Source: Ignavibacteria bacterium (GTDB lineage Bacteria > Bacteroidota > Ignavibacteria > Ignavibacteriales > SURF-24). From it: a DNA stretch of 64,000 bases. The position numbers were made by a program, and so were the translations under genes. The DNA lies in contig JAAXKQ010000003.1 in the NCBI GenBank assembly GCA_025612245.1, positions 124,001 through 188,000 of the forward strand, in the 5' to 3' direction. Position 1 is the first letter of the stretch, and each line of letters opens with the position of its first letter. This document shows, one piece after another, positions 1-64,000 of the stretch. The notes below the pieces were generated by a model, which searched no databases, was not told the DNA's origin, and saw nothing but the letters and a program-made list of their open reading frames with translations.

Positions 1-225
1 TTCTTTCAGGATTTCATTTCCACGGAACGGATGGTCCTCAAGCGAGGGGTACATCTCATAATCAAAATCATGAAGCAGGGCCACATTGCCCCAGTATTCA
101 ATATCTTCGCCAAATTTCTTTGCATATGCCCTTACACAGGTTTCAACTGCATAGGCATGCTTCAATAAACTTTCACCTTTAGTATGTTCCTTTAAGATAG
201 CCAGGCATTCTTCCCTTGTAGCCAT
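1..225 (-). CDS. HD-domain hydrolase, 3' part cut by window edge
   Basis: The first 75 codons of a minus-strand gene are present; the rest lies left of the window. The start is the ATG preceded by a GGAG ribosome binding site. The translation shows an early His in SLLKHAYAVE, then the paired His-Asp in ALLHDFDYE, which is the metal-binding pattern of HD-superfamily phosphohydrolases. Small stand-alone HD proteins of this kind are often annotated as HDIG-type hydrolases, but the substrate is not predictable from the family. The last part of the domain, with the final Asp ligand, is not visible, so activity cannot be judged. Confidence 0.7.
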   Translation of the reverse strand, partial: MATREECLAILKEHTKGESLLKHAYAVETCVRAYAKKFGEDIEYWGNVALLHDFDYEMYPSLEDHPFRGNEILKE

Positions 226-355
226 TTTTTCTCCTTACTTAATAGATCAATACAAAATTAAAATTTTCCTCGGAGGCCTTCCGCTTTCACTCGGGCTAAC
301 CGTTTTTAAGTTTCTTCAGGAATTAAAACCTCACCCTGGAGAAAAAGCTAAAGCC

Positions 356-994
356 TCAGGGATTAAAACTCGGGCACACTCCACCAAGCACGCATTCCTG
401 GCATTTGGGACGGCGTGCAACACAGGTTTTGCGTCCGTGACTTATAAGGTAATGCGACGAGTTGATCCACTCCTCTTTTGGCAGCAGTTCCTTCAGGCGC
501 ATTTCAATTTTTACTGGGTCGTCAGACTCTATAAACCCCAGGAGGTTTGCCAGCCTTTTAACGTGTGTATCCACGGCAATTGCCGGTATCCCAAAGGCAT
601 TGGCAGCAACAACCGATGCGGTTTTCCTTCCCACACCCGGCAGCTCGGTAAGCGCGTCAAAGTCGCGCGGAACCTCGCCTCCGTACTTTTCCACCAGAAC
701 TTTTGAGCAGTTCTTTATGCTTTTTGCCTTATTACGGTAAAAACCGGTTGAAAAAATGTCCTTTTCCAGCTCCTCAACCGGCACATTAAGGAAGTCTCCA
801 GGAGATTTATACTTTTTGAAAAGGTCTTTTGTTACAATATTCACCCTGGCGTCGGTGCACTGCGCAGAAAGAATTGTCGCAATTATGAGCTCAAAAGGGT
901 TCGTAAAGTCGAGCGCCGATTTTACGGTCGGATATTCTTCCTTCAGGATATCGAACACCTTCCTGGCGTGCTGTTTTTCTTTATCTGTCGGCAT
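356..994 (-). CDS. nth: Endonuclease III, DNA glycosylase/AP lyase
   Basis: The 212-residue product matches the usual length of bacterial Nth, the base-excision-repair enzyme that removes oxidised pyrimidines and cleaves the abasic site. The helix-hairpin-helix LPGVGRKTA carries the catalytic Lys, followed by the catalytic Asp in AVDTHVKR. The C-terminus has the [4Fe-4S] loop C-x6-C-x2-C-x5-C (CVARRPKCQECVLGGVC). All catalytic and cluster residues are present, so the enzyme should be intact. Its start overlaps the end of the upstream ferredoxin-like gene by 14 bases, indicating co-transcription and probable translational coupling. Confidence 0.95.
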   Translation of the reverse strand: MPTDKEKQHARKVFDILKEEYPTVKSALDFTNPFELIIATILSAQCTDARVNIVTKDLFKKYKSPGDFLNVPVEELEKDIFSTGFYRNKAKSIKNCSKVLVEKYGGEVPRDFDALTELPGVGRKTASVVAANAFGIPAIAVDTHVKRLANLLGFIESDDPVKIEMRLKELLPKEEWINSSHYLISHGRKTCVARRPKCQECVLGGVCPSFNP

Positions 995-1322
995 CTTTGT
1001 TAAACCTCTTATCCTTAATCTTAAGTCTTTCGACGGGTACGTTATTTATAATATGACTTTGAATAATTTCCTCCACGTCCTCAAGCTTCACGCCGCCATA
1101 CCAGACCTGTTCGGGGTAGACGACTATGGAAGGACCGAACTCGCAGGCATCCAGGCATCCGGAAGTGTTTGCCCTTACGAGGTGGTTTAAGCCCAGCTGC
1201 TTCAGCCTTTTCTTGAACTCTTCGCGTATGGCAGGTGAGTTTTTATCGGAACAGCAGCCCCTGGGATGACCTTCGGGCCTTTTGTTTTCACAGACAAAAA
1301 TGTGCTTTTCGTAGCGTTTCAT
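981..1322 (-). CDS. Thioredoxin-like [2Fe-2S] ferredoxin
   Basis: This 113-residue protein belongs to the thioredoxin-fold [2Fe-2S] ferredoxin family (Shethna-type/NuoE-like). The four expected cysteines are visible: one near residue 11 (HIFVCEN), one in RGCCSD, and two in the loop SGCLDACEFGP. The tail VVYPEQVWYGGV is also characteristic of the family. It likely acts as a small soluble electron carrier. It is the promoter-proximal gene of a two-gene unit with nth. The pairing may be incidental or could serve cluster/redox maintenance; no direct partner is indicated by the sequence. Confidence 0.85.
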   Translation of the reverse strand: MKRYEKHIFVCENKRPEGHPRGCCSDKNSPAIREEFKKRLKQLGLNHLVRANTSGCLDACEFGPSIVVYPEQVWYGGVKLEDVEEIIQSHIINNVPVERLKIKDKRFNKDADR

Positions 1323-1572
1323 TTAACTTTCTTTCGTTTTTCTTAAAAACAAAGATAAAAAAATTTAGGTTCAGAAATCCATACGGGCAAAAGAAAATCA
1401 GGACTTAATATCTCGGTTAAAAATGCAAAAAGGTGGGAAAAATCCGTTTCTTTCACATATTTTTAAATATTTTTCAGAATTTTTTCCGAAAATGCCCTCT
1501 GTAACCATATATATATGTATAGAGAAAAACTTTTGTTGCGGATTATAGCCAATAACCTGAAAAATACTTAAT

Positions 1573-1725
1573 ATGGAAAAAAGATTGCTCATTCAGATAT
1601 TAAAAAAGCTGGAAGAAAAGAAAGAAAAGCGGGAGTACGAGAGGCTTTACTCCCTGTTGCAGAAGAATGCCGTTCCCGTTGAAAAGGAAATTCCGGACAA
1701 AGGGTCCCTGCGAGTTAAAAAATAG
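1573..1725 (+). CDS. Small highly charged protein, 50 residues, unknown
   Basis: A short open frame starts MEKRLLIQILKKLEEKKEKR and ends in RVKK. It is rich in Lys and Glu with a heptad-like spacing of Leu/Ile, so it may form a single amphipathic or coiled-coil helix. There is no strong Shine-Dalgarno sequence. It lies divergent to the ferredoxin-nth pair. A palindrome followed by a T-run lies 270 bases downstream. Nothing in it matches a family I recognise. The alternative is a non-coding spacer, because the minus-strand frame across the same place is equally short. Confidence 0.3.
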   Translation: MEKRLLIQILKKLEEKKEKREYERLYSLLQKNAVPVEKEIPDKGSLRVKK

Positions 1726-2083
1726 ACACCGGTTCTGCCTTCTGACCTTGCGGGGTCCCTTCTGTCCGAACTTAAATGCTGTTTATCCTGGATTAAATTT
1801 GCTGCATTTTATAAAAACCGTAAGCGCTATTCCATCTTAGGGGAAGTGGGATACTTTAGATTCATTTTATACTAATATTTTCCGGTTTTTCCTAACAGCC
1901 AAATTTCCAAACGCCGGAAGGTTGAGGCAGGATCAAGAGAGATTTCTTTTGTGGGGAAAGATTTATAAAAGACATTCTAATGGGCACTAAACGAAGCGCG
2001 CTTCCTGGGCTTTTTTTTAATTCATTGTCGAAACTTCTTAACGTCGCATTTGCTGACTACACATTAAAAGACGACCTAATAAA
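1726..2083. other. Intergenic region without recognisable gene
   Basis: About 360 bases with scattered stops in all frames. Near its right end is a 12-base perfect palindrome, GAAGCGCGCTTC at 1993-2004, followed seven bases later by eight T residues (2011-2018). It could terminate plus-strand transcription coming from the small frame at 1573. No RNA gene or mobile element is visible. Confidence 0.4.
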
Positions 2084-3514
2084 TTATTTAAGTAAAAGCA
2101 TCTTTTTTGCTATATAATTATCCTCTATTTTAATTATATAAAAATAAATCCCGCTCGCAACATTTTCTCCTTTTGAATTTTGCCCATTCCAAATGATTTT
2201 CTTTTCTCCTGGTTTTTGTTCTTCATTTATAAGAGTGGATATTTTTTCTCCCAATAAATTATAAATACTTAGTGTTACACTTGTCGAATTTTTGAGTATA
2301 TATACTATAGTAGTACTTTGATTAAATGGATTTGGGAAATTTCTTAGTGAGCATCCTTCAGATATCTGTGTTGATAACCTTTTAACTGATGTAATGGGTT
2401 TTATTGGCTCATTTACAACCCATTTTATCCAGCCGTATATTGTATTCGCCATTTGCCTGTAGCCTAAGATGTTTGGATGCACTGCATCATTTTCAGGGTA
2501 GCCGTTCAATGGGTCAATGGTCAGTTCCGTAGGTATTAAATATACATTATTATAGCTCTTATAATGGCTGATATATTTCTGGACTAACCTGTGTTGAATT
2601 CTTTTCCAACGCCAGTATGTATATTGATCCCCAAAATTTAATTTATATGCTGTCTCCCTCACGTTAGGAGCTGTTGTTAAGCAGATACCAATTTTTGCGT
2701 TCGGAATTTCCATCTGGACTTTCTTTATAAGTAGGTCCGAATACAAAAACATCGTGTCAATGGAATAATCTATTATGGGTACAGAATCAGAATTAATCCA
2801 AATGCAGTCATTTATTCCCAGTTCAAATGTGATAATAGCAGGAGTCATGCCATTATATTTTTCTTTTAGATACCTGGATAAGCTGAAGTTGCTCTTCCCA
2901 CCACCATCTAAACTTACAAAAGGGCTGGATGTATCAGCAAAAAACCAGTTCCAGGTTCTACCTCCATGACCCACAAAACCCGCAGTGCCTTTCGTACCCG
3001 TTCCCAAACATTTTATTATTGCTTTATCTCTCTCAATTAATGAGTCCGTGATAGCTTGTGGATACCATCCGGCCTCAGTCAAACTGTTCCCTACTATTAA
3101 TAACTTTAAGGTATCCTTGAAGCCCGTAAAACGTTCTACAATATGAAGAGCGCAACTGCTACTATCCAAAAATTTATTATTTTTGTCGAACACCGAAATG
3201 GCAAACCTGTACGATCCGGTATCCGATGCAGCAGGAACTATCTTCCACTTATTCTCAGCCATCGCTCCTATCGGGCAATCTACCAGGAAAGAATAATTCT
3301 GGATATTCTCAGCTAAAACTATATCCTGGAAAAAGATATCTGTTTCAATTCCATGTACTACAAATATGGCAGGAGGTAATGTAAGTTCAATTTTCTTAGT
3401 TGAATTTTTTTCAGATCCACAGAAAGTCTTCGCGAAGGATACAACATCTTCGGTAATAGAAAAAAGGAAGAGGGGCAAAAGAAATAAATTGCTGATTACC
3501 AGGTTGCATAACAT
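2084..3514 (-). CDS. Secreted SGNH/GDSL hydrolase with T9SS sorting domain
   Basis: The product is a 476-residue SGNH-family esterase-like protein exported by type IX secretion. I chose the ATG at 3514 because it has an AAAGGA site 11 bases upstream and begins a signal peptide (MLCNLVISNLFLLPLFLFS); the frame stays open a further 57 codons. SGNH blocks are visible: GNSLTEAGW with the nucleophile Ser, a Gly-rich GHGGRTWN, ELGINDC with the oxyanion Asn, and DAVHPNILGY with the catalytic Asp/His pair. The last 90 residues are a type A C-terminal sorting domain (NFPNPFNQSTTI ... SGIYFY ... KKMLLLK), which in this phylum directs proteins through T9SS to the cell surface. A carbohydrate-ester substrate is plausible but not shown. 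Confidence 0.85.
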   Translation of the reverse strand: MLCNLVISNLFLLPLFLFSITEDVVSFAKTFCGSEKNSTKKIELTLPPAIFVVHGIETDIFFQDIVLAENIQNYSFLVDCPIGAMAENKWKIVPAASDTGSYRFAISVFDKNNKFLDSSSCALHIVERFTGFKDTLKLLIVGNSLTEAGWYPQAITDSLIERDKAIIKCLGTGTKGTAGFVGHGGRTWNWFFADTSSPFVSLDGGGKSNFSLSRYLKEKYNGMTPAIITFELGINDCIWINSDSVPIIDYSIDTMFLYSDLLIKKVQMEIPNAKIGICLTTAPNVRETAYKLNFGDQYTYWRWKRIQHRLVQKYISHYKSYNNVYLIPTELTIDPLNGYPENDAVHPNILGYRQMANTIYGWIKWVVNEPIKPITSVKRLSTQISEGCSLRNFPNPFNQSTTIVYILKNSTSVTLSIYNLLGEKISTLINEEQKPGEKKIIWNGQNSKGENVASGIYFYIIKIEDNYIAKKMLLLK

Positions 3515-3993
3515 AAAACAGCATCCTTTATTGTGGAATAAAATGAGCTGTCCGAAATTTAGTAGTAAACTGTCAGATGCAAGCTCGGAGATATAAGATT
3601 TGAGTCTCTCCTGGAAAGTAATTGAAAACTGAGGAATAACAAAAGCCCAATTCACAGTACCATGATTCACTTCCTTGAGATTCACCGACAGGCTAAGTAA
3701 ATCATTTTCATTGCAGCATTTTCAGATATTCTATGAACTCCATTCTGATAATTTTGTCTATGGGCAGCGCACAAAAAGAGTTCCTGATCTTTTGGAAGAA
3801 GCACTTGGTTTTACGTTATTGGTGGTCTCAATATGGGTCTGTATGTCACATATGAATATTTCCTGGCATACATCCATAAAATTTTGTATTCCAGGTCTCC
3901 CAAAGTCCACTGACTGGTTTTCGGGAAGGTTCAAGAGTCAGAACGACCCATCCAGTTACGGGGGAATTTCAAGTTCAAGATTTTCCTCGTTAA
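3515..3993. other. Intergenic region, no gene supported
   Basis: Roughly 480 bases between the SGNH hydrolase start and tRNA-Glu. A plus-strand open frame from 3675 runs through the tRNA terminator and into the tRNA, and its translation resembles no known family. The minus strand has only short frames. I see no insertion-sequence ends or other repeats here. Confidence 0.4.
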
Positions 3994-4032
3994 AAACAAA
4001 AAACCCCGAAATTTGCTCAAATTCGGGGTTTT
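3994..4032 (-). terminator. Rho-independent terminator of tRNA-Glu
   Basis: Reading the minus strand, AACCCCGAA pairs with TTCGGGGTT around a short loop, followed directly by a run of T residues. It begins a few bases after the tRNA 3' end, so it is the natural terminator of that transcript. Confidence 0.85.
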
Positions 4033-4036
4033 AGTG

Positions 4037-4110
4037 TAGCGCGTACCGGATTCGAACCGGTGGTCTCCGCCTTGAGAGGGCGGCGTCCTAAGCCACTAGA
4101 CGAACGCGCC
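4037..4110 (-). tRNA. tRNA-Glu (anticodon CTC)
   Basis: The minus strand folds as a cloverleaf of 74 bases. The acceptor GGCGCGT pairs with ACGCGCT (a G-T wobble at the end pair), and the D arm contains TAGTGGCTTAGGAC. The anticodon stem CCGCC/GGCGG encloses the loop CTCTCAA, giving anticodon CTC for Glu. The T arm ACCGG-TTCGAAT-CCGGT is intact. CCA is not encoded. A strong terminator follows. Confidence 0.95.
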
Positions 4111-4186
4111 AGTGTATTTCTAGCTATATCCTTCTTCTCAGAATTGTAATTACAAATGTAACAAATCCCGGCCTTTCTTCCAAAGC

Positions 4187-4543
4187 TTATTTCAACAAAA
4201 TCATCTTCTTTATGTTCATGTAACTGCCGGCTTTTAACTGCAGGAAATAGATTCCGCTTGGCAGGTTTTCACCGTTAAATTCAAGCGTATAATCCCCCGC
4301 AGGCCTTACTGAATCGACAAGGTTGGCTACTACAACTCCCAGTGCATTAAATACCTTTAGTGAGACGCGCGACTCTTCAGGAATTGTAAACCTTACGGTT
4401 GTGGTCGGATTAAAAGGATTAGGATAGTTCTGGTACAGGTTATAGCTCAACTCTGGCCTTTTGTCCGCAAGAGCCGGCTGTGCACCATTACTCAAGAGCG
4501 GGAACATAATCCCCAGAAGAAACAAGTATATAATTCTCTTCAT
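4187..4543 (-). CDS. Cargo-less secreted protein: signal peptide plus T9SS sorting domain
   Basis: The 118-residue product begins with a signal peptide (MKRIIYLFLLGIMFPLLSNG). After about 20 linker residues it consists almost entirely of a type A T9SS C-terminal sorting domain: NYPNPFNPTTTVRF, then LKVFNALG, then LPSGIYFLQL, ending KKMILLK. Sorting domains normally sit on the end of large cargo proteins and are removed at the surface. Here there is no catalytic or binding domain between signal and sorting domain. The reading frame is clean and complete. It may be the remnant of a larger gene or a true mini-substrate. It is transcribed toward the tRNA gene. Confidence 0.8.
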   Translation of the reverse strand: MKRIIYLFLLGIMFPLLSNGAQPALADKRPELSYNLYQNYPNPFNPTTTVRFTIPEESRVSLKVFNALGVVVANLVDSVRPAGDYTLEFNGENLPSGIYFLQLKAGSYMNIKKMILLK

Positions 4544-4712
4544 TTACATCCTCCCCTGCTGTTTTACCGGGTATATATTAGTAATAAACAGTTTTTTGGG
4601 ATAAAAAAACAGTAAAATTAATTTCATAATTCGTTTTCTTTAATTTAAGATTTATATTTATAATATAAAATACTTCAGAACAATGCTTATAATATTTTAA
4701 ACGAGGTACGGC

Positions 4713-5684
4713 ATGAAAAAATTCCGAATGATGTCCTTTTTTTTCCTCCTGGGACCGTCTTTCCTTCCTAACTTCATAATAGAGACCGATACAGGCGGCG
4801 GGAATAAACCCGAGACAGCAAAAGACGAATTTAAGTCTCCTGAACTGGAAAAAGTGGCCTCGGGCCTCAAATTCCCGGAAGGACCAGCCTGGAACGGGAA
4901 AGATACTCTCTATGTCTCAAACTGCTACGGCGACTGGATTACGCGAATAAAAGCCGATAAGGCGGATACATTCCTACAGGCTCCTTCAAAGCCTTACCAG
5001 TTCGAAAAAACAAACGGACTTACGGTTTATAAAGACGGCAGCATTTTTGCCTGCGAATACGGAAAAGGGGCTATTTTAAGATTCTTCCCCAATGGCACCT
5101 GTCAGGCTGTCTCGGAAGGATTTCAGGGCAAAAGATTCAAAAAGCCTAACGACCTGGCTTTCGGTCCCAAAGGCGACCTTTATTTTACCGATCCCCTGGC
5201 ATACGACAAAAATAACCTGGACGGAGTGATCTATATGATCTCCGCAGATTTTAAGACCACAAAACCTGTGTACTCGGGACTCGGGTTTCCAAACGGAATT
5301 GCTTTTTCTTCGGACGGAAAGTTCGCTTACGTCTGCGAATCCGCTTTCCAGAGGATAATTAGATTTCCCGTGAAGGAAGATGGAACTTTCGGCGACTATA
5401 CGGTATTTGTGGACCTCCCCGGAGGTGACCCCGACGGGATCGGATTTGACGTCGAAGGCAACCTTTATGCAGCTCATTTCGGAGGAGGCGGCGTCTACAT
5501 TATTTCTCCCGATGGAAAAATAAAGGGTAAGATACTTACGCCGGGCAAAAAACCGAGTAACGTGGAATTTGCCGGAGACGACCTTAAGACACTCTATATT
5601 ACAGAGGATGAAACAAACGCTGTTTATAAAACAAAAGTCGACATCCCGGGTTTAAGGCTTTTCTATTCGCCTGAAATAAAATAG
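4713..5684 (+). CDS. SMP-30/gluconolactonase-like beta-propeller, exported
   Basis: The 323-residue protein has an N-terminal hydrophobic signal-like segment. From about residue 45 it carries a six-bladed SMP-30/gluconolactonase/LRE-like propeller. Typical blade signatures are FPEGPAW, KTNGLTV, KKPNDLAFGPKGDLYFTD, FPNGIAFSSDG and GDPDGIGFDVEGNLYAA. The Glu in FPEGP, the Asn in PND and the Asp in DPDG match the family's metal-binding positions. The family hydrolyses lactones or sugar-acid esters with a divalent metal. The substrate and the exact cell location (periplasm or surface) are inferred. It is monocistronic and converges on the histidine kinase gene. Confidence 0.85.
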   Translation: MKKFRMMSFFFLLGPSFLPNFIIETDTGGGNKPETAKDEFKSPELEKVASGLKFPEGPAWNGKDTLYVSNCYGDWITRIKADKADTFLQAPSKPYQFEKTNGLTVYKDGSIFACEYGKGAILRFFPNGTCQAVSEGFQGKRFKKPNDLAFGPKGDLYFTDPLAYDKNNLDGVIYMISADFKTTKPVYSGLGFPNGIAFSSDGKFAYVCESAFQRIIRFPVKEDGTFGDYTVFVDLPGGDPDGIGFDVEGNLYAAHFGGGGVYIISPDGKIKGKILTPGKKPSNVEFAGDDLKTLYITEDETNAVYKTKVDIPGLRLFYSPEIK

Positions 5685-5702
5685 TTCTCCAATTGATCTA
5701 TT

Positions 5703-5732
5703 AGGGGCGGGTTACTTCTGTGCCCGCCCTTA
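5703..5732. terminator. Hairpin between convergent genes
   Basis: AGGGGCGGG pairs with CCCGCCCT across a loop of about 11 bases, with one bulged base. It lies between the SMP-30-like and histidine-kinase stop codons and reaches into the latter. No long T-run follows on either strand, so termination efficiency is uncertain. Confidence 0.4.
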
Positions 5733-7115
5733 ACTCTCTGCTACAGAGGGCAAGGTAATCCTGAAGCACGCCCCCGGGTTATTTTCCGAGGCCATCCTCG
5801 AAGGGCTTTCGACACAAATTGTTCCTTTGTGACGCTCAATGATCTGCTTTACAACGGAAAGCCCCATTCCGGAACCCTCATAGCCCCCGTGCCTTATATT
5901 TGACCCCCTGTAAAACTCCTCAAAAATTCTGCCTAACTCGCTTTCAGGGACCCCGATTCCATCATCACAAAGCTCAATCAGCAGCTGATTATCTTTATCC
6001 GAAATCACAATTTCAATCCTTCCCCCGAGGCCGATATATTTAATCGAGTTGCTTAAGAGGTTCGAAAAAGCCACCTCCAGCAGTCCCCTGTCGGCATGCA
6101 AAAATATCTTCCCGTGCCTTTCATCCTTGAGGGCTATTTCCGCCTTTTTCTGCTCTGCCGTTACGCGGTGTTGTTCAATTATTGAGCACAGGAGCTCTTC
6201 CGGCTTAATTTCTTCCTCGGAAAGCTCATTTAAGAGTTTAAGCCTGGATAAGCGCAGTATGTTATTAATCATCTGAATCGTCTCTTCAGTCCTCTTCCTG
6301 GCACGCTGGAGTCTGTCTGCTACTTCCGGAATAACCTGCCCCAGGAACCCGCCAAGTATAAGGTCCAGGTATGACTGTACGGCCGCAACCGGGGTTTTTA
6401 TCTCATGCACCACACCCATTATGTACTTCTGTTTTTCAATTTCTGCCAGGTTAAGCTTTTTTAGCGTTTCCACCAAATCCTGCTCTCTTCTATAGAGCTC
6501 ATGTGCAATTTTATTTGCCAGTGTCACGCTTACAAACATCATTACGCTGAAAATTATGAGAAAGACTATGATGAAATTAAGATTATTATAGATAGGGTGC
6601 ATGAAAAGCCCGTAAACGCCGTAGTGAGGCAGAACTCCCAGGTACTCTAAGGAAACCATCAGTGAAAACATCAGGACCACAAAGCCAGAGATTGTATAGA
6701 TCACATAGCCCGGGAGGATCAGGCTTCCAATGATCATGTGGAAAATAAAGAACATGTAAAGAGGATTTTCAATTCCTCCGGCAAAGTAAACCAGCAGCAT
6801 CAGCGTGGCCAGGTCGAATATCATCTGCAGAAGCGAGAGATGAAGCGCGTGGAATTTCTCGGGACCTTCCTTAATAAACCGTCCGAAATAATGAAAACAC
6901 GCGTTGTAAGAAAGAATTACAAGTGTTATAATGACATATGCAGCCATCTGTACGTGTCCCAGCGGGAGCTTCATAATAAACTCCAGCCCGAGCTGCATTG
7001 CAATAAGCATTGCAACTGCACCGTACCTGAGCTTAATGAGCCACAGATTCCTTCTTTTAACTGAGGCCCAGAACTCCGGGTAATCGCCTGCCCATGCGGG
7101 AATTAATGAAATCAT
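5730..7115 (-). CDS. Membrane sensor histidine kinase, RegB-like sensor region
   Basis: About six membrane segments fill the N-terminal 200 residues, followed by a dimerisation/phosphoacceptor domain (VVHEIKTPVAAVQ, phospho-His) and an ATPase domain with N box (FSNLLSNSIKY), G1 box (CDDGIGVP) and G2 box (EGSGMGLSVVKQ). Between membrane segments is GGIENPLYMFFIFHMIIGS, resembling the GGxxNPF quinone-sensing motif of RegB/PrrB redox kinases. The ATG at 7115 has a GGAA site; a GTG five codons upstream is an alternative. No response regulator gene is adjacent, so it is an orphan kinase here. Redox or quinone sensing is an inference from the motif. Confidence 0.85.
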   Translation of the reverse strand: MISLIPAWAGDYPEFWASVKRRNLWLIKLRYGAVAMLIAMQLGLEFIMKLPLGHVQMAAYVIITLVILSYNACFHYFGRFIKEGPEKFHALHLSLLQMIFDLATLMLLVYFAGGIENPLYMFFIFHMIIGSLILPGYVIYTISGFVVLMFSLMVSLEYLGVLPHYGVYGLFMHPIYNNLNFIIVFLIIFSVMMFVSVTLANKIAHELYRREQDLVETLKKLNLAEIEKQKYIMGVVHEIKTPVAAVQSYLDLILGGFLGQVIPEVADRLQRARKRTEETIQMINNILRLSRLKLLNELSEEEIKPEELLCSIIEQHRVTAEQKKAEIALKDERHGKIFLHADRGLLEVAFSNLLSNSIKYIGLGGRIEIVISDKDNQLLIELCDDGIGVPESELGRIFEEFYRGSNIRHGGYEGSGMGLSVVKQIIERHKGTICVESPSRMASENNPGACFRITLPSVAES

Positions 7116-7263
7116 AGTATATGTTTCCACTGAAAACCCATGTTTGAAAATAATCTATGCTATTATTTTATATTAGTCAATAGAACGATCAAACCCTTCA
7201 AATTGTGTTGAATTATACCCTGCCCCCCCTTATCTTTGAGTATTAATTTGAGATGGTTAACCT

Positions 7264-7662
7264 ATGAAATACAATATTATTTTCGCGCTTGTCTTTGCAG
7301 CACTGATTGTAATAGCGGGATGCAAGGATACAGTTACAAACCAGAGCATTGATGAACACCAGATACCGGCTTCAAATGTCAGCTATAACAGGGATATTCA
7401 GCCGCTTTTTCAGGTAAAATGCAACAGCTCCGGCTGCCACGATGACCAGAGCAGGGCCGGCGGCTTAAGCTTTACGACCTATCAGAATACAACTTCAGAT
7501 CCTACGATAATTGTGGCCGGTTATCCCGATAACAGCCGCCTTATATGGGCAATTCAGCCCGGCGCCTCGAACCAGATGCCTCCTATTGACCGCCCGCAAT
7601 TGACAAAAAACCAGCGGGATGGAATAACAACGTGGATAAAAGAAGGTGCCAGGCCAAATTAA
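7264..7662 (+). CDS. Mono-haem c-type cytochrome lipoprotein
   Basis: The 132-residue protein starts with a lipoprotein signal ending in the lipobox VIAGC. The mature part reads SYNRDIQPLFQVKCNSSGCHDD, a C-x4-CH haem attachment site. A downstream QMPP could provide the axial Met. The layout (IQPLF..KC....CH ... GGLSF ... MPP ... I..WI..GA) is that of small cytochrome-c-like domains common in Bacteroidota, and it probably acts in periplasmic electron transfer. The next gene overlaps its last 17 bases. The x4 spacing is less common than CxxCH but occurs in true multihaem cytochromes. Confidence 0.75.
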   Translation: MKYNIIFALVFAALIVIAGCKDTVTNQSIDEHQIPASNVSYNRDIQPLFQVKCNSSGCHDDQSRAGGLSFTTYQNTTSDPTIIVAGYPDNSRLIWAIQPGASNQMPPIDRPQLTKNQRDGITTWIKEGARPN

Positions 7663-8116
7663 ACAGAATTCCGGGGCTTACCTGATAGAAATCCACATAA
7701 CAGAGGATTTTACGATCAGACAGGGGCGCTTCCGCGGTGAGAAACTTTCCGCCGGATATTATTACTATACGGGCAGCGCACAGAAAAACCTCCGTCAAAG
7801 GATCAGCCGCCATTACAGGAAAAATAAAACCCTGCACTGGCACATAGATCACATTACTTCTTATACGGGAAATGTAATTGCAAACTGCTGGATTTTTGAG
7901 GATGCCCCGAAAGAAACCGAGTGCCATATTGCAGAGAGTCTGATTTCAGGATTTAACTTCAGGAGTGTTATAAAAGGTTTTGGAAGCTCCGACTGCAAAA
8001 TCTGCCAGGCGCATTTGCTGGCAGGAAAGGAAAGCCCCTTACCCCTGCAAATATTTAGCCGCGGCAGAAAAAAGTTCCTCCGCGGCATAAAAGTTAGAAT
8101 ATTTACTGAAGAATGA
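7646..8116 (+). CDS. DUF123 / GIY-YIG-like nuclease family protein
   Basis: Translation from a GTG start gives 156 residues with the DUF123 pattern: GAYLIEI, then GYYYYTGSAQKNLRQRISRH, then LHWHIDHITSY. The elements GAY and YTG correspond to the GIY and YIG of the GIY-YIG nuclease fold, followed by the conserved Arg/His. A CxxC-like pair (DCKICQAH) lies near the C-terminus, as in relatives. The family is sometimes fused to endonuclease III in other organisms, but its reaction is not established. It overlaps the cytochrome gene upstream, so it is probably translated from the same mRNA. Confidence 0.75.
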   Translation: MPGQIKQNSGAYLIEIHITEDFTIRQGRFRGEKLSAGYYYYTGSAQKNLRQRISRHYRKNKTLHWHIDHITSYTGNVIANCWIFEDAPKETECHIAESLISGFNFRSVIKGFGSSDCKICQAHLLAGKESPLPLQIFSRGRKKFLRGIKVRIFTEE

Positions 8117-8145
8117 CAGAAGTGCCAGGCGACTACCAGGTTCCG

Positions 8146-9141
8146 TTAGAACCACTTCATTTCTTTATACCAGTCGCAGGTCCTTTTAATTCCTTCCTCA
8201 ACTGAGATTTCCTGCCTGTAGCCCAGTTCTTTAATGGCCTTTGAGGTATCGCACGTCCAGGCAACCTGCACCAGATCCCTTGCCTTTTCAAGGTTCAAGG
8301 TTGCAGGCTTTGAGCTGAACATGGCAAAAAACTGTGCAATTGCGGCAATGGTATAAACAATGAAATGAGGCACCTTAACCTTCAGTGCTTTTTTATTGAG
8401 CACCTTTGCTGTTATCTTTCCTATCTCATTCCAGTTATAAAGCTTCTCTGAGCTGATGAAATACGTTTTGCAGACCGAGTTCTCATTTATTGCGGCAAGA
8501 TAAAAGCCCCTTACAAGGTCCAGCACATGAATAAGGCTGAGCTCCTTGTCCTTCATGCCTACCATTGTCATGAGTCCCCTGTTGAATGTCTGAAAGAAGA
8601 TAAATACCTCCGTATCGCGCTCTCCATAGACGGCAGGAGCCCTGCAGATGGTAATCGGGAGCCTGTCCATGTACGTCTTTGCAAGTCTTTCTTCTTCAAG
8701 CTTGCTTTTAGCGTAAGTGGTAATTGGCCTGCAGACGACCTCTTCGTTAACCGGCTTGCCTTTTTCCGACGGGCCGCACGCGGTCTGGCTGCTGACAATT
8801 AAAACTCTTTTAATTGTTTCCTTTGCTTCGAAGGCCGCTTCAAGCACTGTGCGCGTGGTTTCCACGTTGCCCTTAAAATAACCTTCCGGTTCCTTGGACT
8901 TTACGACGCCTGCCACGTGAAATATATAGTCGGCACCCTTAAAGGCTTTCTTCAGGCCTTCTTTGTCGAAGAGTCCGCAATCTATAATTTCCACATTCTT
9001 TCCGCTCAGCCATTTAAGATTACTCGATTTTCTGGTTATGCATTTGACCTTAAAGTCCTTGCTTAAAAGCAGATCTACAAGATGGCTGCCCACAAAACCG
9101 TTGGCTCCTGTTACAACTGCAACCAAACTGCTGTTTTCCAT
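8146..9141 (-). CDS. Extended SDR reductase, candidate ceramide reductase
   Basis: This 331-residue NAD(P)-dependent epimerase/dehydratase-family protein has the Rossmann motif TGANGFVGSHL at the N-terminus and the active-site pair YAKSK with an upstream SSQTACGPS. A hydrophobic stretch near residue 260 (FIVYTIAAIAQFFAMF) suggests membrane association. It is divergently transcribed from a serine-palmitoyltransferase-like gene across 136 bases, and a GNAT-like acyltransferase follows that gene. In bacteria that make sphingolipids, an SDR of this class reduces the keto-ceramide. Assignment to that step rests on gene context; general sugar-epimerase activity is the alternative. Confidence 0.65.
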   Translation of the reverse strand: MENSSLVAVVTGANGFVGSHLVDLLLSKDFKVKCITRKSSNLKWLSGKNVEIIDCGLFDKEGLKKAFKGADYIFHVAGVVKSKEPEGYFKGNVETTRTVLEAAFEAKETIKRVLIVSSQTACGPSEKGKPVNEEVVCRPITTYAKSKLEEERLAKTYMDRLPITICRAPAVYGERDTEVFIFFQTFNRGLMTMVGMKDKELSLIHVLDLVRGFYLAAINENSVCKTYFISSEKLYNWNEIGKITAKVLNKKALKVKVPHFIVYTIAAIAQFFAMFSSKPATLNLEKARDLVQVAWTCDTSKAIKELGYRQEISVEEGIKRTCDWYKEMKWF

Positions 9142-9277
9142 AATAATTCCATTTGATTTTAAGATGATTTAATTATAGATTTTGCATTAAAATTAATCTA
9201 TACGCGTGAACTAGGCAAAAATATAAATAAAGAATTAAAATTTCATATAAAGTTAATACTATTTTAGGAGGAATATT

Positions 9278-10471
9278 TTGGATCTATTTACGAAGTGCTT
9301 TGAATTTACCAGGGCAGATGAGGTAAAGGCATCAGGTCTTTATCCTTATTTCAGGGAAATTGAAGAAAATGAAGGGCCTGTTGTAACGATGAAGGGTAAG
9401 AAGGTTATTATGGCAGGATCCAACAACTATCTTGGTCTGACTGCACATCCAAGGGTAAAAGAAGCTGCTATTAAAGCTATTGAAAGATACGGGACAGGCT
9501 GTTCCGGTTCACGCTATCTGACAGGAACAATTGATCTGCACGTGGAATTGGAAGAAAAACTCGCAAAGTTTTTAGGTAAGGAAGCATGCCTCCTTTTCAG
9601 TACCGGATATCAGACCGCTCAGGGTATAATTCCTACTCTGGTACAGCGCGGCGAATACGTGGTTTCTGATAAAGACAACCATGCATGCATAGTTGCCGGT
9701 AACCTGATGGCTAAAGGCGCTACGGCCGAGATCATCCGCTACAGGCATAACGACATGAATGACCTCGAAAGGGTCATAAAGAAGCTCCCGCACGAAGCCG
9801 GAAAGCTCATCGTTTCAGACGGCGTTTTCTCCACAGGCGGTGAAATTGTAGACTTGCCTACACTGAATAAAATTGCAAAAGAAAATAACGCAAGAATTTT
9901 AATTGACGACGCACACGCAGTTGGCGTCATCGGCAAGGGCGGAAGAGGCACTGCAAGCGAGTTCAACCTTGTTGATGAAACAGACATGACAATGGGAACC
10001 TTCAGCAAGACATTTGCCTCACTGGGAGGATTTGTCGTTGGCGAAGCAAAGGTGATCAACTACCTGAAGCACCAGTCCCCTGCCCTAATTTTCAGCGCTT
10101 CACCAACTCCAGCCTCAGTTGCAGCAGCAATCGCGGCCCTGGAAATCTTAATCGAAGAACCGGAAAGAGTCGACCGCGTTGTAAGAAACGCAAATAAAGT
10201 AAGATCATGCCTCAAAGATGCAGGCTTTAACGTCATAGACAGCAGGACGGCAATTGTACCTGTTCTTATTGGCGATGATGAACTCACATTCAAACTGGGC
10301 AAAATGCTTTTCGACGACGGCGTATTTGTTAACGTCTTCATCGCCCCCGGTGTTCCTCAGGGAAGACAAATGATGAGAACCAGCTACATGTCTACACACG
10401 AGGACGAACACCTGGATTACATCATTGATGCAATGAAGCGTAACGGCAAAAAGCTGGGCATTATTGAATAA
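9278..10471 (+). CDS. spt: Alpha-oxoamine synthase, probable serine palmitoyltransferase
   Basis: The 397-residue PLP enzyme belongs to the alpha-oxoamine synthase family (serine palmitoyltransferase, KBL, BioF). It starts at TTG after AGGAGG. Visible features are [22 protein letters not shown], the ring-stacking His in KDNHACIV, the cofactor-binding Asp/His in LIDDAHAVG, and the Schiff-base Lys in GTFSKTFAS. Such enzymes condense an amino acid with an acyl-CoA or acyl-ACP. The choice of serine/palmitoyl over glycine/acetyl rests on its neighbours: an acyltransferase-like gene downstream and an SDR upstream, the trio of bacterial ceramide synthesis. No biotin genes are nearby, which argues against BioF. 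Confidence 0.75.
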
Positions 10472-10500
10472 AGAATAGTCTAAGCAGTCAAATTTACCTG

Positions 10501-10550
10501 TCTCATGCTCCCGCTTAAATGGCGGGAGCATGAGAGGTCTTTTAATTTTT
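10501..10550 (+). terminator. Strong hairpin between spt and the acyltransferase
   Basis: A perfect 14-base stem, TCTCATGCTCCCGC with its complement, encloses a 7-base loop. It is followed by GGTC and a T-rich tail. It could terminate or attenuate transcription into the next gene, lowering its expression relative to spt. Confidence 0.75.
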
Positions 10551-10599
10551 ATCAGCATACTATAAGATTCTCAGTATGCTTTTTTTTTAGGGGAATAAA

Positions 10600-11721
10600 A
10601 TGGGAAATATAACTATTAAAACGGTCAGCTCGAAAAAAGACCTCATGAGGTTCATCAAGCTGCCATGGAAAATTTACGACGGAGATCCAAACTGGGTACC
10701 GCCTCTGATCATGGATAGAAAGAAGATCCTGAGCAAGGAGAAAAATCCTTTCTACCAGCACGCAGAAATGGAAATGTTTCTGGCCGAAAAAGACGGCGAG
10801 ACCGTTGGAAGAATTGCTGCAATTAAAAACGACCTGCACAATAAGTACCACGACGACAACGCGGGCTTCTTTGGCTTTTTTGAATGCATTAACGACCAGG
10901 AAGTTGCAAACAAACTTTTCGATGCCTCAAAAGAGTGGCTGAAATCAAAGGGCCTGACACTCATGAGGGGACCTGCAAGCCCTTCCAGCAACGACGAATG
11001 GGGAATGCTTCTCGACGGCTTTGACGACTCTCCAAGACTTCTTATGACTTATAACCCCAGCTATTATCTTGACCTCTGCGATAACTATGGTCTCAGGAAA
11101 GAAAAGGACCTTTATGCCTATAAGCTGGAAAATGAAAAGGTAATGTCTTCAGAAAAACTCAAACGTGTTGCAGAACTGGCTGCAAAACGCGCAGGGCTCC
11201 AGATCGAAGAGCTTAATGTGAAGGAGTTCAAGAAGGAGCTCGAAAAAGTAAAGTACGTCTACAACAAAGCCTGGGCTCCGAACTGGGGATTTGTACCTCT
11301 TACAGACGGGGAGCTGGATGCAATGGCTGCAGACCTTAAACCACTTGCAGAACCCTCGCTTGTAATTTTTGGCAAAATAAACGACCAGCTCGCGGGCTTC
11401 GCACTGGTTATGCTCGACTATAACCAGGTCTTTAAGGAGATGAACGGAAGACTCTTCCCGTTCGGCTTTATTAAAATGTTTACGCAAAAGAAAAAAATCA
11501 CCTGGTGCAGAATTATTACGCTGGGACTCATTCCAGAGTTTCAGAAGAAGGGACTCGATGCCGCATTCTACTATGAGATCGTACAGAGGGCACATGCTAT
11601 CGGGATCGACCTCGGTGAGGCGAGCTGGATACTGGAAGACAATGAAATGATGAACAGGGGCGCACAGGTAATGAATGGCGAACTTTACAAGAAATACAGA
11701 GTATATAATATGAGTATTTAA
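10600..11721 (+). CDS. GNAT-fold acyltransferase, candidate bacterial ceramide synthase
   Basis: The 373-residue protein resembles large GNAT-superfamily proteins whose N-terminus reads like MRFIKLPWKIYDGDPNWVPPL. The segment MFLAEKDGETVGRIAAI is the acetyltransferase-type strand-helix unit, and ITLGLIPEFQKKGLDAAFYYE resembles the acyl-CoA pyrophosphate loop. This family includes the bacterial ceramide synthase that N-acylates the long-chain base. Placement directly after the serine-palmitoyltransferase-like gene supports that role. An AGGGG site precedes the ATG. A dedicated terminator lies before it and another after it, so it may also be read from its own promoter. Function is inferred. 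Confidence 0.65.
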   Translation: MGNITIKTVSSKKDLMRFIKLPWKIYDGDPNWVPPLIMDRKKILSKEKNPFYQHAEMEMFLAEKDGETVGRIAAIKNDLHNKYHDDNAGFFGFFECINDQEVANKLFDASKEWLKSKGLTLMRGPASPSSNDEWGMLLDGFDDSPRLLMTYNPSYYLDLCDNYGLRKEKDLYAYKLENEKVMSSEKLKRVAELAAKRAGLQIEELNVKEFKKELEKVKYVYNKAWAPNWGFVPLTDGELDAMAADLKPLAEPSLVIFGKINDQLAGFALVMLDYNQVFKEMNGRLFPFGFIKMFTQKKKITWCRIITLGLIPEFQKKGLDAAFYYEIVQRAHAIGIDLGEASWILEDNEMMNRGAQVMNGELYKKYRVYNMSI

Positions 11722-11730
11722 TTCACCCGA

Positions 11731-11762
11731 AGCGGCCCTTTTACCGGGGCCGCTTTTTTTTT
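11731..11762 (+). terminator. Rho-independent terminator
   Basis: AGCGGCCC pairs with GGGCCGCT around an 8-base loop and is followed by nine T residues. It closes the putative sphingolipid gene pair. Confidence 0.85.
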
Positions 11763-11777
11763 CAAGGACCCACGGAT

Positions 11778-13751
11778 ATGCTAAAAAAACTATTCATTCT
11801 CTTTCTTATTTCCTCTCCCCTATTTTCACAGTACACACCGGCCGATATTGACCTGGCGGAAACAACTTATTCCAGGACCTTTAAGCCTGAGGTAATAAAT
11901 AAATACCTCTCTTCAGGCCGCACTGAAAACGTGAAGGCCGCACTTCTGAGCCTGAGCAACTCCAGCGATACCTCGTTTATTAAGACAATTACAGGACTCA
12001 GTTTCTATAAATACGGCAGCTATATTTCGTTTGCCCTGTCCGCCCTTGGGCCATCTGAGGCATCCGCATCATACCTGCTGAAAAAAGTACTGGATGGAAA
12101 GGAAGGGCGCTTCCGGGAAGCAGCTTTCGACGCCCTTGGGAAAACAGGAGGCATAAAAGCCCTAAATACTCTCCTTGAAAAGTATGGCGAAGGCAGTGAT
12201 GAGTTCGAGGGTATATCGCTCGCAATTGCAGGCTTTAACTCAAGAGGTATTAAGTCAAAAGCCGGCAAAGAGCTTTCAATCCTGAATGACGAGGTTTCAG
12301 ACAAGGAGCTCCCCTTAAAGAGAAGAATACAGGCGGCATTCGCCATTTCCAGAGGCATGCCTTCAAAGGCTACCGAAGAAATCCTCTTAAAAATCCTTTC
12401 TGAAAAGGGACAAAAGGAAGACAACATAATACTCAGGCAGTACGCGCTTTCTGCCTTAAGAAAGCTTAAGAGCTTTCATGGCAGCCTCGCTCTTGAAAAA
12501 AGTCTTCTTGGCGATCCCGACTGGAGAATTAGGTGCGAGGCGGCAAAAGTCCTCTGTTACTGCAATTTTAAGAATGAGGAAGAGCTAAGTGCTTACCTTC
12601 AGCTTTTGAAGGATAAAAATCCGAACGTTTCCAGGCAGGCTGCCATATCCCTGCGTGAGGCATCCCTGGATAATGCACTAAAGGACATTCTTAAGCGTGA
12701 ACTTACAAAAGCGCTCGAAGAAGATTTTACAGGCAATACTCTGGGGGAAATATATCTCACGCTTTCCAGGCTGGAGCCGGCTGATGCCTTTAATATATAT
12801 GAGAAGAAACAGGATAAACTGGAAAAAGGATTTTTCTACCGTATGATGGAGGAAAACTTCACCGCACCGGAAAAGAACTTTAAGCTGCTGGAAGAAAGCA
12901 CCCCAGGAACAAAAGCCGAAGAGCTTGAGAAACTGAATGCCCTGATTTCACTTCAGCCTTACCTGAAAGGTACCAGCATGCTCGATAGCATATTGCTTGG
13001 AAGCCTGTCCTCCGGCTTTGCTGCCGCTGTTTCCATTACAGCCGACGGTGTGGATTCCATGTTTATTTCAAGGCACCAGGATGAGCTCAAAAGAATCATA
13101 AAAAGGCAGACAGACATTCACCTCAACGACCCGCAATTTACGGAAAGCAACTTCTCTCTTGCAGGTCTGGCAGGCAAGATTTCGCCCGAGTTCAGAGCCG
13201 AAGTGCTCAATTATATGAAAAGGGCCACACTTTACTCTACGAACTCCTTTGCCTACAGGGAGCTTGGCAAAGTTACAAAACCAGGCAAGGACATAAACAA
13301 CTTTGCCGAATTTTGGGAAAATGCGTTTCGATATAAATTTGCCACAGTTTCAACCAGGAAAGGGAGCTTTACAATAAAGCTGAATCCCGAAATGTCACCC
13401 GTTTCGGTTGGCAGCTTCTGCAGCCTGGCTAAAAATGGATTCTTTAATGGCATTATTTTCCACCGCGTAGTGCCCAATTTTGTAATTCAGGCAGGCGATC
13501 CCGAAGGAACCGGATGGGGCGGTCCCGGGTACGAGATCATTTCGGAAGTCTCCCCCACTCCCTTCGACAGGTCATACGTCGGAATGGCCAGTGCAGGCAA
13601 AGACACCGAAGGCTCTCAGTGGTTCATAATGCACAGCAGTTTTCCCCACCTTAACGGCCGTTACAGCAACTTCGGCAAAGTAGTTGAAGGCATGGACACA
13701 GTTGACACGATTGACCAGGGGGATCAGATAATTGCAATTGAATTAAAGTAA
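11778..13751 (+). CDS. Exported HEAT-repeat protein fused to a cyclophilin domain
   Basis: The 657-residue product starts with a signal peptide (MLKKLFILFLISSPLFSQ). Residues about 50-310 are helical HEAT-like repeats (for example RFREAAFDALGKTGG, DWRIRCEAAKVLCYC, NPNVSRQAAISLREA). From about residue 520 there is a cyclophilin-type peptidyl-prolyl isomerase domain with GSFTIKLNPEMSPVSVGSF, the catalytic region IIFHRVVPNFVIQAGDP, and GSQWFIMHS. The catalytic Arg in FHRV is present. It is probably a periplasmic folding factor whose repeats bind client proteins. The last domain ends exactly at the C-terminus, so the fusion appears complete. Confidence 0.85.
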   Translation: MLKKLFILFLISSPLFSQYTPADIDLAETTYSRTFKPEVINKYLSSGRTENVKAALLSLSNSSDTSFIKTITGLSFYKYGSYISFALSALGPSEASASYLLKKVLDGKEGRFREAAFDALGKTGGIKALNTLLEKYGEGSDEFEGISLAIAGFNSRGIKSKAGKELSILNDEVSDKELPLKRRIQAAFAISRGMPSKATEEILLKILSEKGQKEDNIILRQYALSALRKLKSFHGSLALEKSLLGDPDWRIRCEAAKVLCYCNFKNEEELSAYLQLLKDKNPNVSRQAAISLREASLDNALKDILKRELTKALEEDFTGNTLGEIYLTLSRLEPADAFNIYEKKQDKLEKGFFYRMMEENFTAPEKNFKLLEESTPGTKAEELEKLNALISLQPYLKGTSMLDSILLGSLSSGFAAAVSITADGVDSMFISRHQDELKRIIKRQTDIHLNDPQFTESNFSLAGLAGKISPEFRAEVLNYMKRATLYSTNSFAYRELGKVTKPGKDINNFAEFWENAFRYKFATVSTRKGSFTIKLNPEMSPVSVGSFCSLAKNGFFNGIIFHRVVPNFVIQAGDPEGTGWGGPGYEIISEVSPTPFDRSYVGMASAGKDTEGSQWFIMHSSFPHLNGRYSNFGKVVEGMDTVDTIDQGDQIIAIELK

Positions 13752-13805
13752 AACCCGGCTTCAGGAAACAGAATGCTGGTATTTATTCCAGAATTATAAG
13801 TTCCT

Positions 13806-13839
13806 AATTTTTAATTTTTAATTTTTAATTTCTAATTTT
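13806..13839. repeat. Heptanucleotide tandem repeat (AATTTTT)
   Basis: Four full units of AATTTTT (one with a C substitution) plus a partial unit lie in the gap after the cyclophilin-fusion gene. The period is seven bases. A second, C-containing period-7 array lies near 32.5 kb. Confidence 0.75.
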
Positions 13840-13866
13840 GCCGCTGAATGAAGGCAATGGAAATGG

Positions 13867-13903
13867 AAAAGCCGGGCCATTTGATCCCGGCTTTTATTCA
13901 TAA
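13867..13903. terminator. Bidirectional terminator between convergent genes
   Basis: AAAAGCCGGG pairs perfectly with CCCGGCTTTT around a 9-base loop. T or A tracts at each end make it usable from both strands, serving the cyclophilin-fusion gene and the DUF4835 gene. Confidence 0.8.
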
Positions 13904-13905
13904 AA

Positions 13906-14796
13906 TTAATGCTGTTCCATGGCTTCGTCATACTTTGAAATATGCGCCGGATCCACTTTCTTTAGTGTGGTAAAGATCGACTTGTCGGGGTAGTCGCTCA
14001 AATAGTTTATTATTTCGGCGTTCTTGGTATCAAAGAACACCTTCATCAGAATGCCTCTGATATCCTGCTTCTGCCTTAAGACGTCCAGATCCTTAATCAG
14101 CCTGGCAATATTTTCCTGCGCCTTCTGCTTATCCTGCGGGCTCTGAGCGTAGATATCGAGTCCGTTATAATGATACTGGAAAAAATCTTCCCTGAAGGTT
14201 CTGTACTTCTCGCTTATAAGGTCCTCTATCAGTCCGCGGCGGTGATAAGGGCTTGTGCTTTTTTCCCAGCCCTGGGGCTTGCTGCTGTTTGCACCCAGAA
14301 GCGTAACGTTATATGCCTGCGTAAAAAGCTGGGAGCCGCCGAGCATATTGTAGGAATCCGCGTCAAGACCTATAATCAGATATGCGTAAAAATCAAGAAA
14401 GCTTGTAAGCGGATCAAAAACAGACTGGTTAAAATACATCGACTGGCCGCGCTCATAAGTAAAACTCCAAGAGTTATCCAGCACATTCAGCATCAAAGAA
14501 GACTTGTTGCTCTTGTAAACAGGTCTTAAGCTGGTAACATATACCTGGGCGGAATAATGTGTTTCATCGGAGGCGCCGTCGAAAAATATGTTGAATGAGC
14601 ACTTGATCCTGTCCCCATCCCATGTATCACCGGTAAAATGATTGTTGTTAAGGTATTCCTGAATCTCCCGCGCAAAATTTACAAGCAGATCCCTGTTGTT
14701 TGCGGGAAGCTTTTCGGTATTAATTTTAACCACCGCATCTAGTTCCTGAGCATACATATAAAGAGGGAACAATAGAAGAACAAGTAGGTATTTCAT
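13906..14796 (-). CDS. DUF4835 family exported protein (PorD-like)
   Basis: The 296-residue protein begins with a signal peptide (MKYLLVLLLFPLYMYAQ). It follows the DUF4835 pattern throughout: ELDAVVKINTEKL, IQEYLNNNHFTGD, RIKCSFNIFFDG, QVYVTSLRPVY, FDPLTSFLDFYAYLIIGLDADSY and PYHRRGLIEDL. The family is confined to Bacteroidota-type lineages and is associated with type IX secretion under the name PorD; I recall that link but cannot verify it here. It fits with the T9SS cargo elsewhere in the window. It is divergent from the PorV/PorQ-like gene, sharing an 81-base intergenic region. Confidence 0.8.
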   Translation of the reverse strand: MKYLLVLLLFPLYMYAQELDAVVKINTEKLPANNRDLLVNFAREIQEYLNNNHFTGDTWDGDRIKCSFNIFFDGASDETHYSAQVYVTSLRPVYKSNKSSLMLNVLDNSWSFTYERGQSMYFNQSVFDPLTSFLDFYAYLIIGLDADSYNMLGGSQLFTQAYNVTLLGANSSKPQGWEKSTSPYHRRGLIEDLISEKYRTFREDFFQYHYNGLDIYAQSPQDKQKAQENIARLIKDLDVLRQKQDIRGILMKVFFDTKNAEIINYLSDYPDKSIFTTLKKVDPAHISKYDEAMEQH

Positions 14797-14877
14797 TTTT
14801 TAACCAATAGTTTATTAAAGTTTGACTTAATATATAAATTTGAATATTATAATTCCAGAGGCAAACCTTACATTTCC

Positions 14878-15693
14878 ATGCCATACTTCTTTTACATTGT
14901 TATTATAATATTAGTTTCTGCGGGGCCTGTCTTTCCACAAATGAACCCCGGCGCAAGGCAGATTGCTTTATCCAACTCGGATGCAGCCTTGAGGGGAGAC
15001 GTGTTTTCTGCCTTTAATAACCCCGCGGGACTCTCGGGCCTCAGGGATAGAGAGCTGGGGGTTTTCTACTCCCCTTCACCCTTTGGACTTAAGGAGCTCT
15101 CCAATGCCGCTGCAGCATATACAGAACCACTGCCCCTGGGAACACTCTCCCTTGGAGCCTCTACGTTCGGATTTTCACTCTACAGGAAGAACAACTTCTT
15201 ACTGGCTTACGCGCTTGAAATCCTGGATTTCAGCCTTGGCTTAAGCCTGAACCTTCATAATTTGACCATTAAGAATTACGGCTCGGCAAACTCACTGACC
15301 TTAAACCCCGGCATTTTAATCCCCATTTTAAGAGAGCTCAGCTGGGGGCTTTCTGTCCAGAATATACTAAACGCCTCAATCGGAAAAGAAAGCGGCCAGA
15401 TTCCAAGAGTAGTCTTTACGGGCTTCAGCTATCAGCCTCACAGGACGGTCATATTAAACGCTGCAATCGAAAAATCCAGCGGAAGCCCGGTTTCATTCAG
15501 AACAGGTATTGAGTACGCCATTATAAAATATTTTTCGCTCAGGATCGGGCTTTCGACTGAACCCGACAGGTTCTCAGCCGGGGCAGGAATAAACTATTCC
15601 TTCCTTAAATTCGATTACGCCGTATTTACTCACCAGGACCTTGGACTTACTCACCAGATAGGAACAGTCCTGAGTTTTAACGCTAATGACTAA
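14878..15693 (+). CDS. PorV/PorQ-like outer-membrane beta-barrel
   Basis: This 271-residue outer-membrane protein has a signal peptide ending near VFPQ. The N-terminal ARQIALSNSDAALRGDVFSAFNNPAGLSG is the signature of PorV/PorQ/UPF0164-type FadL-like barrels. The rest alternates polar and hydrophobic residues in antiparallel strands and ends LSFNAND. Proteins of this type either belong to the T9SS machinery or act as generic outer-membrane channels. Gene order after DUF4835 and before another barrel suggests an envelope locus. Which Por protein it represents cannot be settled from sequence alone. Confidence 0.75.
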   Translation: MPYFFYIVIIILVSAGPVFPQMNPGARQIALSNSDAALRGDVFSAFNNPAGLSGLRDRELGVFYSPSPFGLKELSNAAAAYTEPLPLGTLSLGASTFGFSLYRKNNFLLAYALEILDFSLGLSLNLHNLTIKNYGSANSLTLNPGILIPILRELSWGLSVQNILNASIGKESGQIPRVVFTGFSYQPHRTVILNAAIEKSSGSPVSFRTGIEYAIIKYFSLRIGLSTEPDRFSAGAGINYSFLKFDYAVFTHQDLGLTHQIGTVLSFNAND

Positions 15694-15749
15694 TACTCGG
15701 GATTCAACCCCGGAGCTTTTAATATTATAATTAGCCCTTAACACTTAAG

Positions 15750-17747
15750 ATGAAAATTCCCTTAATAATACTGCCGGGGTTTATGCTCCTCCTAAGCAGT
15801 TTTGCTTTTGCACAGAACGATTCACTTTTAACTGGAGACGACCTTTTCTGGAATAATTTACTTGAAGAAAACCTGACAGAGGCCGATGAATCCGGGCTAA
15901 GCGAGGGACTGGAAAGCCAGCCGGTTGATCCTCTTGACCTGAATAAGGCGACGCTGGAGGACCTGCTCCGTATACCATTTCTCAGCTACCAGGATGCAAA
16001 ACTGATCCTGGAATACAGGAAAACCTCCGGAATATTCTTTTCCCCAAATGAGCTATACATGGTAAAAGGAATCCCTAAGCCGCTTATTCAAAACGTCTTA
16101 CCATTCCTGTTTGTAAGCTCTTATAAAGTAAAATCTACAACTTCTTCTACTTTAAAAGCAACTCCTGAACTTATACCAATTCCGGACATTGATTTTCGTT
16201 CCAGGATGCAGAGTAACTCCCTTTTTTATAAGGCACTTAACTCAAAGAACTACAGCGGTTCCCCAATCAGGCTCTATAACCGCCTTAAAGTAATGCATAA
16301 AGGAGTCTATCAGCTTGGATTTATTCTTGAGAAAGATCCCGGTGAAAAGTCCTTTACCGATTTCAGTTCTTTCCACCTTTCAATCAACTCCCTCAAGCCT
16401 TTTACCACTGTTGTTTTCGGGGATTACAACCTGGAGTCCGGGCAGGGCCTGGCACTATGGAGCCCATATGGGTTCCTGAGGGAAGGCAGCGCCGTAAGTT
16501 CTTTTCACATGCAGGAAAGGAGCATAAGGCCATACCTCAGCTCCGATGAAAACAGCTTTTTAAGAGGCGCTGCTATCTCCTTGTCATTGAGCAGTTTCAG
16601 CCTTTCAGCTTTCTATTCAAATAACTTCCGTGATGCAAATACCGATACCGCCTCGGGTAAGGTAGTGTCTTTTTATACTTCCGGCTATCATAGGACGTAC
16701 ACTGAACTCCAGAAAAAAGATAAACTTAGGGAGGTTCTCTTTGGTACAAAAATGGACTACACAGTGGATGATTTACTGACCGTTGGAGCCCTTTTGTACC
16801 GTTCTGAGTTCAGCCGCTCCTTCCTTGAGGAATCCCCTTTAAGCCTTTCCGGCAACAGCTTTAATATGATGTCTTTATACTGGAAAGTATTCCTTGAGAG
16901 TGTGTTCATTTCCGGAGAAGCAGCATATGCAATGAAAAAGCCTGCCTTCACAGGGTCATTGGAACTCATTCTTACGGATAACATTTCGGCACTTGTTCAG
17001 CTAAGGCACATAGAGTCCGGCTTCCCTTCCATGCACTCTTTCTTCTCCGGCAGCACTTCAGGATGCTTAAGAGAGGAGACCGGTGTTTACGGGGGAATTA
17101 ACATAAAGACACTTTCCGGCACAATTGAGGTCTTCTACGACCAGTTCAAAAAGCAAAAGGCACAGACCATACTTCCTGCCAGCGGGCACAAATTTGGCAT
17201 CAGCTACAGCCATTGCCCCATGGAAAACCTGAAGCTGAAGCTGCGCTACAGGAACGGAGACGAAGAGATATGCGACTTATCCGGTTCCTCTTCAGCCCTA
17301 AGCTTTAGGCAGAGCCGCTCATATAAGGCAGACATCCAGTACAATTTTTCAGCCCCGGTTTTCATAAGATTCCACGCCGGGCTTAACAGGTTTCAGGCTC
17401 CCCTGTCCCCTATAGTTGAGAAAGGTTTTATTATTTTTGAGGAGACGGGGTTCTCCAGGGAAATGCTTTCCCTTTCTGCAAGGATAGCCTGTTTTAAGAC
17501 GGATTCTTACAATTCAAGGATATTCCAGACTGAATACGACACACCGGGAAACCTCGTCAGCTTCCCTTTGTTTGGACAGGGTGTAAAGTGGTATATTAAC
17601 TGCCGGTTCAGGATACTGTCCGGCATTCAGGCCTCGATGAAATACTCCGAAACCTACTTATCGAAAACGAAAGCCTCCTCCCCCGGTACATACAGCCCGG
17701 AAGAGGAAAACAGCAGTTTCAGCCTTCAGCTGGATGTGAAGCTTTAG
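15750..17747 (+). CDS. Helix-hairpin-helix domain plus outer-membrane beta-barrel
   Basis: The 665-residue protein has a signal peptide ending FAFAQ. A ComEA-like helix-hairpin-helix pair follows at about residues 55-120 (PLDLNKATLEDLLRIPFLSYQDAKLILEYRKTSG and NELYMVKGIPKPLIQNVLPF). The remaining 500 residues look like beta-barrel strands and end LQLDVKL with a strand-like C-terminus. HhH units normally contact DNA, so their presence on an outer-membrane barrel hints at DNA binding or uptake, although structural use of the fold is also possible. It follows the PorV-like gene by 56 bases in the same direction. Confidence 0.7.
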   Translation: MKIPLIILPGFMLLLSSFAFAQNDSLLTGDDLFWNNLLEENLTEADESGLSEGLESQPVDPLDLNKATLEDLLRIPFLSYQDAKLILEYRKTSGIFFSPNELYMVKGIPKPLIQNVLPFLFVSSYKVKSTTSSTLKATPELIPIPDIDFRSRMQSNSLFYKALNSKNYSGSPIRLYNRLKVMHKGVYQLGFILEKDPGEKSFTDFSSFHLSINSLKPFTTVVFGDYNLESGQGLALWSPYGFLREGSAVSSFHMQERSIRPYLSSDENSFLRGAAISLSLSSFSLSAFYSNNFRDANTDTASGKVVSFYTSGYHRTYTELQKKDKLREVLFGTKMDYTVDDLLTVGALLYRSEFSRSFLEESPLSLSGNSFNMMSLYWKVFLESVFISGEAAYAMKKPAFTGSLELILTDNISALVQLRHIESGFPSMHSFFSGSTSGCLREETGVYGGINIKTLSGTIEVFYDQFKKQKAQTILPASGHKFGISYSHCPMENLKLKLRYRNGDEEICDLSGSSSALSFRQSRSYKADIQYNFSAPVFIRFHAGLNRFQAPLSPIVEKGFIIFEETGFSREMLSLSARIACFKTDSYNSRIFQTEYDTPGNLVSFPLFGQGVKWYINCRFRILSGIQASMKYSETYLSKTKASSPGTYSPEEENSSFSLQLDVKL

Positions 17748-17751
17748 ACAC

Positions 17752-17786
17752 AAAAAAAAGCCCCGCGGCTCTTCCCGGGGGCTTTT
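17752..17786 (-). terminator. Terminator between convergent genes
   Basis: AAAAGCCCC pairs with GGGGCTTTT. On the minus strand the hairpin is followed by eight T residues, so it mainly terminates the lipoprotein gene. It may also stop the barrel gene transcript. Confidence 0.8.
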
Positions 17787-17810
17787 CCAAACTTCTTATT
17801 AATATCCAAA

Positions 17811-18533
17811 TTACGACCAGGTTCCCTGGTGGCGGATATTGCCTGAAGAGTCGTACTGCCACCACTCTCCCGAGCCATCTGGCTTCCACATGGCTTTATA
17901 CGAAAGTGTGCTTCCGAAATAAAGCAGCACCTGTCCCGATTTGTCGGTATTTTCCGAAGCCTCAATTCTGGTTCTCACGCTGCCGTTGTAGTACTCTCTT
18001 AAAGTTGCGGTAAGTGAGCCGTCGTCATTTTTCTGCCAGCTGTAGTCACCGGTAAGCAGATTGGTATTCTCCTTAAACAGGCTCCAGGTTCCGGTCTTTC
18101 CGTCAGCGCTTGAGGTCCCCTGTAGCGCAAGCCAGTTATCGTAGTTTACGCTGTCCTTAGTGCCGTTTATAGTCAGTTTCCAGGCGTAAGACCCGTCGGC
18201 AAGCCTGGTTGTAGTAAGTATTGCAGTAATTGAACCGCTCACATACTTTCTTATCCAGGTGCTGTCCAAATATGTAGCCTCAACATTCCTGAACATGTCT
18301 GTATAATTCCTCAACAAGCTCAGGCCCGAGAAATAGCCTTTTATCAGCTGCAGGGCCGGGTCGCTGGAATTTGAAGCCGGTCCGTTCAGGTTTACATCCG
18401 GCACGGCCGGCGGAGTATTGCTGAAGCTTTGCTCCTTAGTTGCTGAAGGATTTGAATCGTCTTTTGAACAGCCAGAGGCAAGAAAAGCGAGTACGAAGAA
18501 AGAAATAATTAAAAAGCTGTATGACCTTTTCAT
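17811..18533 (-). CDS. Lipoprotein of unknown function
   Basis: The 240-residue product carries a lipoprotein signal with the lipobox FLASGC followed by SKDDSN. The mature part contains repeated Trp-containing strands such as SYAWKLTINGT, KTGTWSLFK, LTGDYSWQKNDDGSLTATLREYY and EWWQYDSSGNIRHQGTW, suggesting a beta-rich, possibly MORN-like antiparallel fold. I do not recognise a family. It is a single gene with GGAG upstream of the ATG, divided from the convergent barrel gene by a terminator. Confidence 0.75.
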   Translation of the reverse strand: MKRSYSFLIISFFVLAFLASGCSKDDSNPSATKEQSFSNTPPAVPDVNLNGPASNSSDPALQLIKGYFSGLSLLRNYTDMFRNVEATYLDSTWIRKYVSGSITAILTTTRLADGSYAWKLTINGTKDSVNYDNWLALQGTSSADGKTGTWSLFKENTNLLTGDYSWQKNDDGSLTATLREYYNGSVRTRIEASENTDKSGQVLLYFGSTLSYKAMWKPDGSGEWWQYDSSGNIRHQGTWS

Positions 18534-18845
18534 AGAATCGTCTCCTTTATTTTTTATACTTACTTTCTGATTTTAAGCTTCAGAACCCTGGAAACCACGG
18601 CAAAGCATAGTCATCTTTTTGCGATATAATATGATATGAAATCTTTTTCCTCTAGTCAAAACCTTTTTAGCGGGATTACTGAAAATTGGCCGGGTAAAAT
18701 AATATGGACTGCATGCAGCATCACCCGGAAGGGGGAAAACTTAATATCTTTATGAGTATGGGAGCTATAAAGCCCGGGCCCGGTAATTACTTTATATACC
18801 AGGCCCATGCTTTAATCTTCAGAAGTCACGGTATTCAAATAAAAT
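18534..18845. other. Intergenic region, promoter of the lipoprotein gene
   Basis: About 310 bases. The left part must hold the minus-strand promoter and leader of the lipoprotein gene, and the right part is the 3' flank of the EreA/ChaN-like gene. No convincing gene or structured RNA is visible. Confidence 0.4.
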
Positions 18846-20393
18846 TTATTTGCAATATTCAGAGTTTCGCCACCAGGTGGTCCAGTCTTCTTCGTTTTCA
18901 AAGTTCTGTGAGGTTTCTTTTTTAAGGTATTCAACAGCCTTATTTTTTTCCGCCTTAGTTGCGACCCAGAGTAAATTTATCAGGTCTTCAATTATCATCG
19001 GCCTGGAATACTGGTTCAGGCATTTTTTATAATACTCAGCCTTACGCTCCGGTGCTAATTCATTTTTATTCCATATCGAAGCCATCGTCATTTGGCTTAA
19101 GTCGTATATGTATCTCTGTGAAACAGGAGGCTTTGAGGAGGCAAGAAAATCTATTCTTTTTTTAATCAGTTCCTGGTTATAAATTACGTCTGCCATATTC
19201 GCCTTCCAGTCCGATCTCCATTTTTTCCACTTATCCAGCTCGCCCATAACCGCAGCGGAATCCTTTAACATAAAAACTTCCATTTCCCTGCCGGATACTT
19301 CAGATAAATAATACAGGCAGGTGAAGAGGTTGCCTCTGTGAAGGTCGCTGTTCATGTTATAAAACATACCCGCTTTATTCAATATACAGTCTATGAGAGT
19401 CTCGCTTGGGATCTGGGATATATGCTTCATTCTGATATTCCTGTCGAATATCAAAAACGATGCGTCCTGGCTTGAGACAAAGAAGTTATTTGGAACTGCC
19501 ACCCCCTCGAAGACCGAATTATCTATTACATAGTTCTTATCCAGCATTCTATATGCTTTGCTCAGCCAGGTAAGTTTATCAAAAGACATCTGGTCTACTC
19601 TATATATTCCCCCTTCGTCCTTAAAATGCTCATTCAGGTAGTGTGCAATATAATACCCCTGTTCATTGCTGTTTTCCAGTTTTTTCTCTTTCATAATGGA
19701 AAAATGCCCGCTGCCGTAAAATATTACTGCTCTTGCATCAGGTTCCTTTTCCAAAAGGTCTATCACCTTTTTTGATGAATATTCGTCCCTTTCTTTCAGG
19801 AAATACTGATCCCGTTTTTCGGTGTTCCAGTTGGAAAGATCGAGAACTTTCTCAGGGCCGAATATCCTAAATGAAACCCTTTTATTTTCAGGGATAGCTT
19901 TATTTATCCCTTCAATTCTTTTATGTATCTGCCCCAGCTGATAATAAAATTCAATCATACCAGTTGTAAACTGAAATCCCATAAATTCTGTAGGACTAAC
20001 AGCATCATAAGGATTTCCTGACTCAATGAACCGGTAAATATCGGCCACCATTTCAGAATCAGATTCCAGAATAAGATATAATTTGGCAGGATATTTGGAA
20101 TTATTCCCCTGTTTAATGTCTTTCTCGAGAGTATCCACCCAATAGTTAAGGAAGTCAGTAACTGTTTTCATGTAAACAGTTTCCCCGTGGCCGTTATCGG
20201 CCAGCATCAGAACGCGGTGATCCTTGAGCTTTTCAAGGAAGAAACTGTTATAATCATACTGTGCATTAGACTTGATAAGGTTAGCTACTCCCTCCTCAAG
20301 ATACTTCTGAGCGGCAGACTTGCCGGGAAGAAAGATTAAAAGGAGTAATGGAAAGAGAAAGCAAAAATAAGTTTTTCTAAGAAAGTCCGGCAT
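18846..20393 (-). CDS. Exported EreA/ChaN-like superfamily protein
   Basis: The 515-residue protein has a signal peptide (hydrophobic core FCFLFPLLLLIFLPG, then SAAQ). Two histidine motifs, LMLADNGHGETVYMK near residue 60 and AVIFYGSGHFSIMKEKK near residue 235, with an acidic LYLILESDSEM between them, recall the erythromycin-esterase/ChaN/TIKI superfamily. In that superfamily, such His and Glu residues form a metal-independent hydrolase or haem/iron-binding site. The C-terminal half is helical and unfamiliar. Its substrate is unknown; I would not call it an antibiotic esterase. It is divergent from the citrate-lyase operon. Confidence 0.5.
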   Translation of the reverse strand: MPDFLRKTYFCFLFPLLLLIFLPGKSAAQKYLEEGVANLIKSNAQYDYNSFFLEKLKDHRVLMLADNGHGETVYMKTVTDFLNYWVDTLEKDIKQGNNSKYPAKLYLILESDSEMVADIYRFIESGNPYDAVSPTEFMGFQFTTGMIEFYYQLGQIHKRIEGINKAIPENKRVSFRIFGPEKVLDLSNWNTEKRDQYFLKERDEYSSKKVIDLLEKEPDARAVIFYGSGHFSIMKEKKLENSNEQGYYIAHYLNEHFKDEGGIYRVDQMSFDKLTWLSKAYRMLDKNYVIDNSVFEGVAVPNNFFVSSQDASFLIFDRNIRMKHISQIPSETLIDCILNKAGMFYNMNSDLHRGNLFTCLYYLSEVSGREMEVFMLKDSAAVMGELDKWKKWRSDWKANMADVIYNQELIKKRIDFLASSKPPVSQRYIYDLSQMTMASIWNKNELAPERKAEYYKKCLNQYSRPMIIEDLINLLWVATKAEKNKAVEYLKKETSQNFENEEDWTTWWRNSEYCK

Positions 20394-20756
20394 TTTAACT
20401 CCTCAGGGATATTGTGACATTTTGCATTAAAGTGTTTTAATCTGCAAAAGACAGCATAAAATTTGCAAAAATTTTCATTTATTGCAAGTTTTATTAAAGA
20501 AGAGCACTGCTCATATTTTTAGGGGTAAGGTTGACACGTTCTTTGACACGCAAAATCCACACTCCGTTAAGATTTTCCTCTCTTCAGAAAATTATCCATG
20601 CGTCCTGTAGACCGAAGTCAAATGCATTCTTTAAAGCCTCTCTTTCCCGGGAATGGAGGCCTTATTACGGTTATCCCTTTTCCTGCTTGCTAACATAAAA
20701 GGAATTATCTAATTTATATGTCGACATTTCAACAATTCACAAAAAAGGACTCATTT
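20394..20756. promoter_or_regulatory. Divergent regulatory region upstream of the citrate-lyase operon
   Basis: This 363-base region separates the EreA/ChaN-like gene from the dehydrogenase. It contains a direct repeat TTGACACG at 20531-20538 and 20543-20550, offset by 12 bases. It also has a hairpin with GCCTC (20636-20640) pairing GAGGC (20656-20660) around the palindrome TTCCCGGGAA (20644-20653). The repeat could be a tandem activator or repressor site and the hairpin could lie in the leader. Both are unassigned. Confidence 0.35.
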
Positions 20757-21932
20757 ATGCGCACAATAGTATCAATGCCGGGTGACGGTATAGGCAAAAC
20801 GGTTCTTCCTGAGGCAATCAGGGTTTTGGATGCAGTTGGTTTTGAGGCGAATTATGTCCATGGTGATATTGGATGGGATTTCTGGATAAAGGAAGGTAAT
20901 GCACTGCCGCAAAGAACGATTGACCTCCTGGCAGAACATAAAATTGGACTTTTCGGGGCCATTACCAGCAAACCTAAAGAAGCGGCGGCAAGGGAATTAG
21001 ATCCCGCCCTGCGCGACAAAGGATACGTTTATTTCAGCCCTATTGTTGGATTAAGACAGCATTTCAACCTGGATATCTGCATACGCCCCTGCATGTCCTT
21101 TAAGGGTAACCCGCTGAATTTTATTAGAAGGACGGCTTCGGGTTTCGAAGAGCCGCTGGTTAATGCGGTCATATTCAGGCAGAATACGGAAGGCCTTTAT
21201 GCGGGCGTGGAATGGACCAATCCCCCGAAACAGGTCCGCGATGCCCTGGAAACACACCCGAAGATGAAGTTCTTTAAGGATACCCCCAGTGAGGACCTTG
21301 CCGTATCGACGCGTATCGTAACCCGGAAGGCGTCAAGAAGAATACTTACGGCTGCCTTTGAGTATGCTAAAAAGTTCGGCTACAAGAACCTTACTTTGTG
21401 CGAAAAGCCAAACGTCCTACGGGAAACCTCTGGCATGATGTTCAAGGAAGCAAGAGAGATTGCTAAGAATTACCCGGGCATCGAGCTCTGGGATACGAAC
21501 ATAGATGCACAGATGATGTGGCTGACAAAAAACCCTGAAAGTTACGGCGTAATTGTGGCTGAAAACATGTTCGGCGACATTATAAGCGACGGCTTTGCAG
21601 GACTCGTAGGCGGACTCGGTTTTGCCTGCAGCGCAAACATAGGCCAGGAAGTGGCAGTATTTGAACCCACACACGGCTCCGCCCCAAAATACCAGGAACT
21701 GAACCCATCAATCGTCAACCCTATAGCAATGATACTAAGCGCCTGCATGATGCTCGACCATATTGGAGAAAGTGAAAAGGCAGGAAAAATCCGCGGCGCC
21801 ATCTCTCGCGTAATTGAAGAAGGCTGCGTTAAGACCTACGACATGATGAAGCTTAAGGGAGGCCCCGAAGTCTTTAAGCACGGCGCCTCAACAACACAGG
21901 AAATGACAGATGCCATAATTGCCAGACTCTAG
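20757..21932 (+). CDS. Isocitrate/homoisocitrate-type dehydrogenase
   Basis: The 391-residue enzyme is a beta-decarboxylating dehydrogenase (isocitrate/isopropylmalate/homoisocitrate family). The ATG with AAAAGGAC nearby and the protein start MRTIVSMPGDGIGK fit the family, so I reject the longer frame from 20718. Visible motifs include PGDGIGK, FRQNTEGLYAG, the metal-binding VAENMFGDIISD, and THGSAPKYQ. The family oxidises and decarboxylates a 2-hydroxy tricarboxylic or dicarboxylic acid using NAD(P). Because it is grouped with a homoaconitase-type hydratase and citrate lyase, isocitrate or a longer homologue is the likely substrate; sequence alone does not decide. Confidence 0.8.
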   Translation: MRTIVSMPGDGIGKTVLPEAIRVLDAVGFEANYVHGDIGWDFWIKEGNALPQRTIDLLAEHKIGLFGAITSKPKEAAARELDPALRDKGYVYFSPIVGLRQHFNLDICIRPCMSFKGNPLNFIRRTASGFEEPLVNAVIFRQNTEGLYAGVEWTNPPKQVRDALETHPKMKFFKDTPSEDLAVSTRIVTRKASRRILTAAFEYAKKFGYKNLTLCEKPNVLRETSGMMFKEAREIAKNYPGIELWDTNIDAQMMWLTKNPESYGVIVAENMFGDIISDGFAGLVGGLGFACSANIGQEVAVFEPTHGSAPKYQELNPSIVNPIAMILSACMMLDHIGESEKAGKIRGAISRVIEEGCVKTYDMMKLKGGPEVFKHGASTTQEMTDAIIARL

Positions 21933-21949
21933 GGCACAGGAGGAATACA

Positions 21950-22483
21950 ATGAGAGAAAAAGTATTAGAAATCTGGCCCGAGATCAACTGGATTCAAAAC
22001 GGGGAGCTGAGGGAAAAAGTGCTCCAATGCTGGATATATGCGATTGAAAACAGCGTACTTTCAGCCGGTGACCTGGAAAAAATCCCGTTCTCACTTCTCT
22101 TAAAGGACTGCAAAGTCAGCTTCATGAACCACAAGCGCACCTGCGTTCAGCTGGCCGTCAGCATGGCACGCATCATGAAGGAGAACTTCGGCGAAGAGAT
22201 TAAAATTGACATGGATACGCTCATTGCCGGAGCAATTTTAATCGACATTGGGAAACTCCTTGAATACGAGATGAAAGACGGAAAGCTTACAACGAGCGTT
22301 GCCGGGAAAATGCTCAGACACCCTTTCAGCGGCATCGGAATCGTTGACAGGTTCGGCATCCCGCCTGAGGTGGAGCACATAATTGCTACACATTCGAAGG
22401 AAGGAGACCTTGGGATGAGAACGGTTGAATCTATTATTGTTCACCACGCCGATTTTGTCAGCTTCGATCCGTTCAAGGCTTAA
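21950..22483 (+). CDS. Degenerate HD-domain protein in the citrate-lyase operon
   Basis: The 177-residue protein resembles HD-superfamily proteins: NHKRTCVQLA gives the first His, and the C-terminal VHHADF gives the last ligand pair. However, the core HD dyad is AGAILIDIGKLLEY, where Ile replaces the expected His before Asp. Loss of that ligand suggests altered or absent hydrolase activity and perhaps a regulatory role. It starts 17 bases after the dehydrogenase stop with AGGAGGA, so it is clearly co-translated. A terminator-like hairpin follows. I do not know its partner or substrate. Confidence 0.6.
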   Translation: MREKVLEIWPEINWIQNGELREKVLQCWIYAIENSVLSAGDLEKIPFSLLLKDCKVSFMNHKRTCVQLAVSMARIMKENFGEEIKIDMDTLIAGAILIDIGKLLEYEMKDGKLTTSVAGKMLRHPFSGIGIVDRFGIPPEVEHIIATHSKEGDLGMRTVESIIVHHADFVSFDPFKA

Positions 22484-22495
22484 GTCGTTTTTTTT

Positions 22496-22531
22496 TGGCA
22501 GGGGACATTCCCCTGCCATGAAATTTTTTCT
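22496..22531 (+). terminator. Intercistronic hairpin after the HD gene
   Basis: TGGCAGGGGA pairs with TCCCCTGCCA around a 3-base loop, followed by a T-rich tail with six Ts. It may terminate some transcripts before the hydratase gene, or act as a 3' stabiliser. Confidence 0.65.
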
Positions 22532-22631
22532 GTAAATGATCTTTCTGGTAAATGTTCTGTGATAATTGTTCTGTACTTTTTTCATTTCTTTAAGCACGAA
22601 ATTAAACTCTTTTTATTTAGGAGATTTGACG

Positions 22632-24596
22632 ATGGCTCAGACTTTAATTGAAAAAATTGCACAGAGATTCGCAGTCGGACTTTCCATTTCACAGCAGGTG
22701 CACGCCGGCGATTACATTTCGATCAGACCTGCCTACGTAATGACACACGATAATACGGGAGCCGTAATCCCGAAATTCAAAAGCATTGGGGCAACAAAAC
22801 TTCACGACCCCGGACAGGTCGTCAACACACTGGACCATAATGTTCAGGATAAAAGCGAAAAAAACCTCGAAAAATATAAAAAGATCGAGCAGTTCTCAAA
22901 ATCCATGGGCGCAGACTTCTACCCCGCAGGCCGCGGCATAGGACACCAGATAATGTGCGAGGAAGGGTACGCCTTCCCGGGCACCATGGTCGTAGCCTCA
23001 GACAGCCATTCCAATATGTACGGGGGACTTGGCTGCCTTGGAACACCTATCGTAAGAACAGACGCCGCGGCCATCTGGGCTACGGGCAGAACCTGGTGGC
23101 AGGTGCCCCCCGTTGCAAAGGTAGAACTCAAAGGAAGGCTTCAGGCAGGCGTAACGGGTAAAGACGTTATCATTGCCCTTTGCGGCTTCTTTAACCACGA
23201 TGAAGTCCTGAATCATGCTCTCGAATTTACTGGCCAGGGCACGGAATACCTGTCTATTGACGAGAGGCTTTCAATTGCCAACATGACTACCGAGTGGGGG
23301 GCCTTAGCCGGAGTATTCCCCATTGACAGCCTTACAATCCAGTGGCTTAAAGTACGCGAAAAATACCTTTCGGAAAGGGGCCCTTCAGGGGTTAATTCTG
23401 ATTCAAAGGGCTACAACATGCGCATAAACAAGGAAAGGATAGAGCGCCTTGAGGAGGAATGCCTCGGGGCGGATAGCGGCGCCTACTACGCAAAGGAAAT
23501 TGAAATAGACCTCTCCTCTGTTCAGCCTTATGTTTCTGGACCCAATACAGTAAAGATAATGACGCCGGTTTCGGAAATAAAAGATAAAGACATCAGGATC
23601 AACAAGGCATACCTCGTCTCCTGCGTCAACAGCCGCCTTGAGGACCTTTCCGAAGCAGCCAGGATTGTCAGGGGGAAGAAAGTCCCGGAAGGCGTCAGCT
23701 TCTACATTGCAGCGGCTTCAAGCGAGGTTCAGTCCGAAAGCGAAAAGCGCGGCGACTGGCAGACGCTTCTTGAAGCAGGAGCAATTCCTCTGCCCCCGGG
23801 CTGCGGCCCGTGCATCGGCCTTGGAACCGGGCTTCTTGAAGACGGTGAAGTAGGAATTTCAGCTACGAACAGGAATTTCAAGGGCAGGATGGGCTCTCCA
23901 AACGCCCAGGCATACCTGGCCTCCCCTGCCGTCGTAGCCTCAAGCGCAATTGCGGGAAAGATCACTTATGGCTGGAACGGAAAAGCCTCCACCCTTTCCG
24001 GAACAATCAGAGAACCCAAGAATAGCCTGCCTTCGGAACGTGAAGTCAAAATCATTGATGGATTCCCTGAAAAGCTTACCGGTGAAATCATATTCTGCCA
24101 CCAGGATAACATGAATACCGACGGCATCTATCCCGGTAGATACACCTACAACGACGATATGACTCCAGAAGAACAGGCTGCAGTTGTAATGGAAAATTAC
24201 GACCCGGAATTCGTCAGGGTTGTAAATAAGGGCGACATACTTGCCGGAGGCTTCAACTTCGGAACAGGAAGTTCAAGAGAGCAGGCTGCAACTGCCCTCA
24301 AGTACAGGGGCATTCAGTTGGTCGTTGCGGGTTCTTTTAACGAGACCTACAAAAGAAACGCATTGAATAACGGATTCCTTCTTATTGAGGCTCCTGAACT
24401 AATAAGGGATCTGAAGAGTAAATTCGGACAGGCAAAGCTGACCGTTAAGACCGGAATTATGGCTGAAATCGATTTCAGGCATTCTGTCCTAAAGACCCCA
24501 AGCGCCGGGCAGTATCATATTAGTCCCGTTGGCACCGCAGCGCAGGAACTTATTGTAGCCGGCGGCCTTGAGAACTGGGTTAAGAACAACTTGTAA
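22632..24596 (+). CDS. Homoaconitase-type aconitate hydratase
   Basis: The 654-residue Fe-S hydratase is a single chain with the large catalytic and small swivel domains of aconitase. I use the ATG at 22632 (MAQTLIEKIA) after AGGAG. Cluster cysteines appear in YLVSCVNSR and in GCGPCIGL. SDSHSNMYGGLGCLGTPIVRTDAA and ATGRTWWQVPPVAKVEL closely recall fungal Lys4 homoaconitase rather than the standard AcnA/AcnB. The swivel domain has GGFNFGTGSSREQAATAL. The reaction is hydration/dehydration of a citrate-like acid, and homocitrate, citrate or a methylated relative are all possible. Position before MmgE/PrpD and citrate lyase favours a citrate-type substrate. Confidence 0.8.
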   Translation: MAQTLIEKIAQRFAVGLSISQQVHAGDYISIRPAYVMTHDNTGAVIPKFKSIGATKLHDPGQVVNTLDHNVQDKSEKNLEKYKKIEQFSKSMGADFYPAGRGIGHQIMCEEGYAFPGTMVVASDSHSNMYGGLGCLGTPIVRTDAAAIWATGRTWWQVPPVAKVELKGRLQAGVTGKDVIIALCGFFNHDEVLNHALEFTGQGTEYLSIDERLSIANMTTEWGALAGVFPIDSLTIQWLKVREKYLSERGPSGVNSDSKGYNMRINKERIERLEEECLGADSGAYYAKEIEIDLSSVQPYVSGPNTVKIMTPVSEIKDKDIRINKAYLVSCVNSRLEDLSEAARIVRGKKVPEGVSFYIAAASSEVQSESEKRGDWQTLLEAGAIPLPPGCGPCIGLGTGLLEDGEVGISATNRNFKGRMGSPNAQAYLASPAVVASSAIAGKITYGWNGKASTLSGTIREPKNSLPSEREVKIIDGFPEKLTGEIIFCHQDNMNTDGIYPGRYTYNDDMTPEEQAAVVMENYDPEFVRVVNKGDILAGGFNFGTGSSREQAATALKYRGIQLVVAGSFNETYKRNALNNGFLLIEAPELIRDLKSKFGQAKLTVKTGIMAEIDFRHSVLKTPSAGQYHISPVGTAAQELIVAGGLENWVKNNL

Positions 24597-24613
24597 GACT
24601 CATAAATCTTGTC

Positions 24614-24642
24614 GGGTGCCGGGTTCTATCTCAGAGGCACCC
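24614..24642 (+). other. Intercistronic hairpin after the hydratase
   Basis: GGGTGCC pairs with GGCACCC around a 15-base loop, without a real T-run. It lies in the 77-base gap before the MmgE/PrpD gene and looks like an mRNA-processing or stability hairpin rather than a terminator. Confidence 0.5.
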
Positions 24643-24673
24643 TTTAGCAACAAATTTTAATCAGAGAGGTATT

Positions 24674-26041
24674 ATGGAAAAGTCATTTTCTCGTCAGATT
24701 GCCGAATTTGCTGTTAATCTTAAATATGAAGACCTTCCTGCTGAAGTAGTCAATGAGGTAAAAAGATACCTCTACGACTCCATCGGATGTGCCTACGGGG
24801 GCTACAGCACAAAAGACGTAAATATTTTGAGGGATATTTATAAAGAGATCGGCGGAACTGAACAGGCAACACTGATCGGATTCGGCGACAGGATTCCTGC
24901 CGTAAACGCCACACTGGTCAATTCACTCATGATCCGCGCCCTGGATTTTAACGACATTTACTGGAAGGAAGACCCCTCGCATCCCTCAGACCTTATTCCG
25001 GCGGCCCTTTCGGCCGCAGAGATTAACGGCGCACCCATGAAGGATGTAATTACCGCAATTGTGCTTGCCTATGAATTTGAGCAGCGCCTCTGCGAGTTTG
25101 CATTACCAGGCGTACGTGAACGCAAGTGGCATCATGCAACCCTTACACAATTCGTTTCGCCAATTGCCGCGGGCAAGGTGCTCAAACTTAACTCCGACCA
25201 GATGGTAAATGCAATCGGCATAAACGGCTGCCATAACCATACAATAGGATGCCCTACGGCCGGTAAGCTTACGATGATGAAAAACACGGTGGACCCGATG
25301 GCCGTTCAGGCGGGAGTCTTTGCAGCACTCATGGCTCAGAAAGGTTACACCGGCACTGAAGCCATCTTTGAGGGTAAGGAAGGCTTTATGGATGTATTCG
25401 GCCCCCGCTGGGACCAGGATAAGCTGCTGTGCGACCTTGGGAAAAGCTTTAAGATAATGGAATGCGGCATGAAGGCATTTCCCACCGAAGCACTCACCCA
25501 TACGCACATTACGTGCACGCTTAAAGCGGTCACAAAAAACAATATCAGCTACAAAGATATCGAATCCGTTACGGTCACAACAATTGCCCGCGCCTGCGAC
25601 ATACTCTTCGATCCGCACAAGTACCGCCCCGAATCCAGGGAAACCGCGGACCACTCGCTTCCCTACTGCATTGCAGCCGCCCTGGTGGATCATAAAATTA
25701 CTACAGATTCATTTTCAGAAAAAAAACTGAAAGACCCAGCAATCTGGGAGGTAATAGACAGGATCCACGGCGAAGCATCAGTTGAATTTGAAAAAATGTT
25801 CCCCGCCAGGCAGCCTTCCAGGGTGAGGGTCAAAACCAAGGACGGAAGGGAGTTTACAGAATACCTGGAATACCCGAAGGGAGACCCCAGGGAACCGATG
25901 ACCATGGAAGACCTCGAAAATAAATTTAACGCGCTTTCAAACAAGCTGCTTTCACCGGAAAAGCAGAAGTCAATAAAAGAAACCATATTCAGCTGTGAAA
26001 ACCTTTCAGCTAATGAATTCATGGCTAGTCTGGTAGTCTAG
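24674..26041 (+). CDS. MmgE/PrpD family protein
   Basis: The 455-residue product shows MmgE/PrpD-family features: EVVNEVKRYLYDSIGCAYGGYSTKD at the start, LDFNDIYWKEDPSHPSDLIPAALSAAE, and AFPTEALTHTHI. The family includes 2-methylcitrate dehydratase (PrpD) and cis-aconitate decarboxylase. It uses no metal or organic cofactor. In this operon it would handle citrate-like acids, either as a second dehydratase or as a decarboxylase giving itaconate-type products. The gene is intact and well translated (GAGAGG before the ATG). No 2-methylcitrate synthase or lyase is visible, so a propionate-cycle role is not demonstrated. Confidence 0.85.
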   Translation: MEKSFSRQIAEFAVNLKYEDLPAEVVNEVKRYLYDSIGCAYGGYSTKDVNILRDIYKEIGGTEQATLIGFGDRIPAVNATLVNSLMIRALDFNDIYWKEDPSHPSDLIPAALSAAEINGAPMKDVITAIVLAYEFEQRLCEFALPGVRERKWHHATLTQFVSPIAAGKVLKLNSDQMVNAIGINGCHNHTIGCPTAGKLTMMKNTVDPMAVQAGVFAALMAQKGYTGTEAIFEGKEGFMDVFGPRWDQDKLLCDLGKSFKIMECGMKAFPTEALTHTHITCTLKAVTKNNISYKDIESVTVTTIARACDILFDPHKYRPESRETADHSLPYCIAAALVDHKITTDSFSEKKLKDPAIWEVIDRIHGEASVEFEKMFPARQPSRVRVKTKDGREFTEYLEYPKGDPREPMTMEDLENKFNALSNKLLSPEKQKSIKETIFSCENLSANEFMASLVV

Positions 26042-26065
26042 AAAATCCTGAATGAAATAATATAA

Positions 26066-26091
26066 GGCATTAAGGCCTGTGCCTTAATGCC
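26066..26091 (+). other. Intercistronic hairpin before citDE
   Basis: An 11-base perfect stem, GGCATTAAGGC with its complement, encloses the tetraloop CTGT. It is not followed by a T-run. It is the third hairpin inside this operon and separates the MmgE/PrpD gene from the CitD-CitE fusion. Confidence 0.7.
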
Positions 26092-26124
26092 GGATTTAAC
26101 TTCAATTAACTGCGAGAGACTAAT

Positions 26125-27342
26125 ATGGAACAAATAATGAAAGCTTCTGCCGGAAAACAGGGGGACAAGATCCGTTCCGACTGTTTTGTTGAAATTGAGC
26201 TCAGGGCCTCCGGCGGAATTGAACTGGACCTGAAGAGCAAGGTGGAAACCATGTATGGTGAAGCCATAAGAAAGCTCGTGCTTGAAATGTGTGGCTTTTT
26301 TGAAATTCGCAATGCGCATATATTTCTTGAGGACAGCGGGGCGCTGCCCTTTGTAATTGCCGCCAGGTTTGAGCTTGCCGTAAAGCGCCTTTTCCCCGCA
26401 AGCAAAAAACAGTTCCTTCTTCCGATGAATAAGAAGAACACGTACGCAACAACAAAAGACCGCCTTAGAAGAAGCAGGCTTTACCTGCCGGGCAACGAGC
26501 CGAAGTTTTTCCCCAACGCAGGCCTGCATGAGCCGGACGCAATAATTCTTGACCTTGAAGACAGCGTTGCCCCTTCGGAAAAGGAAGCCGCACAGTTACT
26601 GGTTAGGAATGCCTTAAGGGCAATTGACTTCTACGGCGCCGAAAGGATGGTCAGGATAAACCAGCTCCCGCTCGGGAAAAAGGACCTTGAGTTTGTTGTG
26701 CCGCAGAACGTCAACTTAATCCTTATACCTAAATGCGAATCGGCCGAACAGGTTTATGACGTCGAAAACGAGGTCCTACGCCTGAAGAAAGAGTATAATA
26801 TCGGTAACGAGATCTATTTCATGCCCATAATTGAAAGCGCACTTGGAATAATGAGGGCTTATGAAATTGCCTCTGCAAGCGAAAATGTATGCTCACTTGC
26901 AATAGGGCTTGAGGACTATACGGCTGACCTGGGTACACAAAGGACGGACGAGGGAAAAGAAAGCTTCTTTGCCCGCTCCGTAATAGTAAATGCCGCCAAG
27001 GCCTCAGGCATTCAGGCAATCGACACCGTTTTCTCAGACGTCAGCGACATGGAAGGCCTGAAAAAAAGCGTGCTTGAGGCAAAGTCGCTCGGCTTTGAAG
27101 GCAAAGGCTGCATACACCCTAGACAGATTAAAATCATCAATGAATCATTTGCACCGAATGAAGCCGAAATCGAGAAGGCAAAAAAGATAGTGCTTGCCTT
27201 TGAGGATGCCGAGCGCAAGGGCATTGGCGTGGTTTCACTGGGAAGTAAAATGATTGACGCGCCGGTTGTAAAACGTGCACGCAACACAATTGAGCTGGCG
27301 CTGTTAAATAAACTTATTCCGGAAGACTGGAGGAGTAACTGA
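26125..27342 (+). CDS. citDE: Citrate lyase CitD-CitE fusion (acyl carrier plus beta subunit)
   Basis: Residues 1-95 match citrate lyase acyl carrier protein CitD: SAGKQGDKIRSDC, IELDLKSKVETMYGEAI and EDSGALPFVIAARFE. From about residue 115 comes CitE, with RSRLYLPGNEPKFF, AIILDLEDSVAPSEK, MVRINQ, IPKCESAEQV and IGLEDYTADLG containing its Arg, Glu and Asp metal/substrate residues. In most citrate lyases CitD and CitE are separate proteins. The carrier needs a phosphoribosyl-dephospho-CoA group on a serine; here the likely site is Ser18 in IRSDC, with spacing unlike the usual AGTLESSD. CitF follows by one base, so the two are co-translated. Confidence 0.85.
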   Translation: MEQIMKASAGKQGDKIRSDCFVEIELRASGGIELDLKSKVETMYGEAIRKLVLEMCGFFEIRNAHIFLEDSGALPFVIAARFELAVKRLFPASKKQFLLPMNKKNTYATTKDRLRRSRLYLPGNEPKFFPNAGLHEPDAIILDLEDSVAPSEKEAAQLLVRNALRAIDFYGAERMVRINQLPLGKKDLEFVVPQNVNLILIPKCESAEQVYDVENEVLRLKKEYNIGNEIYFMPIIESALGIMRAYEIASASENVCSLAIGLEDYTADLGTQRTDEGKESFFARSVIVNAAKASGIQAIDTVFSDVSDMEGLKKSVLEAKSLGFEGKGCIHPRQIKIINESFAPNEAEIEKAKKIVLAFEDAERKGIGVVSLGSKMIDAPVVKRARNTIELALLNKLIPEDWRSN

Positions 27343-27343
27343 G

Positions 27344-28900
27344 ATGAAATTACTGAAAAATGCTGCCGGAAGAATGGTTCCGGATGAAGTTAACGGCGAA
27401 AAGCAGATCCCGTTTAAGGGCGTAAACAAGCATAAGCCCCAGGGCTGCAAGGCAAAGCCCCCGGTTAGAAGCTGCATAGATTATCCCGAAGACGGCAATA
27501 AGCTAGTCTCAAGCCTCAAAGAAGCCCTTATTAAAGCCGGGCTGAGGGACGGAATGACCATTTCAACCCATCACCACCTTAGAAACGGCGACATTCTTAC
27601 AAACATGCTCTTCGACATAATCCATGAGATGGGCGTAAAAAATATTCGCTGGTTCCCGAGTGCCTCATTCCCCTGCCACGAACACCTTATCCCCTACCTC
27701 GAAGACGGCACAATAAGCCACATCGAAGGAAGCATGAACGGACCTTTGGGCAGGTTCACTACACAGGGAAAAATGAAGGGCGTTGGCGTTCTGCGCTCCC
27801 ACGGCGGACGCTACGCGGCAATACAGGATGGCGAGGTTCACATCGATATAGCCGTCATTGCGGCACCCACTTCCGATCCATTCGGTAACTCAAACGGAGT
27901 CGACGGAAAGTCAGCCAGCGGACTTATTGGCTTTGCTCTCGGTGACTCGGAATATGCCGACAGTGTAATTGTTGTAACCGATAACCTCGTTCCATTCCCG
28001 TGCGTTCCATGGCAGATTCAGGGAAACAACGTGGATTACGTGGTTCAGATTGACTCACTTGGAGACGCTTCAAAAATTGTCTCCGGAACAACCGAAGTAA
28101 CAAAGAGCCCCGACAGGCTTTTGATTGCCGAATACGTGGCAGAGTTTATTGATGAAGCTGGAATAATGAAAGACGGGTTTTCCTTCCAGGCCGGCGCCGG
28201 AGGCACAAACCTGGCATTTGTCCTTTACCTGAAAGAAAGGATGAAGGCAAAGGGTGTAAAAGCACGCTTTGTAAGGGGAGGCAGCACGAAATACCTGGTG
28301 CAGCTCCTTGAGGAAGGCTTGACCGATTATATACTTGACGGACAGACATTCGACCTGGAAGGCGTAAGGTCAATGAGGGAAAACCCCGGACACGTTAATA
28401 CCAGTCCGTTTACGAGCTACAACTTCCACGGCAAAGGCAATTTTGCTTCCATCATAGACACCGCCGTTCTAGGAGCTACGGAAGTGGACGTAAGCTTCAA
28501 TGCAAACGTTGTTACACATTCGGACGGATACCTCCTCCATGGAATCGGCGGCTGGCAGAACTGCCTTTACTCCAAGTGCACCATTCTTGCCATCCCATCA
28601 TTCCGCGACAGGATACCCGTAATTGTTGATGAAGTAACAACACTCTGCGGACCGGGGGAACTAATTGACGTTATCATTACCGAACGCGGCATTGCAATCA
28701 ACCCAAAGAGAGCCGACCTCCTGAAAGCGGTTGAAAATTCGAGCCTGCCAATTAAATCCATTGAACAGATCCGGGATGAGGTCTTCGAGATCTGCGGTGG
28801 CGCTCCTGATAAGCCAAAAGTCGACCACAACAAAGTAGTTGCGGTCGTTAAATGGGTGGATGGCACGGTCCTGGATTCAGTATTCCAGGTTATTGATTAA
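27344..28900 (+). CDS. citF: Citrate lyase alpha subunit (citrate:acetyl-ACP transferase)
   Basis: The 518-residue product matches the length and motifs of CitF: GMTISTHHHLRNGD, IRWFPSASFPCHEHLIPYLEDG, APTSDPFGNSNGVDG, FQAGAGGTN and GGWQNCLYSKC. CitF exchanges acetate for citrate on the carrier so that CitE can release oxaloacetate. Together with CitDE it should form a complete citrate lyase core. The ATG is one base after the CitDE stop, using GGAGG inside the upstream gene. The accessory genes for prosthetic-group synthesis and acetylation (citC, citG, citX) are absent from this window and must be elsewhere if the enzyme is active. Confidence 0.9.
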   Translation: MKLLKNAAGRMVPDEVNGEKQIPFKGVNKHKPQGCKAKPPVRSCIDYPEDGNKLVSSLKEALIKAGLRDGMTISTHHHLRNGDILTNMLFDIIHEMGVKNIRWFPSASFPCHEHLIPYLEDGTISHIEGSMNGPLGRFTTQGKMKGVGVLRSHGGRYAAIQDGEVHIDIAVIAAPTSDPFGNSNGVDGKSASGLIGFALGDSEYADSVIVVTDNLVPFPCVPWQIQGNNVDYVVQIDSLGDASKIVSGTTEVTKSPDRLLIAEYVAEFIDEAGIMKDGFSFQAGAGGTNLAFVLYLKERMKAKGVKARFVRGGSTKYLVQLLEEGLTDYILDGQTFDLEGVRSMRENPGHVNTSPFTSYNFHGKGNFASIIDTAVLGATEVDVSFNANVVTHSDGYLLHGIGGWQNCLYSKCTILAIPSFRDRIPVIVDEVTTLCGPGELIDVIITERGIAINPKRADLLKAVENSSLPIKSIEQIRDEVFEICGGAPDKPKVDHNKVVAVVKWVDGTVLDSVFQVID

Positions 28901-28936
28901 ACCAATGGCATAATTTTTTGCCGCCATTTTTTAGAC

Positions 28937-28965
28937 CGGGGAAAAGAAATTTTCCCCGATCTTTC
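28937..28965 (+). terminator. Terminator of the citrate-lyase operon
   Basis: A 9-base stem, CGGGGAAAA with TTTTCCCCG, is closed by a GAAA tetraloop and followed by ATCTTTCT. It probably ends the operon that begins with the dehydrogenase. Confidence 0.7.
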
Positions 28966-29033
28966 TAATTCCTTCCTTAAGTTACGGAAGTAAAAAAAAA
29001 CGGATACAATCATAAAACAAGGAGTAACACTCT

Positions 29034-30209
29034 GTGCATACCTTCAAGATCAAGCCCGCTTATTTACTCAGTCTTTTAATTCTCTTTTCTTTTCAGAGCC
29101 TTCAGGCACAGAGCTCGTCCACAGTTTTCAGGGGGGACCTTCAGCATTCGGGCCGCTTTACCTCTACTGTTTTTAGCGACTCAGGAAAATTCAAGTGGAA
29201 ATTCAAAACCGACGGAATGGTCAGGTGCACTCCGGCTGTCTTAGAAAATATGGTACTTTTCGGAAGCAGGGACAAAAACTTCTACTCTGTCAGTAAATCC
29301 GATGGCAGCCTTCTCTGGAAATTTCCAACTGAAGGCGAGGTATCCTCCTCACCTGCCATATCGGACGGGATGGTTTATTTCCTGAGCCAGGATAATTTCT
29401 TCTATTGCGTTGACGCAAAAACCGGGAGCTTAAAGTGGAAGTATGGAACCGGCAGGGATTTGGACCAGCCAAGGGGAAATTATAAAAACGGGGGATGGGA
29501 TTACTTCCTGTCTTCTCCTGCCGTTGAAAACGGAAGCGTGTTTTTTGGCGCGGGCGACGGATTTTTCTACGCTCTGGACAAGAACAATGGCAGCCTCCGC
29601 TGGAAATTCAAGGCCGAAAGCATCGTGCGCTCTTCTCCGGCAATAAAAGACGGAATAGTTTATTTCGGAAGTCACGACGGCAACCTTTACGCCCTTGAGG
29701 AATCTTCAGGCAGGATGATCTGGAAATTCAAAACCAAAGGGAACAAATATTTTCCCAAAGGCGAAGTTCAGTCCTCGCCTGCAGTTTCAGACAGCATGAT
29801 ATTCTTTGGCAGCAGAGACGGCATGCTCTACGCGCTCGACCTAAAGAACGGCTCAGAGAAATGGACGTTTGACCACGAAGGCTCATGGGTTATTACCTCC
29901 CCGGCAGTTTCAAACGGCCTCGTTTATGCCGGAAGCTCCGACGCACAGTTTTTTAACGCGATGGACGTTAAAACGGGCAAGGAAAAGTGGAGGGTCAAGA
30001 CTCAGGCAAACGTATTCTCTTCACCTGCCCTGGCGGGCAACATGGTTTACTTTGGCTGCTGGAACGGAGTTATATACGGGATAAATGCCTTAACCGGAGA
30101 AGAAAAATGGGGAGTATATTTAGAAGGCCCCGTACAGTCATCGCCCGTAATTGATAACGGTGTAATGTACATTGGCTGCGACGACGGCTATCTGTACGCG
30201 TTTCAGTAA
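29034..30209 (+). CDS. Exported PQQ-like beta-propeller repeat protein
   Basis: The 391-residue protein begins at GTG after AAGGAG and carries a signal peptide ending LQAQ. Seven or more repeats of the form GSLRWKFK, VRSSPAIKDGIVYFGSHDGNLYAL form a beta-propeller of the PQQ-binding/BamB type. No catalytic signature of a quinoprotein dehydrogenase is visible, so it probably acts as a scaffold or binding protein. It lies between the citrate-lyase terminator and a hairpin and has no obvious functional partner. The protein ends with a blade, so it is likely complete. Confidence 0.8.
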   Translation: MHTFKIKPAYLLSLLILFSFQSLQAQSSSTVFRGDLQHSGRFTSTVFSDSGKFKWKFKTDGMVRCTPAVLENMVLFGSRDKNFYSVSKSDGSLLWKFPTEGEVSSSPAISDGMVYFLSQDNFFYCVDAKTGSLKWKYGTGRDLDQPRGNYKNGGWDYFLSSPAVENGSVFFGAGDGFFYALDKNNGSLRWKFKAESIVRSSPAIKDGIVYFGSHDGNLYALEESSGRMIWKFKTKGNKYFPKGEVQSSPAVSDSMIFFGSRDGMLYALDLKNGSEKWTFDHEGSWVITSPAVSNGLVYAGSSDAQFFNAMDVKTGKEKWRVKTQANVFSSPALAGNMVYFGCWNGVIYGINALTGEEKWGVYLEGPVQSSPVIDNGVMYIGCDDGYLYAFQ

Positions 30210-30247
30210 GGCCAAGAAGTCAAAATAAAATTCTTAGGCTTTTTTGA

Positions 30248-30277
30248 CAGGTTCAGGCTAATTTTAGCCTGAGCCTG
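30248..30277. terminator. Hairpin between convergent genes
   Basis: A 13-base stem with one G-T pair (CAGGTTCAGGCTA with TAGCCTGAGCCTG) encloses a 4-base loop. The adjacent T-run lies on its left side only, so polarity is unclear. Confidence 0.5.
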
Positions 30278-30308
30278 CAACCAAACCTCGAAAAACAATT
30301 TCTCTACG

Positions 30309-30830
30309 TTAAAGTGCAGTGTATGTCAGACTGTGCACGGGCTTAAATTCGCCGGATAACTTCAGGCTGAGCTCTATTTTTGAGGTCCCGGATTTCCAGG
30401 TCAGATCAGAAGTCATTTCTTCTTTCATCATCTGAGACATTATCTCTCTTCTTTTATCCCTGCCGGCGGATGCATACTTCCTTACCCATGGTGCTATTCC
30501 TTCTTCTGGGATTCCGTATTTATTTGTAAAAAGCGAGATCAGTCTGACGTGTGTGTCTACACACCTCAGGTAATCCTGCCCTTTATCAACCTGAAATTTT
30601 ATATTTATCTTATACAATCCGGAATTTGAAAACAGGTACCATATAGAGGCAAGTTTACCGTCTATATGACCGGAATATACCAAAAGGCCGTCTTCTTCCT
30701 TAATCAGCCTGGCGTTTTCAGTCCTCTTGACCTCCTCTGGCAAAGAGCCCCACTTTGCATTCCTGAAATCCTGAGCGTTAAGAAGGATTGATGAAAAAAG
30801 AATGGCTAATATTAAGAGATTTTTTTTCAT
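30309..30830 (-). CDS. Exported protein of unknown function
   Basis: The 173-residue product has a clean signal peptide (MKKNLLILAILFSSILLNAQ). The mature part begins DFRNAKWGSLPEEVKRTENARL, resembling a small family in which the W-G-x-S/T-x-E-E-V segment follows the signal, and it contains ASIWYLFSNSGLYKINIKF. I cannot assign a function. It converges on the PQQ-like gene and is divergent from the dNTPase gene. Confidence 0.7.
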   Translation of the reverse strand: MKKNLLILAILFSSILLNAQDFRNAKWGSLPEEVKRTENARLIKEEDGLLVYSGHIDGKLASIWYLFSNSGLYKINIKFQVDKGQDYLRCVDTHVRLISLFTNKYGIPEEGIAPWVRKYASAGRDKRREIMSQMMKEEMTSDLTWKSGTSKIELSLKLSGEFKPVHSLTYTAL

Positions 30831-31049
30831 ACCTTAATCCCTGTTTTTTCCAGTAAACAAATTTCCTGTCAAAAATATGAATTTTTGTCCAATAACAAAA
30901 ACAGACTCATTTGCATGGATAAGCTGGCTTTTGGTTTCACAAAAGTCTGATTTTCACGAATGAATAAATTCGGATGAAATATTTGCGCGCTTTTCTGTAG
31001 ATTTAAGGATAAAATATTTAATCATAATAATTTGTTCACAAAGGTAATT

Positions 31050-32423
31050 ATGAATTGGGAACGTTTACTTTCAAGCAGGCGCCTTGGAGATATCGGCAAA
31101 TCGACTCTCCCGCCTACAAGCAACGGAAGGAGTGAATTCCAGCGCGACTTCGACCGTGTGGTCTTTTCTTCTGCATTCAGGCGGCTCCAGGATAAAACGC
31201 AGGTATTTCCATTGCCTGAAAGCGATTTTGTCCATAACCGCCTTACGCACAGCCTCGAAGTCTCCTGCATCGGGCGCTCTTTAGGCAACCTGGTTGGAGA
31301 AAGAATACTGGAAAGACACTCGGAACTGAACGACAACTTTACAAAATTCCATTTCGGCGAAATTGTGGCTGCGGCATGCCTCGCCCATGACATCGGCAAT
31401 CCTCCCTTCGGGCATTCAGGCGAGGACTCAATTGCCGAGTACTTCAAACACGGCAACGGAAAACAGTTCGAAAAGACCCTTTCCGACGAAAAGAAATGGA
31501 ACGACTTTATTAAATTTGAAGGCAACGCCCAGGGCTTTAGAATAATTACAAAACTACAGAACCCAACCATATTCGGGGGACTCTGCCTTACGGCTGCAAC
31601 CCTTTCGGCACTTACTAAGTACCCGCAGGAATCCTATATTTCGCACGACGCCTCCACCGGCCTGAGCAGCCAGGTCTACAAAAAGTACGGCTTCTTTCAG
31701 TCCGAAAAAGACCTTTTCAGGGAAGTGGCACTGGAGGTAGGTCTTATTAAAAACTGCTCACACCCGGGCTGCTATTTCTGGAGCCGGCACCCTCTTTCAT
31801 TTCTTGTTGAAGCTGCCGATGACATTACATACAGGATTATGGATCTGGAAGACGGCTTTCACCTTGGACTTGAAAGCTTCAACAGAACTGAAGAGCTTTT
31901 AAGGGCGCTTATTGATGAAAGTACACTTAAATCCTATAACGGACGCGACAACAACGACAAGATCGGTTACCTGAGAGCCAAGGCAATGAGCTCTCTGGTA
32001 AACCAGCTTTCTGAGATCTTCTCTGAAGAAGAGGAAAGAATTCTGGAAGGAAAGCTTTCAGAAGACCTGATCAACTTAATCCCATCGGCTGATGTCCTCA
32101 AAGAAATTAAAACCGTTTCCAAGGAAGAAATTTATTCTTATAAAAGCGTAATTGAAAGGGAAACTGCGGGATACGAGGTCTTAGGAGGCCTTCTGGACAT
32201 TTTCATTACTGCCGTCAACGCAGCAGCCGAAGGCAATGCAAGCCACAAAAACGCCAAGGTGCTCCAGCTTTTACCCAAACAGTTCCTGAATCCGGGAGGC
32301 ATTCCTGAAAATGACCTATACCTGAGACTTCTCAGGATTACGGATTATATCTCGGGAATGACGGATTCTTATGCAATCTCTCTTTTCCGGAGAGTTAAGG
32401 GTATTTCACTTGCGAGCATATGA
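31050..32423 (+). CDS. dgt: Deoxyguanosinetriphosphate triphosphohydrolase-like protein
   Basis: This 457-residue HD-superfamily dNTPase carries RVVFSSAFRRLQDKTQVF, NRLTHSLEVSCIGRSLG with the first His, AACLAHDIGNPPFGHSGE with the HD dyad, and AADDITYRIMDLEDG with the last ligand Asp. It cleaves dNTPs to deoxynucleosides and triphosphate, controlling nucleotide pools. I chose the ATG at 31050 with AAAGG six bases upstream; the same frame stays open to a TTG at 31032. The HD ligands are all present. No operon partner is obvious; a low-complexity T-rich region follows. Confidence 0.85.
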   Translation: MNWERLLSSRRLGDIGKSTLPPTSNGRSEFQRDFDRVVFSSAFRRLQDKTQVFPLPESDFVHNRLTHSLEVSCIGRSLGNLVGERILERHSELNDNFTKFHFGEIVAAACLAHDIGNPPFGHSGEDSIAEYFKHGNGKQFEKTLSDEKKWNDFIKFEGNAQGFRIITKLQNPTIFGGLCLTAATLSALTKYPQESYISHDASTGLSSQVYKKYGFFQSEKDLFREVALEVGLIKNCSHPGCYFWSRHPLSFLVEAADDITYRIMDLEDGFHLGLESFNRTEELLRALIDESTLKSYNGRDNNDKIGYLRAKAMSSLVNQLSEIFSEEEERILEGKLSEDLINLIPSADVLKEIKTVSKEEIYSYKSVIERETAGYEVLGGLLDIFITAVNAAAEGNASHKNAKVLQLLPKQFLNPGGIPENDLYLRLLRITDYISGMTDSYAISLFRRVKGISLASI

Positions 32424-32479
32424 CGTGCTGGACGATTGAATAATGGTAAATGGAGAATTTTGAGCTTTGGATGGGAGAA

Positions 32480-32545
32480 TTTTTCCTTTTTACTTTTTCC
32501 TTTTTACTTTTTCCTTTTTTAATTTTTACTTTTTACTTTTTAATT
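32480..32545. repeat. Period-7 T-rich tandem repeat
   Basis: Units of CTTTTTA and CTTTTTC follow each other with a seven-base period for about 60 bases, then decay into AATTTTT-like units. It sits in a 388-base gap between dgt and acs with no gene on either strand. The open frames across it are low-complexity artefacts. Confidence 0.75.
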
Positions 32546-32811
32546 GTTTATGAAGGCAGGGTGAAAGAATTACTGGCAACCTCCGGGCAAGTGTACATGT
32601 TTGCAGAAAATGTCCTAAAAATAATTTCCACCGTCCATAGCGGTTACAAGTTTTTTACATTTCAATGATTATGGTTAATGTTTGAGCAAGAAATATGTTG
32701 GCGAGTTTGATTATTGTGCCGGTTTATATGTGTTCAGATTTCGTAATATATTAGCCTAAGGGACGGGATGAAAGATACGTCCCGCCCCTTGAGGACATTG
32801 GAATGAAATAA

Positions 32812-34707
32812 CTATTCTTCCAGCGTGGAGATGTTTCCCGGGTCCTGCCCCAGAGCCTTGGCTTTAAGGACCCTGCGCATAATTTTGCCGCTTCTCGTTT
32901 TGGGAAGTGAATCCACGAACTCCACTTTTTCAGGCTTTGCAATCGGTCCCATTTCATGACCCACGTGCTGGCGAAGTTCCTCGGCAAGCTGGTCGCTTTT
33001 TTCAAACCCGCTTTTAAGCATAACGTAGGAATAAATAGCGTTTCCCTTAACCTCATGCGGGAGCCCGATTGCCGCTGCCTCGGCAACCGCGGGGTGGCTC
33101 ACCAGGGCGCTTTCAATTTCAGCCGTTCCGAGCCTGTAGCCCGAAACTTTAATTACATCGTCAACCCTGCCTATAACCCAGAAATAACCGTCTTCGTCCT
33201 TTCGGGCCGAATCACCTGTCATATACATGCCGGGGAAACGGCTCCAGTACTGCTCCACGTACCTGCCCGGATCCTTATATATTGTCCTTATCATTGCAGG
33301 CCAGGGGTTTTTAATGACCAGATAGCCTTCCTCATTGGGGCCTACTGGCTCACCCCCCTCGTTTACCACGTCCATTTTCAATCCGGCAAAAGGACGCGTT
33401 CCCGAGCCCGGCTTAAGCGGCATCGTGGGAACAGGAGTAATCATGAACATTCCGGTTTCTGTCTGCCACCAGGTATCCATTATCGGGCAGCGCTCTTTTC
33501 CTATAACCCTGTAGTACCACTTCCATGCCTCGGGGTTAATCGGTTCGCCTACAGAACCAAGAATTCTCAGGGAGGACAGGTCGTACCTGTTGGGCCACGC
33601 TTCGCCGTAGCGCATGAGTCCCCTTATTGCAGTCGGTGCCGTATAAAGGAGGTTAATGCCGTACTTTTCAATCATCTGCCACCAGCGGTTCGGGAACGGG
33701 TGCGTCGGAGCGCCTTCGTACATGAAAGATGTGGTACCATTTAAGAGAGGTCCGTAGACAATGTAGCTGTGGCCCGTAATCCAGCCCGGATCGGCGCTGC
33801 ACCAGTAACGGTCCTCTTCGTGTACGTCAAAGACGTATTTGAGCGTTGAATATACCCCCACCATGTAGCCCCCATGTGTATGCAGTATGGCCTTGGGTTT
33901 TCCGGTTGTTCCGGAGGTATAGAGTATAAAAAGCGGATCCTCGGCGTCCATTACTTCAATGTGACAGGTGGTGCCGGCAATCGGAAGGTTCATGAGCTCG
34001 TGATACCACATGTCGCGCCCTGCTTCCATGTTCACTTCCTCGCCCGTGCGCTTTACAACCAGCACGCTTTCAACCGTTGCAGCCCTTTGAAGTGCTTCAT
34101 CTGCAATCTGCTTTAAGTGAACAATTTTTCCCCTCTGGTAGCTTCCGTCGGCAACGACCAGAACCTTCGACTGGCTGTCCTCCAGCCTTTCATGGAGTGC
34201 CTCAACTGAAAACCCTCCGTATACTACGGAGTGAATTGCCCCGATCCTTGCGCAGGCAAGCATTGCAATTACAAGCTCCGGAATCCTTCCCATGTAAATT
34301 GTCACCCTGTCGCCTTTCTGCACGCCAAGGCTTTTTAGTATGCTCGCAAAACGGCATGTGTCGCGCCTGAGGGCAAAGTAGGAAAAACTACGGAATTCAC
34401 CGTTCTCCCCTTCCCAAATCAGTGCGAGCTTGTTCCTCCTGTATGTCTGTGTGTGCCTGTCCAGGCAGTTATAAACGATGTTTGTCTTTGCCCCGGTAAA
34501 CCATTTATAAAAAGGCTTTTGGCTGTCATCTAAAACCTTGTCCCACTTCTTAAACCAGTGAAGCTCATTTGCCTCTTTGGCCCAGAAACCTTCCAGATCC
34601 TCCTCTGCCTCTTCGCAGATCTCTTCCCAGTTTTTCGCATGCGCCCTGGTAATTACGGCTTCCGAAGGATAGAAAACTTCACCAGTGAGCTTTTTCTCTT
34701 CTGACAT
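32812..34707 (-). CDS. acs: Acetyl-CoA synthetase (AMP-forming)
   Basis: The 631-residue ANL-family enzyme activates acetate to acetyl-CoA. I chose the ATG at 34707 (MSEEKKLTGEVFYPS) because a strong AAAGGAGAGG site precedes it; the frame is open 30 codons further. Motifs present: ILYTSGTTGKPK (phosphate-binding), WWQTETG (substrate), TGDSARKDEDGYFWVIGRVDDVIKVSGYRLG (hinge), and the C-terminal PKTRSGKIMRRVLK with the acylatable Lys. It could recycle acetate released by citrate lyase, although the two loci are 4 kb apart and separately transcribed. It is divergent from a porin-like gene. Confidence 0.95.
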   Translation of the reverse strand: MSEEKKLTGEVFYPSEAVITRAHAKNWEEICEEAEEDLEGFWAKEANELHWFKKWDKVLDDSQKPFYKWFTGAKTNIVYNCLDRHTQTYRRNKLALIWEGENGEFRSFSYFALRRDTCRFASILKSLGVQKGDRVTIYMGRIPELVIAMLACARIGAIHSVVYGGFSVEALHERLEDSQSKVLVVADGSYQRGKIVHLKQIADEALQRAATVESVLVVKRTGEEVNMEAGRDMWYHELMNLPIAGTTCHIEVMDAEDPLFILYTSGTTGKPKAILHTHGGYMVGVYSTLKYVFDVHEEDRYWCSADPGWITGHSYIVYGPLLNGTTSFMYEGAPTHPFPNRWWQMIEKYGINLLYTAPTAIRGLMRYGEAWPNRYDLSSLRILGSVGEPINPEAWKWYYRVIGKERCPIMDTWWQTETGMFMITPVPTMPLKPGSGTRPFAGLKMDVVNEGGEPVGPNEEGYLVIKNPWPAMIRTIYKDPGRYVEQYWSRFPGMYMTGDSARKDEDGYFWVIGRVDDVIKVSGYRLGTAEIESALVSHPAVAEAAAIGLPHEVKGNAIYSYVMLKSGFEKSDQLAEELRQHVGHEMGPIAKPEKVEFVDSLPKTRSGKIMRRVLKAKALGQDPGNISTLEE

Positions 34708-34989
34708 TATGCCCTCTCCTTTAATGTCTTTTGATAGCTGCAATGTTGCTTTTTCCCCGGCTTTATCCCTGCCGGTAGCTAATTTATTAACTGCCATTAT
34801 TATATTGTTAAGAATAAATCGCTCAAAAACAAGTTAGCTTTTCATATTCCGGATTTATTCATGCTCCTTAAAAAGAAAGGACACTACGTGCCGAACTTGT
34901 TATTATTTCCAAATAATAATGTTATATTAAATACATTCTTAACCGTCCTGTACAGACGGGCTAAACACTGAAATAATACCCGGCACAAC

Positions 34990-36174
34990 ATGAAAAAAGC
35001 TGCATCTTCAATTCTTTTACTTTTATTAGTCCCGGCACTCATTATGGCACAGTCAAACGTCAATCCTGACATAAGCCTGATCGGGACATTTAACACGTAC
35101 ACGAATTTCAACAAGGACTCTCCGGACTACAATAACCTGAATTTTGCACTCCCCTCCATGGAGCTTCTGGTGGAAGGAAATCTTAACCCTTACTCAAAGG
35201 CCGCGGCGGTATTATCCTACGAAGAATCCTTTCTTATTGAGGAGCTCTACGCACAGGTGCTAAGGGGCCTGCCGCTGGATATTCAGGTTAAAGCCGGGAA
35301 ATATCTTGTCCCTTTCGGTAAAATAAATACCCTGCACCCGCATGCGTGGCCATTCCTGGAAAGACCACTTTTCCAACAGATATACTTTGGGCGGGATGGC
35401 TTTAATGACATAGGTGTAGACTTAAGCTTCATTCTTCCGACCGGAGTGGTCTTTACTTCACTCGAACTAGGCATTTATAAGGGTGATGCAATCGGCAAAT
35501 CGGAAGCCGTTAACCCTAAGGAACAGGAAAGCATCAGGGCACTCAGGGGAAAGAGTCCGGTATTTGAAGGGCGCCTGGGCTCATTTTTTAACCCGGGGCA
35601 CTTTTCAAACATTGAGGCAGGAATAAGCGCCTCGTATGGAATTCATTCCAGGAACCTCTTCAGCATTCCGGGAAATAACATCTCCCCTTTTGAAACTAGG
35701 TCACTTTACTACACCTATCTCGGGGCCGACTTTAAGTATAGATATAAACCGGATGAATATACGGCTCTTACCATTCAGGGCGAAGGGCTCTGGAACCACA
35801 GGGACGTGGCAAGGTTTCATATTACAGGACAGCTCAGGCAGGACGTAAAAGGCACGATAAATACATGGGGCTCCTTTTTATCATTAGACTACCAGTTCCT
35901 CAAAATGTTCTCAAGCGGGGCAAAATACGATTTTACTTACGGACTGCCGGGCGACATTCCCACGGAATTCACACTTTCAAATGACGACATAAATAAAACC
36001 CACGGCATATCCGGATGGTTTGCCTATTACCCGGTAGAGGGAACCCTTGCGCTTCGCCTGGAACTACAGCACCTGATTTTTGATGTGCCTTCCTACATAT
36101 CCAGGAAGAATGATACCAAGCTTACGCTCCAGTTGCTCTTCTCGCTTGGGCCTCATAAGGCGCATCCGTTTTGA
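34990..36174 (+). CDS. Outer-membrane porin-like beta-barrel
   Basis: The 394-residue protein starts with a signal peptide (MKKAASSILLLLLVPALIMAQ), then SLIGTFNTYTNFNKD. It contains VKAGKYLVPFGKINTLHPHAW and GFNDIGVDLSF, a pattern seen in phosphate-selective-porin-like and metal-regulated barrels of Bacteroidota. Strands with alternating residues run to the C-terminus. The role is probably uptake of small molecules; the substrate is unknown. It is divergent from acs, so both could be under a shared regulator of carbon use, but the sequence does not show this. Confidence 0.7.
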   Translation: MKKAASSILLLLLVPALIMAQSNVNPDISLIGTFNTYTNFNKDSPDYNNLNFALPSMELLVEGNLNPYSKAAAVLSYEESFLIEELYAQVLRGLPLDIQVKAGKYLVPFGKINTLHPHAWPFLERPLFQQIYFGRDGFNDIGVDLSFILPTGVVFTSLELGIYKGDAIGKSEAVNPKEQESIRALRGKSPVFEGRLGSFFNPGHFSNIEAGISASYGIHSRNLFSIPGNNISPFETRSLYYTYLGADFKYRYKPDEYTALTIQGEGLWNHRDVARFHITGQLRQDVKGTINTWGSFLSLDYQFLKMFSSGAKYDFTYGLPGDIPTEFTLSNDDINKTHGISGWFAYYPVEGTLALRLELQHLIFDVPSYISRKNDTKLTLQLLFSLGPHKAHPF

Positions 36175-36275
36175 TTTTGTGAATACAAGAACTGTAAGCA
36201 GGTGATGAAACATTAAGGAAGCAGAACATGAAAAAGCTGATTTTGATGTTGATTCTTCCCCGGACTATCGACACC

Positions 36276-36296
36276 ATGCCGCTGCGGCAGCGGCAT
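36276..36296. other. GC-rich palindrome in the 3' gap before uvrA
   Basis: A 21-base near-perfect palindrome, ATGCCGCTG then CGG then CAGCGGCAT, lies between the convergent porin-like and uvrA genes, followed by TTTG. It can form a 9-base stem and may be a weak terminator. It lies inside a short frame (36228-36302, 24 codons) that begins like a signal peptide, MKKLILMLIL, and then stops. Confidence 0.45.
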
Positions 36297-36340
36297 TTGT
36301 GAAGATAACCGTCAAACTCTCGTGTTTATGACTACTTTTC

Positions 36341-39166
36341 TTACCTTAATTCTTTTTTCAGGAACTGGCCCGTTAGACTCTTTGGGTTCTCTGACACTTC
36401 CTCAGGTGTACCCTGTGCAACAATTTCGCCGCCGTATTCACCGCCGCCCGGACCTAAATCGATCACGTGGTCGGCTACTTTTATTACGTCCAGGTTGTGT
36501 TCAACTACAACTACGGTGTTCCCCTTTTCAACCAGCTTATTGAGTACTCCAAGCAGTATCCTTACGTCTTCAAAGTGGAGACCGGTGGTAGGTTCATCCA
36601 GCACGTAAATTGTTTTTCCCGTTCCAACTTTGCTTAATTCCGTAGCAAGCTTTACTCTCTGTGCCTCGCCTCCCGAAAGGGTTGTTGCCTGCTGACCCAG
36701 AGTAATATAGCCCAGCCCCACGTCGTAGATAGACTTTATTTTCCTTTTTATCCTCGGCAGGTCCTCAAAGAATGTCATTGCCTCCTCGACAGTCATTTCA
36801 AGGACGTCCGAGATTGACTTTGTTTTGTAGAGGACTTCAAGGGTTTCCCTGTTGTAGCGCTTCCCGTGGCAGACGTCGCATTCGACGTACACGTCGGGCA
36901 GAAAGTTCATCTCTATTTTCTTCAGGCCGTCACCCTGGCATTCCTCGCACCTTCCGCCTGCAACGTTAAAGCTGAAGCGGCCTGTTGTATAGCCCCTCAT
37001 CTTCGACTCCGGAAGCTGCGCAAACAGGTCCCTGATGTGAGTAAACACACCGGTGTACGTTGCCGGGTTTGACCTCGGGGTCCTTCCGATTGGCGACTGG
37101 TCTATCTCAATTACTTTGTCAATGTTCTCCAGACCCAGCACAGTCTCATGAGGGAGCGGAATGATCTTCGACTTGTAGATCTTTTTCATCAGAATTCTTA
37201 CCAGCGTCTCATTTATGAGTGAAGATTTCCCGGATCCGCTCACGCCGCTGATTGCAGTAAAAGTGCCAAGCGGAATTTTAAGATCAACATTCCTGAGGTT
37301 ATTTCCAGAAGCCTTCCTTATTTCAAGGCATTGCCCGTTACCTTTCCTTCTTTCCTTCGGGACTTCAATTTTAATCTCATCCTTCAGGTACTTTAATGTA
37401 AGGGAATCAAATCCGTTGCTGGAGTTTACAATTTTTTTGGTTTCACCGGCCATGCAGATCTCGCCGCCATTGAGTCCTGCCCTGGGGCCCAGGTCCACTA
37501 TAAAGTCCGAACTTTCCATGGTCTCACGGTCGTGTTCAACCACAACGACCGTATTGCCCAGATTTCTGAGGTTCTTCAGGGAATCTATGAGCTTTATGTT
37601 GTCACTCTGGTGGAGTCCAATTGAAGGTTCATCCAGCACGTAAAGCACTCCTGCAAGCTGGCTTCCAATTTGTGTTGCCAGGCGAATGCGCTGCGTTTCA
37701 CCGCCTGAGAGCGTGCGGGCCGAGCGGTCGAGCGTCAGGTAATCCAGTCCCACGTTCAAAAGGAACTGCAGGCGCGAGGTGATTTCCTTGAGTATCTGGT
37801 GTGCAATGATCCCTTCCCTGCCCTTCAGGTCAACATTGTTAAAGAAGTCCAGCGCTTTTTTGATGGACATTGCCGTTACCTGGCTGATATTAAGCCCCTT
37901 GAATGTCACAGAAAGCGACTCTTTCTTGAGCCTTCCGCCATTACACGTGCGGCACGGCAGTGTATTCATGAACGACTCCGCCCATTCCCTTATCTTCGTT
38001 GAAGTCGTCGTATCGTAATAATGCTTTACGTAGTTAAAAACGCCGGAATACTTGTGGACATACGTCACCGTCCTGCCACCGCCGAAGGTGTATGTAAATG
38101 GGATCTTATCCTTTGTACCGTAAAGCAGGACGTCTTTTTGCTGCTGGTTAAGGTCCTTCAGCTTTGTATCGTAATCGAAGCCGTACATTTCGGCTACGGA
38201 TTTCACCTGGTTAAAGAACCATATCTGGCGCGGCTTTCCCAAAGGAGCCAGACCTTCTTCGTTAATTGTTTTATCCCAGTCGGGAACGATCAGGTCAATA
38301 TCCATCTCCTTTTTCTCCCCGAGACCGTCACAATCCGGACAGTAGCCGTAGGGTGAGTTAAACGAGAATGAATTCGGAGCAAGTTCCTGGAAACTCAGCC
38401 CGCAATGCAGGCATGCCAGGTTACGGCTGAATACAAAATCCTCCTGCCCGTCGTTTACTATCACGCTGCCGGAGCCGTAATTAAGTGCCACTTCCACCGA
38501 CTCGGAAACGCGCGACCTGGCATTGTTGTCCACTTTAATCCTGTCAATCAGTATCTCAATGTCGTGCAGCTTATAACGGTCTACCTGAAAACCCTTCGTG
38601 ATCTCAAAGAGTTCACCGTCAACCCTGACCTTCAGGAAGCCATCCGAGGCAATCTCTTCAAAAAGCTCGCGGTAATGCCCCTTTCTGCCCCTTACGACGG
38701 GAGCAAGCACCTGTATTTTTTTGCCGTTGTGGGATTCCATTATCGTATCGACCATCTGCTCTGCCGACTGTTTTGTAACGGGCCTCCCGCAGTTATAACA
38801 GTGCGGAAGCCCCAGCCTTGCAAAAAGGAGCCTTAAATAGTCGTAGATTTCTGTAACCGTGCCTACAGTTGACCTGGGGCTTCCTGAAGTAGACTTCTGC
38901 TCAATTGAAATTGCCGGGCTTAAGCCCTCAATCAGGTCGACGTCCGGCTTTTCCAGCTGGTCCAGAAACTGCCTGGCGTAGGAGGAAAGGGATTCAATAT
39001 ACCTCCTCTGCCCCTCGGCATAAATTGTATCAAAAGCCAGGGATGATTTTCCCGAACCCGAAAGTCCGGTAATAACTACGAAGGAATCTCGTGGGAATTC
39101 TAAATCTATGTTCTTTAGGTTGTGTTCTCTGGCGCCTTTTATTACTATCTTGTCCTGAAAATCCAT
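36341..39166 (-). CDS. uvrA: Excinuclease ABC subunit A
   Basis: The 941-residue ATPase matches UvrA of nucleotide excision repair. It shows two Walker A motifs ([14 protein letters not shown] and [14 protein letters not shown]), two ABC signatures ([13 protein letters not shown] and [13 protein letters not shown]), and two zinc-binding cysteine groups (CLHCGL ... CPDCDGLG, and CEECQGDG ... CDVCHG). Length is standard. It loads UvrB onto damaged DNA. It is a single gene, divergent from yigZ across 100 bases. Confidence 0.97.
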
Positions 39167-39266
39167 TTTCTGTTCTTTAGTTCAAATTTTTTAATTTAAA
39201 ATGTTATATTAAGTATCGCTTAATTGAAAATCAACTTTATTTAGTGCATAAAATCTGGTACATACG

Positions 39267-39890
39267 ATGCAAATGCCCGAAGAATTCTTAACTATAAAAG
39301 AGTTTTCCGAATCGAAATTCAAGGAAAAAGGATCCCTGTTTATCGGGCAGTCCTACCCCGTCTCAAGCGAGGAGGAAGCCATGGTGCACTTGGAGCGCAT
39401 AAGGAAGAAATACTACGACGCCACGCACCACTGCTATGCCTACAGCATACTGAACAATCAGTTCAAGTATTCAGATGCCGGTGAACCCTCGGGCACCGCC
39501 GGAATCAGGATACTCAACGCAATTCAGCACTTTTCACTTACCAACATAATTGTCGTCTGTATCAGGTATTTTGGAGGCACAAAGCTTGGGGTAGGTCCCC
39601 TGGGTAAAGCATACTACAATTCAGCCTTTACGGCGCTTGAAAACGCACAGATAATCAAAAAAACGTGCTATAAGAAGATACTTATTACTTCCGGCTTCCA
39701 GTTCATAAGCCACGTGCACCACGCCATGTCCAAAATACCTTCCAGGATTCTCAACACATTTTACGGCGATGAAGTAAGCATGGAATGCCTTGTGATCCCT
39801 GCCGACCTGGAGCGCCTGCTCAGCTTCTTCAACGAAACACTCAGTGGAAAAGTTCAAATAGAAGACAAAAACGAATACATCTATATATAG
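39267..39890 (+). CDS. yigZ: YigZ/IMPACT family protein
   Basis: The 207-residue protein has the family core YYDATHHCYAYSI, FKYSDAGEPSGTAGIRIL and VVCIRYFGGTKLGVGPLGKAY. The function of YigZ-type proteins is not settled; they have an RNase-like or translation-associated fold with a C-terminal ferredoxin-like domain, and the eukaryotic relative IMPACT affects translation control. The gene stands alone between uvrA and the cytochrome regulatory region. Confidence 0.85.
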   Translation: MQMPEEFLTIKEFSESKFKEKGSLFIGQSYPVSSEEEAMVHLERIRKKYYDATHHCYAYSILNNQFKYSDAGEPSGTAGIRILNAIQHFSLTNIIVVCIRYFGGTKLGVGPLGKAYYNSAFTALENAQIIKKTCYKKILITSGFQFISHVHHAMSKIPSRILNTFYGDEVSMECLVIPADLERLLSFFNETLSGKVQIEDKNEYIYI

Positions 39891-40001
39891 ATAGTCTATT
39901 TAGCCATCTGTTGAATTTATAGGCATTTGAGAATTATTTCTTATCATTTTTAGGAAAATTTTCCCTTGAAAGTTCATTTTTTCAACATTTCACAAAATAA
40001 C

Positions 40002-40030
40002 CCCTATGGTATAATTATTGTTGCATAGGG
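40002..40030 (+). promoter_or_regulatory. Inverted repeat around a TATAAT box, candidate operator
   Basis: CCCTATG and CATAGGG form a 7-base perfect inverted repeat with a 15-base spacer, which contains TATAAT at 40010-40015. This is upstream of the Rrf2 gene that leads the cytochrome operon. Fe-S Rrf2 proteins bind palindromes overlapping promoters, so autoregulation is plausible, though no clear -35 box sits at the right distance. Confidence 0.4.
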
Positions 40031-40067
40031 TTAGTTTCTCCGATTGCCCTAAAAATAAATGAGAAAG

Positions 40068-40096
40068 TTGACAAAATGTATTTTTATCTCTAATTT
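40068..40096 (+). promoter_or_regulatory. Candidate sigma-70-like promoter
   Basis: TTGACA at 40068-40073 is followed after 17 bases by TAATTT. A second TTGACA at 40108-40113 lies further downstream, with AT-rich TTTATTAT at 40131. Either could drive the Rrf2-cytochrome operon. Bacteroidota promoters often differ from this consensus, so the call is tentative. Confidence 0.4.
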
Positions 40097-40161
40097 GATA
40101 CCGGACATTGACATCTATTTTTACCACTCATTTATTATCTTACAAATATTGGGGAAATTTT

Positions 40162-40590
40162 ATGATTTACACAAAAACGGGTGAGTATGCTATCCGTGCC
40201 ATTCTTTTCCTGGCCAGACAGCCGAAAGAGAATCTGATTATGTCTTCAGAAATCGCCAAAAGTGAGGAAATTCCGGCTCATTATCTGGCAAAAATTCTGC
40301 AGAGAATGGCAAAATATGGTTACGTCGATTCTTTTAAGGGAAGAGGCGGCGGATTCCAGATTACTGATTTAGCCTTGAAAAGCTCTATTCTCGAGATTGT
40401 TGAAAGGGTTGAGGGACCTGTCATTAACCTTAAATGCGTTACTGGCCTGAAGGAATGTTCCGATGAAAACCCCTGCCCTTTGCACGAAGAATGGGCCCTG
40501 GTAAGAGAAAGAATTTATCAATTAGTATCAAGCAAATCAGTACAGGAGGTAGCAGAAAAATATGCCGAGACATTGAACAAAAACAAATAA
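40162..40590 (+). CDS. Rrf2-family transcriptional regulator with Cys cluster
   Basis: The 142-residue regulator has the winged-helix layout of Rrf2/IscR/NsrR: MIYTKTGEYAIRAILFLARQ, SEEIPAHYLAKILQRMAKYGYV, and SFKGRGGGFQI. Three cysteines, C-x6-C-x5-C in KCVTGLKECSDENPCPLH, match the Fe-S ligand cluster, with one extra residue compared with IscR. I use the ATG at 40162 with GGGGA upstream; an 18-codon extension lacks family similarity. It lies 24 bases before the large cytochrome gene, so it is likely co-transcribed and controls the operon according to Fe-S, NO or redox state. Confidence 0.85.
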   Translation: MIYTKTGEYAIRAILFLARQPKENLIMSSEIAKSEEIPAHYLAKILQRMAKYGYVDSFKGRGGGFQITDLALKSSILEIVERVEGPVINLKCVTGLKECSDENPCPLHEEWALVRERIYQLVSSKSVQEVAEKYAETLNKNK

Positions 40591-40614
40591 TCCTATACTC
40601 AGGAGTGGTTACTT

Positions 40615-43263
40615 ATGAGGCTTTTTCTTGCTCTGTTCCTTGCCCTGACAAGTTCTTTTGCTGTGGCTCAGAATTCCAAGACCCCAACCCCATGTATCGA
40701 CTGCCACAGTGATAAAACTTTAACGACGGAGAAAAACGGAAAGGAAGTTTCTCTGTTTGTAGATGCTGATGATTTTAAGAAGTCTGTTCACGCTGATATT
40801 GATTGTATCGATTGCCATACCGGATTTGATGCCGATAATATTCCTCATAAAGAAGGCAAGGACATTGCAAAAGTTGATTGTGCACAATGCCACGATACTC
40901 AAGTTTTTTCAAAAAGCGTTCATGCCCGCAACAAGGTTGAATGCTTTAGCTGCCACACGAAGCACCAGATAGAAAATGCTTCAACCATTAAAAAATCAGA
41001 AGCAGATCTATGCGTTAAATGCCATAAATCTGCTTCTGTTGCCTCTTATAAAAAGAGCGTACACTACCAAAAATTCTTAGCCAAAGCAAAAGCCCCCATA
41101 TGTACGGACTGCCACGACAAGTCTGCGCACAAGATTCAGTCTGCCAGTTTCAGCAAAAACTCTGAAGAAAAGCTCTGTGCAAGCTGCCATCAGCAGGTAC
41201 AGGGTGACTTTGCAAAAAGTATACACAAAGTGGCTAAAGACTCCAATACTCCAGGCTGCGTAAGCTGCCACGGAGCTCACGAGGTTTATAACAGCAAATA
41301 CTCCATTTCTTCACAGGCATGCCTGAAATGCCACTTGAACCAGTCGAAGTTCGCTGCTTCGGGCAAAACCCAGTTAGTAGGATTTGTAAAGAACTACCAA
41401 TCCAGCATCCACTCCAAGGCCGGGGCCAACGGAAAGGAAGCCGCAACCTGTATCGATTGCCACGGCGATCATATGATCATGGGAACGGATGCCTCCAAGG
41501 CGCTTACTTCCCGCGAAAATATCCCAAATACGTGCGGAAAGTGCCATGCCAACATACTTAAAGATTACAAAAAATCCGCCCACGGGATGGCTTTTGCCAA
41601 GGGGCTTGCAGTTGCACCAAGCTGCGTCGACTGCCATGGCGAGCACACAATCCATTCCATACAGGATAAAGACAACAAGCTCGGGAAAATTAACGAAAAG
41701 GACGTATGCTATAACTGCCACGTCAAGAATCCCGAAGTAGTAAAGCTGACAGGAAGGCCTTCAACCGACGTTCTGGCTTATGAGAAATCCGCCCATTATA
41801 TGGCTCTTAAAAACGGGAACGACAAGGCTCCCACCTGCTCCAACTGCCATACTGGTCACCTGATGCAGGCATCCTCAATGGCAAGTTCAAAAACAAATAA
41901 AATGAACATTGCCAAAAACTGCGGCAGTACGCCGGAATGCCATGCTTCAATTGCCACGGTTTATAACCAGAGCGTACACGGCGTTGCAGTCAGTAAAGGC
42001 GTCAAGGAAGCCCCTACATGCATCGACTGTCACGGTAACCACCAGATTTTCGACAAGGATAACCCTTTAAGCAAGGTTAATCACGGCAAGCAGGTTGTAA
42101 TGCTCTGCAGCTCCTGCCACTCCGACGTTAAGCTCAACAAGAAGTTCGGCATTCCTGCTTCACAGGCTTCAAGCTACATGGAAAGCTACCACGGACTTGC
42201 AGTCAGGGGCGGCTCCAAATACGCAGCCGACTGCGCAAGCTGCCACGGGGCTCACAACATAAAGCCCAGCAGCGATCCTTCTTCGAATATTAATGAGAAA
42301 AACCTCTCCAAGACTTGCGGCAGGTGCCACCCGGGTGCAAACCTTACGGCCGAATTCAAGCAGGTACACCTGAAAGGCACCGAAACCGAATCCCCTGTCC
42401 TCTTCTGGCTCTCCAAGGCATACATTCTTATGATCGTCGTGATCATTGGCGGAATGCTTGCACACAACATACTGGATTTGATCAGAAAGCGCCAGGAAAA
42501 GAAAAAGCACCGCAAGGAAATCGAAGAGCTGAAAAAGCAGGGCAAGGTTTACCTCAGGATGAGCTTAAACGAGCGGATTCAGCACTTCATAATGCTTACA
42601 AGCTTTATTACACTCGTATTCACCGGGTTTGCCCTCAAATACCCCGACAGCTGGTGGGCCACCGTCGTAAGGACAATCCTGGGTGAAAATGCCTTTGAGA
42701 TCAGGAGTCTTACGCACCGAATCTTCGGTATTGCCATGGTTTCTGTATCTTTATACCATACCTATTACCTGGCATTCACAAAAAGAGGCAGGCGGCTGTT
42801 TATGGACTTCCTGCCGAACCTTCAGGATGCCAAGGATCTATTGATAAACATCAAGTATCTTCTCGGAATCAGCAAGGAAAAGCCCCAGTTCGGACGCTTC
42901 TCTTACATGGAAAAAGCCGAATACTGGGCCCTTGTCTGGGGCGTAATTGTCATGAGTGCAACAGGAGCCATGCTCATGTTCAACACTTTCTTCCTGGCAA
43001 TTGCACCGAAGGTGCTTCTTGACATTGCAACACTCGTTCACCTCTACGAAGCATGGCTCGCAACGCTGGCCATTATCGTATGGCATTTCTATTACATCAT
43101 CTTCAACCCCGAGGTCTACCCTCTCAACAAGGCCTTCATAAAGGGTACGCTGAGTGAAGAAGAAATGGAAAGTGAACATCCACGTGAACTTGAAAAAATC
43201 AGGAACGAAGAGCTCGCAGGCGAAAATGAGCCGGAGAATGTTGAGCCTGATAAGCTGGACTGA
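40615..43263 (+). CDS. Multihaem c / cytochrome b fusion, CbcL-like quinol oxidoreductase
   Basis: The 882-residue protein has a signal peptide (MRLFLALFLALTSSFAVAQ). Residues about 25-575 carry 18 CxxCH motifs plus one CGSTPECH (C-x5-CH), 19 candidate haem c sites, with many distal His in SVH/SAH. Then five membrane helices follow (about 601-622, 652-676, 699-722, 768-790, 800-830) containing His residues (IQHF, LTHRIF, LYHTYY, LVHLYE, VWHFYY) typical of a b-type quinone-interacting cytochrome (HydC/FdnI type). The closest known plan is CbcL of Geobacter, an inner-membrane quinol oxidase feeding extracellular electron transfer, though with fewer c haems. I infer the same role. It follows the Rrf2 gene by 24 bases. 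Confidence 0.85.
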   Translation: MRLFLALFLALTSSFAVAQNSKTPTPCIDCHSDKTLTTEKNGKEVSLFVDADDFKKSVHADIDCIDCHTGFDADNIPHKEGKDIAKVDCAQCHDTQVFSKSVHARNKVECFSCHTKHQIENASTIKKSEADLCVKCHKSASVASYKKSVHYQKFLAKAKAPICTDCHDKSAHKIQSASFSKNSEEKLCASCHQQVQGDFAKSIHKVAKDSNTPGCVSCHGAHEVYNSKYSISSQACLKCHLNQSKFAASGKTQLVGFVKNYQSSIHSKAGANGKEAATCIDCHGDHMIMGTDASKALTSRENIPNTCGKCHANILKDYKKSAHGMAFAKGLAVAPSCVDCHGEHTIHSIQDKDNKLGKINEKDVCYNCHVKNPEVVKLTGRPSTDVLAYEKSAHYMALKNGNDKAPTCSNCHTGHLMQASSMASSKTNKMNIAKNCGSTPECHASIATVYNQSVHGVAVSKGVKEAPTCIDCHGNHQIFDKDNPLSKVNHGKQVVMLCSSCHSDVKLNKKFGIPASQASSYMESYHGLAVRGGSKYAADCASCHGAHNIKPSSDPSSNINEKNLSKTCGRCHPGANLTAEFKQVHLKGTETESPVLFWLSKAYILMIVVIIGGMLAHNILDLIRKRQEKKKHRKEIEELKKQGKVYLRMSLNERIQHFIMLTSFITLVFTGFALKYPDSWWATVVRTILGENAFEIRSLTHRIFGIAMVSVSLYHTYYLAFTKRGRRLFMDFLPNLQDAKDLLINIKYLLGISKEKPQFGRFSYMEKAEYWALVWGVIVMSATGAMLMFNTFFLAIAPKVLLDIATLVHLYEAWLATLAIIVWHFYYIIFNPEVYPLNKAFIKGTLSEEEMESEHPRELEKIRNEELAGENEPENVEPDKLD

Positions 43264-43561
43264 TAAAAGTTTCAATGGGTAGCCTTTCCGGGCTACCCTG
43301 CCCATGAATGCTTTAGCCCGGATCTGTTCTTTATTGAATAATGCAGGCGTTTTTTCGCCTGCATTGTTAGTACCCATAGAATTTCCACTATATTTTGTCC
43401 AAAAATTTGATAATAATATTTAAGGATTCATCGTCAGCTTAATGCGTCATTTGCCGTAAACCGAATTTATTGTATCTTTTTATTATTGACTCATCGTTTG
43501 GACATATAGAGGGAAAACTATATAAAGAAAAAAGCTCATCATTTAATTAATTGGAGGTTAT
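43264..43561 (+). other. Gap with two hairpins inside the cytochrome cluster
   Basis: This 298-base gap holds GGGTAGCC pairing GGCTACCC (43277-43298) and AATGCAGGCG pairing CGCCTGCATT around a TTTTTT loop (43340-43365). Neither has a trailing T-run, so they may be processing or attenuation hairpins. The right half is AT-rich and could contain a second promoter for the downstream cytochrome genes. Confidence 0.55.
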
Positions 43562-44128
43562 ATGTTACACAGACTAATAGCTGGTTCAATCCTTCTGGGG
43601 TCGATAGGCTTCTTTTCCCTTACGGCCAACGCACAGGACAAGGATACCGGTGATAAAAAATTCGGATACGTCGGTGCTGAAAGGTGCGGAATGTGCCACA
43701 AGACAGAAAAGCAGGGAAAGCAGCTTTCGATATGGAAAGAATCAAAACACTCTCAGGCATACAAGACTCTTCAGAGTGAAGAAGCAGATAAAATTGCAAA
43801 AGACAAGGGATTTACCTCAAAGGCCGCCGACACGAAAGAATGCCTCGCATGCCACGTCAGCGGATATGATGTTGATGCTTCCTTAAAGGGTGCGAAATTC
43901 AAGATGGAAGACGGCGTTCAGTGCGAGACCTGCCACGGTCCGGGCTCAGAATACCAGAAGGTCATGAAAAACAGAGATGAAGCCATGGCCAAGGGACTGG
44001 TAGTCCATAAGGATAAAGAAAAATTCTGCACGGGTTGCCATAATTCAAAGAGCCCGACATTCAAGGGCTTCGATTACGACAAATACTGGGCTAAGATCAG
44101 CCATATGATTCCTAAAGACACTAAATAA
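43562..44128 (+). CDS. Periplasmic tetrahaem cytochrome c (c554-like)
   Basis: The 188-residue protein has a signal peptide ending TANAQ and four CxxCH motifs: CGMCH near residue 43, CLACHVSGYD, CETCHGPGSEY and CTGCHN. The order and the GPGSEY segment resemble the cytochrome c554-type family. It most likely shuttles electrons in the periplasm between the inner-membrane fusion and the outer-membrane conduit. GGAGG precedes the ATG. The barrel gene follows after 18 bases, so it leads the four-gene downstream block. Confidence 0.85.
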   Translation: MLHRLIAGSILLGSIGFFSLTANAQDKDTGDKKFGYVGAERCGMCHKTEKQGKQLSIWKESKHSQAYKTLQSEEADKIAKDKGFTSKAADTKECLACHVSGYDVDASLKGAKFKMEDGVQCETCHGPGSEYQKVMKNRDEAMAKGLVVHKDKEKFCTGCHNSKSPTFKGFDYDKYWAKISHMIPKDTK

Positions 44129-44146
44129 CTAGAAAATGGGAAGGCA

Positions 44147-45430
44147 ATGAATAAATTTATACTGTTTTGCATTTTGCTTCTCGGTTTGCCTGTCCTGATT
44201 TTTGCACAAAATATAAATGGAAGACTCTCGTCTTCCATTTATACCTTTGAGCGATTCGACACAACCGATGTATCCAAAACTTACGTGCGCGCTTATGAAA
44301 TGCTGAACCTGAATATCAATAAGGGGCAGTTCTCTTTGCGCTCGTATCTGAATTTTGAGACCGACCTGTCACGAAAACAGGATTATGACCCAAGGTTAAG
44401 ATTTTACAATTTATATCTGGAAGGAAGAAACTTATTCGACATTGCTACTATTAAGGTCGGACGCCAGCCGATTTTCAACAGCATCGCCGGAGGCGGATTG
44501 TTCGACGGCGTGGACCTGGATTTAAGGTACAGCGACTTTAAGCTTTCAGGCTATTACGGCGGTAACACCCCGGCATACCAGAAGTTTGAGGTCACAAAAA
44601 ACTGGAAAGACAATTATATACTCGGCGGGAAATTTACGGCAAATTTCCTTAAAAACACTCAGATCGCTTTAAGCTACATCAATAAGAACTTCAAGCCCAT
44701 GGATTATTATGCCACGCGTCTGGATGCAAACCTGAATCCCATTCAGGTTCTCATTGAAAGCAACTCAAACCAGTTCGAGTTTGCCTCGGCTGAAGTCTCC
44801 TACCGTCAGGAAAATTTGTTCACCCTGGACACGAGGTACGATTACGACCTGAACTTCGAGAAGACCTCTAAGTTTGAGGTTGACGGCAGATACGAACAGA
44901 TTGAAAATCTTGGAATCGATTTATACTACAACTACAGGGAACCAAGAGTAAGATATAATTCCATTTTCTCTGTTTTCGATTTCGGGAACACCCAGGAAAT
45001 CGAAGGGGGGCTCGATTACAGGTTCTTCAGTCAGTATACAGTTTTCGGAAAGTTCGCCAATGTTACCTACAAGGATGAGAACTCACAGAGAATCACTCTC
45101 GGCGTAAACAGCAGCTTCGCCAGCCTGAGCTACCGCAAGAACCTGGGCTACGCCGGTGAAATGGATGCCGTTTCCCTCTACGGGGCATATACAATGATGG
45201 AAGGGCTTCTAACCCCTTCTTTGGGCCTGGCTTATACATCGTATAAGCTATCCCGGGATGATCCCAAGAACAACCTGACCTCGGTTCTTGCGGGTTTCAA
45301 CCTGCGCCCCTGGAAAGCCCTGTCCTTTGACCTTCAGGGACAGTACCTGAACAACAGGATCTATAAGGACGATTTCAGGCTCTTCTTCAAAATTAACTAT
45401 TGGTTTAACACTAACTTAAAGCTGATTTGA
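44147..45430 (+). CDS. Outer-membrane beta-barrel, candidate porin of the cytochrome conduit
   Basis: The 427-residue protein has a signal peptide (MNKFILFCILLLGLPVLIFAQ). From NINGRLSSSIYTFERFD to the C-terminus it is made of alternating beta strands (for example IATIKVGRQPIFNSIAGGGLFDGVDL), ending FKINYWFNTNLKLI, consistent with an outer-membrane barrel. It lies between multihaem cytochrome genes (1-base gap to the next), the position occupied by MtrB/PcoB-type porins in porin-cytochrome conduits. It is much shorter than MtrB and shows no similarity that I can name, so its role as the sheath for a cytochrome is inferred from context. Confidence 0.75.
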   Translation: MNKFILFCILLLGLPVLIFAQNINGRLSSSIYTFERFDTTDVSKTYVRAYEMLNLNINKGQFSLRSYLNFETDLSRKQDYDPRLRFYNLYLEGRNLFDIATIKVGRQPIFNSIAGGGLFDGVDLDLRYSDFKLSGYYGGNTPAYQKFEVTKNWKDNYILGGKFTANFLKNTQIALSYINKNFKPMDYYATRLDANLNPIQVLIESNSNQFEFASAEVSYRQENLFTLDTRYDYDLNFEKTSKFEVDGRYEQIENLGIDLYYNYREPRVRYNSIFSVFDFGNTQEIEGGLDYRFFSQYTVFGKFANVTYKDENSQRITLGVNSSFASLSYRKNLGYAGEMDAVSLYGAYTMMEGLLTPSLGLAYTSYKLSRDDPKNNLTSVLAGFNLRPWKALSFDLQGQYLNNRIYKDDFRLFFKINYWFNTNLKLI

Positions 45431-45431
45431 T

Positions 45432-46643
45432 ATGAAACCAAAATACATTTACTTAATTTTGACACTGGCCATTACCGGTTTTCTGGCTTTCAACGCCTTT
45501 ACTTCCGGGCAGGAAAACCCTAAAGGAAACGGCAACGAGAAAATCATTAAATTTTCTCACAAAGTTCATGCAGACGTAACAGACTGCCAGGGATGTCATT
45601 CCAAGGCTGCAACCAGCACGGAACTCGGTAAGGATCTCTACCCCAATCATGAGAACTGCGGAAGCTGCCACGATGTTGAGGATACGAATAACTGCCAGAT
45701 GTGCCACTTCGATGAGAACTTTGAGCCCTTGAAGTACAGGAACTCAGGCCTCATTTTCAACCACAGCTTCCATATCTCGGAGCAGAAGCTCGAATGCCAG
45801 GGCTGCCACAAAGGAATAGAACAGGTCGACTACGGCTTCCAGGCAAAGCCTGAACCCTACCCCCCGATGAGCCTCTGCAATACGTGCCATAATAATTATA
45901 AAGACATAGCAACAAACGAGTGCAGCCTCTGCCACGTCTCGACGGCTATTCTGAGGCCCCTAAGCCACCAGACGGGAAATTTCAGAAAAACCCACAAGTT
46001 TGACGCGCTTCAGGCCGATGCCAACTGCAACATGTGCCACGATAACACATCATGCCAGGAGTGCCACGTCGGGAACAATATGCTGACCGAAAAGAATACG
46101 GAAAACAATTTCTACGCTCCTTATACTCCGACCAATTCTTTTGATTCCAAAGCCCAAAAACAGCAGATTACACGCGTTCACGACCTGAACTATGTCTATA
46201 ACCATGGGACTGATCTTAAAGGCAAAACAATGGAATGCCAGACCTGCCATCAGATCGAAACCTTCTGCGCAGAATGCCACCAGAACGCAGGGCAGCGCGA
46301 TTTTTCGATACCGGGCGTGATGCCTGCCTCTCATAGGCGACCCAACTTCATGATTGCAGCCCCCCACTCCGGAGGCGGCGAACATGCTGTTTATGCAAAA
46401 CGCGACATTGAGAGCTGCGCTTCCTGCCATGACGTTCAGGGCGGAGACCCCGTCTGCATGAGATGCCACATGGATTCCAACGGCATTCAGGGTGATAACG
46501 CCAAGACTCACCCGGCAAACTTTATGCACGACGTGCATGGCGACTGGCACGATTCGCAGGGTTCGGTTTGCTATAATTGCCATACCAGCGCCACACCCAA
46601 CTCCCCGAAAGGATTGGGATTTTGCGGCTACTGTCACAAATAA
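45432..46643 (+). CDS. 14-haem cytochrome c
   Basis: The 403-residue protein starts with a signal peptide (MKPKYIYLILTLAITGFLAFNAF) and contains 14 CxxCH motifs: CQGCH, CGSCH, CQMCH, CQGCH, CNTCH, CSLCH, CNMCH, CQECH, CQTCH, CAECH, CASCH, CMRCH, CYNCH and a terminal CGYCHK. The haem density is one per 29 residues, comparable to MtrA-type decahaem wires. No lipobox is present. It is probably the periplasmic or barrel-embedded cytochrome of the conduit, taking electrons from the tetrahaem protein. It starts one base after the barrel stop codon, so their synthesis is coupled. Confidence 0.9.
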   Translation: MKPKYIYLILTLAITGFLAFNAFTSGQENPKGNGNEKIIKFSHKVHADVTDCQGCHSKAATSTELGKDLYPNHENCGSCHDVEDTNNCQMCHFDENFEPLKYRNSGLIFNHSFHISEQKLECQGCHKGIEQVDYGFQAKPEPYPPMSLCNTCHNNYKDIATNECSLCHVSTAILRPLSHQTGNFRKTHKFDALQADANCNMCHDNTSCQECHVGNNMLTEKNTENNFYAPYTPTNSFDSKAQKQQITRVHDLNYVYNHGTDLKGKTMECQTCHQIETFCAECHQNAGQRDFSIPGVMPASHRRPNFMIAAPHSGGGEHAVYAKRDIESCASCHDVQGGDPVCMRCHMDSNGIQGDNAKTHPANFMHDVHGDWHDSQGSVCYNCHTSATPNSPKGLGFCGYCHK

Positions 46644-46665
46644 TAGAAAAATTGAAGAGTAAAAA

Positions 46666-47556
46666 ATGAAATACTTAATTACATATCTTTCATTCATCTT
46701 AATTGCCGGTCTCATTGCCGCCGGCTGCAGCGAAATCAAGAAGGACCTCCCCGTCCAGCCTTCTTCCTCTTCTGTTGTTCACGGGCCCGGATTCGCACAG
46801 TTCGGCCACCCAAACTTTCACGGCAACTATCTCAAAAAGAACAACTGGGATATTAAGCAGTGCCAGGGATGCCACACCAACTATAATGCCGGCGGCACCG
46901 GCACCAGCTGCAGAAGCTGCCATACTCAGCAGGCCGGGCCCGAAGCCTGCAACACTTGCCATGGCGACTTCTCCAACCCTAACTATATCGCTCCGCCGGA
47001 AGATACAAACGACAGCACCAGGACTGCCTTGCGCGGCGTTGGAGCCCACTCAAGCCACCTCTATACAAACCAGATCGGAAAAGCTGTCGTCTGCTCAGAG
47101 TGCCATACTGTTCCAACTTCGGTTTTTCAGCCGGGACACATAGACGGCAGGCCCGCAGAGGTCAATTTCGGAACCTTTACCGTCAGTAAATCCATTTCCG
47201 CGCCGGTATATAATCCGTCCGAGAATCCCACGTGCGCAAATGTCTACTGCCACGGCAACTTCGCCTTCTCCAGGGATTCTGCCGCCGCTCAGAACAGGTA
47301 TATTTACCTGGAAAACCAGATCACGGGTAACATAACCAATACCCCTACCTGGACGGAACTCATAGTTTCAAGGGCCACTTCTCAGGTCTTAAAATGCGGA
47401 ACGTGCCATGACATGCCTCCGAAAGGACACGTAGGCCACGGAACGTTTACAATTTCCAGCTGCGCCGGATGCCACATTGGAATTGTGGATGAACAGGGAA
47501 ACATACTGGACAAGGAAAGGCACATAAACGGTGCGGCAAACGTGAGGGGGCAATAA
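46666..47556 (+). CDS. Heptahaem outer-membrane lipoprotein cytochrome
   Basis: The 296-residue protein has a lipoprotein signal with lipobox LIAAGC. Six CxxCH motifs (CQGCH, CRSCH, CNTCH, CSECH, CGTCH, CAGCH) and one C-x4-CH (CANVYCH) give seven haem sites. Features such as HGPGFAQFGHPNFHG and VYNPSENPTCANVYCHGNF resemble Geobacter-type cytochromes with C-x4-CH sites. A lipid anchor and gene order suggest it is the outer-surface terminal cytochrome of the conduit, analogous to MtrC/OmcA in position but not size. It ends the operon before a strong terminator. Confidence 0.88.
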   Translation: MKYLITYLSFILIAGLIAAGCSEIKKDLPVQPSSSSVVHGPGFAQFGHPNFHGNYLKKNNWDIKQCQGCHTNYNAGGTGTSCRSCHTQQAGPEACNTCHGDFSNPNYIAPPEDTNDSTRTALRGVGAHSSHLYTNQIGKAVVCSECHTVPTSVFQPGHIDGRPAEVNFGTFTVSKSISAPVYNPSENPTCANVYCHGNFAFSRDSAAAQNRYIYLENQITGNITNTPTWTELIVSRATSQVLKCGTCHDMPPKGHVGHGTFTISSCAGCHIGIVDEQGNILDKERHINGAANVRGQ

Positions 47557-47579
47557 AATTCCAATTCAGGATAGAAGGA

Positions 47580-47612
47580 AAGGCTGCCGGTTTTGGCAGC
47601 CTTTTTTATTTT
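47580..47612 (+). terminator. Terminator of the cytochrome operon
   Basis: AAGGCTGCC pairs with GGCAGCCTT around GGTTTT and runs into TTTTATTTTAT. It is a classic Rho-independent terminator, placed 24 bases after the last cytochrome gene. Confidence 0.85.
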
Positions 47613-47712
47613 ATACCTGTTTAGTAAGTGTTTTTGAAATCCTACCGGATTTAATTAAATTTCAAGCCCTGTCCTTTTATTAAGTATTTCACAAACATTA
47701 TTCCGGACAAAA

Positions 47713-48162
47713 ATGAGAGCTTTACTCCGCATTCTTCCTTTTCTCTTGCTGGGCATTATTCTCACGGCTGATTCTGTTTTTGCTCAAACGGATAGATATA
47801 AGGTCGTTTATTCCGACGATGAAATGGTAATTAAGGAAATTGACTCAGAAACCTTTCTTGTGATACATACTTTTCCCTGGCCTGCAAATTCGCTGGTACT
47901 GAAGTTTTAGAAAAACCAGTTTCTTCTCATCGATACGTCCTACACCGATGAGGCAACCGAAAGACTTTTCGAAGGTTGCATTTTGAAAGCCATGGGAAAC
48001 TCCTCAAAGGGAAATCTTGGGGATGCGGATATACATGCCTGGAAGGGTTCCGTTGAAAAAAGCCGGGAAAGATATACTAAGGCAAAACTGGTAATACCGG
48101 GTCACGGCTCAACGGGCGGAATTGAAATCTTCAGGCACACGATAGATACATTTTCAAAATAA
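47713..48162 (+). pseudogene. Decayed subclass B1-like metallo-beta-lactamase
   Basis: One continuous frame of 150 codons is broken by an in-frame TAG at 47908. Before it are a signal peptide (MRALLRILPFLLLGIILTADS) and VYSDDEMVIKEI, FPWPANSLVLKF. After it come NQFLLIDTSYTDEATERLFE and then GCILKAMGNSSKGNLGDADIHAW ... KLVIPGHGSTGG. This matches the start and the end of B1 metallo-beta-lactamases, but the roughly 100 middle residues, with the HxHxDH and the other catalytic His, are missing. The Cys in EGC and the His in PGHG survive. Stop codon and internal deletion make it a pseudogene. It overlaps the 3' end of the convergent gene by nine bases. Confidence 0.85.
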
Positions 48163-49011
48163 GCTAAGCTGCTGAAAAGGCTGGCTGCCGGGCTTAATTC
48201 TGAGGATTTCATTCGCCCTGTTTCTGTGCGAAAGGCAGACTTTTGTTGCAGTAAGGCCGTTATTGTTCAATACTTCACGCGCTGAATCCAGCGCAAGGCC
48301 GGGCAGGTTGCACTGCTGGCTTATGTGGGCAAGTATTACGGCTTCCGGAAGCCTAGTGGACCCTTTTATTACCCTGTCCAGGAGTTCGGCGCACTGCGGG
48401 TTCGAAAGGTGGCCTATCTGACGGATCCTCTCCTTCAAGTACTCCGGCCGCCCGGAATTCTCCAGCATATCCGGGTCGTGGTTTGATTCCACTATTATTA
48501 TGTCCGAATCCAGGAACCTGCTTATAATTTCATCGTGGAAGTATCCTATGTCTGTAGCAACAGTGATCTTTTTCACCCCGGCGCCGAGGTCCTTAAGTAT
48601 GTTGTAACCAAAGCAGCCTCCAGTAGAATCGTGAGGAACTTCAAAAGCCGTGACCCTGAAGTTTCCAATCTGAAGCTCCTCGTCGGTAAATACCTTAAGC
48701 AGTCCGGGCTTATGCCCGCGCCCCATCGAGACGTACTTCTGCGCCAGGTCGCGCCTGATGTTATAGTGGCAGTATACCGGTATATCCGCCTTATTCAGTT
48801 CCTTCATCATCGTACGGTTTACATGATCGCCATGCGTATGAGTAATGACTACCCCGGAAATAAATGAAAGCTCCATATCGAGCAGTTCCAGGTTTGCCAT
48901 TATATAACCGGGATTAAAGCCGCAATCAATCATAAGAGCACCGTCTTTATCCCAAACGAGCGTACAATTTCCGCTGCTTGAACTGCCTAAAACCCTGATA
49001 TTTAATTCCAT
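48154..49011 (-). CDS. MBL-fold exonuclease-like metallohydrolase, YycJ/WalJ type
   Basis: The 285-residue metallo-beta-lactamase-fold hydrolase starts MELNIRVLGSSSSGNCTLVW and carries the zinc site THTHGDHVN, then EVPHDSTGG, TVATDIGY, and ESNHDPDMLENSGRPEYLKERI. GHLSNPQCAELL and the late SHRNRANE are typical of the YycJ/WalJ group (single-strand 5' exonucleases linked to repair). All ligand residues are present. It is divergent from the purine operon, with a 372-base regulatory gap. Its relation to the neighbouring lactamase pseudogene is only fold similarity; they converge. Confidence 0.85.
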   Translation of the reverse strand: MELNIRVLGSSSSGNCTLVWDKDGALMIDCGFNPGYIMANLELLDMELSFISGVVITHTHGDHVNRTMMKELNKADIPVYCHYNIRRDLAQKYVSMGRGHKPGLLKVFTDEELQIGNFRVTAFEVPHDSTGGCFGYNILKDLGAGVKKITVATDIGYFHDEIISRFLDSDIIIVESNHDPDMLENSGRPEYLKERIRQIGHLSNPQCAELLDRVIKGSTRLPEAVILAHISQQCNLPGLALDSAREVLNNNGLTATKVCLSHRNRANEILRIKPGSQPFQQLSLF

Positions 49012-49104
49012 CTGAAAAAGATAATTCCATTAAGTTCAAAAAAAGTCCGGACCACAAGGCCTAAAAATAACAAAAATATTTTTAAGATTACCCCATTCTT
49101 TCCA

Positions 49105-49225
49105 TGGGTAAAAATTTTAGCCATTACCCAAAAGTTAGAAGTGGCATTTGAATTAATTTTGTACTATCTTTTTGGGTGCCTTGCGCCCCGTAATGGGTCC
49201 AGTTACCCCTTGAACGCGCGCGTTC
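49105..49225. promoter_or_regulatory. Palindromes upstream of the purine operon
   Basis: TGGGTAA (49105-49111) and TTACCCA (49124-49130) form an inverted repeat. Downstream, TAATGGGTCC and AGTTACCCC repeat the same GGGT/ACCC words. GAACGCGCGCGTTC (49212-49225) is a 14-base perfect palindrome. These lie between the YycJ-like gene and the operon start, as expected for repressor sites. The binding protein is unknown. Confidence 0.4.
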
Positions 49226-49383
49226 TTAGTATGCTTTTTCTAATGATAGATATGTGCAAAGCTGCGCCATATAAAGTTACTTCGCAATGAAAGCTTTTTC
49301 ATTTCTTTAAAGGTTTCCTGGTACTTAGAAAGTCTCTTTGTGCTGAAAGTTTTGTCATTAAATTTATATCATAGAGGCATTAC

Positions 49384-50832
49384 TTGTATAATCCGGTTAT
49401 CTTTATCTGTAACGGGAAAGAAATCCGCACTTCCGCAAGCCCCACGCTGACTTTGCTTGATTTCATCAGGCGGGAGCTCTTTTTAACCGGCACAAAGGAA
49501 GGCTGCCGCGAAGGCGACTGTGGCGCCTGCACGGTTTTAATTGGCGCAGGTTCCGATGATGGCAGCGTTTCATACAGTGCCGTAAACTCCTGCCTCATAC
49601 CCCTTGGAACTCTCCATGGAAAACACCTGCTTACAATTGAAGGCCTCCCCAAAGACGCCCTTTCACCCTTTCAGCAGGCACTCATTAAAGAAGGCGGTAT
49701 ACAGTGCGGCTTCTGCACACCGGGACTTATTATGTCCGTTACGGGATTTCTTTTATCTGAAAAAGACTTAAGCATTGAACACGCAATTGAAGCCATCGCG
49801 GGAAACATATGCCGCTGCACCGGTTATAAGTCAATTAAAAGGGCTCTGGAGAGCTTCCTGTGCGATTCCGGTATAAACCCCGAAGCCGGGGAAAAACGAA
49901 TGGAAAGCCTCATTGAGAATGGATTTATCCCCCCATACTTCAGGAATATCCCGGAGCTGCTCCGTTCCATCCCCCCTTTCGCAGAAGATCCGGAAGATAC
50001 AAAGCTAAAGCCTTATTTTGCGGGCGGAACCGACATCATGGTTCAAAAGCAAGGTGAAGCCACCGATATAAATTTCCATTTCCTGAAATGGTCTGAGGAA
50101 AGAGTTAGAGTTGAAGATGGCTTTATCGTACTGGATGCCGCGCTTAAGGTTTCTTCCATCATGGATTCCGCCGTTCTAAAGACTTGCTTGCCGCAACTTG
50201 AAAGCTGCCTCGGGCTCTTCGGGTCCCGGCAGATAAGAAACCAGGCAACGCTTGGCGGGAACCTCGCAAATGCCTCGCCAATTGCCGACCTGGCAAACAT
50301 TTTCCTTGCACTGGATGGAAGACTGACGCTTCAGAATGGGGATCAAGTGCGCGAAGTTCCGCTAAGGGACTTCTTTCTGGGGTACAAAAGACTCAGCAAA
50401 ACTGAGTCCGAAAGGATAGTAAAATTAAAACTTCCGGTTCCCGAAAGCGGCTTCTTCTTTAATTTCGAAAAGGTTTCAAGAAGAAAGCACCTCGACGTTG
50501 CAAGCGTCAACTCCTCCGTTTACATGAAAGCAATAGATGGAAGGGTTAAATTCATTCACATTGCAGCCGGGGGTGTTGCGCCCTATCCACTCTACCTTAA
50601 GGAAACCTCGTCGTTCCTGGAGGGAAAAAGTCTCACCTCCGGGATAATACTAGAAGCCGCCTTGATTGCCCAGTCTGAATGCAGCCCCATAAGCGACATC
50701 AGGGGCTCGGAAGAGTATAAGCGCCTGCTGTTAAGGCAACTGATATTTGCCCATTTTATGAAGTTTAATCCTGAACTCATTTATAGTCCCGAAATTCTTT
50801 TTCAGGCACAGGCGCCATCTAAAATATTTTAG
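49384..50832 (+). CDS. xdhA: Xanthine dehydrogenase small subunit ([2Fe-2S] plus FAD domains)
   Basis: The 482-residue subunit has two [2Fe-2S] sites, GCREGDCGACTVL with NSC and QCGFCTPGLIM ... NICRCTGY, in residues 1-160. An FAD domain follows from about 200 (KPYFAGGTDIMV, RNQATLGGNLANASPIADL), then a C-terminal CODH-flavoprotein-like domain. It starts at TTG after AGAGG. It transfers electrons from the molybdenum centre to FAD and NAD. It is the first gene of a seven-gene operon and 17 bases before its molybdenum subunit. The organisation is that of R. capsulatus XdhA. Confidence 0.9.
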   Translation: MYNPVIFICNGKEIRTSASPTLTLLDFIRRELFLTGTKEGCREGDCGACTVLIGAGSDDGSVSYSAVNSCLIPLGTLHGKHLLTIEGLPKDALSPFQQALIKEGGIQCGFCTPGLIMSVTGFLLSEKDLSIEHAIEAIAGNICRCTGYKSIKRALESFLCDSGINPEAGEKRMESLIENGFIPPYFRNIPELLRSIPPFAEDPEDTKLKPYFAGGTDIMVQKQGEATDINFHFLKWSEERVRVEDGFIVLDAALKVSSIMDSAVLKTCLPQLESCLGLFGSRQIRNQATLGGNLANASPIADLANIFLALDGRLTLQNGDQVREVPLRDFFLGYKRLSKTESERIVKLKLPVPESGFFFNFEKVSRRKHLDVASVNSSVYMKAIDGRVKFIHIAAGGVAPYPLYLKETSSFLEGKSLTSGIILEAALIAQSECSPISDIRGSEEYKRLLLRQLIFAHFMKFNPELIYSPEILFQAQAPSKIF

Positions 50833-50849
50833 TATATCAGGAACTCTGA

Positions 50850-53120
50850 ATGGAAAACATTGACCTTTTATATCATGCCCGGGGCGAATCAAAGTTTATT
50901 GACGACCTGAGGCTTCCATCTGATGCGCTTTATGCTGCAATATTTTACTCTTCAACCGGGCATGGGAGGATTCTATCTTTGGACCTGCGTGATGCCCTTT
51001 TGATGCCGGGGGTCAAGGCAATTTTGACTTCAAAGGACATCCCCGGAGAAAATCAGATCGGGGGCGTCATTGCCGACGAGACACTGCTGGCAGAGGATGA
51101 AGTCCATTATGCCGGGCAGCCAATTGCCCTTGTTGTTGCAGAAAGCCCGGAATGCGCCAGGAAAGCAGTAAAAAAAATAAAAGTCCTTTTTGATGAGCTG
51201 CCTGTAGTACTGGATCCACGTGAAGCCTTCAGAAAGGGCAGCTTTATTATTCCGCCCAGAATTTTTTCCATGGGGAACACCTCGCTTGCCTGGGATAACT
51301 GCCTGGTAATTGTAGAAGGAAGAGCTGAGACCGGGGCTCAGGAGCACCTTTATCTTGAGACGCAGGGTTCGGTTGCATACCCTACGGATTCAGGCTCACT
51401 AAAAGTTACCTCGTCTACACAGGCGCCTACAGCCGTCCAGAGGGCGGTTTCCAGGGTAACAGGGCTTCCAATGAACAAAATTGAAGTTGAGGCCTCACGC
51501 CTCGGCGGCGGCTTCGGTGGCAAGGAGGATCAGGCAAACTCCTTTGCCGCAATGGCGGCGCTCTCTGCGCTGAAACTAAACCGCCCCGTAAAGCTCGTAC
51601 TCTCCAGACAGGAGGACCTCAGGATAACCGGGAAAAGGCATCCGTATTCCTCCGACTTCAAGCTCGGGCTGGATTCGGAAGGCAGGATACTGGCCTACGA
51701 GGTGACATTTTATCAGAATGCCGGGGCTTCGGCCGACTTGTCGCCTGCAATACTGGACAGGACCCTTTTCCACTGCACCAACAGCTACTTTGTTCCTAAC
51801 GTAAAGGCCACTGCCTACAGCCTAAGGACAAACCTTCCCCCCATGACAGCCTTCCGGGGCTTTGGAGCGCCGCAGGGAATGTTTGCAATTGAATCTGCCA
51901 TCTTCAAGGCGGCAGAAAAAATGGGCGTTGAACCCTCTTATTTGCAGGAGAAGAACCTCTTGAAGGAAGGAGACGCCTTCCCATACGGGCAGAGTGCAGA
52001 AGGCTGCAGGGCAAAGGAAAGCTGGCTGGCTGCACTGGAAACATTTGAGACAGGTGAAATAAAGAACAGAATAGAGAAGTTTAACCGCGAAAATCAGTTC
52101 TTCAAGAAAGGCTTCGCCTTCATGCCCATCTGCTTTGGAATCTCATTTACAAATGCATCCATGAACCAGGCTGGGGCACTTGTCCACATCTATTCCGACG
52201 GAAGCATCGGGATCAGTACTGCTGCAGTGGAAATGGGACAGGGGGTGAATATGAAGCTGCGGCAGATCGCTTCGGCTATATTCCAGGTGAGCCTGGACAA
52301 AATTAAAATTGAGCCTGCAAACACGACGCGTGTAGCCAATACCTCGCCAACGGCTGCAAGCGCGGCTGCCGATCTGAACGGCAAGGCTCTTGAGAAAGCC
52401 TGCAACGAGCTGCTTGAACGGCTACTTAATGCCGCGGCACTAAAGCTTAAGACAGAAGATAAACCTGTAATTATAAATGAAGAAATCTTACTTAAGGAAG
52501 AAAAAACCGGCCTTAAGTGGGAGGACCTCGTTAAAATGGCATTCGATGAAAGAATGGACCTCACCTCTCATGCACACCATATTACTCCCGGAATTTACTT
52601 CGACAAACTTCTTAACCAGGGGCGTCCTTTCAACTATCACGTCTATGGAACGGGAGTAGTTGAAGTGACGCTGGACTGCCTGAGGGGGACCTATACGGTA
52701 GATTCGCTCAAGGCCATCCACGACTCAGGAAAACCGCTTAATCCCCTCATTGACAGGGGGCAGGCCGAAGGAGCCGCCATTCAGGGCCTGGGGTGGCTTA
52801 CAATGGAAGAGATTGCATACGCCTCAAAGGGACCTCTTTTGAGCGATTCCCTCTCGGCTTACAAAGTGCCCGACGTTTACTTTTCTCCCGGGGAGCTTGA
52901 TATTAGATTTCTGAAAGCTTCAGATAACCCTCGCGGCATATTTAATTCCAAGGCCATTGGAGAACCCCCTTTTATGTACGCAATTGGCGTTTTCTTCGCG
53001 CTTTATAATGCAATAAAAGAATTCAGGCCGGAGGTAAGAATGGACTTTACGGCACCTCTAACAAACGAAAGGCTCCTGCTTGCCCTTTACAGCAAAGAGA
53101 AAAATACAGTTACTGCATGA
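50850..53120 (+). CDS. xdhB: Xanthine dehydrogenase molybdopterin subunit
   Basis: The 756-residue subunit contains SRLGGGFGGKEDQA (the Glu as in xanthine-oxidising enzymes), TAFRGFGAPQGMFA (the Arg that binds purines), and GEPPFMYAIG near the end with the catalytic Glu. All three active-site residues fit true xanthine dehydrogenase. It converts hypoxanthine and xanthine to urate, probably in the cytoplasm with the XdhA-like subunit. Moco insertion should rely on XdhC encoded at about 60.5-61.4 kb. No signal peptide is present. Confidence 0.9.
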   Translation: MENIDLLYHARGESKFIDDLRLPSDALYAAIFYSSTGHGRILSLDLRDALLMPGVKAILTSKDIPGENQIGGVIADETLLAEDEVHYAGQPIALVVAESPECARKAVKKIKVLFDELPVVLDPREAFRKGSFIIPPRIFSMGNTSLAWDNCLVIVEGRAETGAQEHLYLETQGSVAYPTDSGSLKVTSSTQAPTAVQRAVSRVTGLPMNKIEVEASRLGGGFGGKEDQANSFAAMAALSALKLNRPVKLVLSRQEDLRITGKRHPYSSDFKLGLDSEGRILAYEVTFYQNAGASADLSPAILDRTLFHCTNSYFVPNVKATAYSLRTNLPPMTAFRGFGAPQGMFAIESAIFKAAEKMGVEPSYLQEKNLLKEGDAFPYGQSAEGCRAKESWLAALETFETGEIKNRIEKFNRENQFFKKGFAFMPICFGISFTNASMNQAGALVHIYSDGSIGISTAAVEMGQGVNMKLRQIASAIFQVSLDKIKIEPANTTRVANTSPTAASAAADLNGKALEKACNELLERLLNAAALKLKTEDKPVIINEEILLKEEKTGLKWEDLVKMAFDERMDLTSHAHHITPGIYFDKLLNQGRPFNYHVYGTGVVEVTLDCLRGTYTVDSLKAIHDSGKPLNPLIDRGQAEGAAIQGLGWLTMEEIAYASKGPLLSDSLSAYKVPDVYFSPGELDIRFLKASDNPRGIFNSKAIGEPPFMYAIGVFFALYNAIKEFRPEVRMDFTAPLTNERLLLALYSKEKNTVTA

Positions 53121-53158
53121 TAAGGAAATAACTAGTGTCAAATAAACCAGAGTGAAAA

Positions 53159-54529
53159 ATGCTTCTATTAAAAAACTGTTCTTACATCGCCGCGCCTGAA
53201 AATGGCGGCATAATTACCAATTCAGACATACTAATTGAAGCTAACAAAATAAAGCAGATCTCAAAAGGCGTATGGGAAGACCCGGATATTCATAAAACGC
53301 TCGACTGTTCAGGCTGCATAGTAATACCCGGCCTCGTTAACACGCATCACCACTTTTTCCAGACGCTTACGCGCAACCTTCCGGACGTACAGAATGCAAA
53401 GCTGTTCGACTGGCTTACCTACCTTTATGAAATATGGAAAAACATCGACCGGGATGCGGTTTACTATTCCACAATGCTCGCCGTTGGAGAGCTCCTAAAG
53501 ACCGGGTGCACGCTTACAACGGACCACCATTACCTTTATCCCGAAAACTTCATGGGTGACCTTATAGGCACACAGTTCGAAGCCGCCGGAAAGCTCGGCA
53601 TACGCTTCTCCCCTTCTCGAGGCTCCATGTCGCTCGGGCGCAAACAGGGCGGGCTTCCGCCCGATTCAGTCATACAAAGTGAAGAGGCAATTCTTGAAGA
53701 CAGCCAGAGGGTAATAGAAGAATACAACGACCCTTCTGAAGACTCCATGAGGAGAATTGTTCTGGCCCCCTGCTCCCCTTTTTCCGTCACCAAGGCCAAC
53801 ATGAGAAAAACCGCCCAGCTTGCCAGGAAATATAACGTAAGGCTGCATACGCACCTGGCGGAAACAAAAGACGAAGAAGCCTTCTGCAATGATGTGTTCG
53901 GGAAAAATCCTCTTGCATTGATGGAAGAGGTGGAATTTCTGGGTGAAGACGTGTTCTTTGCGCACGGGGTTTTCTTTAATGACGAGGAATTACGCGTCCT
54001 TGCCAACACAAAAACCTCCATTGCGCACTGCCCTTCATCCAATATGAGGCTCGGTTCCGGCGTGGCAAGAGTTAAAGACATGCTGAAGCTTGGAATTAAC
54101 GTGGGCCTTGCCGTGGACGGCTCGGCGTCAAACGATACTTCGGACATGCTTGCCGAGCTCAGAAATGCGCTTTTGCTGCAAAGGGTTATAAATGGGGCCG
54201 ACGCCCTGAGGTGCCGGGAAGTATTTAAGATGGCAACTGAAAACGGGGCCCGAATGCTGAACTTCAGTAAAACCGGCAAAATTAAGCCCGGCTACCTGGC
54301 CGACCTTGCGGTCTTCGACCTGAACCGCCTTGAATATACGGGAAGCCTTTCCGACCCCCTTGCAGCACTCATTTTTTCCGGAATAAGCCACCAGACGAAA
54401 TACACAATAGTAAACGGCAAAGTCACGGTTGAAAACGGATACCTCGTAGGTGAAGACGAAGAGTACCTGATAAAAAAAGGAAACGAGGCATCAGAGAGGC
54501 TCCTTAAGGTACTCAGGCAGGCAATTTAA
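53159..54529 (+). CDS. 8-oxoguanine/guanine deaminase-like amidohydrolase
   Basis: The 456-residue metal-dependent amidohydrolase has NTHHHFFQTLTRN (metal ligands), RGSMSLGRKQGGLPPDSVIQSEE, LAPCSPFSVT, LHTHLAET, AHCPSSNMRLGSG and AVDGSASNDTSDML. The residues around RGSMSLGRKQGGLPPD are those of the 8-oxoguanine deaminase group, which converts 8-oxoguanine to urate; relatives include AtzB and SsnA. It fits between two xanthine-dehydrogenase units, supplying urate directly from oxidised guanine. Substrate choice between guanine and 8-oxoguanine is not certain. Confidence 0.82.
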   Translation: MLLLKNCSYIAAPENGGIITNSDILIEANKIKQISKGVWEDPDIHKTLDCSGCIVIPGLVNTHHHFFQTLTRNLPDVQNAKLFDWLTYLYEIWKNIDRDAVYYSTMLAVGELLKTGCTLTTDHHYLYPENFMGDLIGTQFEAAGKLGIRFSPSRGSMSLGRKQGGLPPDSVIQSEEAILEDSQRVIEEYNDPSEDSMRRIVLAPCSPFSVTKANMRKTAQLARKYNVRLHTHLAETKDEEAFCNDVFGKNPLALMEEVEFLGEDVFFAHGVFFNDEELRVLANTKTSIAHCPSSNMRLGSGVARVKDMLKLGINVGLAVDGSASNDTSDMLAELRNALLLQRVINGADALRCREVFKMATENGARMLNFSKTGKIKPGYLADLAVFDLNRLEYTGSLSDPLAALIFSGISHQTKYTIVNGKVTVENGYLVGEDEEYLIKKGNEASERLLKVLRQAI

Positions 54530-54553
54530 TTTTTAACATAAAAGGCAAACAAT

Positions 54554-55378
54554 ATGCTTTCAGAAAACCTCACCTGGGAATTCCCTTCTTCAGCAGAAGA
54601 AGCCGCAGGGCTACTTTTAAGACCCGGCGCACTTTTGCACGCAGGAGGGACCAGAATACTCAAGACCTGCCCAAAGTCTGTAAAGCTGCTCATTGACACA
54701 GGCGGCCTCGGCCTTGATTACATTAACTTTACCGATAATGCTTACTACATCGGTTCGGGGGTGACATTCTCCGAAATAGTTAAATACCCCGCGAAAGGCA
54801 AAAGCCTCCCGCTTCTTCAGTCATCACTTTCCGGGGCGGCCTCAACTCCCCTCAGGAACAGAATTACCATCGGGGGCTCTCTGAAGGATTTTCCCCTTTG
54901 GAGCAGCCTTTATGCCCCTTTAATTGCACTTAAAGCCAGGGTTGAAATTCTAACGGACAAGCCCGCAATCCACACCGTGGAAGACTACGTGTCTTCCGGA
55001 ATAATAAAGACAAAGCATTTAATTAAGCACCTGATAATTGACGAAGAATCCGGTTTAATTTCAGGCGTAAAGAAGTTTTCTATCCTTAAGTTCCAGTACC
55101 CGGCCTTCACCATTGCAATTGCACTCTGCATGAAGGGAAGGATGGTTGAAGATGCCCGCCTGGTAATTACGGGGGTCAGGAACAGGTTTATGAGGTTTAC
55201 AAAAGCCGAAGAAATGCTCAAAGGCAAAACGCTTAATGAGCTCACACTTGAGGAGGTGCACAGGCACATAAGCCCCTCTTTTATGTCCGACTATAAGTTC
55301 AGCGCCTCTTATAAGGAAAAGGCGGCACGCATAATTTTCATGGATCTTTTCAAAGAAATAAAAGGGGGTATGAGATGA
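54554..55378 (+). CDS. FAD-binding subunit of a second molybdenum hydroxylase
   Basis: The 274-residue subunit resembles the FAD_binding_5 family: ALLHAGGTRILK, then YIGSGVTFSEI and ASTPLRNRITIGGSLKDFPLWSSL. The last segment normally reads TIGGN(x)xxxSPxSD; here Asn is replaced by Ser and the Ser-Pro-x-Ser-Asp is changed, so FAD or NAD handling may differ. It overlaps the following [2Fe-2S] gene by four bases (ATGA), indicating translational coupling. A separate FAD chain distinguishes this enzyme from the first xanthine dehydrogenase. Confidence 0.75.
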   Translation: MLSENLTWEFPSSAEEAAGLLLRPGALLHAGGTRILKTCPKSVKLLIDTGGLGLDYINFTDNAYYIGSGVTFSEIVKYPAKGKSLPLLQSSLSGAASTPLRNRITIGGSLKDFPLWSSLYAPLIALKARVEILTDKPAIHTVEDYVSSGIIKTKHLIKHLIIDEESGLISGVKKFSILKFQYPAFTIAIALCMKGRMVEDARLVITGVRNRFMRFTKAEEMLKGKTLNELTLEEVHRHISPSFMSDYKFSASYKEKAARIIFMDLFKEIKGGMR

Positions 55379-55878
55379 AAATTTCCATTAACATAAACTC
55401 ACGCCTAAAAGAACTTGAAGTCAAGCCCAATGAAACGCTTCTTTCAGCATTAAGAAATAACGGCTACACGGAGGTAAAATGCGGGTGCAGTGAAGGTGAA
55501 TGCGGCGCCTGCCTGGTACTGCTGGATGAAAAGCCCGTCAACTCCTGCCAGGTGCTCGCTATGAGCATAAGAAATAAACAAGTTAAAACGGTAAAGGGCA
55601 TTGGAACGCTCTACCTCCCGCACTTAATTCAAAAAGCTTTTGTTGAAGCCGGAGCCGACCAGTGCGGCTTCTGTTCCCCGGGCATGATCGTTGCCTCATA
55701 CAGCATTCTTAAGGAAACCGGAAACAGGCCCTCGAAAGAAGACATAAGGCGAGGCCTGGATGGGAATCTCTGCCGCTGCACGGGCTACGTTAAGATAATT
55801 GAAGCCGTCGGAATGGCGGCAGAAAAGTCCCTTCAGGAAGAAACTCAAAAGCCGGAGGCGGTATGTACAAATATGTAA
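55375..55878 (+). CDS. [2Fe-2S] subunit of the second molybdenum hydroxylase
   Basis: The 167-residue subunit contains KCGCSEGECGACLVLLDEKPVNSC and QCGFCSPGMIVAS ... GNLCRCTGYVKI, the paired [2Fe-2S] sites of molybdenum hydroxylases. It carries electrons from molybdenum to the FAD subunit. It overlaps the genes on both sides (4 bases with the FAD gene, 16 with the molybdenum gene), so the three chains form one complex. Length matches the family's usual 150-170 residues. Confidence 0.9.
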   Translation: MKISININSRLKELEVKPNETLLSALRNNGYTEVKCGCSEGECGACLVLLDEKPVNSCQVLAMSIRNKQVKTVKGIGTLYLPHLIQKAFVEAGADQCGFCSPGMIVASYSILKETGNRPSKEDIRRGLDGNLCRCTGYVKIIEAVGMAAEKSLQEETQKPEAVCTNM

Positions 55879-58184
55879 ATAAACCGGCAGAGAAAATTGA
55901 CGGGCTTTCGCTTGTTACTGGTGAGGAGAAATTCACGGACGACTTTACATATAACGACATGCTTTATGTGGCAATACTGCACTCGGGCTACGCGCACGCA
56001 AAAATTGAGGAGCTGGATGAGTCGGAAGCACTTAAAACAAAAGGCGTTGCCGGGGTTCTTTCTTACAAGAATACCAGCAGCATACTTTATACGACGGCTG
56101 GACAGGGTTATCCGGAGCCATCCCCTTACGACACGCGAATTTTTAATGACGTAATGAGGTTTGTAGGCGACAACGTCTGTGCCGTTGCAGCCGAAAGCAG
56201 GGAGATTGCAGAAGAGGCATTAAAGAAAATAAAAGTCCGCTTCAGTCTGCGTAATGCGGTGCTGGATTTTGAGAAGTCTGAATCCTCAGGCATCATAATC
56301 CATAAGGACGACAACTCTCACGCAAAGATTCCCGTTTACTTTAACCCTTCGGAAAACCTGGCCTCAAAGGTCGAGGCTTCAGTTGGAAGCTTTGAACGGG
56401 CTTTTGAAACTGCCCCTAAGAAGCTCACGTGCACTTTTTATACTCAGTATGCCTCCCATTGTGCAATTGAGCCCCATGCAGCCGTAACCTGGCTGGATAG
56501 CCGCGGGCGCCTGGTAATACAGTCGACCACGCAGGTGCCGTTCCACGTAAGAAGAATAGTCTCTTCGGTCTGCCAGATTCCAATTTCTAAAATAAGAGTC
56601 ATAAAGCCCAGAATCGGGGGCGGCTTTGGAGGCAAACAGGAAGTTCTTCTTGAACCCGTTGCGGCCTTATTTACATGGCGCACAAAACGCCCGGCAAAGC
56701 TCGTTTACTCCAGGAAAGAAGTTTTCACCTCGGCCCGAACACGCCACCAGTACAGAACCGTATTCAAGGCAGGCTATGACACTGACGGGAAAATTACGGC
56801 ACTTCACCTCGATGCCCTCGAGAACTCCGGGGCCTACGGCTCGCACGCCCTTACAGTGCTTTCCAACGCAGGATCCAAAACGCTGCCCCTGCTGAACAAG
56901 ATCGAAAACCTTAAGTTTACCGGAAAAGGAGTCTATACGAACCTTCCCTGCGGAGGCGCCTACAGGGGCTACGGCGCAACGGAAGCTTACTTCGGACTTG
57001 GACAGATTGTTGACATGGTCTGCCAGGAGACGGGAGAAGACATAGTTGAATATTATAAAAAGTGGACCATTAAGCCGGGAGAAACCTCGCCCGTTTTCCA
57101 GGCGCTCGGTGAAGGTAAAGAAGGCGTTGCAATGACAATCGGGTCCTCCTCGCTTGAGGAGTGCATTACCATTGGCGCCAGGGAATCGCAGTGGTACGAA
57201 AAAAGAAAACTCTACTCTCACAGCACAGGATATAACGACGGGCGTTATAAAAGAGGAATCGGCATGAGCGTCCTCATGCAGGGCTCGGCAATTGCCGAGG
57301 TGGACATGGCATCGGCATATATGAAAATGAATGACGACGGAAGCTTTAACCTTCTTACTGGCGCAACGGACCTCGGTACGGGTTCCGATACCATTCTCTC
57401 CCAGATTGCCTCCGAAGTGCTGGACATACCATTAAGCCAGATTGTAGTTACTTCTTCCGACACCGACTTTACCCCCTTTGATAAAGGCGCCTACGCATCC
57501 TCGACGACCTATCTTTCGGGGCAGGCGGTAAAAAAATGCGCCGAGGGGATAAAAAAGCAGATACTGAAGACCGGGGCTGAAATGTTGAATGTGAAACTGG
57601 ATCTGGTTGAATTAAAAAACGGCTTTGTCACCTCAAAAGTGGGCCTTTCCAGGGTATCTTTCGAGGAAGTCTGCCGATACAGCTTTTATGAGAAAAACCA
57701 GTACCAGATACAGGCTTCGGCCTCTCATGTATCCCCTAAGTCACCTCCCCCCTTCGCGGCTCACTTTGCCGAAATTGAGGTCGACTCAATGACAGGAATA
57801 ATACAAGTCCTTAATTATGTAGCCGCCGTGGACTGCGGCCTGCCAATTAATACCAGGCTTGCCGAGGGACAGGCAGAAGGGGCAATAATAAACGGCCTGG
57901 CCTATGCGCTATTTGAAGACTATTATTTTTCTGAAAAAGGCAGGCTCTTAAACGACTCATTCGGGAAATACGGCGTTATGACCGCAGCCGACATCCCCCC
58001 GGTTAAGGTATTTCTGGTCAGTTCCTATGAAGAAACGGGGCCTTTCGGGGCGAAGTCAATTTCCGAGATAAATATCAACGGGGCCCTGCCCTCAATTGCA
58101 AATGCTTTTTATAACGCCACGGGCAAAAGGCTCTTTTCAGCGCCTTTCACCCCTGAAAAAGTCCTAGAGGCCCTCGAAAAATAA
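55863..58184 (+). CDS. Molybdopterin subunit of the second molybdenum hydroxylase
   Basis: The 773-residue subunit has GGGFGGKQEVLLEP (Gln where xanthine dehydrogenases have Glu), GGAYRGYGATEAYFG with the Arg, and GAKSISEININGALP with the catalytic Glu. Such Gln-bearing enzymes of the XDH family act on a range of purine or N-heterocyclic substrates, so its substrate need not be xanthine. In anaerobic purine gene clusters a second enzyme of this kind is common. It is coupled to its Fe-S subunit by a 16-base overlap. Confidence 0.85.
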   Translation: MYKYVNKPAEKIDGLSLVTGEEKFTDDFTYNDMLYVAILHSGYAHAKIEELDESEALKTKGVAGVLSYKNTSSILYTTAGQGYPEPSPYDTRIFNDVMRFVGDNVCAVAAESREIAEEALKKIKVRFSLRNAVLDFEKSESSGIIIHKDDNSHAKIPVYFNPSENLASKVEASVGSFERAFETAPKKLTCTFYTQYASHCAIEPHAAVTWLDSRGRLVIQSTTQVPFHVRRIVSSVCQIPISKIRVIKPRIGGGFGGKQEVLLEPVAALFTWRTKRPAKLVYSRKEVFTSARTRHQYRTVFKAGYDTDGKITALHLDALENSGAYGSHALTVLSNAGSKTLPLLNKIENLKFTGKGVYTNLPCGGAYRGYGATEAYFGLGQIVDMVCQETGEDIVEYYKKWTIKPGETSPVFQALGEGKEGVAMTIGSSSLEECITIGARESQWYEKRKLYSHSTGYNDGRYKRGIGMSVLMQGSAIAEVDMASAYMKMNDDGSFNLLTGATDLGTGSDTILSQIASEVLDIPLSQIVVTSSDTDFTPFDKGAYASSTTYLSGQAVKKCAEGIKKQILKTGAEMLNVKLDLVELKNGFVTSKVGLSRVSFEEVCRYSFYEKNQYQIQASASHVSPKSPPPFAAHFAEIEVDSMTGIIQVLNYVAAVDCGLPINTRLAEGQAEGAIINGLAYALFEDYYFSEKGRLLNDSFGKYGVMTAADIPPVKVFLVSSYEETGPFGAKSISEININGALPSIANAFYNATGKRLFSAPFTPEKVLEALEK

Positions 58185-58232
58185 AGGATGATAATTTTCA
58201 GATGGATTTAACCTTACAAAATTGAAAGCATT

Positions 58233-59651
58233 ATGATACTAAAAAACTGCCTCATTTACGACGAGACCACCCAAAAGGAAAGGCTTACTGATATCCTTTT
58301 TACAGACAAGATTTTGGGCGTGGGAGAAAACCTTTCCGGCATACTCACTGAAATTTCTGCAAAGACCTACAGCCTGAAAGACCTTAAGAGCGAGGATGTC
58401 AATAAAATTAACAGTGAGCCTGAGACTTCAATAATTGATGCCGGCGGAGTAATTGCAATTCCCGGCGGAATTGATCCGCACGTCCACTTCGACACTCCTG
58501 GATATACGGAAAGGGAGGATTTTTACCATGGCAGCATGTCGGCTGCCGCCGGAGGCGTTACAACCGTAATTGACATGCCCTGCACTTCAGTTCCTCCTGT
58601 TACAAACGCCGTGAGCTTCGATGTGAAGGCGCAGGCCGTTAAATCGGAAGCGGTTACCGATTATTGTTTCTTTGGAGGCGTGGATGCAAGGGACTTTAAG
58701 CCGCTTGAAAAAAACATGCGTGAACTCCTTGAGCGCGGTGTAAAAGGTTTCAAGACTTATTTTACCAGCGGCATGGCTTCTTACCCGAGGGTTACGAAAT
58801 TTCAGTTCTTCAAGATTATGCAGAAAGCAAAAGAACTCAACAGCCTTGTTCTTTTGCACGCAGAGGACTATGAACTAATAAGGGAGCTGGAAAATGAGCT
58901 AAAGGACAGGCCCGACGACTTTAACAGGTACTATATGTCGAGGCCTGCAATGGCTGAAATACTGGCTGTCTCACACGCCGTTGAAATTACAAGGGCAGTC
59001 CAGGGAAGGCTCCACGTTGTTCACGTTGCCTCTTCTGCTGCGGCAAGGATAATAAATGATGCCCTTGGCGGGCTAGACATATCATACGAAACGTGCCCGC
59101 ATTACCTTTATTTTACGAATAAAGACTATGAATTAAAGGGTTCGTCTTTAAAGACCATGCCGGGTGTAAAGGATAAAGCCGACAGGGAATGGCTCTGGCA
59201 TTACCTTAAAGAAGGGCAATGCTCCTTTGTAGCTTCAGACCATGCGCCGGCCAGCTTAAAGGAGAAAAGCACGGGCTCATTCCAGATGGATTATGGCGGA
59301 ATTCCGGGAACGCAGACCATGATTCCTCTTGTTTTCTCCGAGGGATACATGAAAGGGCGCATAGGCTTAAAAAAGCTCGTTGAGGTTACTTCCCGAAACG
59401 CCGCTCTCAGATACAATATTTATCCTAAAAAAGGGTGCATGCTTAAGGGCTCGGATGCCGACCTGACGCTCTTGGATAAGAATGAAAGCTTCACTTTCAG
59501 GAAAGAAGACCTCCTTTCCAAGGGCGAGACTTCACCTTTTTTTGGAGAAACTTTCCTGGGGAAAGTCAGGCTTACAATCCTTCGGGGTAAAATCATCTAT
59601 AGCAGCGCAGGTGGAATTGCGGTAAAGAAAGGATATGGAAGATATTTATGA
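58233..59651 (+). CDS. Allantoinase/hydantoinase-like cyclic amidohydrolase
   Basis: The 472-residue protein of the dihydroorotase/allantoinase/hydantoinase superfamily has PHVHFDTPGYTEREDFYHGS, MSAAAGGVTTVIDMPCTSVPPVTNA, the carboxylated-lysine region RGVKGFKTYF, LLHAED, VVHVAS and VASDHAPAS. The pattern is closest to AllB-type allantoinases, but relatives open other purine-derived rings. In this operon it would open the ring of a urate-derived compound. It lies last in the operon before a bidirectional terminator. Confidence 0.8.
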   Translation: MILKNCLIYDETTQKERLTDILFTDKILGVGENLSGILTEISAKTYSLKDLKSEDVNKINSEPETSIIDAGGVIAIPGGIDPHVHFDTPGYTEREDFYHGSMSAAAGGVTTVIDMPCTSVPPVTNAVSFDVKAQAVKSEAVTDYCFFGGVDARDFKPLEKNMRELLERGVKGFKTYFTSGMASYPRVTKFQFFKIMQKAKELNSLVLLHAEDYELIRELENELKDRPDDFNRYYMSRPAMAEILAVSHAVEITRAVQGRLHVVHVASSAAARIINDALGGLDISYETCPHYLYFTNKDYELKGSSLKTMPGVKDKADREWLWHYLKEGQCSFVASDHAPASLKEKSTGSFQMDYGGIPGTQTMIPLVFSEGYMKGRIGLKKLVEVTSRNAALRYNIYPKKGCMLKGSDADLTLLDKNESFTFRKEDLLSKGETSPFFGETFLGKVRLTILRGKIIYSSAGGIAVKKGYGRYL

Positions 59652-59656
59652 AAAAA

Positions 59657-59686
59657 AAATCCCGGCAGATGCGTGCCGGGATTTTT
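59657..59686. terminator. Bidirectional terminator at the purine-operon end
   Basis: AAATCCCGGCA pairs with TGCCGGGATTT around a short loop, with A and T runs on both sides. It ends the plus-strand operon and can also terminate the convergent NTF2-like gene. Confidence 0.85.
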
Positions 59687-59711
59687 ATTGAATTCCGCTA
59701 AAAAAAGAAAC

Positions 59712-60146
59712 TTACTTTTTCTTTTCAACCGTAAGAGCTGAATTAACAATTTTCCAGCTTCCGTCAACCTTCATCAGTGTAACATACTCAACCTGTATTA
59801 ATCTTGCATCTGTAAGCTCAATCTTAGCCATTGCCAGATTTTCGTTTACGTCAACCGAATTGATTGTAAGATTTCTTTCCCATCCGCCGATTTTACCTGA
59901 TTTTACAGAGCTGATGTAATCCTCTGCTAAAAGCTGGGAAAAACGATTGTTGATTTTGTTGAAGGTTGAAAATGTAGCATTTGAAGAAAGAAGCTGCTGA
60001 AGATTTGAAACGTTTTTAGTATCTGTAGCTTTTACATAGCTTGATACGGCCTGCTTAACCTCTTCTTCTCCGGGAACACCTGCCTTAACGGTAAGAGATA
60101 GGCATAAAACAGATACAAATAGCAATAAATAACGCTGGATCCTCAT
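59712..60146 (-). CDS. Exported NTF2-like/SnoaL-type small protein
   Basis: The 144-residue protein has a signal peptide ending VKAG and the alpha-beta pattern of the NTF2-like/putative lumazine-binding superfamily: EEVKQAVSSYVKATDTKNVSNLQQLLSSNATFS and a C-terminal SWKIVNSALT. Such proteins use a cone-shaped pocket as an enzyme or binding site, but the fold gives no function. It is monocistronic between the purine operon terminator and a 336-base gap. Confidence 0.7.
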   Translation of the reverse strand: MRIQRYLLLFVSVLCLSLTVKAGVPGEEEVKQAVSSYVKATDTKNVSNLQQLLSSNATFSTFNKINNRFSQLLAEDYISSVKSGKIGGWERNLTINSVDVNENLAMAKIELTDARLIQVEYVTLMKVDGSWKIVNSALTVEKKK

Positions 60147-60482
60147 AAATACTCCATAAAATTAATTTGTTTTGACTTTTACGAGAGAGGATCTGATAAT
60201 TCCTGATTTTTGCGGCAGAAACGGCTTAAGGAGACAAATAAAATCCATTAAAAACCAACAGAAGAACTAAAACAAAGAAGAACCGCCCCTAAGTCAATCC
60301 AAGTAAACTTAATCGGAAACAATTAAATATTTACTTTCCGGCACAAAATTCGGGATACCAGATTACCTCAATTTCCCTTATTATCAGTAATTAAGACGCA
60401 TAGTAAATAAATTTTGTTCCGTTAAATTATACAAATTTCCTGATTTTTTATAATTAATTATAAAATTTCTTATTGAGCCCGA
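60147..60482. other. Intergenic region, AT-rich
   Basis: About 336 bases between the starts of the NTF2-like gene and the 3' end of xdhC. It probably holds the promoter of the NTF2-like gene and the xdhC 3' flank. No gene, terminator hairpin or structured RNA is clear. Confidence 0.4.
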
Positions 60483-61361
60483 TCATACAATTCTGCTGTA
60501 ATCAAGACGCATGTGTCTAAGCTGCCTGTCATGCCTGATGGCCTGGATTTCGGACAAAATGCTCAATGCAATCTCCTCCGGCGTATTCCCCCCAAGGTCA
60601 GCTCCGACCGGTGCATAAAGATTCTGAAGGTCAAGTTTTCCGCCTAATTCCTTTTGTACAAAGCTTATGGCTTCTTTTACTTTTCTTACCGATCCGATTA
60701 AACCGATGTATTTCATTTTCGGGTAATATTTATACAGGTAATGAAGAACATTCATGTCATTTAAATGATTATGTGTAACGATAAGGGCAAAGCTTTGCAC
60801 GTTAATATCAATAGGAGCTTTCCCTTCAGAAGGCAGTTCGGGAAAATCGGCATAATGCTTTTCGCTGCAATAGCTAAGAGGTACTTCAGCTAAGAAGTCT
60901 TCCCTGTTGTCCAGAAGAACCACGTGATAATTCAGCAGTTTAGCCATCCTCGCAACAGCCTGCCCTACGTGACCCGCGCCAAATATATAAAGCAAATCCG
61001 TTGCGCTGAAAACCTCAAAGAAAAGAGTAACTTCACCACCGCAAAGCGATGAAATTTCAATTTTACCGTCTTCTCCTTGCGCTTTTTTACTTCCTTCTTC
61101 CCGGGAAGACTCTCTTAAGACAAGGGTTTCACTTATGCACTTTATTCCTTCACGCAAGAGCTCTTTACTCCTGTTTACAGCATAGAATTCCGGTCCCCCG
61201 CCGCCAATAGTTCCCTTAAGTCTCCCCTCTTCACCTACAAGCATCTTAAAACCCGGTTTGCCGGGTGAGCTTCCCTTTGAGCTGACAATTGTAACAAGAA
61301 CCGAGGCCTTATTTTCCTTAATCCTCCGGCCGAGTTCTTCAAGAACTTCTATCATACGCAT
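60483..61361 (-). CDS. xdhC: XdhC/CoxI family molybdenum cofactor insertion protein
   Basis: The 292-residue protein has the XdhC N-terminal region ASVLVTIVSSKGSSPGKPGFKMLV and the Gly-rich GTIGGGGPEFYAV, followed by a Rossmann domain with YIFGAGHVGQAVARMAK. XdhC-type proteins bind and sulfurate Moco and deliver it to xanthine dehydrogenase. It overlaps the upstream PLP-enzyme gene by ten bases, so it is the last gene of the minus-strand operon. It probably serves both molybdenum enzymes encoded on the facing strand. Confidence 0.9.
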   Translation of the reverse strand: MRMIEVLEELGRRIKENKASVLVTIVSSKGSSPGKPGFKMLVGEEGRLKGTIGGGGPEFYAVNRSKELLREGIKCISETLVLRESSREEGSKKAQGEDGKIEISSLCGGEVTLFFEVFSATDLLYIFGAGHVGQAVARMAKLLNYHVVLLDNREDFLAEVPLSYCSEKHYADFPELPSEGKAPIDINVQSFALIVTHNHLNDMNVLHYLYKYYPKMKYIGLIGSVRKVKEAISFVQKELGGKLDLQNLYAPVGADLGGNTPEEIALSILSEIQAIRHDRQLRHMRLDYSRIV

Positions 61362-62821
61362 TCAACCTCTTTGTTAAACTCTTCAATGAGCCTGTCAATT
61401 TCCCCGGCCTGGCTTCTTATGCCGGCCCAGTATTCGGCTTCATACCACTGGCTGTTGAGCTCTTCCACGCTTTTTCCCTGCTGCTCAATCCAGGTAAAAT
61501 ATTTCAGGTTATGAATTCTTTTCCTGTCGTAGTAATTAAGCTCCTTCAGGCTCGATATATCCTTTGAAGGCATCAGGTAATGCCCGAATGCCTTTGCAGC
61601 ATCCCTTTCTGTATAATCCCCTTCTTCAGTCCTAAGTTCCTGAAGCCTGGAATTATACATGTCAGCCGAGTCGGTCAGGACGGTAAAGATAACATCGTTT
61701 TCAGTAAGTTCATAGTACCTGGCTAATTTAATTGCAGAAAGGAGGTTTGCAATGCCTGAAATCCCGCAGAGGTGCAGCTTTAAGACCACGTCGGCCGGAA
61801 TTGCCTCTTGAATCAGGAATTCCCTTCCCAAAGGCTCGTTAAAGAGCCTGAAAAGGCTCAGGCAGGCGTTGTCGTCAATATCAACAATAAGGTCCGTATT
61901 TCGCACGTTATGGATCCATGGAACGTGTTTATCCCCGATGCCTTCAATCCTGTGGCTGCCGAATCCGTTTTGCAGGAGTGTCGGGCACTGAAGGGCTTCT
62001 GTTGCGGCAATCTTGAGGTTGGGGTATTCCTCCTTCAGGCGGTCGCCCGAGGCTATTGTGCCGGCAGAACCGGTTGAAGAGACAAATGCTGAAGGCTTCA
62101 ACCTGCTGTTTTTTTTCCTCATCTGCTCAAAGAGTTCAAGAACCGCATTTCCCGTTACCTCGTAGTGCCACAGGTAATTCCCGGGCTCTTCAAACTGGTT
62201 AAATATTACAACATCCTGCCTTTGAAGCCTGAGCTCATTGCACTTATCAAAGATCTCCTTAACGTTGCTTTCAGTTCCGGGTGTGGTAATAACTTCGGCG
62301 CCGATCTCCATGAGCCAGTTAAATCTTTCCCTGCTCATCCCCTCTGGAAGAATTGCAAGAGAACTGCATCCAAGAAGAGCCGAGTTAAATACTCCGCCTC
62401 GGCAGTAATTTCCCGTTGAGGGCCAGACGGCCTTCTGCCACGTGGAATCGAAGTTTCCTGTAATGAGCTGCGGGACCAGGCAGCCGAAGGCAGCACCTAC
62501 TTTATGGGCTCCGATTGGGAACCACTTGCCGGGAAGTGCTACTATCCTTGCCTTTACACCCGTAAGCTCCTCCGGAAACTCCAGATAATTTACCCCGGAG
62601 AAAAGCCCCCCGTTTTCTTTCGGATCATTCTTCCACGTAATTCGGAACAAATTGACGGGATTTATCTCTTTCAGTCCGGTCTGCCTGAGAGATTCTTTGA
62701 CCTGTTCGGAAAGTGAGGCAGGATTTTTCATCTGCTTAAATGTAGGGATCCGTATGCTTTTTTCCCTGCACCTTTGAATGTTGTTCTTTCGCGCCTTAGT
62801 GTTGACTTCAAGATTTATCAT
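61352..62821 (-). CDS. PLP-dependent fold-II enzyme of unknown specificity
   Basis: The 489-residue protein looks like a fold-type II (cysteine-synthase/threonine-deaminase-like) PLP enzyme, longer than most. KWFPIGAHKVGAAFG contains the probable Schiff-base Lys, STGNYCRGGVFNSALLG resembles the substrate-binding Asn loop, and STGSAGTIASG the phosphate-binding Gly-rich loop. GGGAG precedes the ATG. In purine-degradation clusters PLP enzymes cleave the amino-acid-like intermediate released after ring opening; that role is inferred from context. I do not recognise a named subfamily. It sits between the cytidylyltransferase and xdhC genes. Confidence 0.65.
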   Translation of the reverse strand: MINLEVNTKARKNNIQRCREKSIRIPTFKQMKNPASLSEQVKESLRQTGLKEINPVNLFRITWKNDPKENGGLFSGVNYLEFPEELTGVKARIVALPGKWFPIGAHKVGAAFGCLVPQLITGNFDSTWQKAVWPSTGNYCRGGVFNSALLGCSSLAILPEGMSRERFNWLMEIGAEVITTPGTESNVKEIFDKCNELRLQRQDVVIFNQFEEPGNYLWHYEVTGNAVLELFEQMRKKNSRLKPSAFVSSTGSAGTIASGDRLKEEYPNLKIAATEALQCPTLLQNGFGSHRIEGIGDKHVPWIHNVRNTDLIVDIDDNACLSLFRLFNEPLGREFLIQEAIPADVVLKLHLCGISGIANLLSAIKLARYYELTENDVIFTVLTDSADMYNSRLQELRTEEGDYTERDAAKAFGHYLMPSKDISSLKELNYYDRKRIHNLKYFTWIEQQGKSVEELNSQWYEAEYWAGIRSQAGEIDRLIEEFNKEVECV

Positions 62822-62850
62822 ATTGCAGTCTCCCGGTTTTTTAGGAATAC

Positions 62851-63522
62851 TTAGTATTTATAGCTGTTTTCCACGTACAAAAGAGCTTTCTTCAGGCCTT
62901 TTTCGTCATCAACGTCGAAACAGATCCCTTCGTCCTCTACCTGGCAAATGCCGGAACTAAAAGGCCTCAGCACGTCCCTGAAAATTGCATCACTGCGGTT
63001 TAGAAGAATTGCACTTCTTATATTTCCACTTATGAGAACGGGATGCCCTTTCTTCAGCCGAAGATTCCCTTCTTCCATACTGATAAGAGTGCCGGGAAAA
63101 ATCACTTCCCTGCCGGACTCGGATTCCAGCATTTCCAGAAGCTTTTTATATGTACCGGCCTTTACAAAAGGCACGTCACCGGGCATGATGAAAATGCCCT
63201 CGCATCCATGGTCCACCTCCCCGAGCCCTTTTTTTACGGATGAAAACATCCCTTTGGGGAATTCCTCATTTTCAACGAGCTTAATTTTTTCCCGTGAAAT
63301 CCTGTCCAGTCTGCAGATTTCGTCAATCAACGCAGAAAGCCTTCCAATGTTGAAGCCTCCCACAACAACAATTTCATCACAAACCTCAAGCATGGGCCTC
63401 AGCGTATAAAAAAGAAGAGGACGGCCTTTTATTACCAGCTCCATCTTCCAGAGATTCATCCTTGAGGAAAACCCAGCGGCAAGTACAATTCCACTCAGTT
63501 TTTTCTTAACTTTTGAAGTCAT
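62851..63522 (-). CDS. MocA-type molybdenum cofactor nucleotidyltransferase
   Basis: The 223-residue protein has the nucleotidyltransferase signature GIVLAAGFSSRMNLWKMEL, GDVPFV for the metal-binding Asp, and the substrate-type GHPVLIS. It belongs to the MobA/MocA family. Next to XdhC and xanthine dehydrogenases, it most likely makes the cytidylated molybdopterin (MCD) needed by such enzymes. Its ATG overlaps the TGA of the upstream gene (ATGA), so translation is coupled. Confidence 0.85.
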   Translation of the reverse strand: MTSKVKKKLSGIVLAAGFSSRMNLWKMELVIKGRPLLFYTLRPMLEVCDEIVVVGGFNIGRLSALIDEICRLDRISREKIKLVENEEFPKGMFSSVKKGLGEVDHGCEGIFIMPGDVPFVKAGTYKKLLEMLESESGREVIFPGTLISMEEGNLRLKKGHPVLISGNIRSAILLNRSDAIFRDVLRPFSSGICQVEDEGICFDVDDEKGLKKALLYVENSYKY

Positions 63523-64000
63523 TTAATAATCAGACTTTCCTTTAATCCCAGTTTTTTAATTATCAGATCAATATCAGGCTCAAGTGCCCCGGGAAATTTA
63601 AGCTTTTTTGACGAAAATTCAATGTCCTTAAGCCCGTGCCCCGTCAAAAGGACAACAACGTTTTCCTTAGGCGGAATCGAATCCTTCATTTTCAGGAACC
63701 CCGCAAATGCTGCAGCCGAGGAAGGCTCGCAAAATAAACCCGTAGCCTCAGATATGAGTCTCTGTGAGTCCAGAATCTCATTGTCACTTACGAGCAGCAT
63801 TTTTCCTTTTACTTCCCTCAAATCTTTAACTGCAGTGTAAGCGTTGCGCGCTACGTTGACAGAAATTGAGTCTGCGGCAGTCCGGGCCTTGTAATTAAGG
63901 TCGATTTTATCTTCATAAAAGGCGCTGTAAAGAAAAGAGCTTGTTTCGGCCTGAACTCCAACTATGCAGGGAATTTCTTCTGTGAGGCCCAGAAACTTTA
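63519..64000 (-). CDS. Threonine-synthase-like PLP enzyme, 5' end beyond window
   Basis: The last 160 codons are visible and the frame is open to the right window edge. IVGVQAETSSFLYSAF, ADSISVNVARNAY, VSDNEILDSQRLISEATGLFCEPSSAAAFAGF and TGHGLKD match the C-terminal region of threonine synthase (ThrC) fold-II enzymes. The C-terminus ends GLKESLIIK and overlaps the next gene by the ATGA junction. As the first visible gene of a purine-linked operon it might be a paralogue with another role, such as a serine/threonine or diaminopropionate lyase. The catalytic Lys is outside the window. Confidence 0.75.
   Translation of the reverse strand, partial: KFLGLTEEIPCIVGVQAETSSFLYSAFYEDKIDLNYKARTAADSISVNVARNAYTAVKDLREVKGKMLLVSDNEILDSQRLISEATGLFCEPSSAAAFAGFLKMKDSIPPKENVVVLLTGHGLKDIEFSSKKLKFPGALEPDIDLIIKKLGLKESLIIK

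What the first reader, a model, noticed from the sequence alone, without database searches (positions are those of the whole stretch)
40162..47556. A complete-looking inner-membrane-to-surface electron conduit with about 44 haem c motifs
Seen: in one direction, an Fe-S-type Rrf2 regulator, a 19-haem-motif/cytochrome b membrane fusion, a 4-haem periplasmic cytochrome, a beta-barrel, a 14-haem cytochrome and a 7-haem lipoprotein, then a terminator. Known: MtrCAB, Pcc and CbcL systems combine a quinol-linked inner-membrane cytochrome, a periplasmic carrier, a porin-embedded cytochrome and a surface lipoprotein. Inferred: this is a functionally equivalent, differently built conduit for extracellular or metal/mineral electron transfer. 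The small barrel and the 14-haem protein differ from the known sets.
Basis: partly seen in the sequence, partly recalled or inferred. Interest (0 to 1): 0.88.

Follow-up and report, generated by a model that had tools for sequence, protein, structure and literature searches.

The report
Porin-cytochrome electron conduit of Ignavibacteria
These six genes encode a switch protein and the parts of a haem 'wire' that most likely carries respiratory electrons from the inner membrane to the cell surface; the core of the wire was already described in a relative in 2014, but it proves to be widespread across this bacterial class and is kept or lost together with the inner-membrane enzymes that would feed it.

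Summary
Six co-directional genes (40162-47556) encode an Fe-S-type Rrf2 regulator, an 882-aa multihaem-cytochrome-b fusion, a 4-haem c554-like cytochrome, a 427-aa beta-barrel, a 14-haem cytochrome and a 7-motif lipoprotein: 42 CX2CH + 1 CX4CH + 1 CX5CH = 44. It is a porin-cytochrome (Pcc) conduit. The core order c554-barrel-14 haem-lipoprotein, with a 400-aa 14-haem protein, matches Ignavibacterium album IALB_1840-1837 (Shi et al. 2014), so the 'small barrel and 14-haem protein' are not new. Added here: the core order is intact in 60 of 62 Ignavibacteria loci; the barrel occurs in 233 of 391 class genomes; the 14-haem protein is nearly invariant while the surface lipoprotein ranges from about 5 to 28 haems; the fused quinol-type cytochrome b co-occurs with the barrel (219/14/30/128), often when unlinked, and an ImcH-like protein follows the same pattern in 59 relatives. 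Losses spare haem-copper oxidases. The barrel model has about 22-24 strands, is not MtrB/PioB, and its most conserved segment is its least confident, as expected of a partner contact. Acceptor and direction are untested; I. album failed on Fe(III)/Mn(IV) oxides. Verdict: real; a new member of a known kind.

The parts
40162..40590 (+). Rrf2-family regulator, C-x6-C-x5-C-PLH Fe-S-type ligand pattern
   Evidence: Pfam Rrf2 2.6e-29; three Cys and the His invariant in the window and three relatives
40615..43263 (+). 882-aa fusion: signal peptide, 18 CX2CH + 1 CX5CH, C-terminal b561/FdnI-like membrane domain; CbcL/MtrH/MtoC-like quinol oxidase (predicted)
   Evidence: Ni_hydr_CYTB 8.5e-15 at 649-834, formate-DH gamma 3e-17; H617, H657, H701, H715, H809, H824 invariant in 32 homologues
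43264..43561 (+). 298-bp intergenic region with hairpins; likely boundary of two transcription units
   Evidence: sequence; hairpin stem partly kept in the congener L124
43562..44128 (+). 4-haem c554-type periplasmic cytochrome (predicted carrier)
   Evidence: Cytochrome_C554 7e-19; 4 CX2CH in nearly all homologues
44147..45430 (+). outer-membrane beta-barrel, predicted sheath of the conduit
   Evidence: no Pfam/NCBIfam family; AF2 model pLDDT 86.9, about 22-24 strands; Foldseek best hits 24-strand FimD/PapC ushers
45432..46643 (+). 403-aa 14-haem cytochrome, predicted wire inside or under the barrel
   Evidence: 14 CX2CH in 71 of 79 homologues, most exceptions truncated or split; profile matches c7-type dodecahaem 3ov0 at 5.2e-22
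46666..47556 (+). lipoprotein cytochrome, 6 CX2CH + 1 CX4CH, predicted surface terminal
   Evidence: lipobox ...IAAGC-SE; C[SA][DE] at the N-terminus in 59 of 71 homologues; haem number variable
47576..47607 (+). intrinsic-terminator-like hairpin

Best explanation
A porin-cytochrome conduit. Menaquinol is oxidised at the membrane domain (probably two b haems) of the 882-aa fusion (CbcL/MtrH/MtoC-like) and electrons enter its 18-19 c haems in the periplasm; the c554-like protein ferries them; the 14-haem cytochrome, sheathed by the 22-24-strand barrel, carries them across the outer membrane; the 7-haem lipoprotein on the surface hands them to an extracellular acceptor (mineral, humic quinone, electrode or partner cell). 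A second, ImcH-like quinol oxidase elsewhere in the genome probably feeds the same conduit. An Fe-S Rrf2 protein regulates at least the fusion gene. Shown: gene content, motifs, conservation, co-occurrence. Inferred: localisation, complex formation, direction, acceptor, regulation.
For: Domains and motifs. Core order intact in 60 of 62 loci with enough flank. Same order and sizes as the Pcc cluster IALB_1840-1837 (PMC4245776). Barrel in 55/59 relatives and 233/391 class genomes; none of the listed matches in a 395-genome phylum sample lies outside the class. Fused cytochrome b co-occurs with the barrel: 219 both, 14 barrel only, 30 b only, 128 neither; within the order 75/4/2/10, including genomes where the two are unlinked (e.g. 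G006). ImcH-like protein in 55/59, missing in G008, G012, G056, which also lack barrel and fusion; own copy G000:C17:63187-64665 with 6 CX2CH + CX3CH. The four relatives without barrel keep COX1. Large barrel model without MtrB similarity; its most conserved block, 271-280, is the least confident (pLDDT 45), and inward residues are more conserved. Haem count nearly fixed in the wire, variable in the lipoprotein.
Against: No experiment. I. album with the orthologous cluster did not grow on Fe(III) or Mn(IV) oxides (PMC4245776). The complex could not be modelled: the 14-haem model is poor (pLDDT 59). Surface orientation of the lipoprotein is inferred. 14 genomes have the barrel without a detected fused cytochrome b and 16 the reverse after weak hits are set aside, some probably assembly gaps. 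Fisher values ignore phylogeny.
Confidence: 0.8

Rival explanations
1. Same conduit, run mainly inwards: electrons from Fe(II), reduced minerals or partner cells enter through the lipoprotein and reduce quinone at the cytochrome b domain.
For: CbcL/MtrH/MtoC homologues occur in Fe(II) oxidisers and Fe(III) reducers and no sequence feature tells direction (PMC6295460). Haem-copper oxidases are present in nearly all relatives, so inward electrons could have an outlet.
Against: Co-occurrence with an ImcH-like protein, a family so far known only from metal reducers (PMC6295460).
Confidence: 0.12
2. [quoted passage not shown]
For: c554-type cytochromes serve periplasmic nitrogen respiration elsewhere (general knowledge); I. 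album does not reduce Fe/Mn oxides (PMC4245776).
Against: Barrel, 14-haem protein and lipoprotein cytochrome stay together in 60/62 loci; haem number fixed in the wire but variable in the lipoprotein; no catalytic enzyme in the conserved core.
Confidence: 0.06
3. The upstream Rrf2-fusion pair belongs to a different respiratory pathway and is next to the conduit by chance.
For: 298-bp gap with hairpins before c554; in family f3 the fusion gene lies far away beside the ImcH-like gene.
Against: Adjacency in families f1 and f2, nearness in several deep-branching families and co-occurrence across 391 genomes.
Confidence: 0.1

Closest known systems
Pcc cluster of Ignavibacterium album JCM 16511, IALB_1837-1840 (Shi et al. 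2014, PMC4245776)
   Same: order periplasmic c-Cyt, porin, 14-haem about 400-aa c-Cyt, outer-membrane c-Cyt with an atypical motif
   Different: here rrf2 and the 18+1-haem cytochrome b fusion are directly upstream; in family f3 loci read here the fusion lies elsewhere, next to an ImcH-like gene
OmbB-OmaB-OmcB (Geobacter sulfurreducens Pcc)
   Same: small porin + periplasmic multihaem + surface lipoprotein cytochrome
   Different: 14 instead of 8 haems in the periplasmic partner, 7 instead of 12 in the surface one; sequence relationship only distant according to PMC4245776, not tested here
MtrCAB (Shewanella)
   Same: works alike: barrel, haem wire, surface cytochrome
   Different: no MtrB/PioB match, no MtrA chain among the profile's PDB hits, 427-aa barrel against about 700
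CbcL/MtrH/MtoC quinol oxidases
   Same: N-terminal multihaem part fused to FdnI/HydC-like cytochrome b with conserved His
   Different: 18+1 haems (family range 3-23, PMC6295460)
GSU1996 (3ov0), c7-type dodecahaem nanowire cytochrome
   Same: c7-type repeats match the 14-haem profile, 5.2e-22
   Different: 2 fewer haems and no barrel partner known to me

Membership tests
Pcc porin-cytochrome cluster (sensu Shi et al. 2014) | porin-like gene beside a periplasmic multihaem c-Cyt gene | tested here: met
   1-bp spacing in the window; 60/62 loci keep the order
Pcc porin-cytochrome cluster (sensu Shi et al. 2014) | outer-membrane (lipoprotein) c-Cyt in most cases | tested here: met
   lipobox and 6+1 haem motifs
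Pcc porin-cytochrome cluster (sensu Shi et al. 2014) | porin with 18-22 predicted trans-membrane strands | tested here: inconclusive
   24 strand segments in the AF2 model, two of them short: about 22-24
Pcc porin-cytochrome cluster (sensu Shi et al. 2014) | sequence similarity to OmbB/OmaB | not tested
   no Geobacter sequence obtained; published for I. album as distant (PMC4245776)
Pcc porin-cytochrome cluster (sensu Shi et al. [quoted passage not shown]
   needs biochemistry
MtrCAB | MtrB/PioB-family barrel (PF11854) | tested here: not met
   no hit for the barrel; no hit anywhere in the own genome
MtrCAB | 10-haem MtrA | tested here: not met
   14 haems; profile hits c7-type proteins and weakly MtrC, no MtrA chain
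CbcL/MtrH/MtoC | multihaem N-terminus fused to FdnI/HydC-like cytochrome b with conserved His | tested here: met
CbcL/MtrH/MtoC | usually six transmembrane segments | tested here: inconclusive
   hydropathy gives about five C-terminal segments plus the signal peptide
ImcH (own-genome partner) | NapC/NirT-like part and an atypical CX3CH motif | tested here: met
   own copy has 6 CX2CH + CGTICH; the homologue in L116 hits Cytochrom_NNT
Fe-S Rrf2 regulator (IscR/NsrR type) | Rrf2 fold with three Cys and a further ligand | tested here: met
   C-x6-C-x5-C-x2-H invariant in the window and three relatives; cluster binding itself not testable

The most novel reading that the evidence does not exclude
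The Ignavibacteria conduit is a structurally separate solution: a minimal, short-loop barrel whose invariant RYNSIFSVF segment clamps a c7-type 14-haem wire unrelated to MtrA, ancestral to much of the class and fed by both a CbcL-like and an ImcH-like quinol oxidase.
Probability: 0.25. Interest if true: 0.6.

Novelty: new member of a known kind. Interest (0 to 1): 0.42.

Why it matters
Ignavibacteria are common in aquifers, sediments, anammox reactors and on anodes, yet I found no genetic test of their electron exchange with extracellular partners. A conduit in over half of the sampled class genomes, tied by co-occurrence to two kinds of quinol oxidase, makes extracellular electron transfer a likely ancestral trait there and gives a defined gene set to test in cultured relatives such as Melioribacter, Stygiobacter or Ignavibacterium.

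Tried and rejected
PHROGs and PDB sequence searches with the barrel gave nothing. The 14-haem AF2 model was too poor for a fold search. A shared Rrf2 operator upstream of rrf2 and c554 was looked for by alignment; none convincing. MtrB/MtrA membership rejected. The idea that conduit loss merely reflects loss of respiration was rejected: the relatives that lack it keep COX1. No OmbB/OmaB sequence could be obtained, so the link to the Geobacter family rests on papers.

Full report
CHECK. The six ORFs exist at the stated coordinates, in one direction. Haem motifs: fusion 18 CX2CH + 1 CX5CH, c554-like 4, 14-haem protein 14, lipoprotein 6 CX2CH + 1 CX4CH; 44 in all. Of 89 cysteines in these four proteins only the lipobox cysteine is outside a motif. 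Spacings are 24 bp (rrf2-fusion), 298 bp (fusion-c554), 18, 1 and 22 bp; a terminator-like hairpin follows at 47576-47607. The 298-bp gap holds two hairpins by eye, one partly kept in the congener, so two transcription units are likely.

IDENTITY OF THE PARTS. Rrf2 by Pfam and NCBIfam, with C-x6-C-x5-C-PLH invariant in the window and three relatives. The fusion carries c7/paired-CXXCH domains and a b561/formate-dehydrogenase-gamma membrane domain; six membrane-region histidines are invariant in 32 homologues, and its atypical motif is CX4CH or CX5CH in five relatives. This is the architecture of CbcL/MtrH/MtoC, whose members have 3-23 haem motifs (PMC6295460). The small cytochrome is of the c554 family. 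The barrel matches no Pfam or NCBIfam family. The 14-haem protein consists of c7-type repeats; its profile finds GSU1996 (3ov0) at 5.2e-22, MtrC weakly, no MtrA chain. The lipoprotein has a lipobox and a CxxxxCH/CxxCH domain.

CONSERVATION. The barrel is in 55 of 59 relatives and 233 of 391 genomes of the class, nearly always once; none of the listed matches in a 395-genome sample of the phylum falls outside the class. Named loci are Ignavibacteria, Melioribacteraceae, Stygiobacter and so on. With enough flank, 60 of 62 loci keep c554-barrel-14 haem-lipoprotein; the two exceptions are a split 14-haem ORF and a locus without detected c554. The 14-haem count is 14 in 71 of 79, most exceptions being truncated or split; the lipoprotein runs from about 5 to 28 CX2CH. 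A fixed wire and a variable terminal is what one expects of a conduit with a surface end. Deep-branching families have 11-14 haems in the wire.

COUPLING TO THE INNER MEMBRANE. Directly upstream in families f1 and f2 lies a fused multihaem-cytochrome b (18+1 or 16 haems); in f3 a 13-haem version lies elsewhere, beside an ImcH-like gene (L116), and in several deep-branching families both kinds lie within about 10 kb of the conduit. Over 391 genomes barrel and cytochrome b domain co-occur 219/14/30/128; within the order 75/4/2/10. The ImcH-like protein is present in 55 of 59 relatives and missing in three of the four that lack the barrel; the own genome has one at G000:C17:63187-64665 with 6 CX2CH and CGTICH. 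The four relatives without barrel keep haem-copper oxidase, so the loss is not a loss of respiration in general. The Fisher values do not correct for phylogeny, but absences are spread over several genera in two families.

STRUCTURE. The AF2 model of the barrel (83 sequences, pLDDT 86.9) has 24 strand segments, two of them short. For 22-24 strands the textbook geometry gives a backbone diameter of about 40-43 A, against about 47 A for 26 strands. Foldseek's best hits are the 24-strand FimD/PapC ushers at TM about 0.5; MtrB is not in the top 50. The most conserved block, 271-280 (NSIFSVFDFG), is the least confident (pLDDT 45), and inward-facing residues are more conserved than outward ones (facing assigned by hydropathy, not from coordinates); both fit a partner protein in the lumen, but neither proves it. 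The 14-haem model was too poor to use.

MECHANISM. Shown: anatomy, motifs, conservation, co-occurrence. Inferred: menaquinol oxidised by the fusion (and by the ImcH-like protein), c554-like shuttle, 14-haem wire in the barrel, surface lipoprotein, extracellular acceptor. Direction and acceptor are open: CbcL-type proteins work both ways (PMC6295460), and I. album failed to grow on Fe(III) or Mn(IV) oxides (PMC4245776), so electrodes, humics, partner cells or other acceptors must be considered.

KNOWN OR NEW. Shi et al. 2014 listed this cluster in I. album as IALB_1837-1840: porin IALB_1839, 400-aa 14-haem IALB_1838, periplasmic IALB_1840, outer-membrane IALB_1837 with an atypical motif. The orthology rests on gene order, sizes and haem counts, since the I. 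album sequences themselves were not compared. A bioanode study reported OmbB-like clusters in Ignavibacteria (PMC7399161). The small barrel and 14-haem protein are therefore not new. What I did not find in the papers read is the Rrf2-fusion linkage, the class-wide distribution and the co-occurrence with CbcL-like and ImcH-like proteins; the literature search was limited to open-access text.

Noticed in passing
window 47751-48159: Remnant of a metallo-beta-lactamase-superfamily gene right after the cluster: an in-frame stop and loss of the middle part compared with the intact 272-aa gene in the congener (L124:14927-15742).
   Followed up: yes
L050:12489 and other LipoC homologues (L049, L055, L039): The surface lipoprotein grows to 12-28 haem motifs in some lineages while the wire stays at 14.
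   Followed up: partly
L044, L040, L062, L072 upstream of the conduit: A second pair, a 19-23-haem cytochrome followed by a separate 281-311-aa cytochrome b, precedes the fused cytochrome in many Melioribacteraceae: a possible additional quinol complex.
   Followed up: partly
L112:9713-12728; similar sets in L114 and L115: In deep-branching families a Rieske protein, a cytochrome b/b6 and an 11-haem cytochrome sit in the same neighbourhood as the conduit: a bc-type complex with a multihaem partner.
   Followed up: partly
G034 (L119:8291-10695): The fused cytochrome b gene is interrupted, split into a 16-haem ORF and a separate C-terminal ORF, in an otherwise complete cluster.
   Followed up: no
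window 34990-36174: Another probable outer-membrane protein, 394 aa, without any Pfam family.
   Followed up: no
window 49384-63522: Molybdenum hydroxylase (xanthine dehydrogenase-like), amidohydrolase and related genes: probable purine catabolism cluster downstream (by eye).
   Followed up: no
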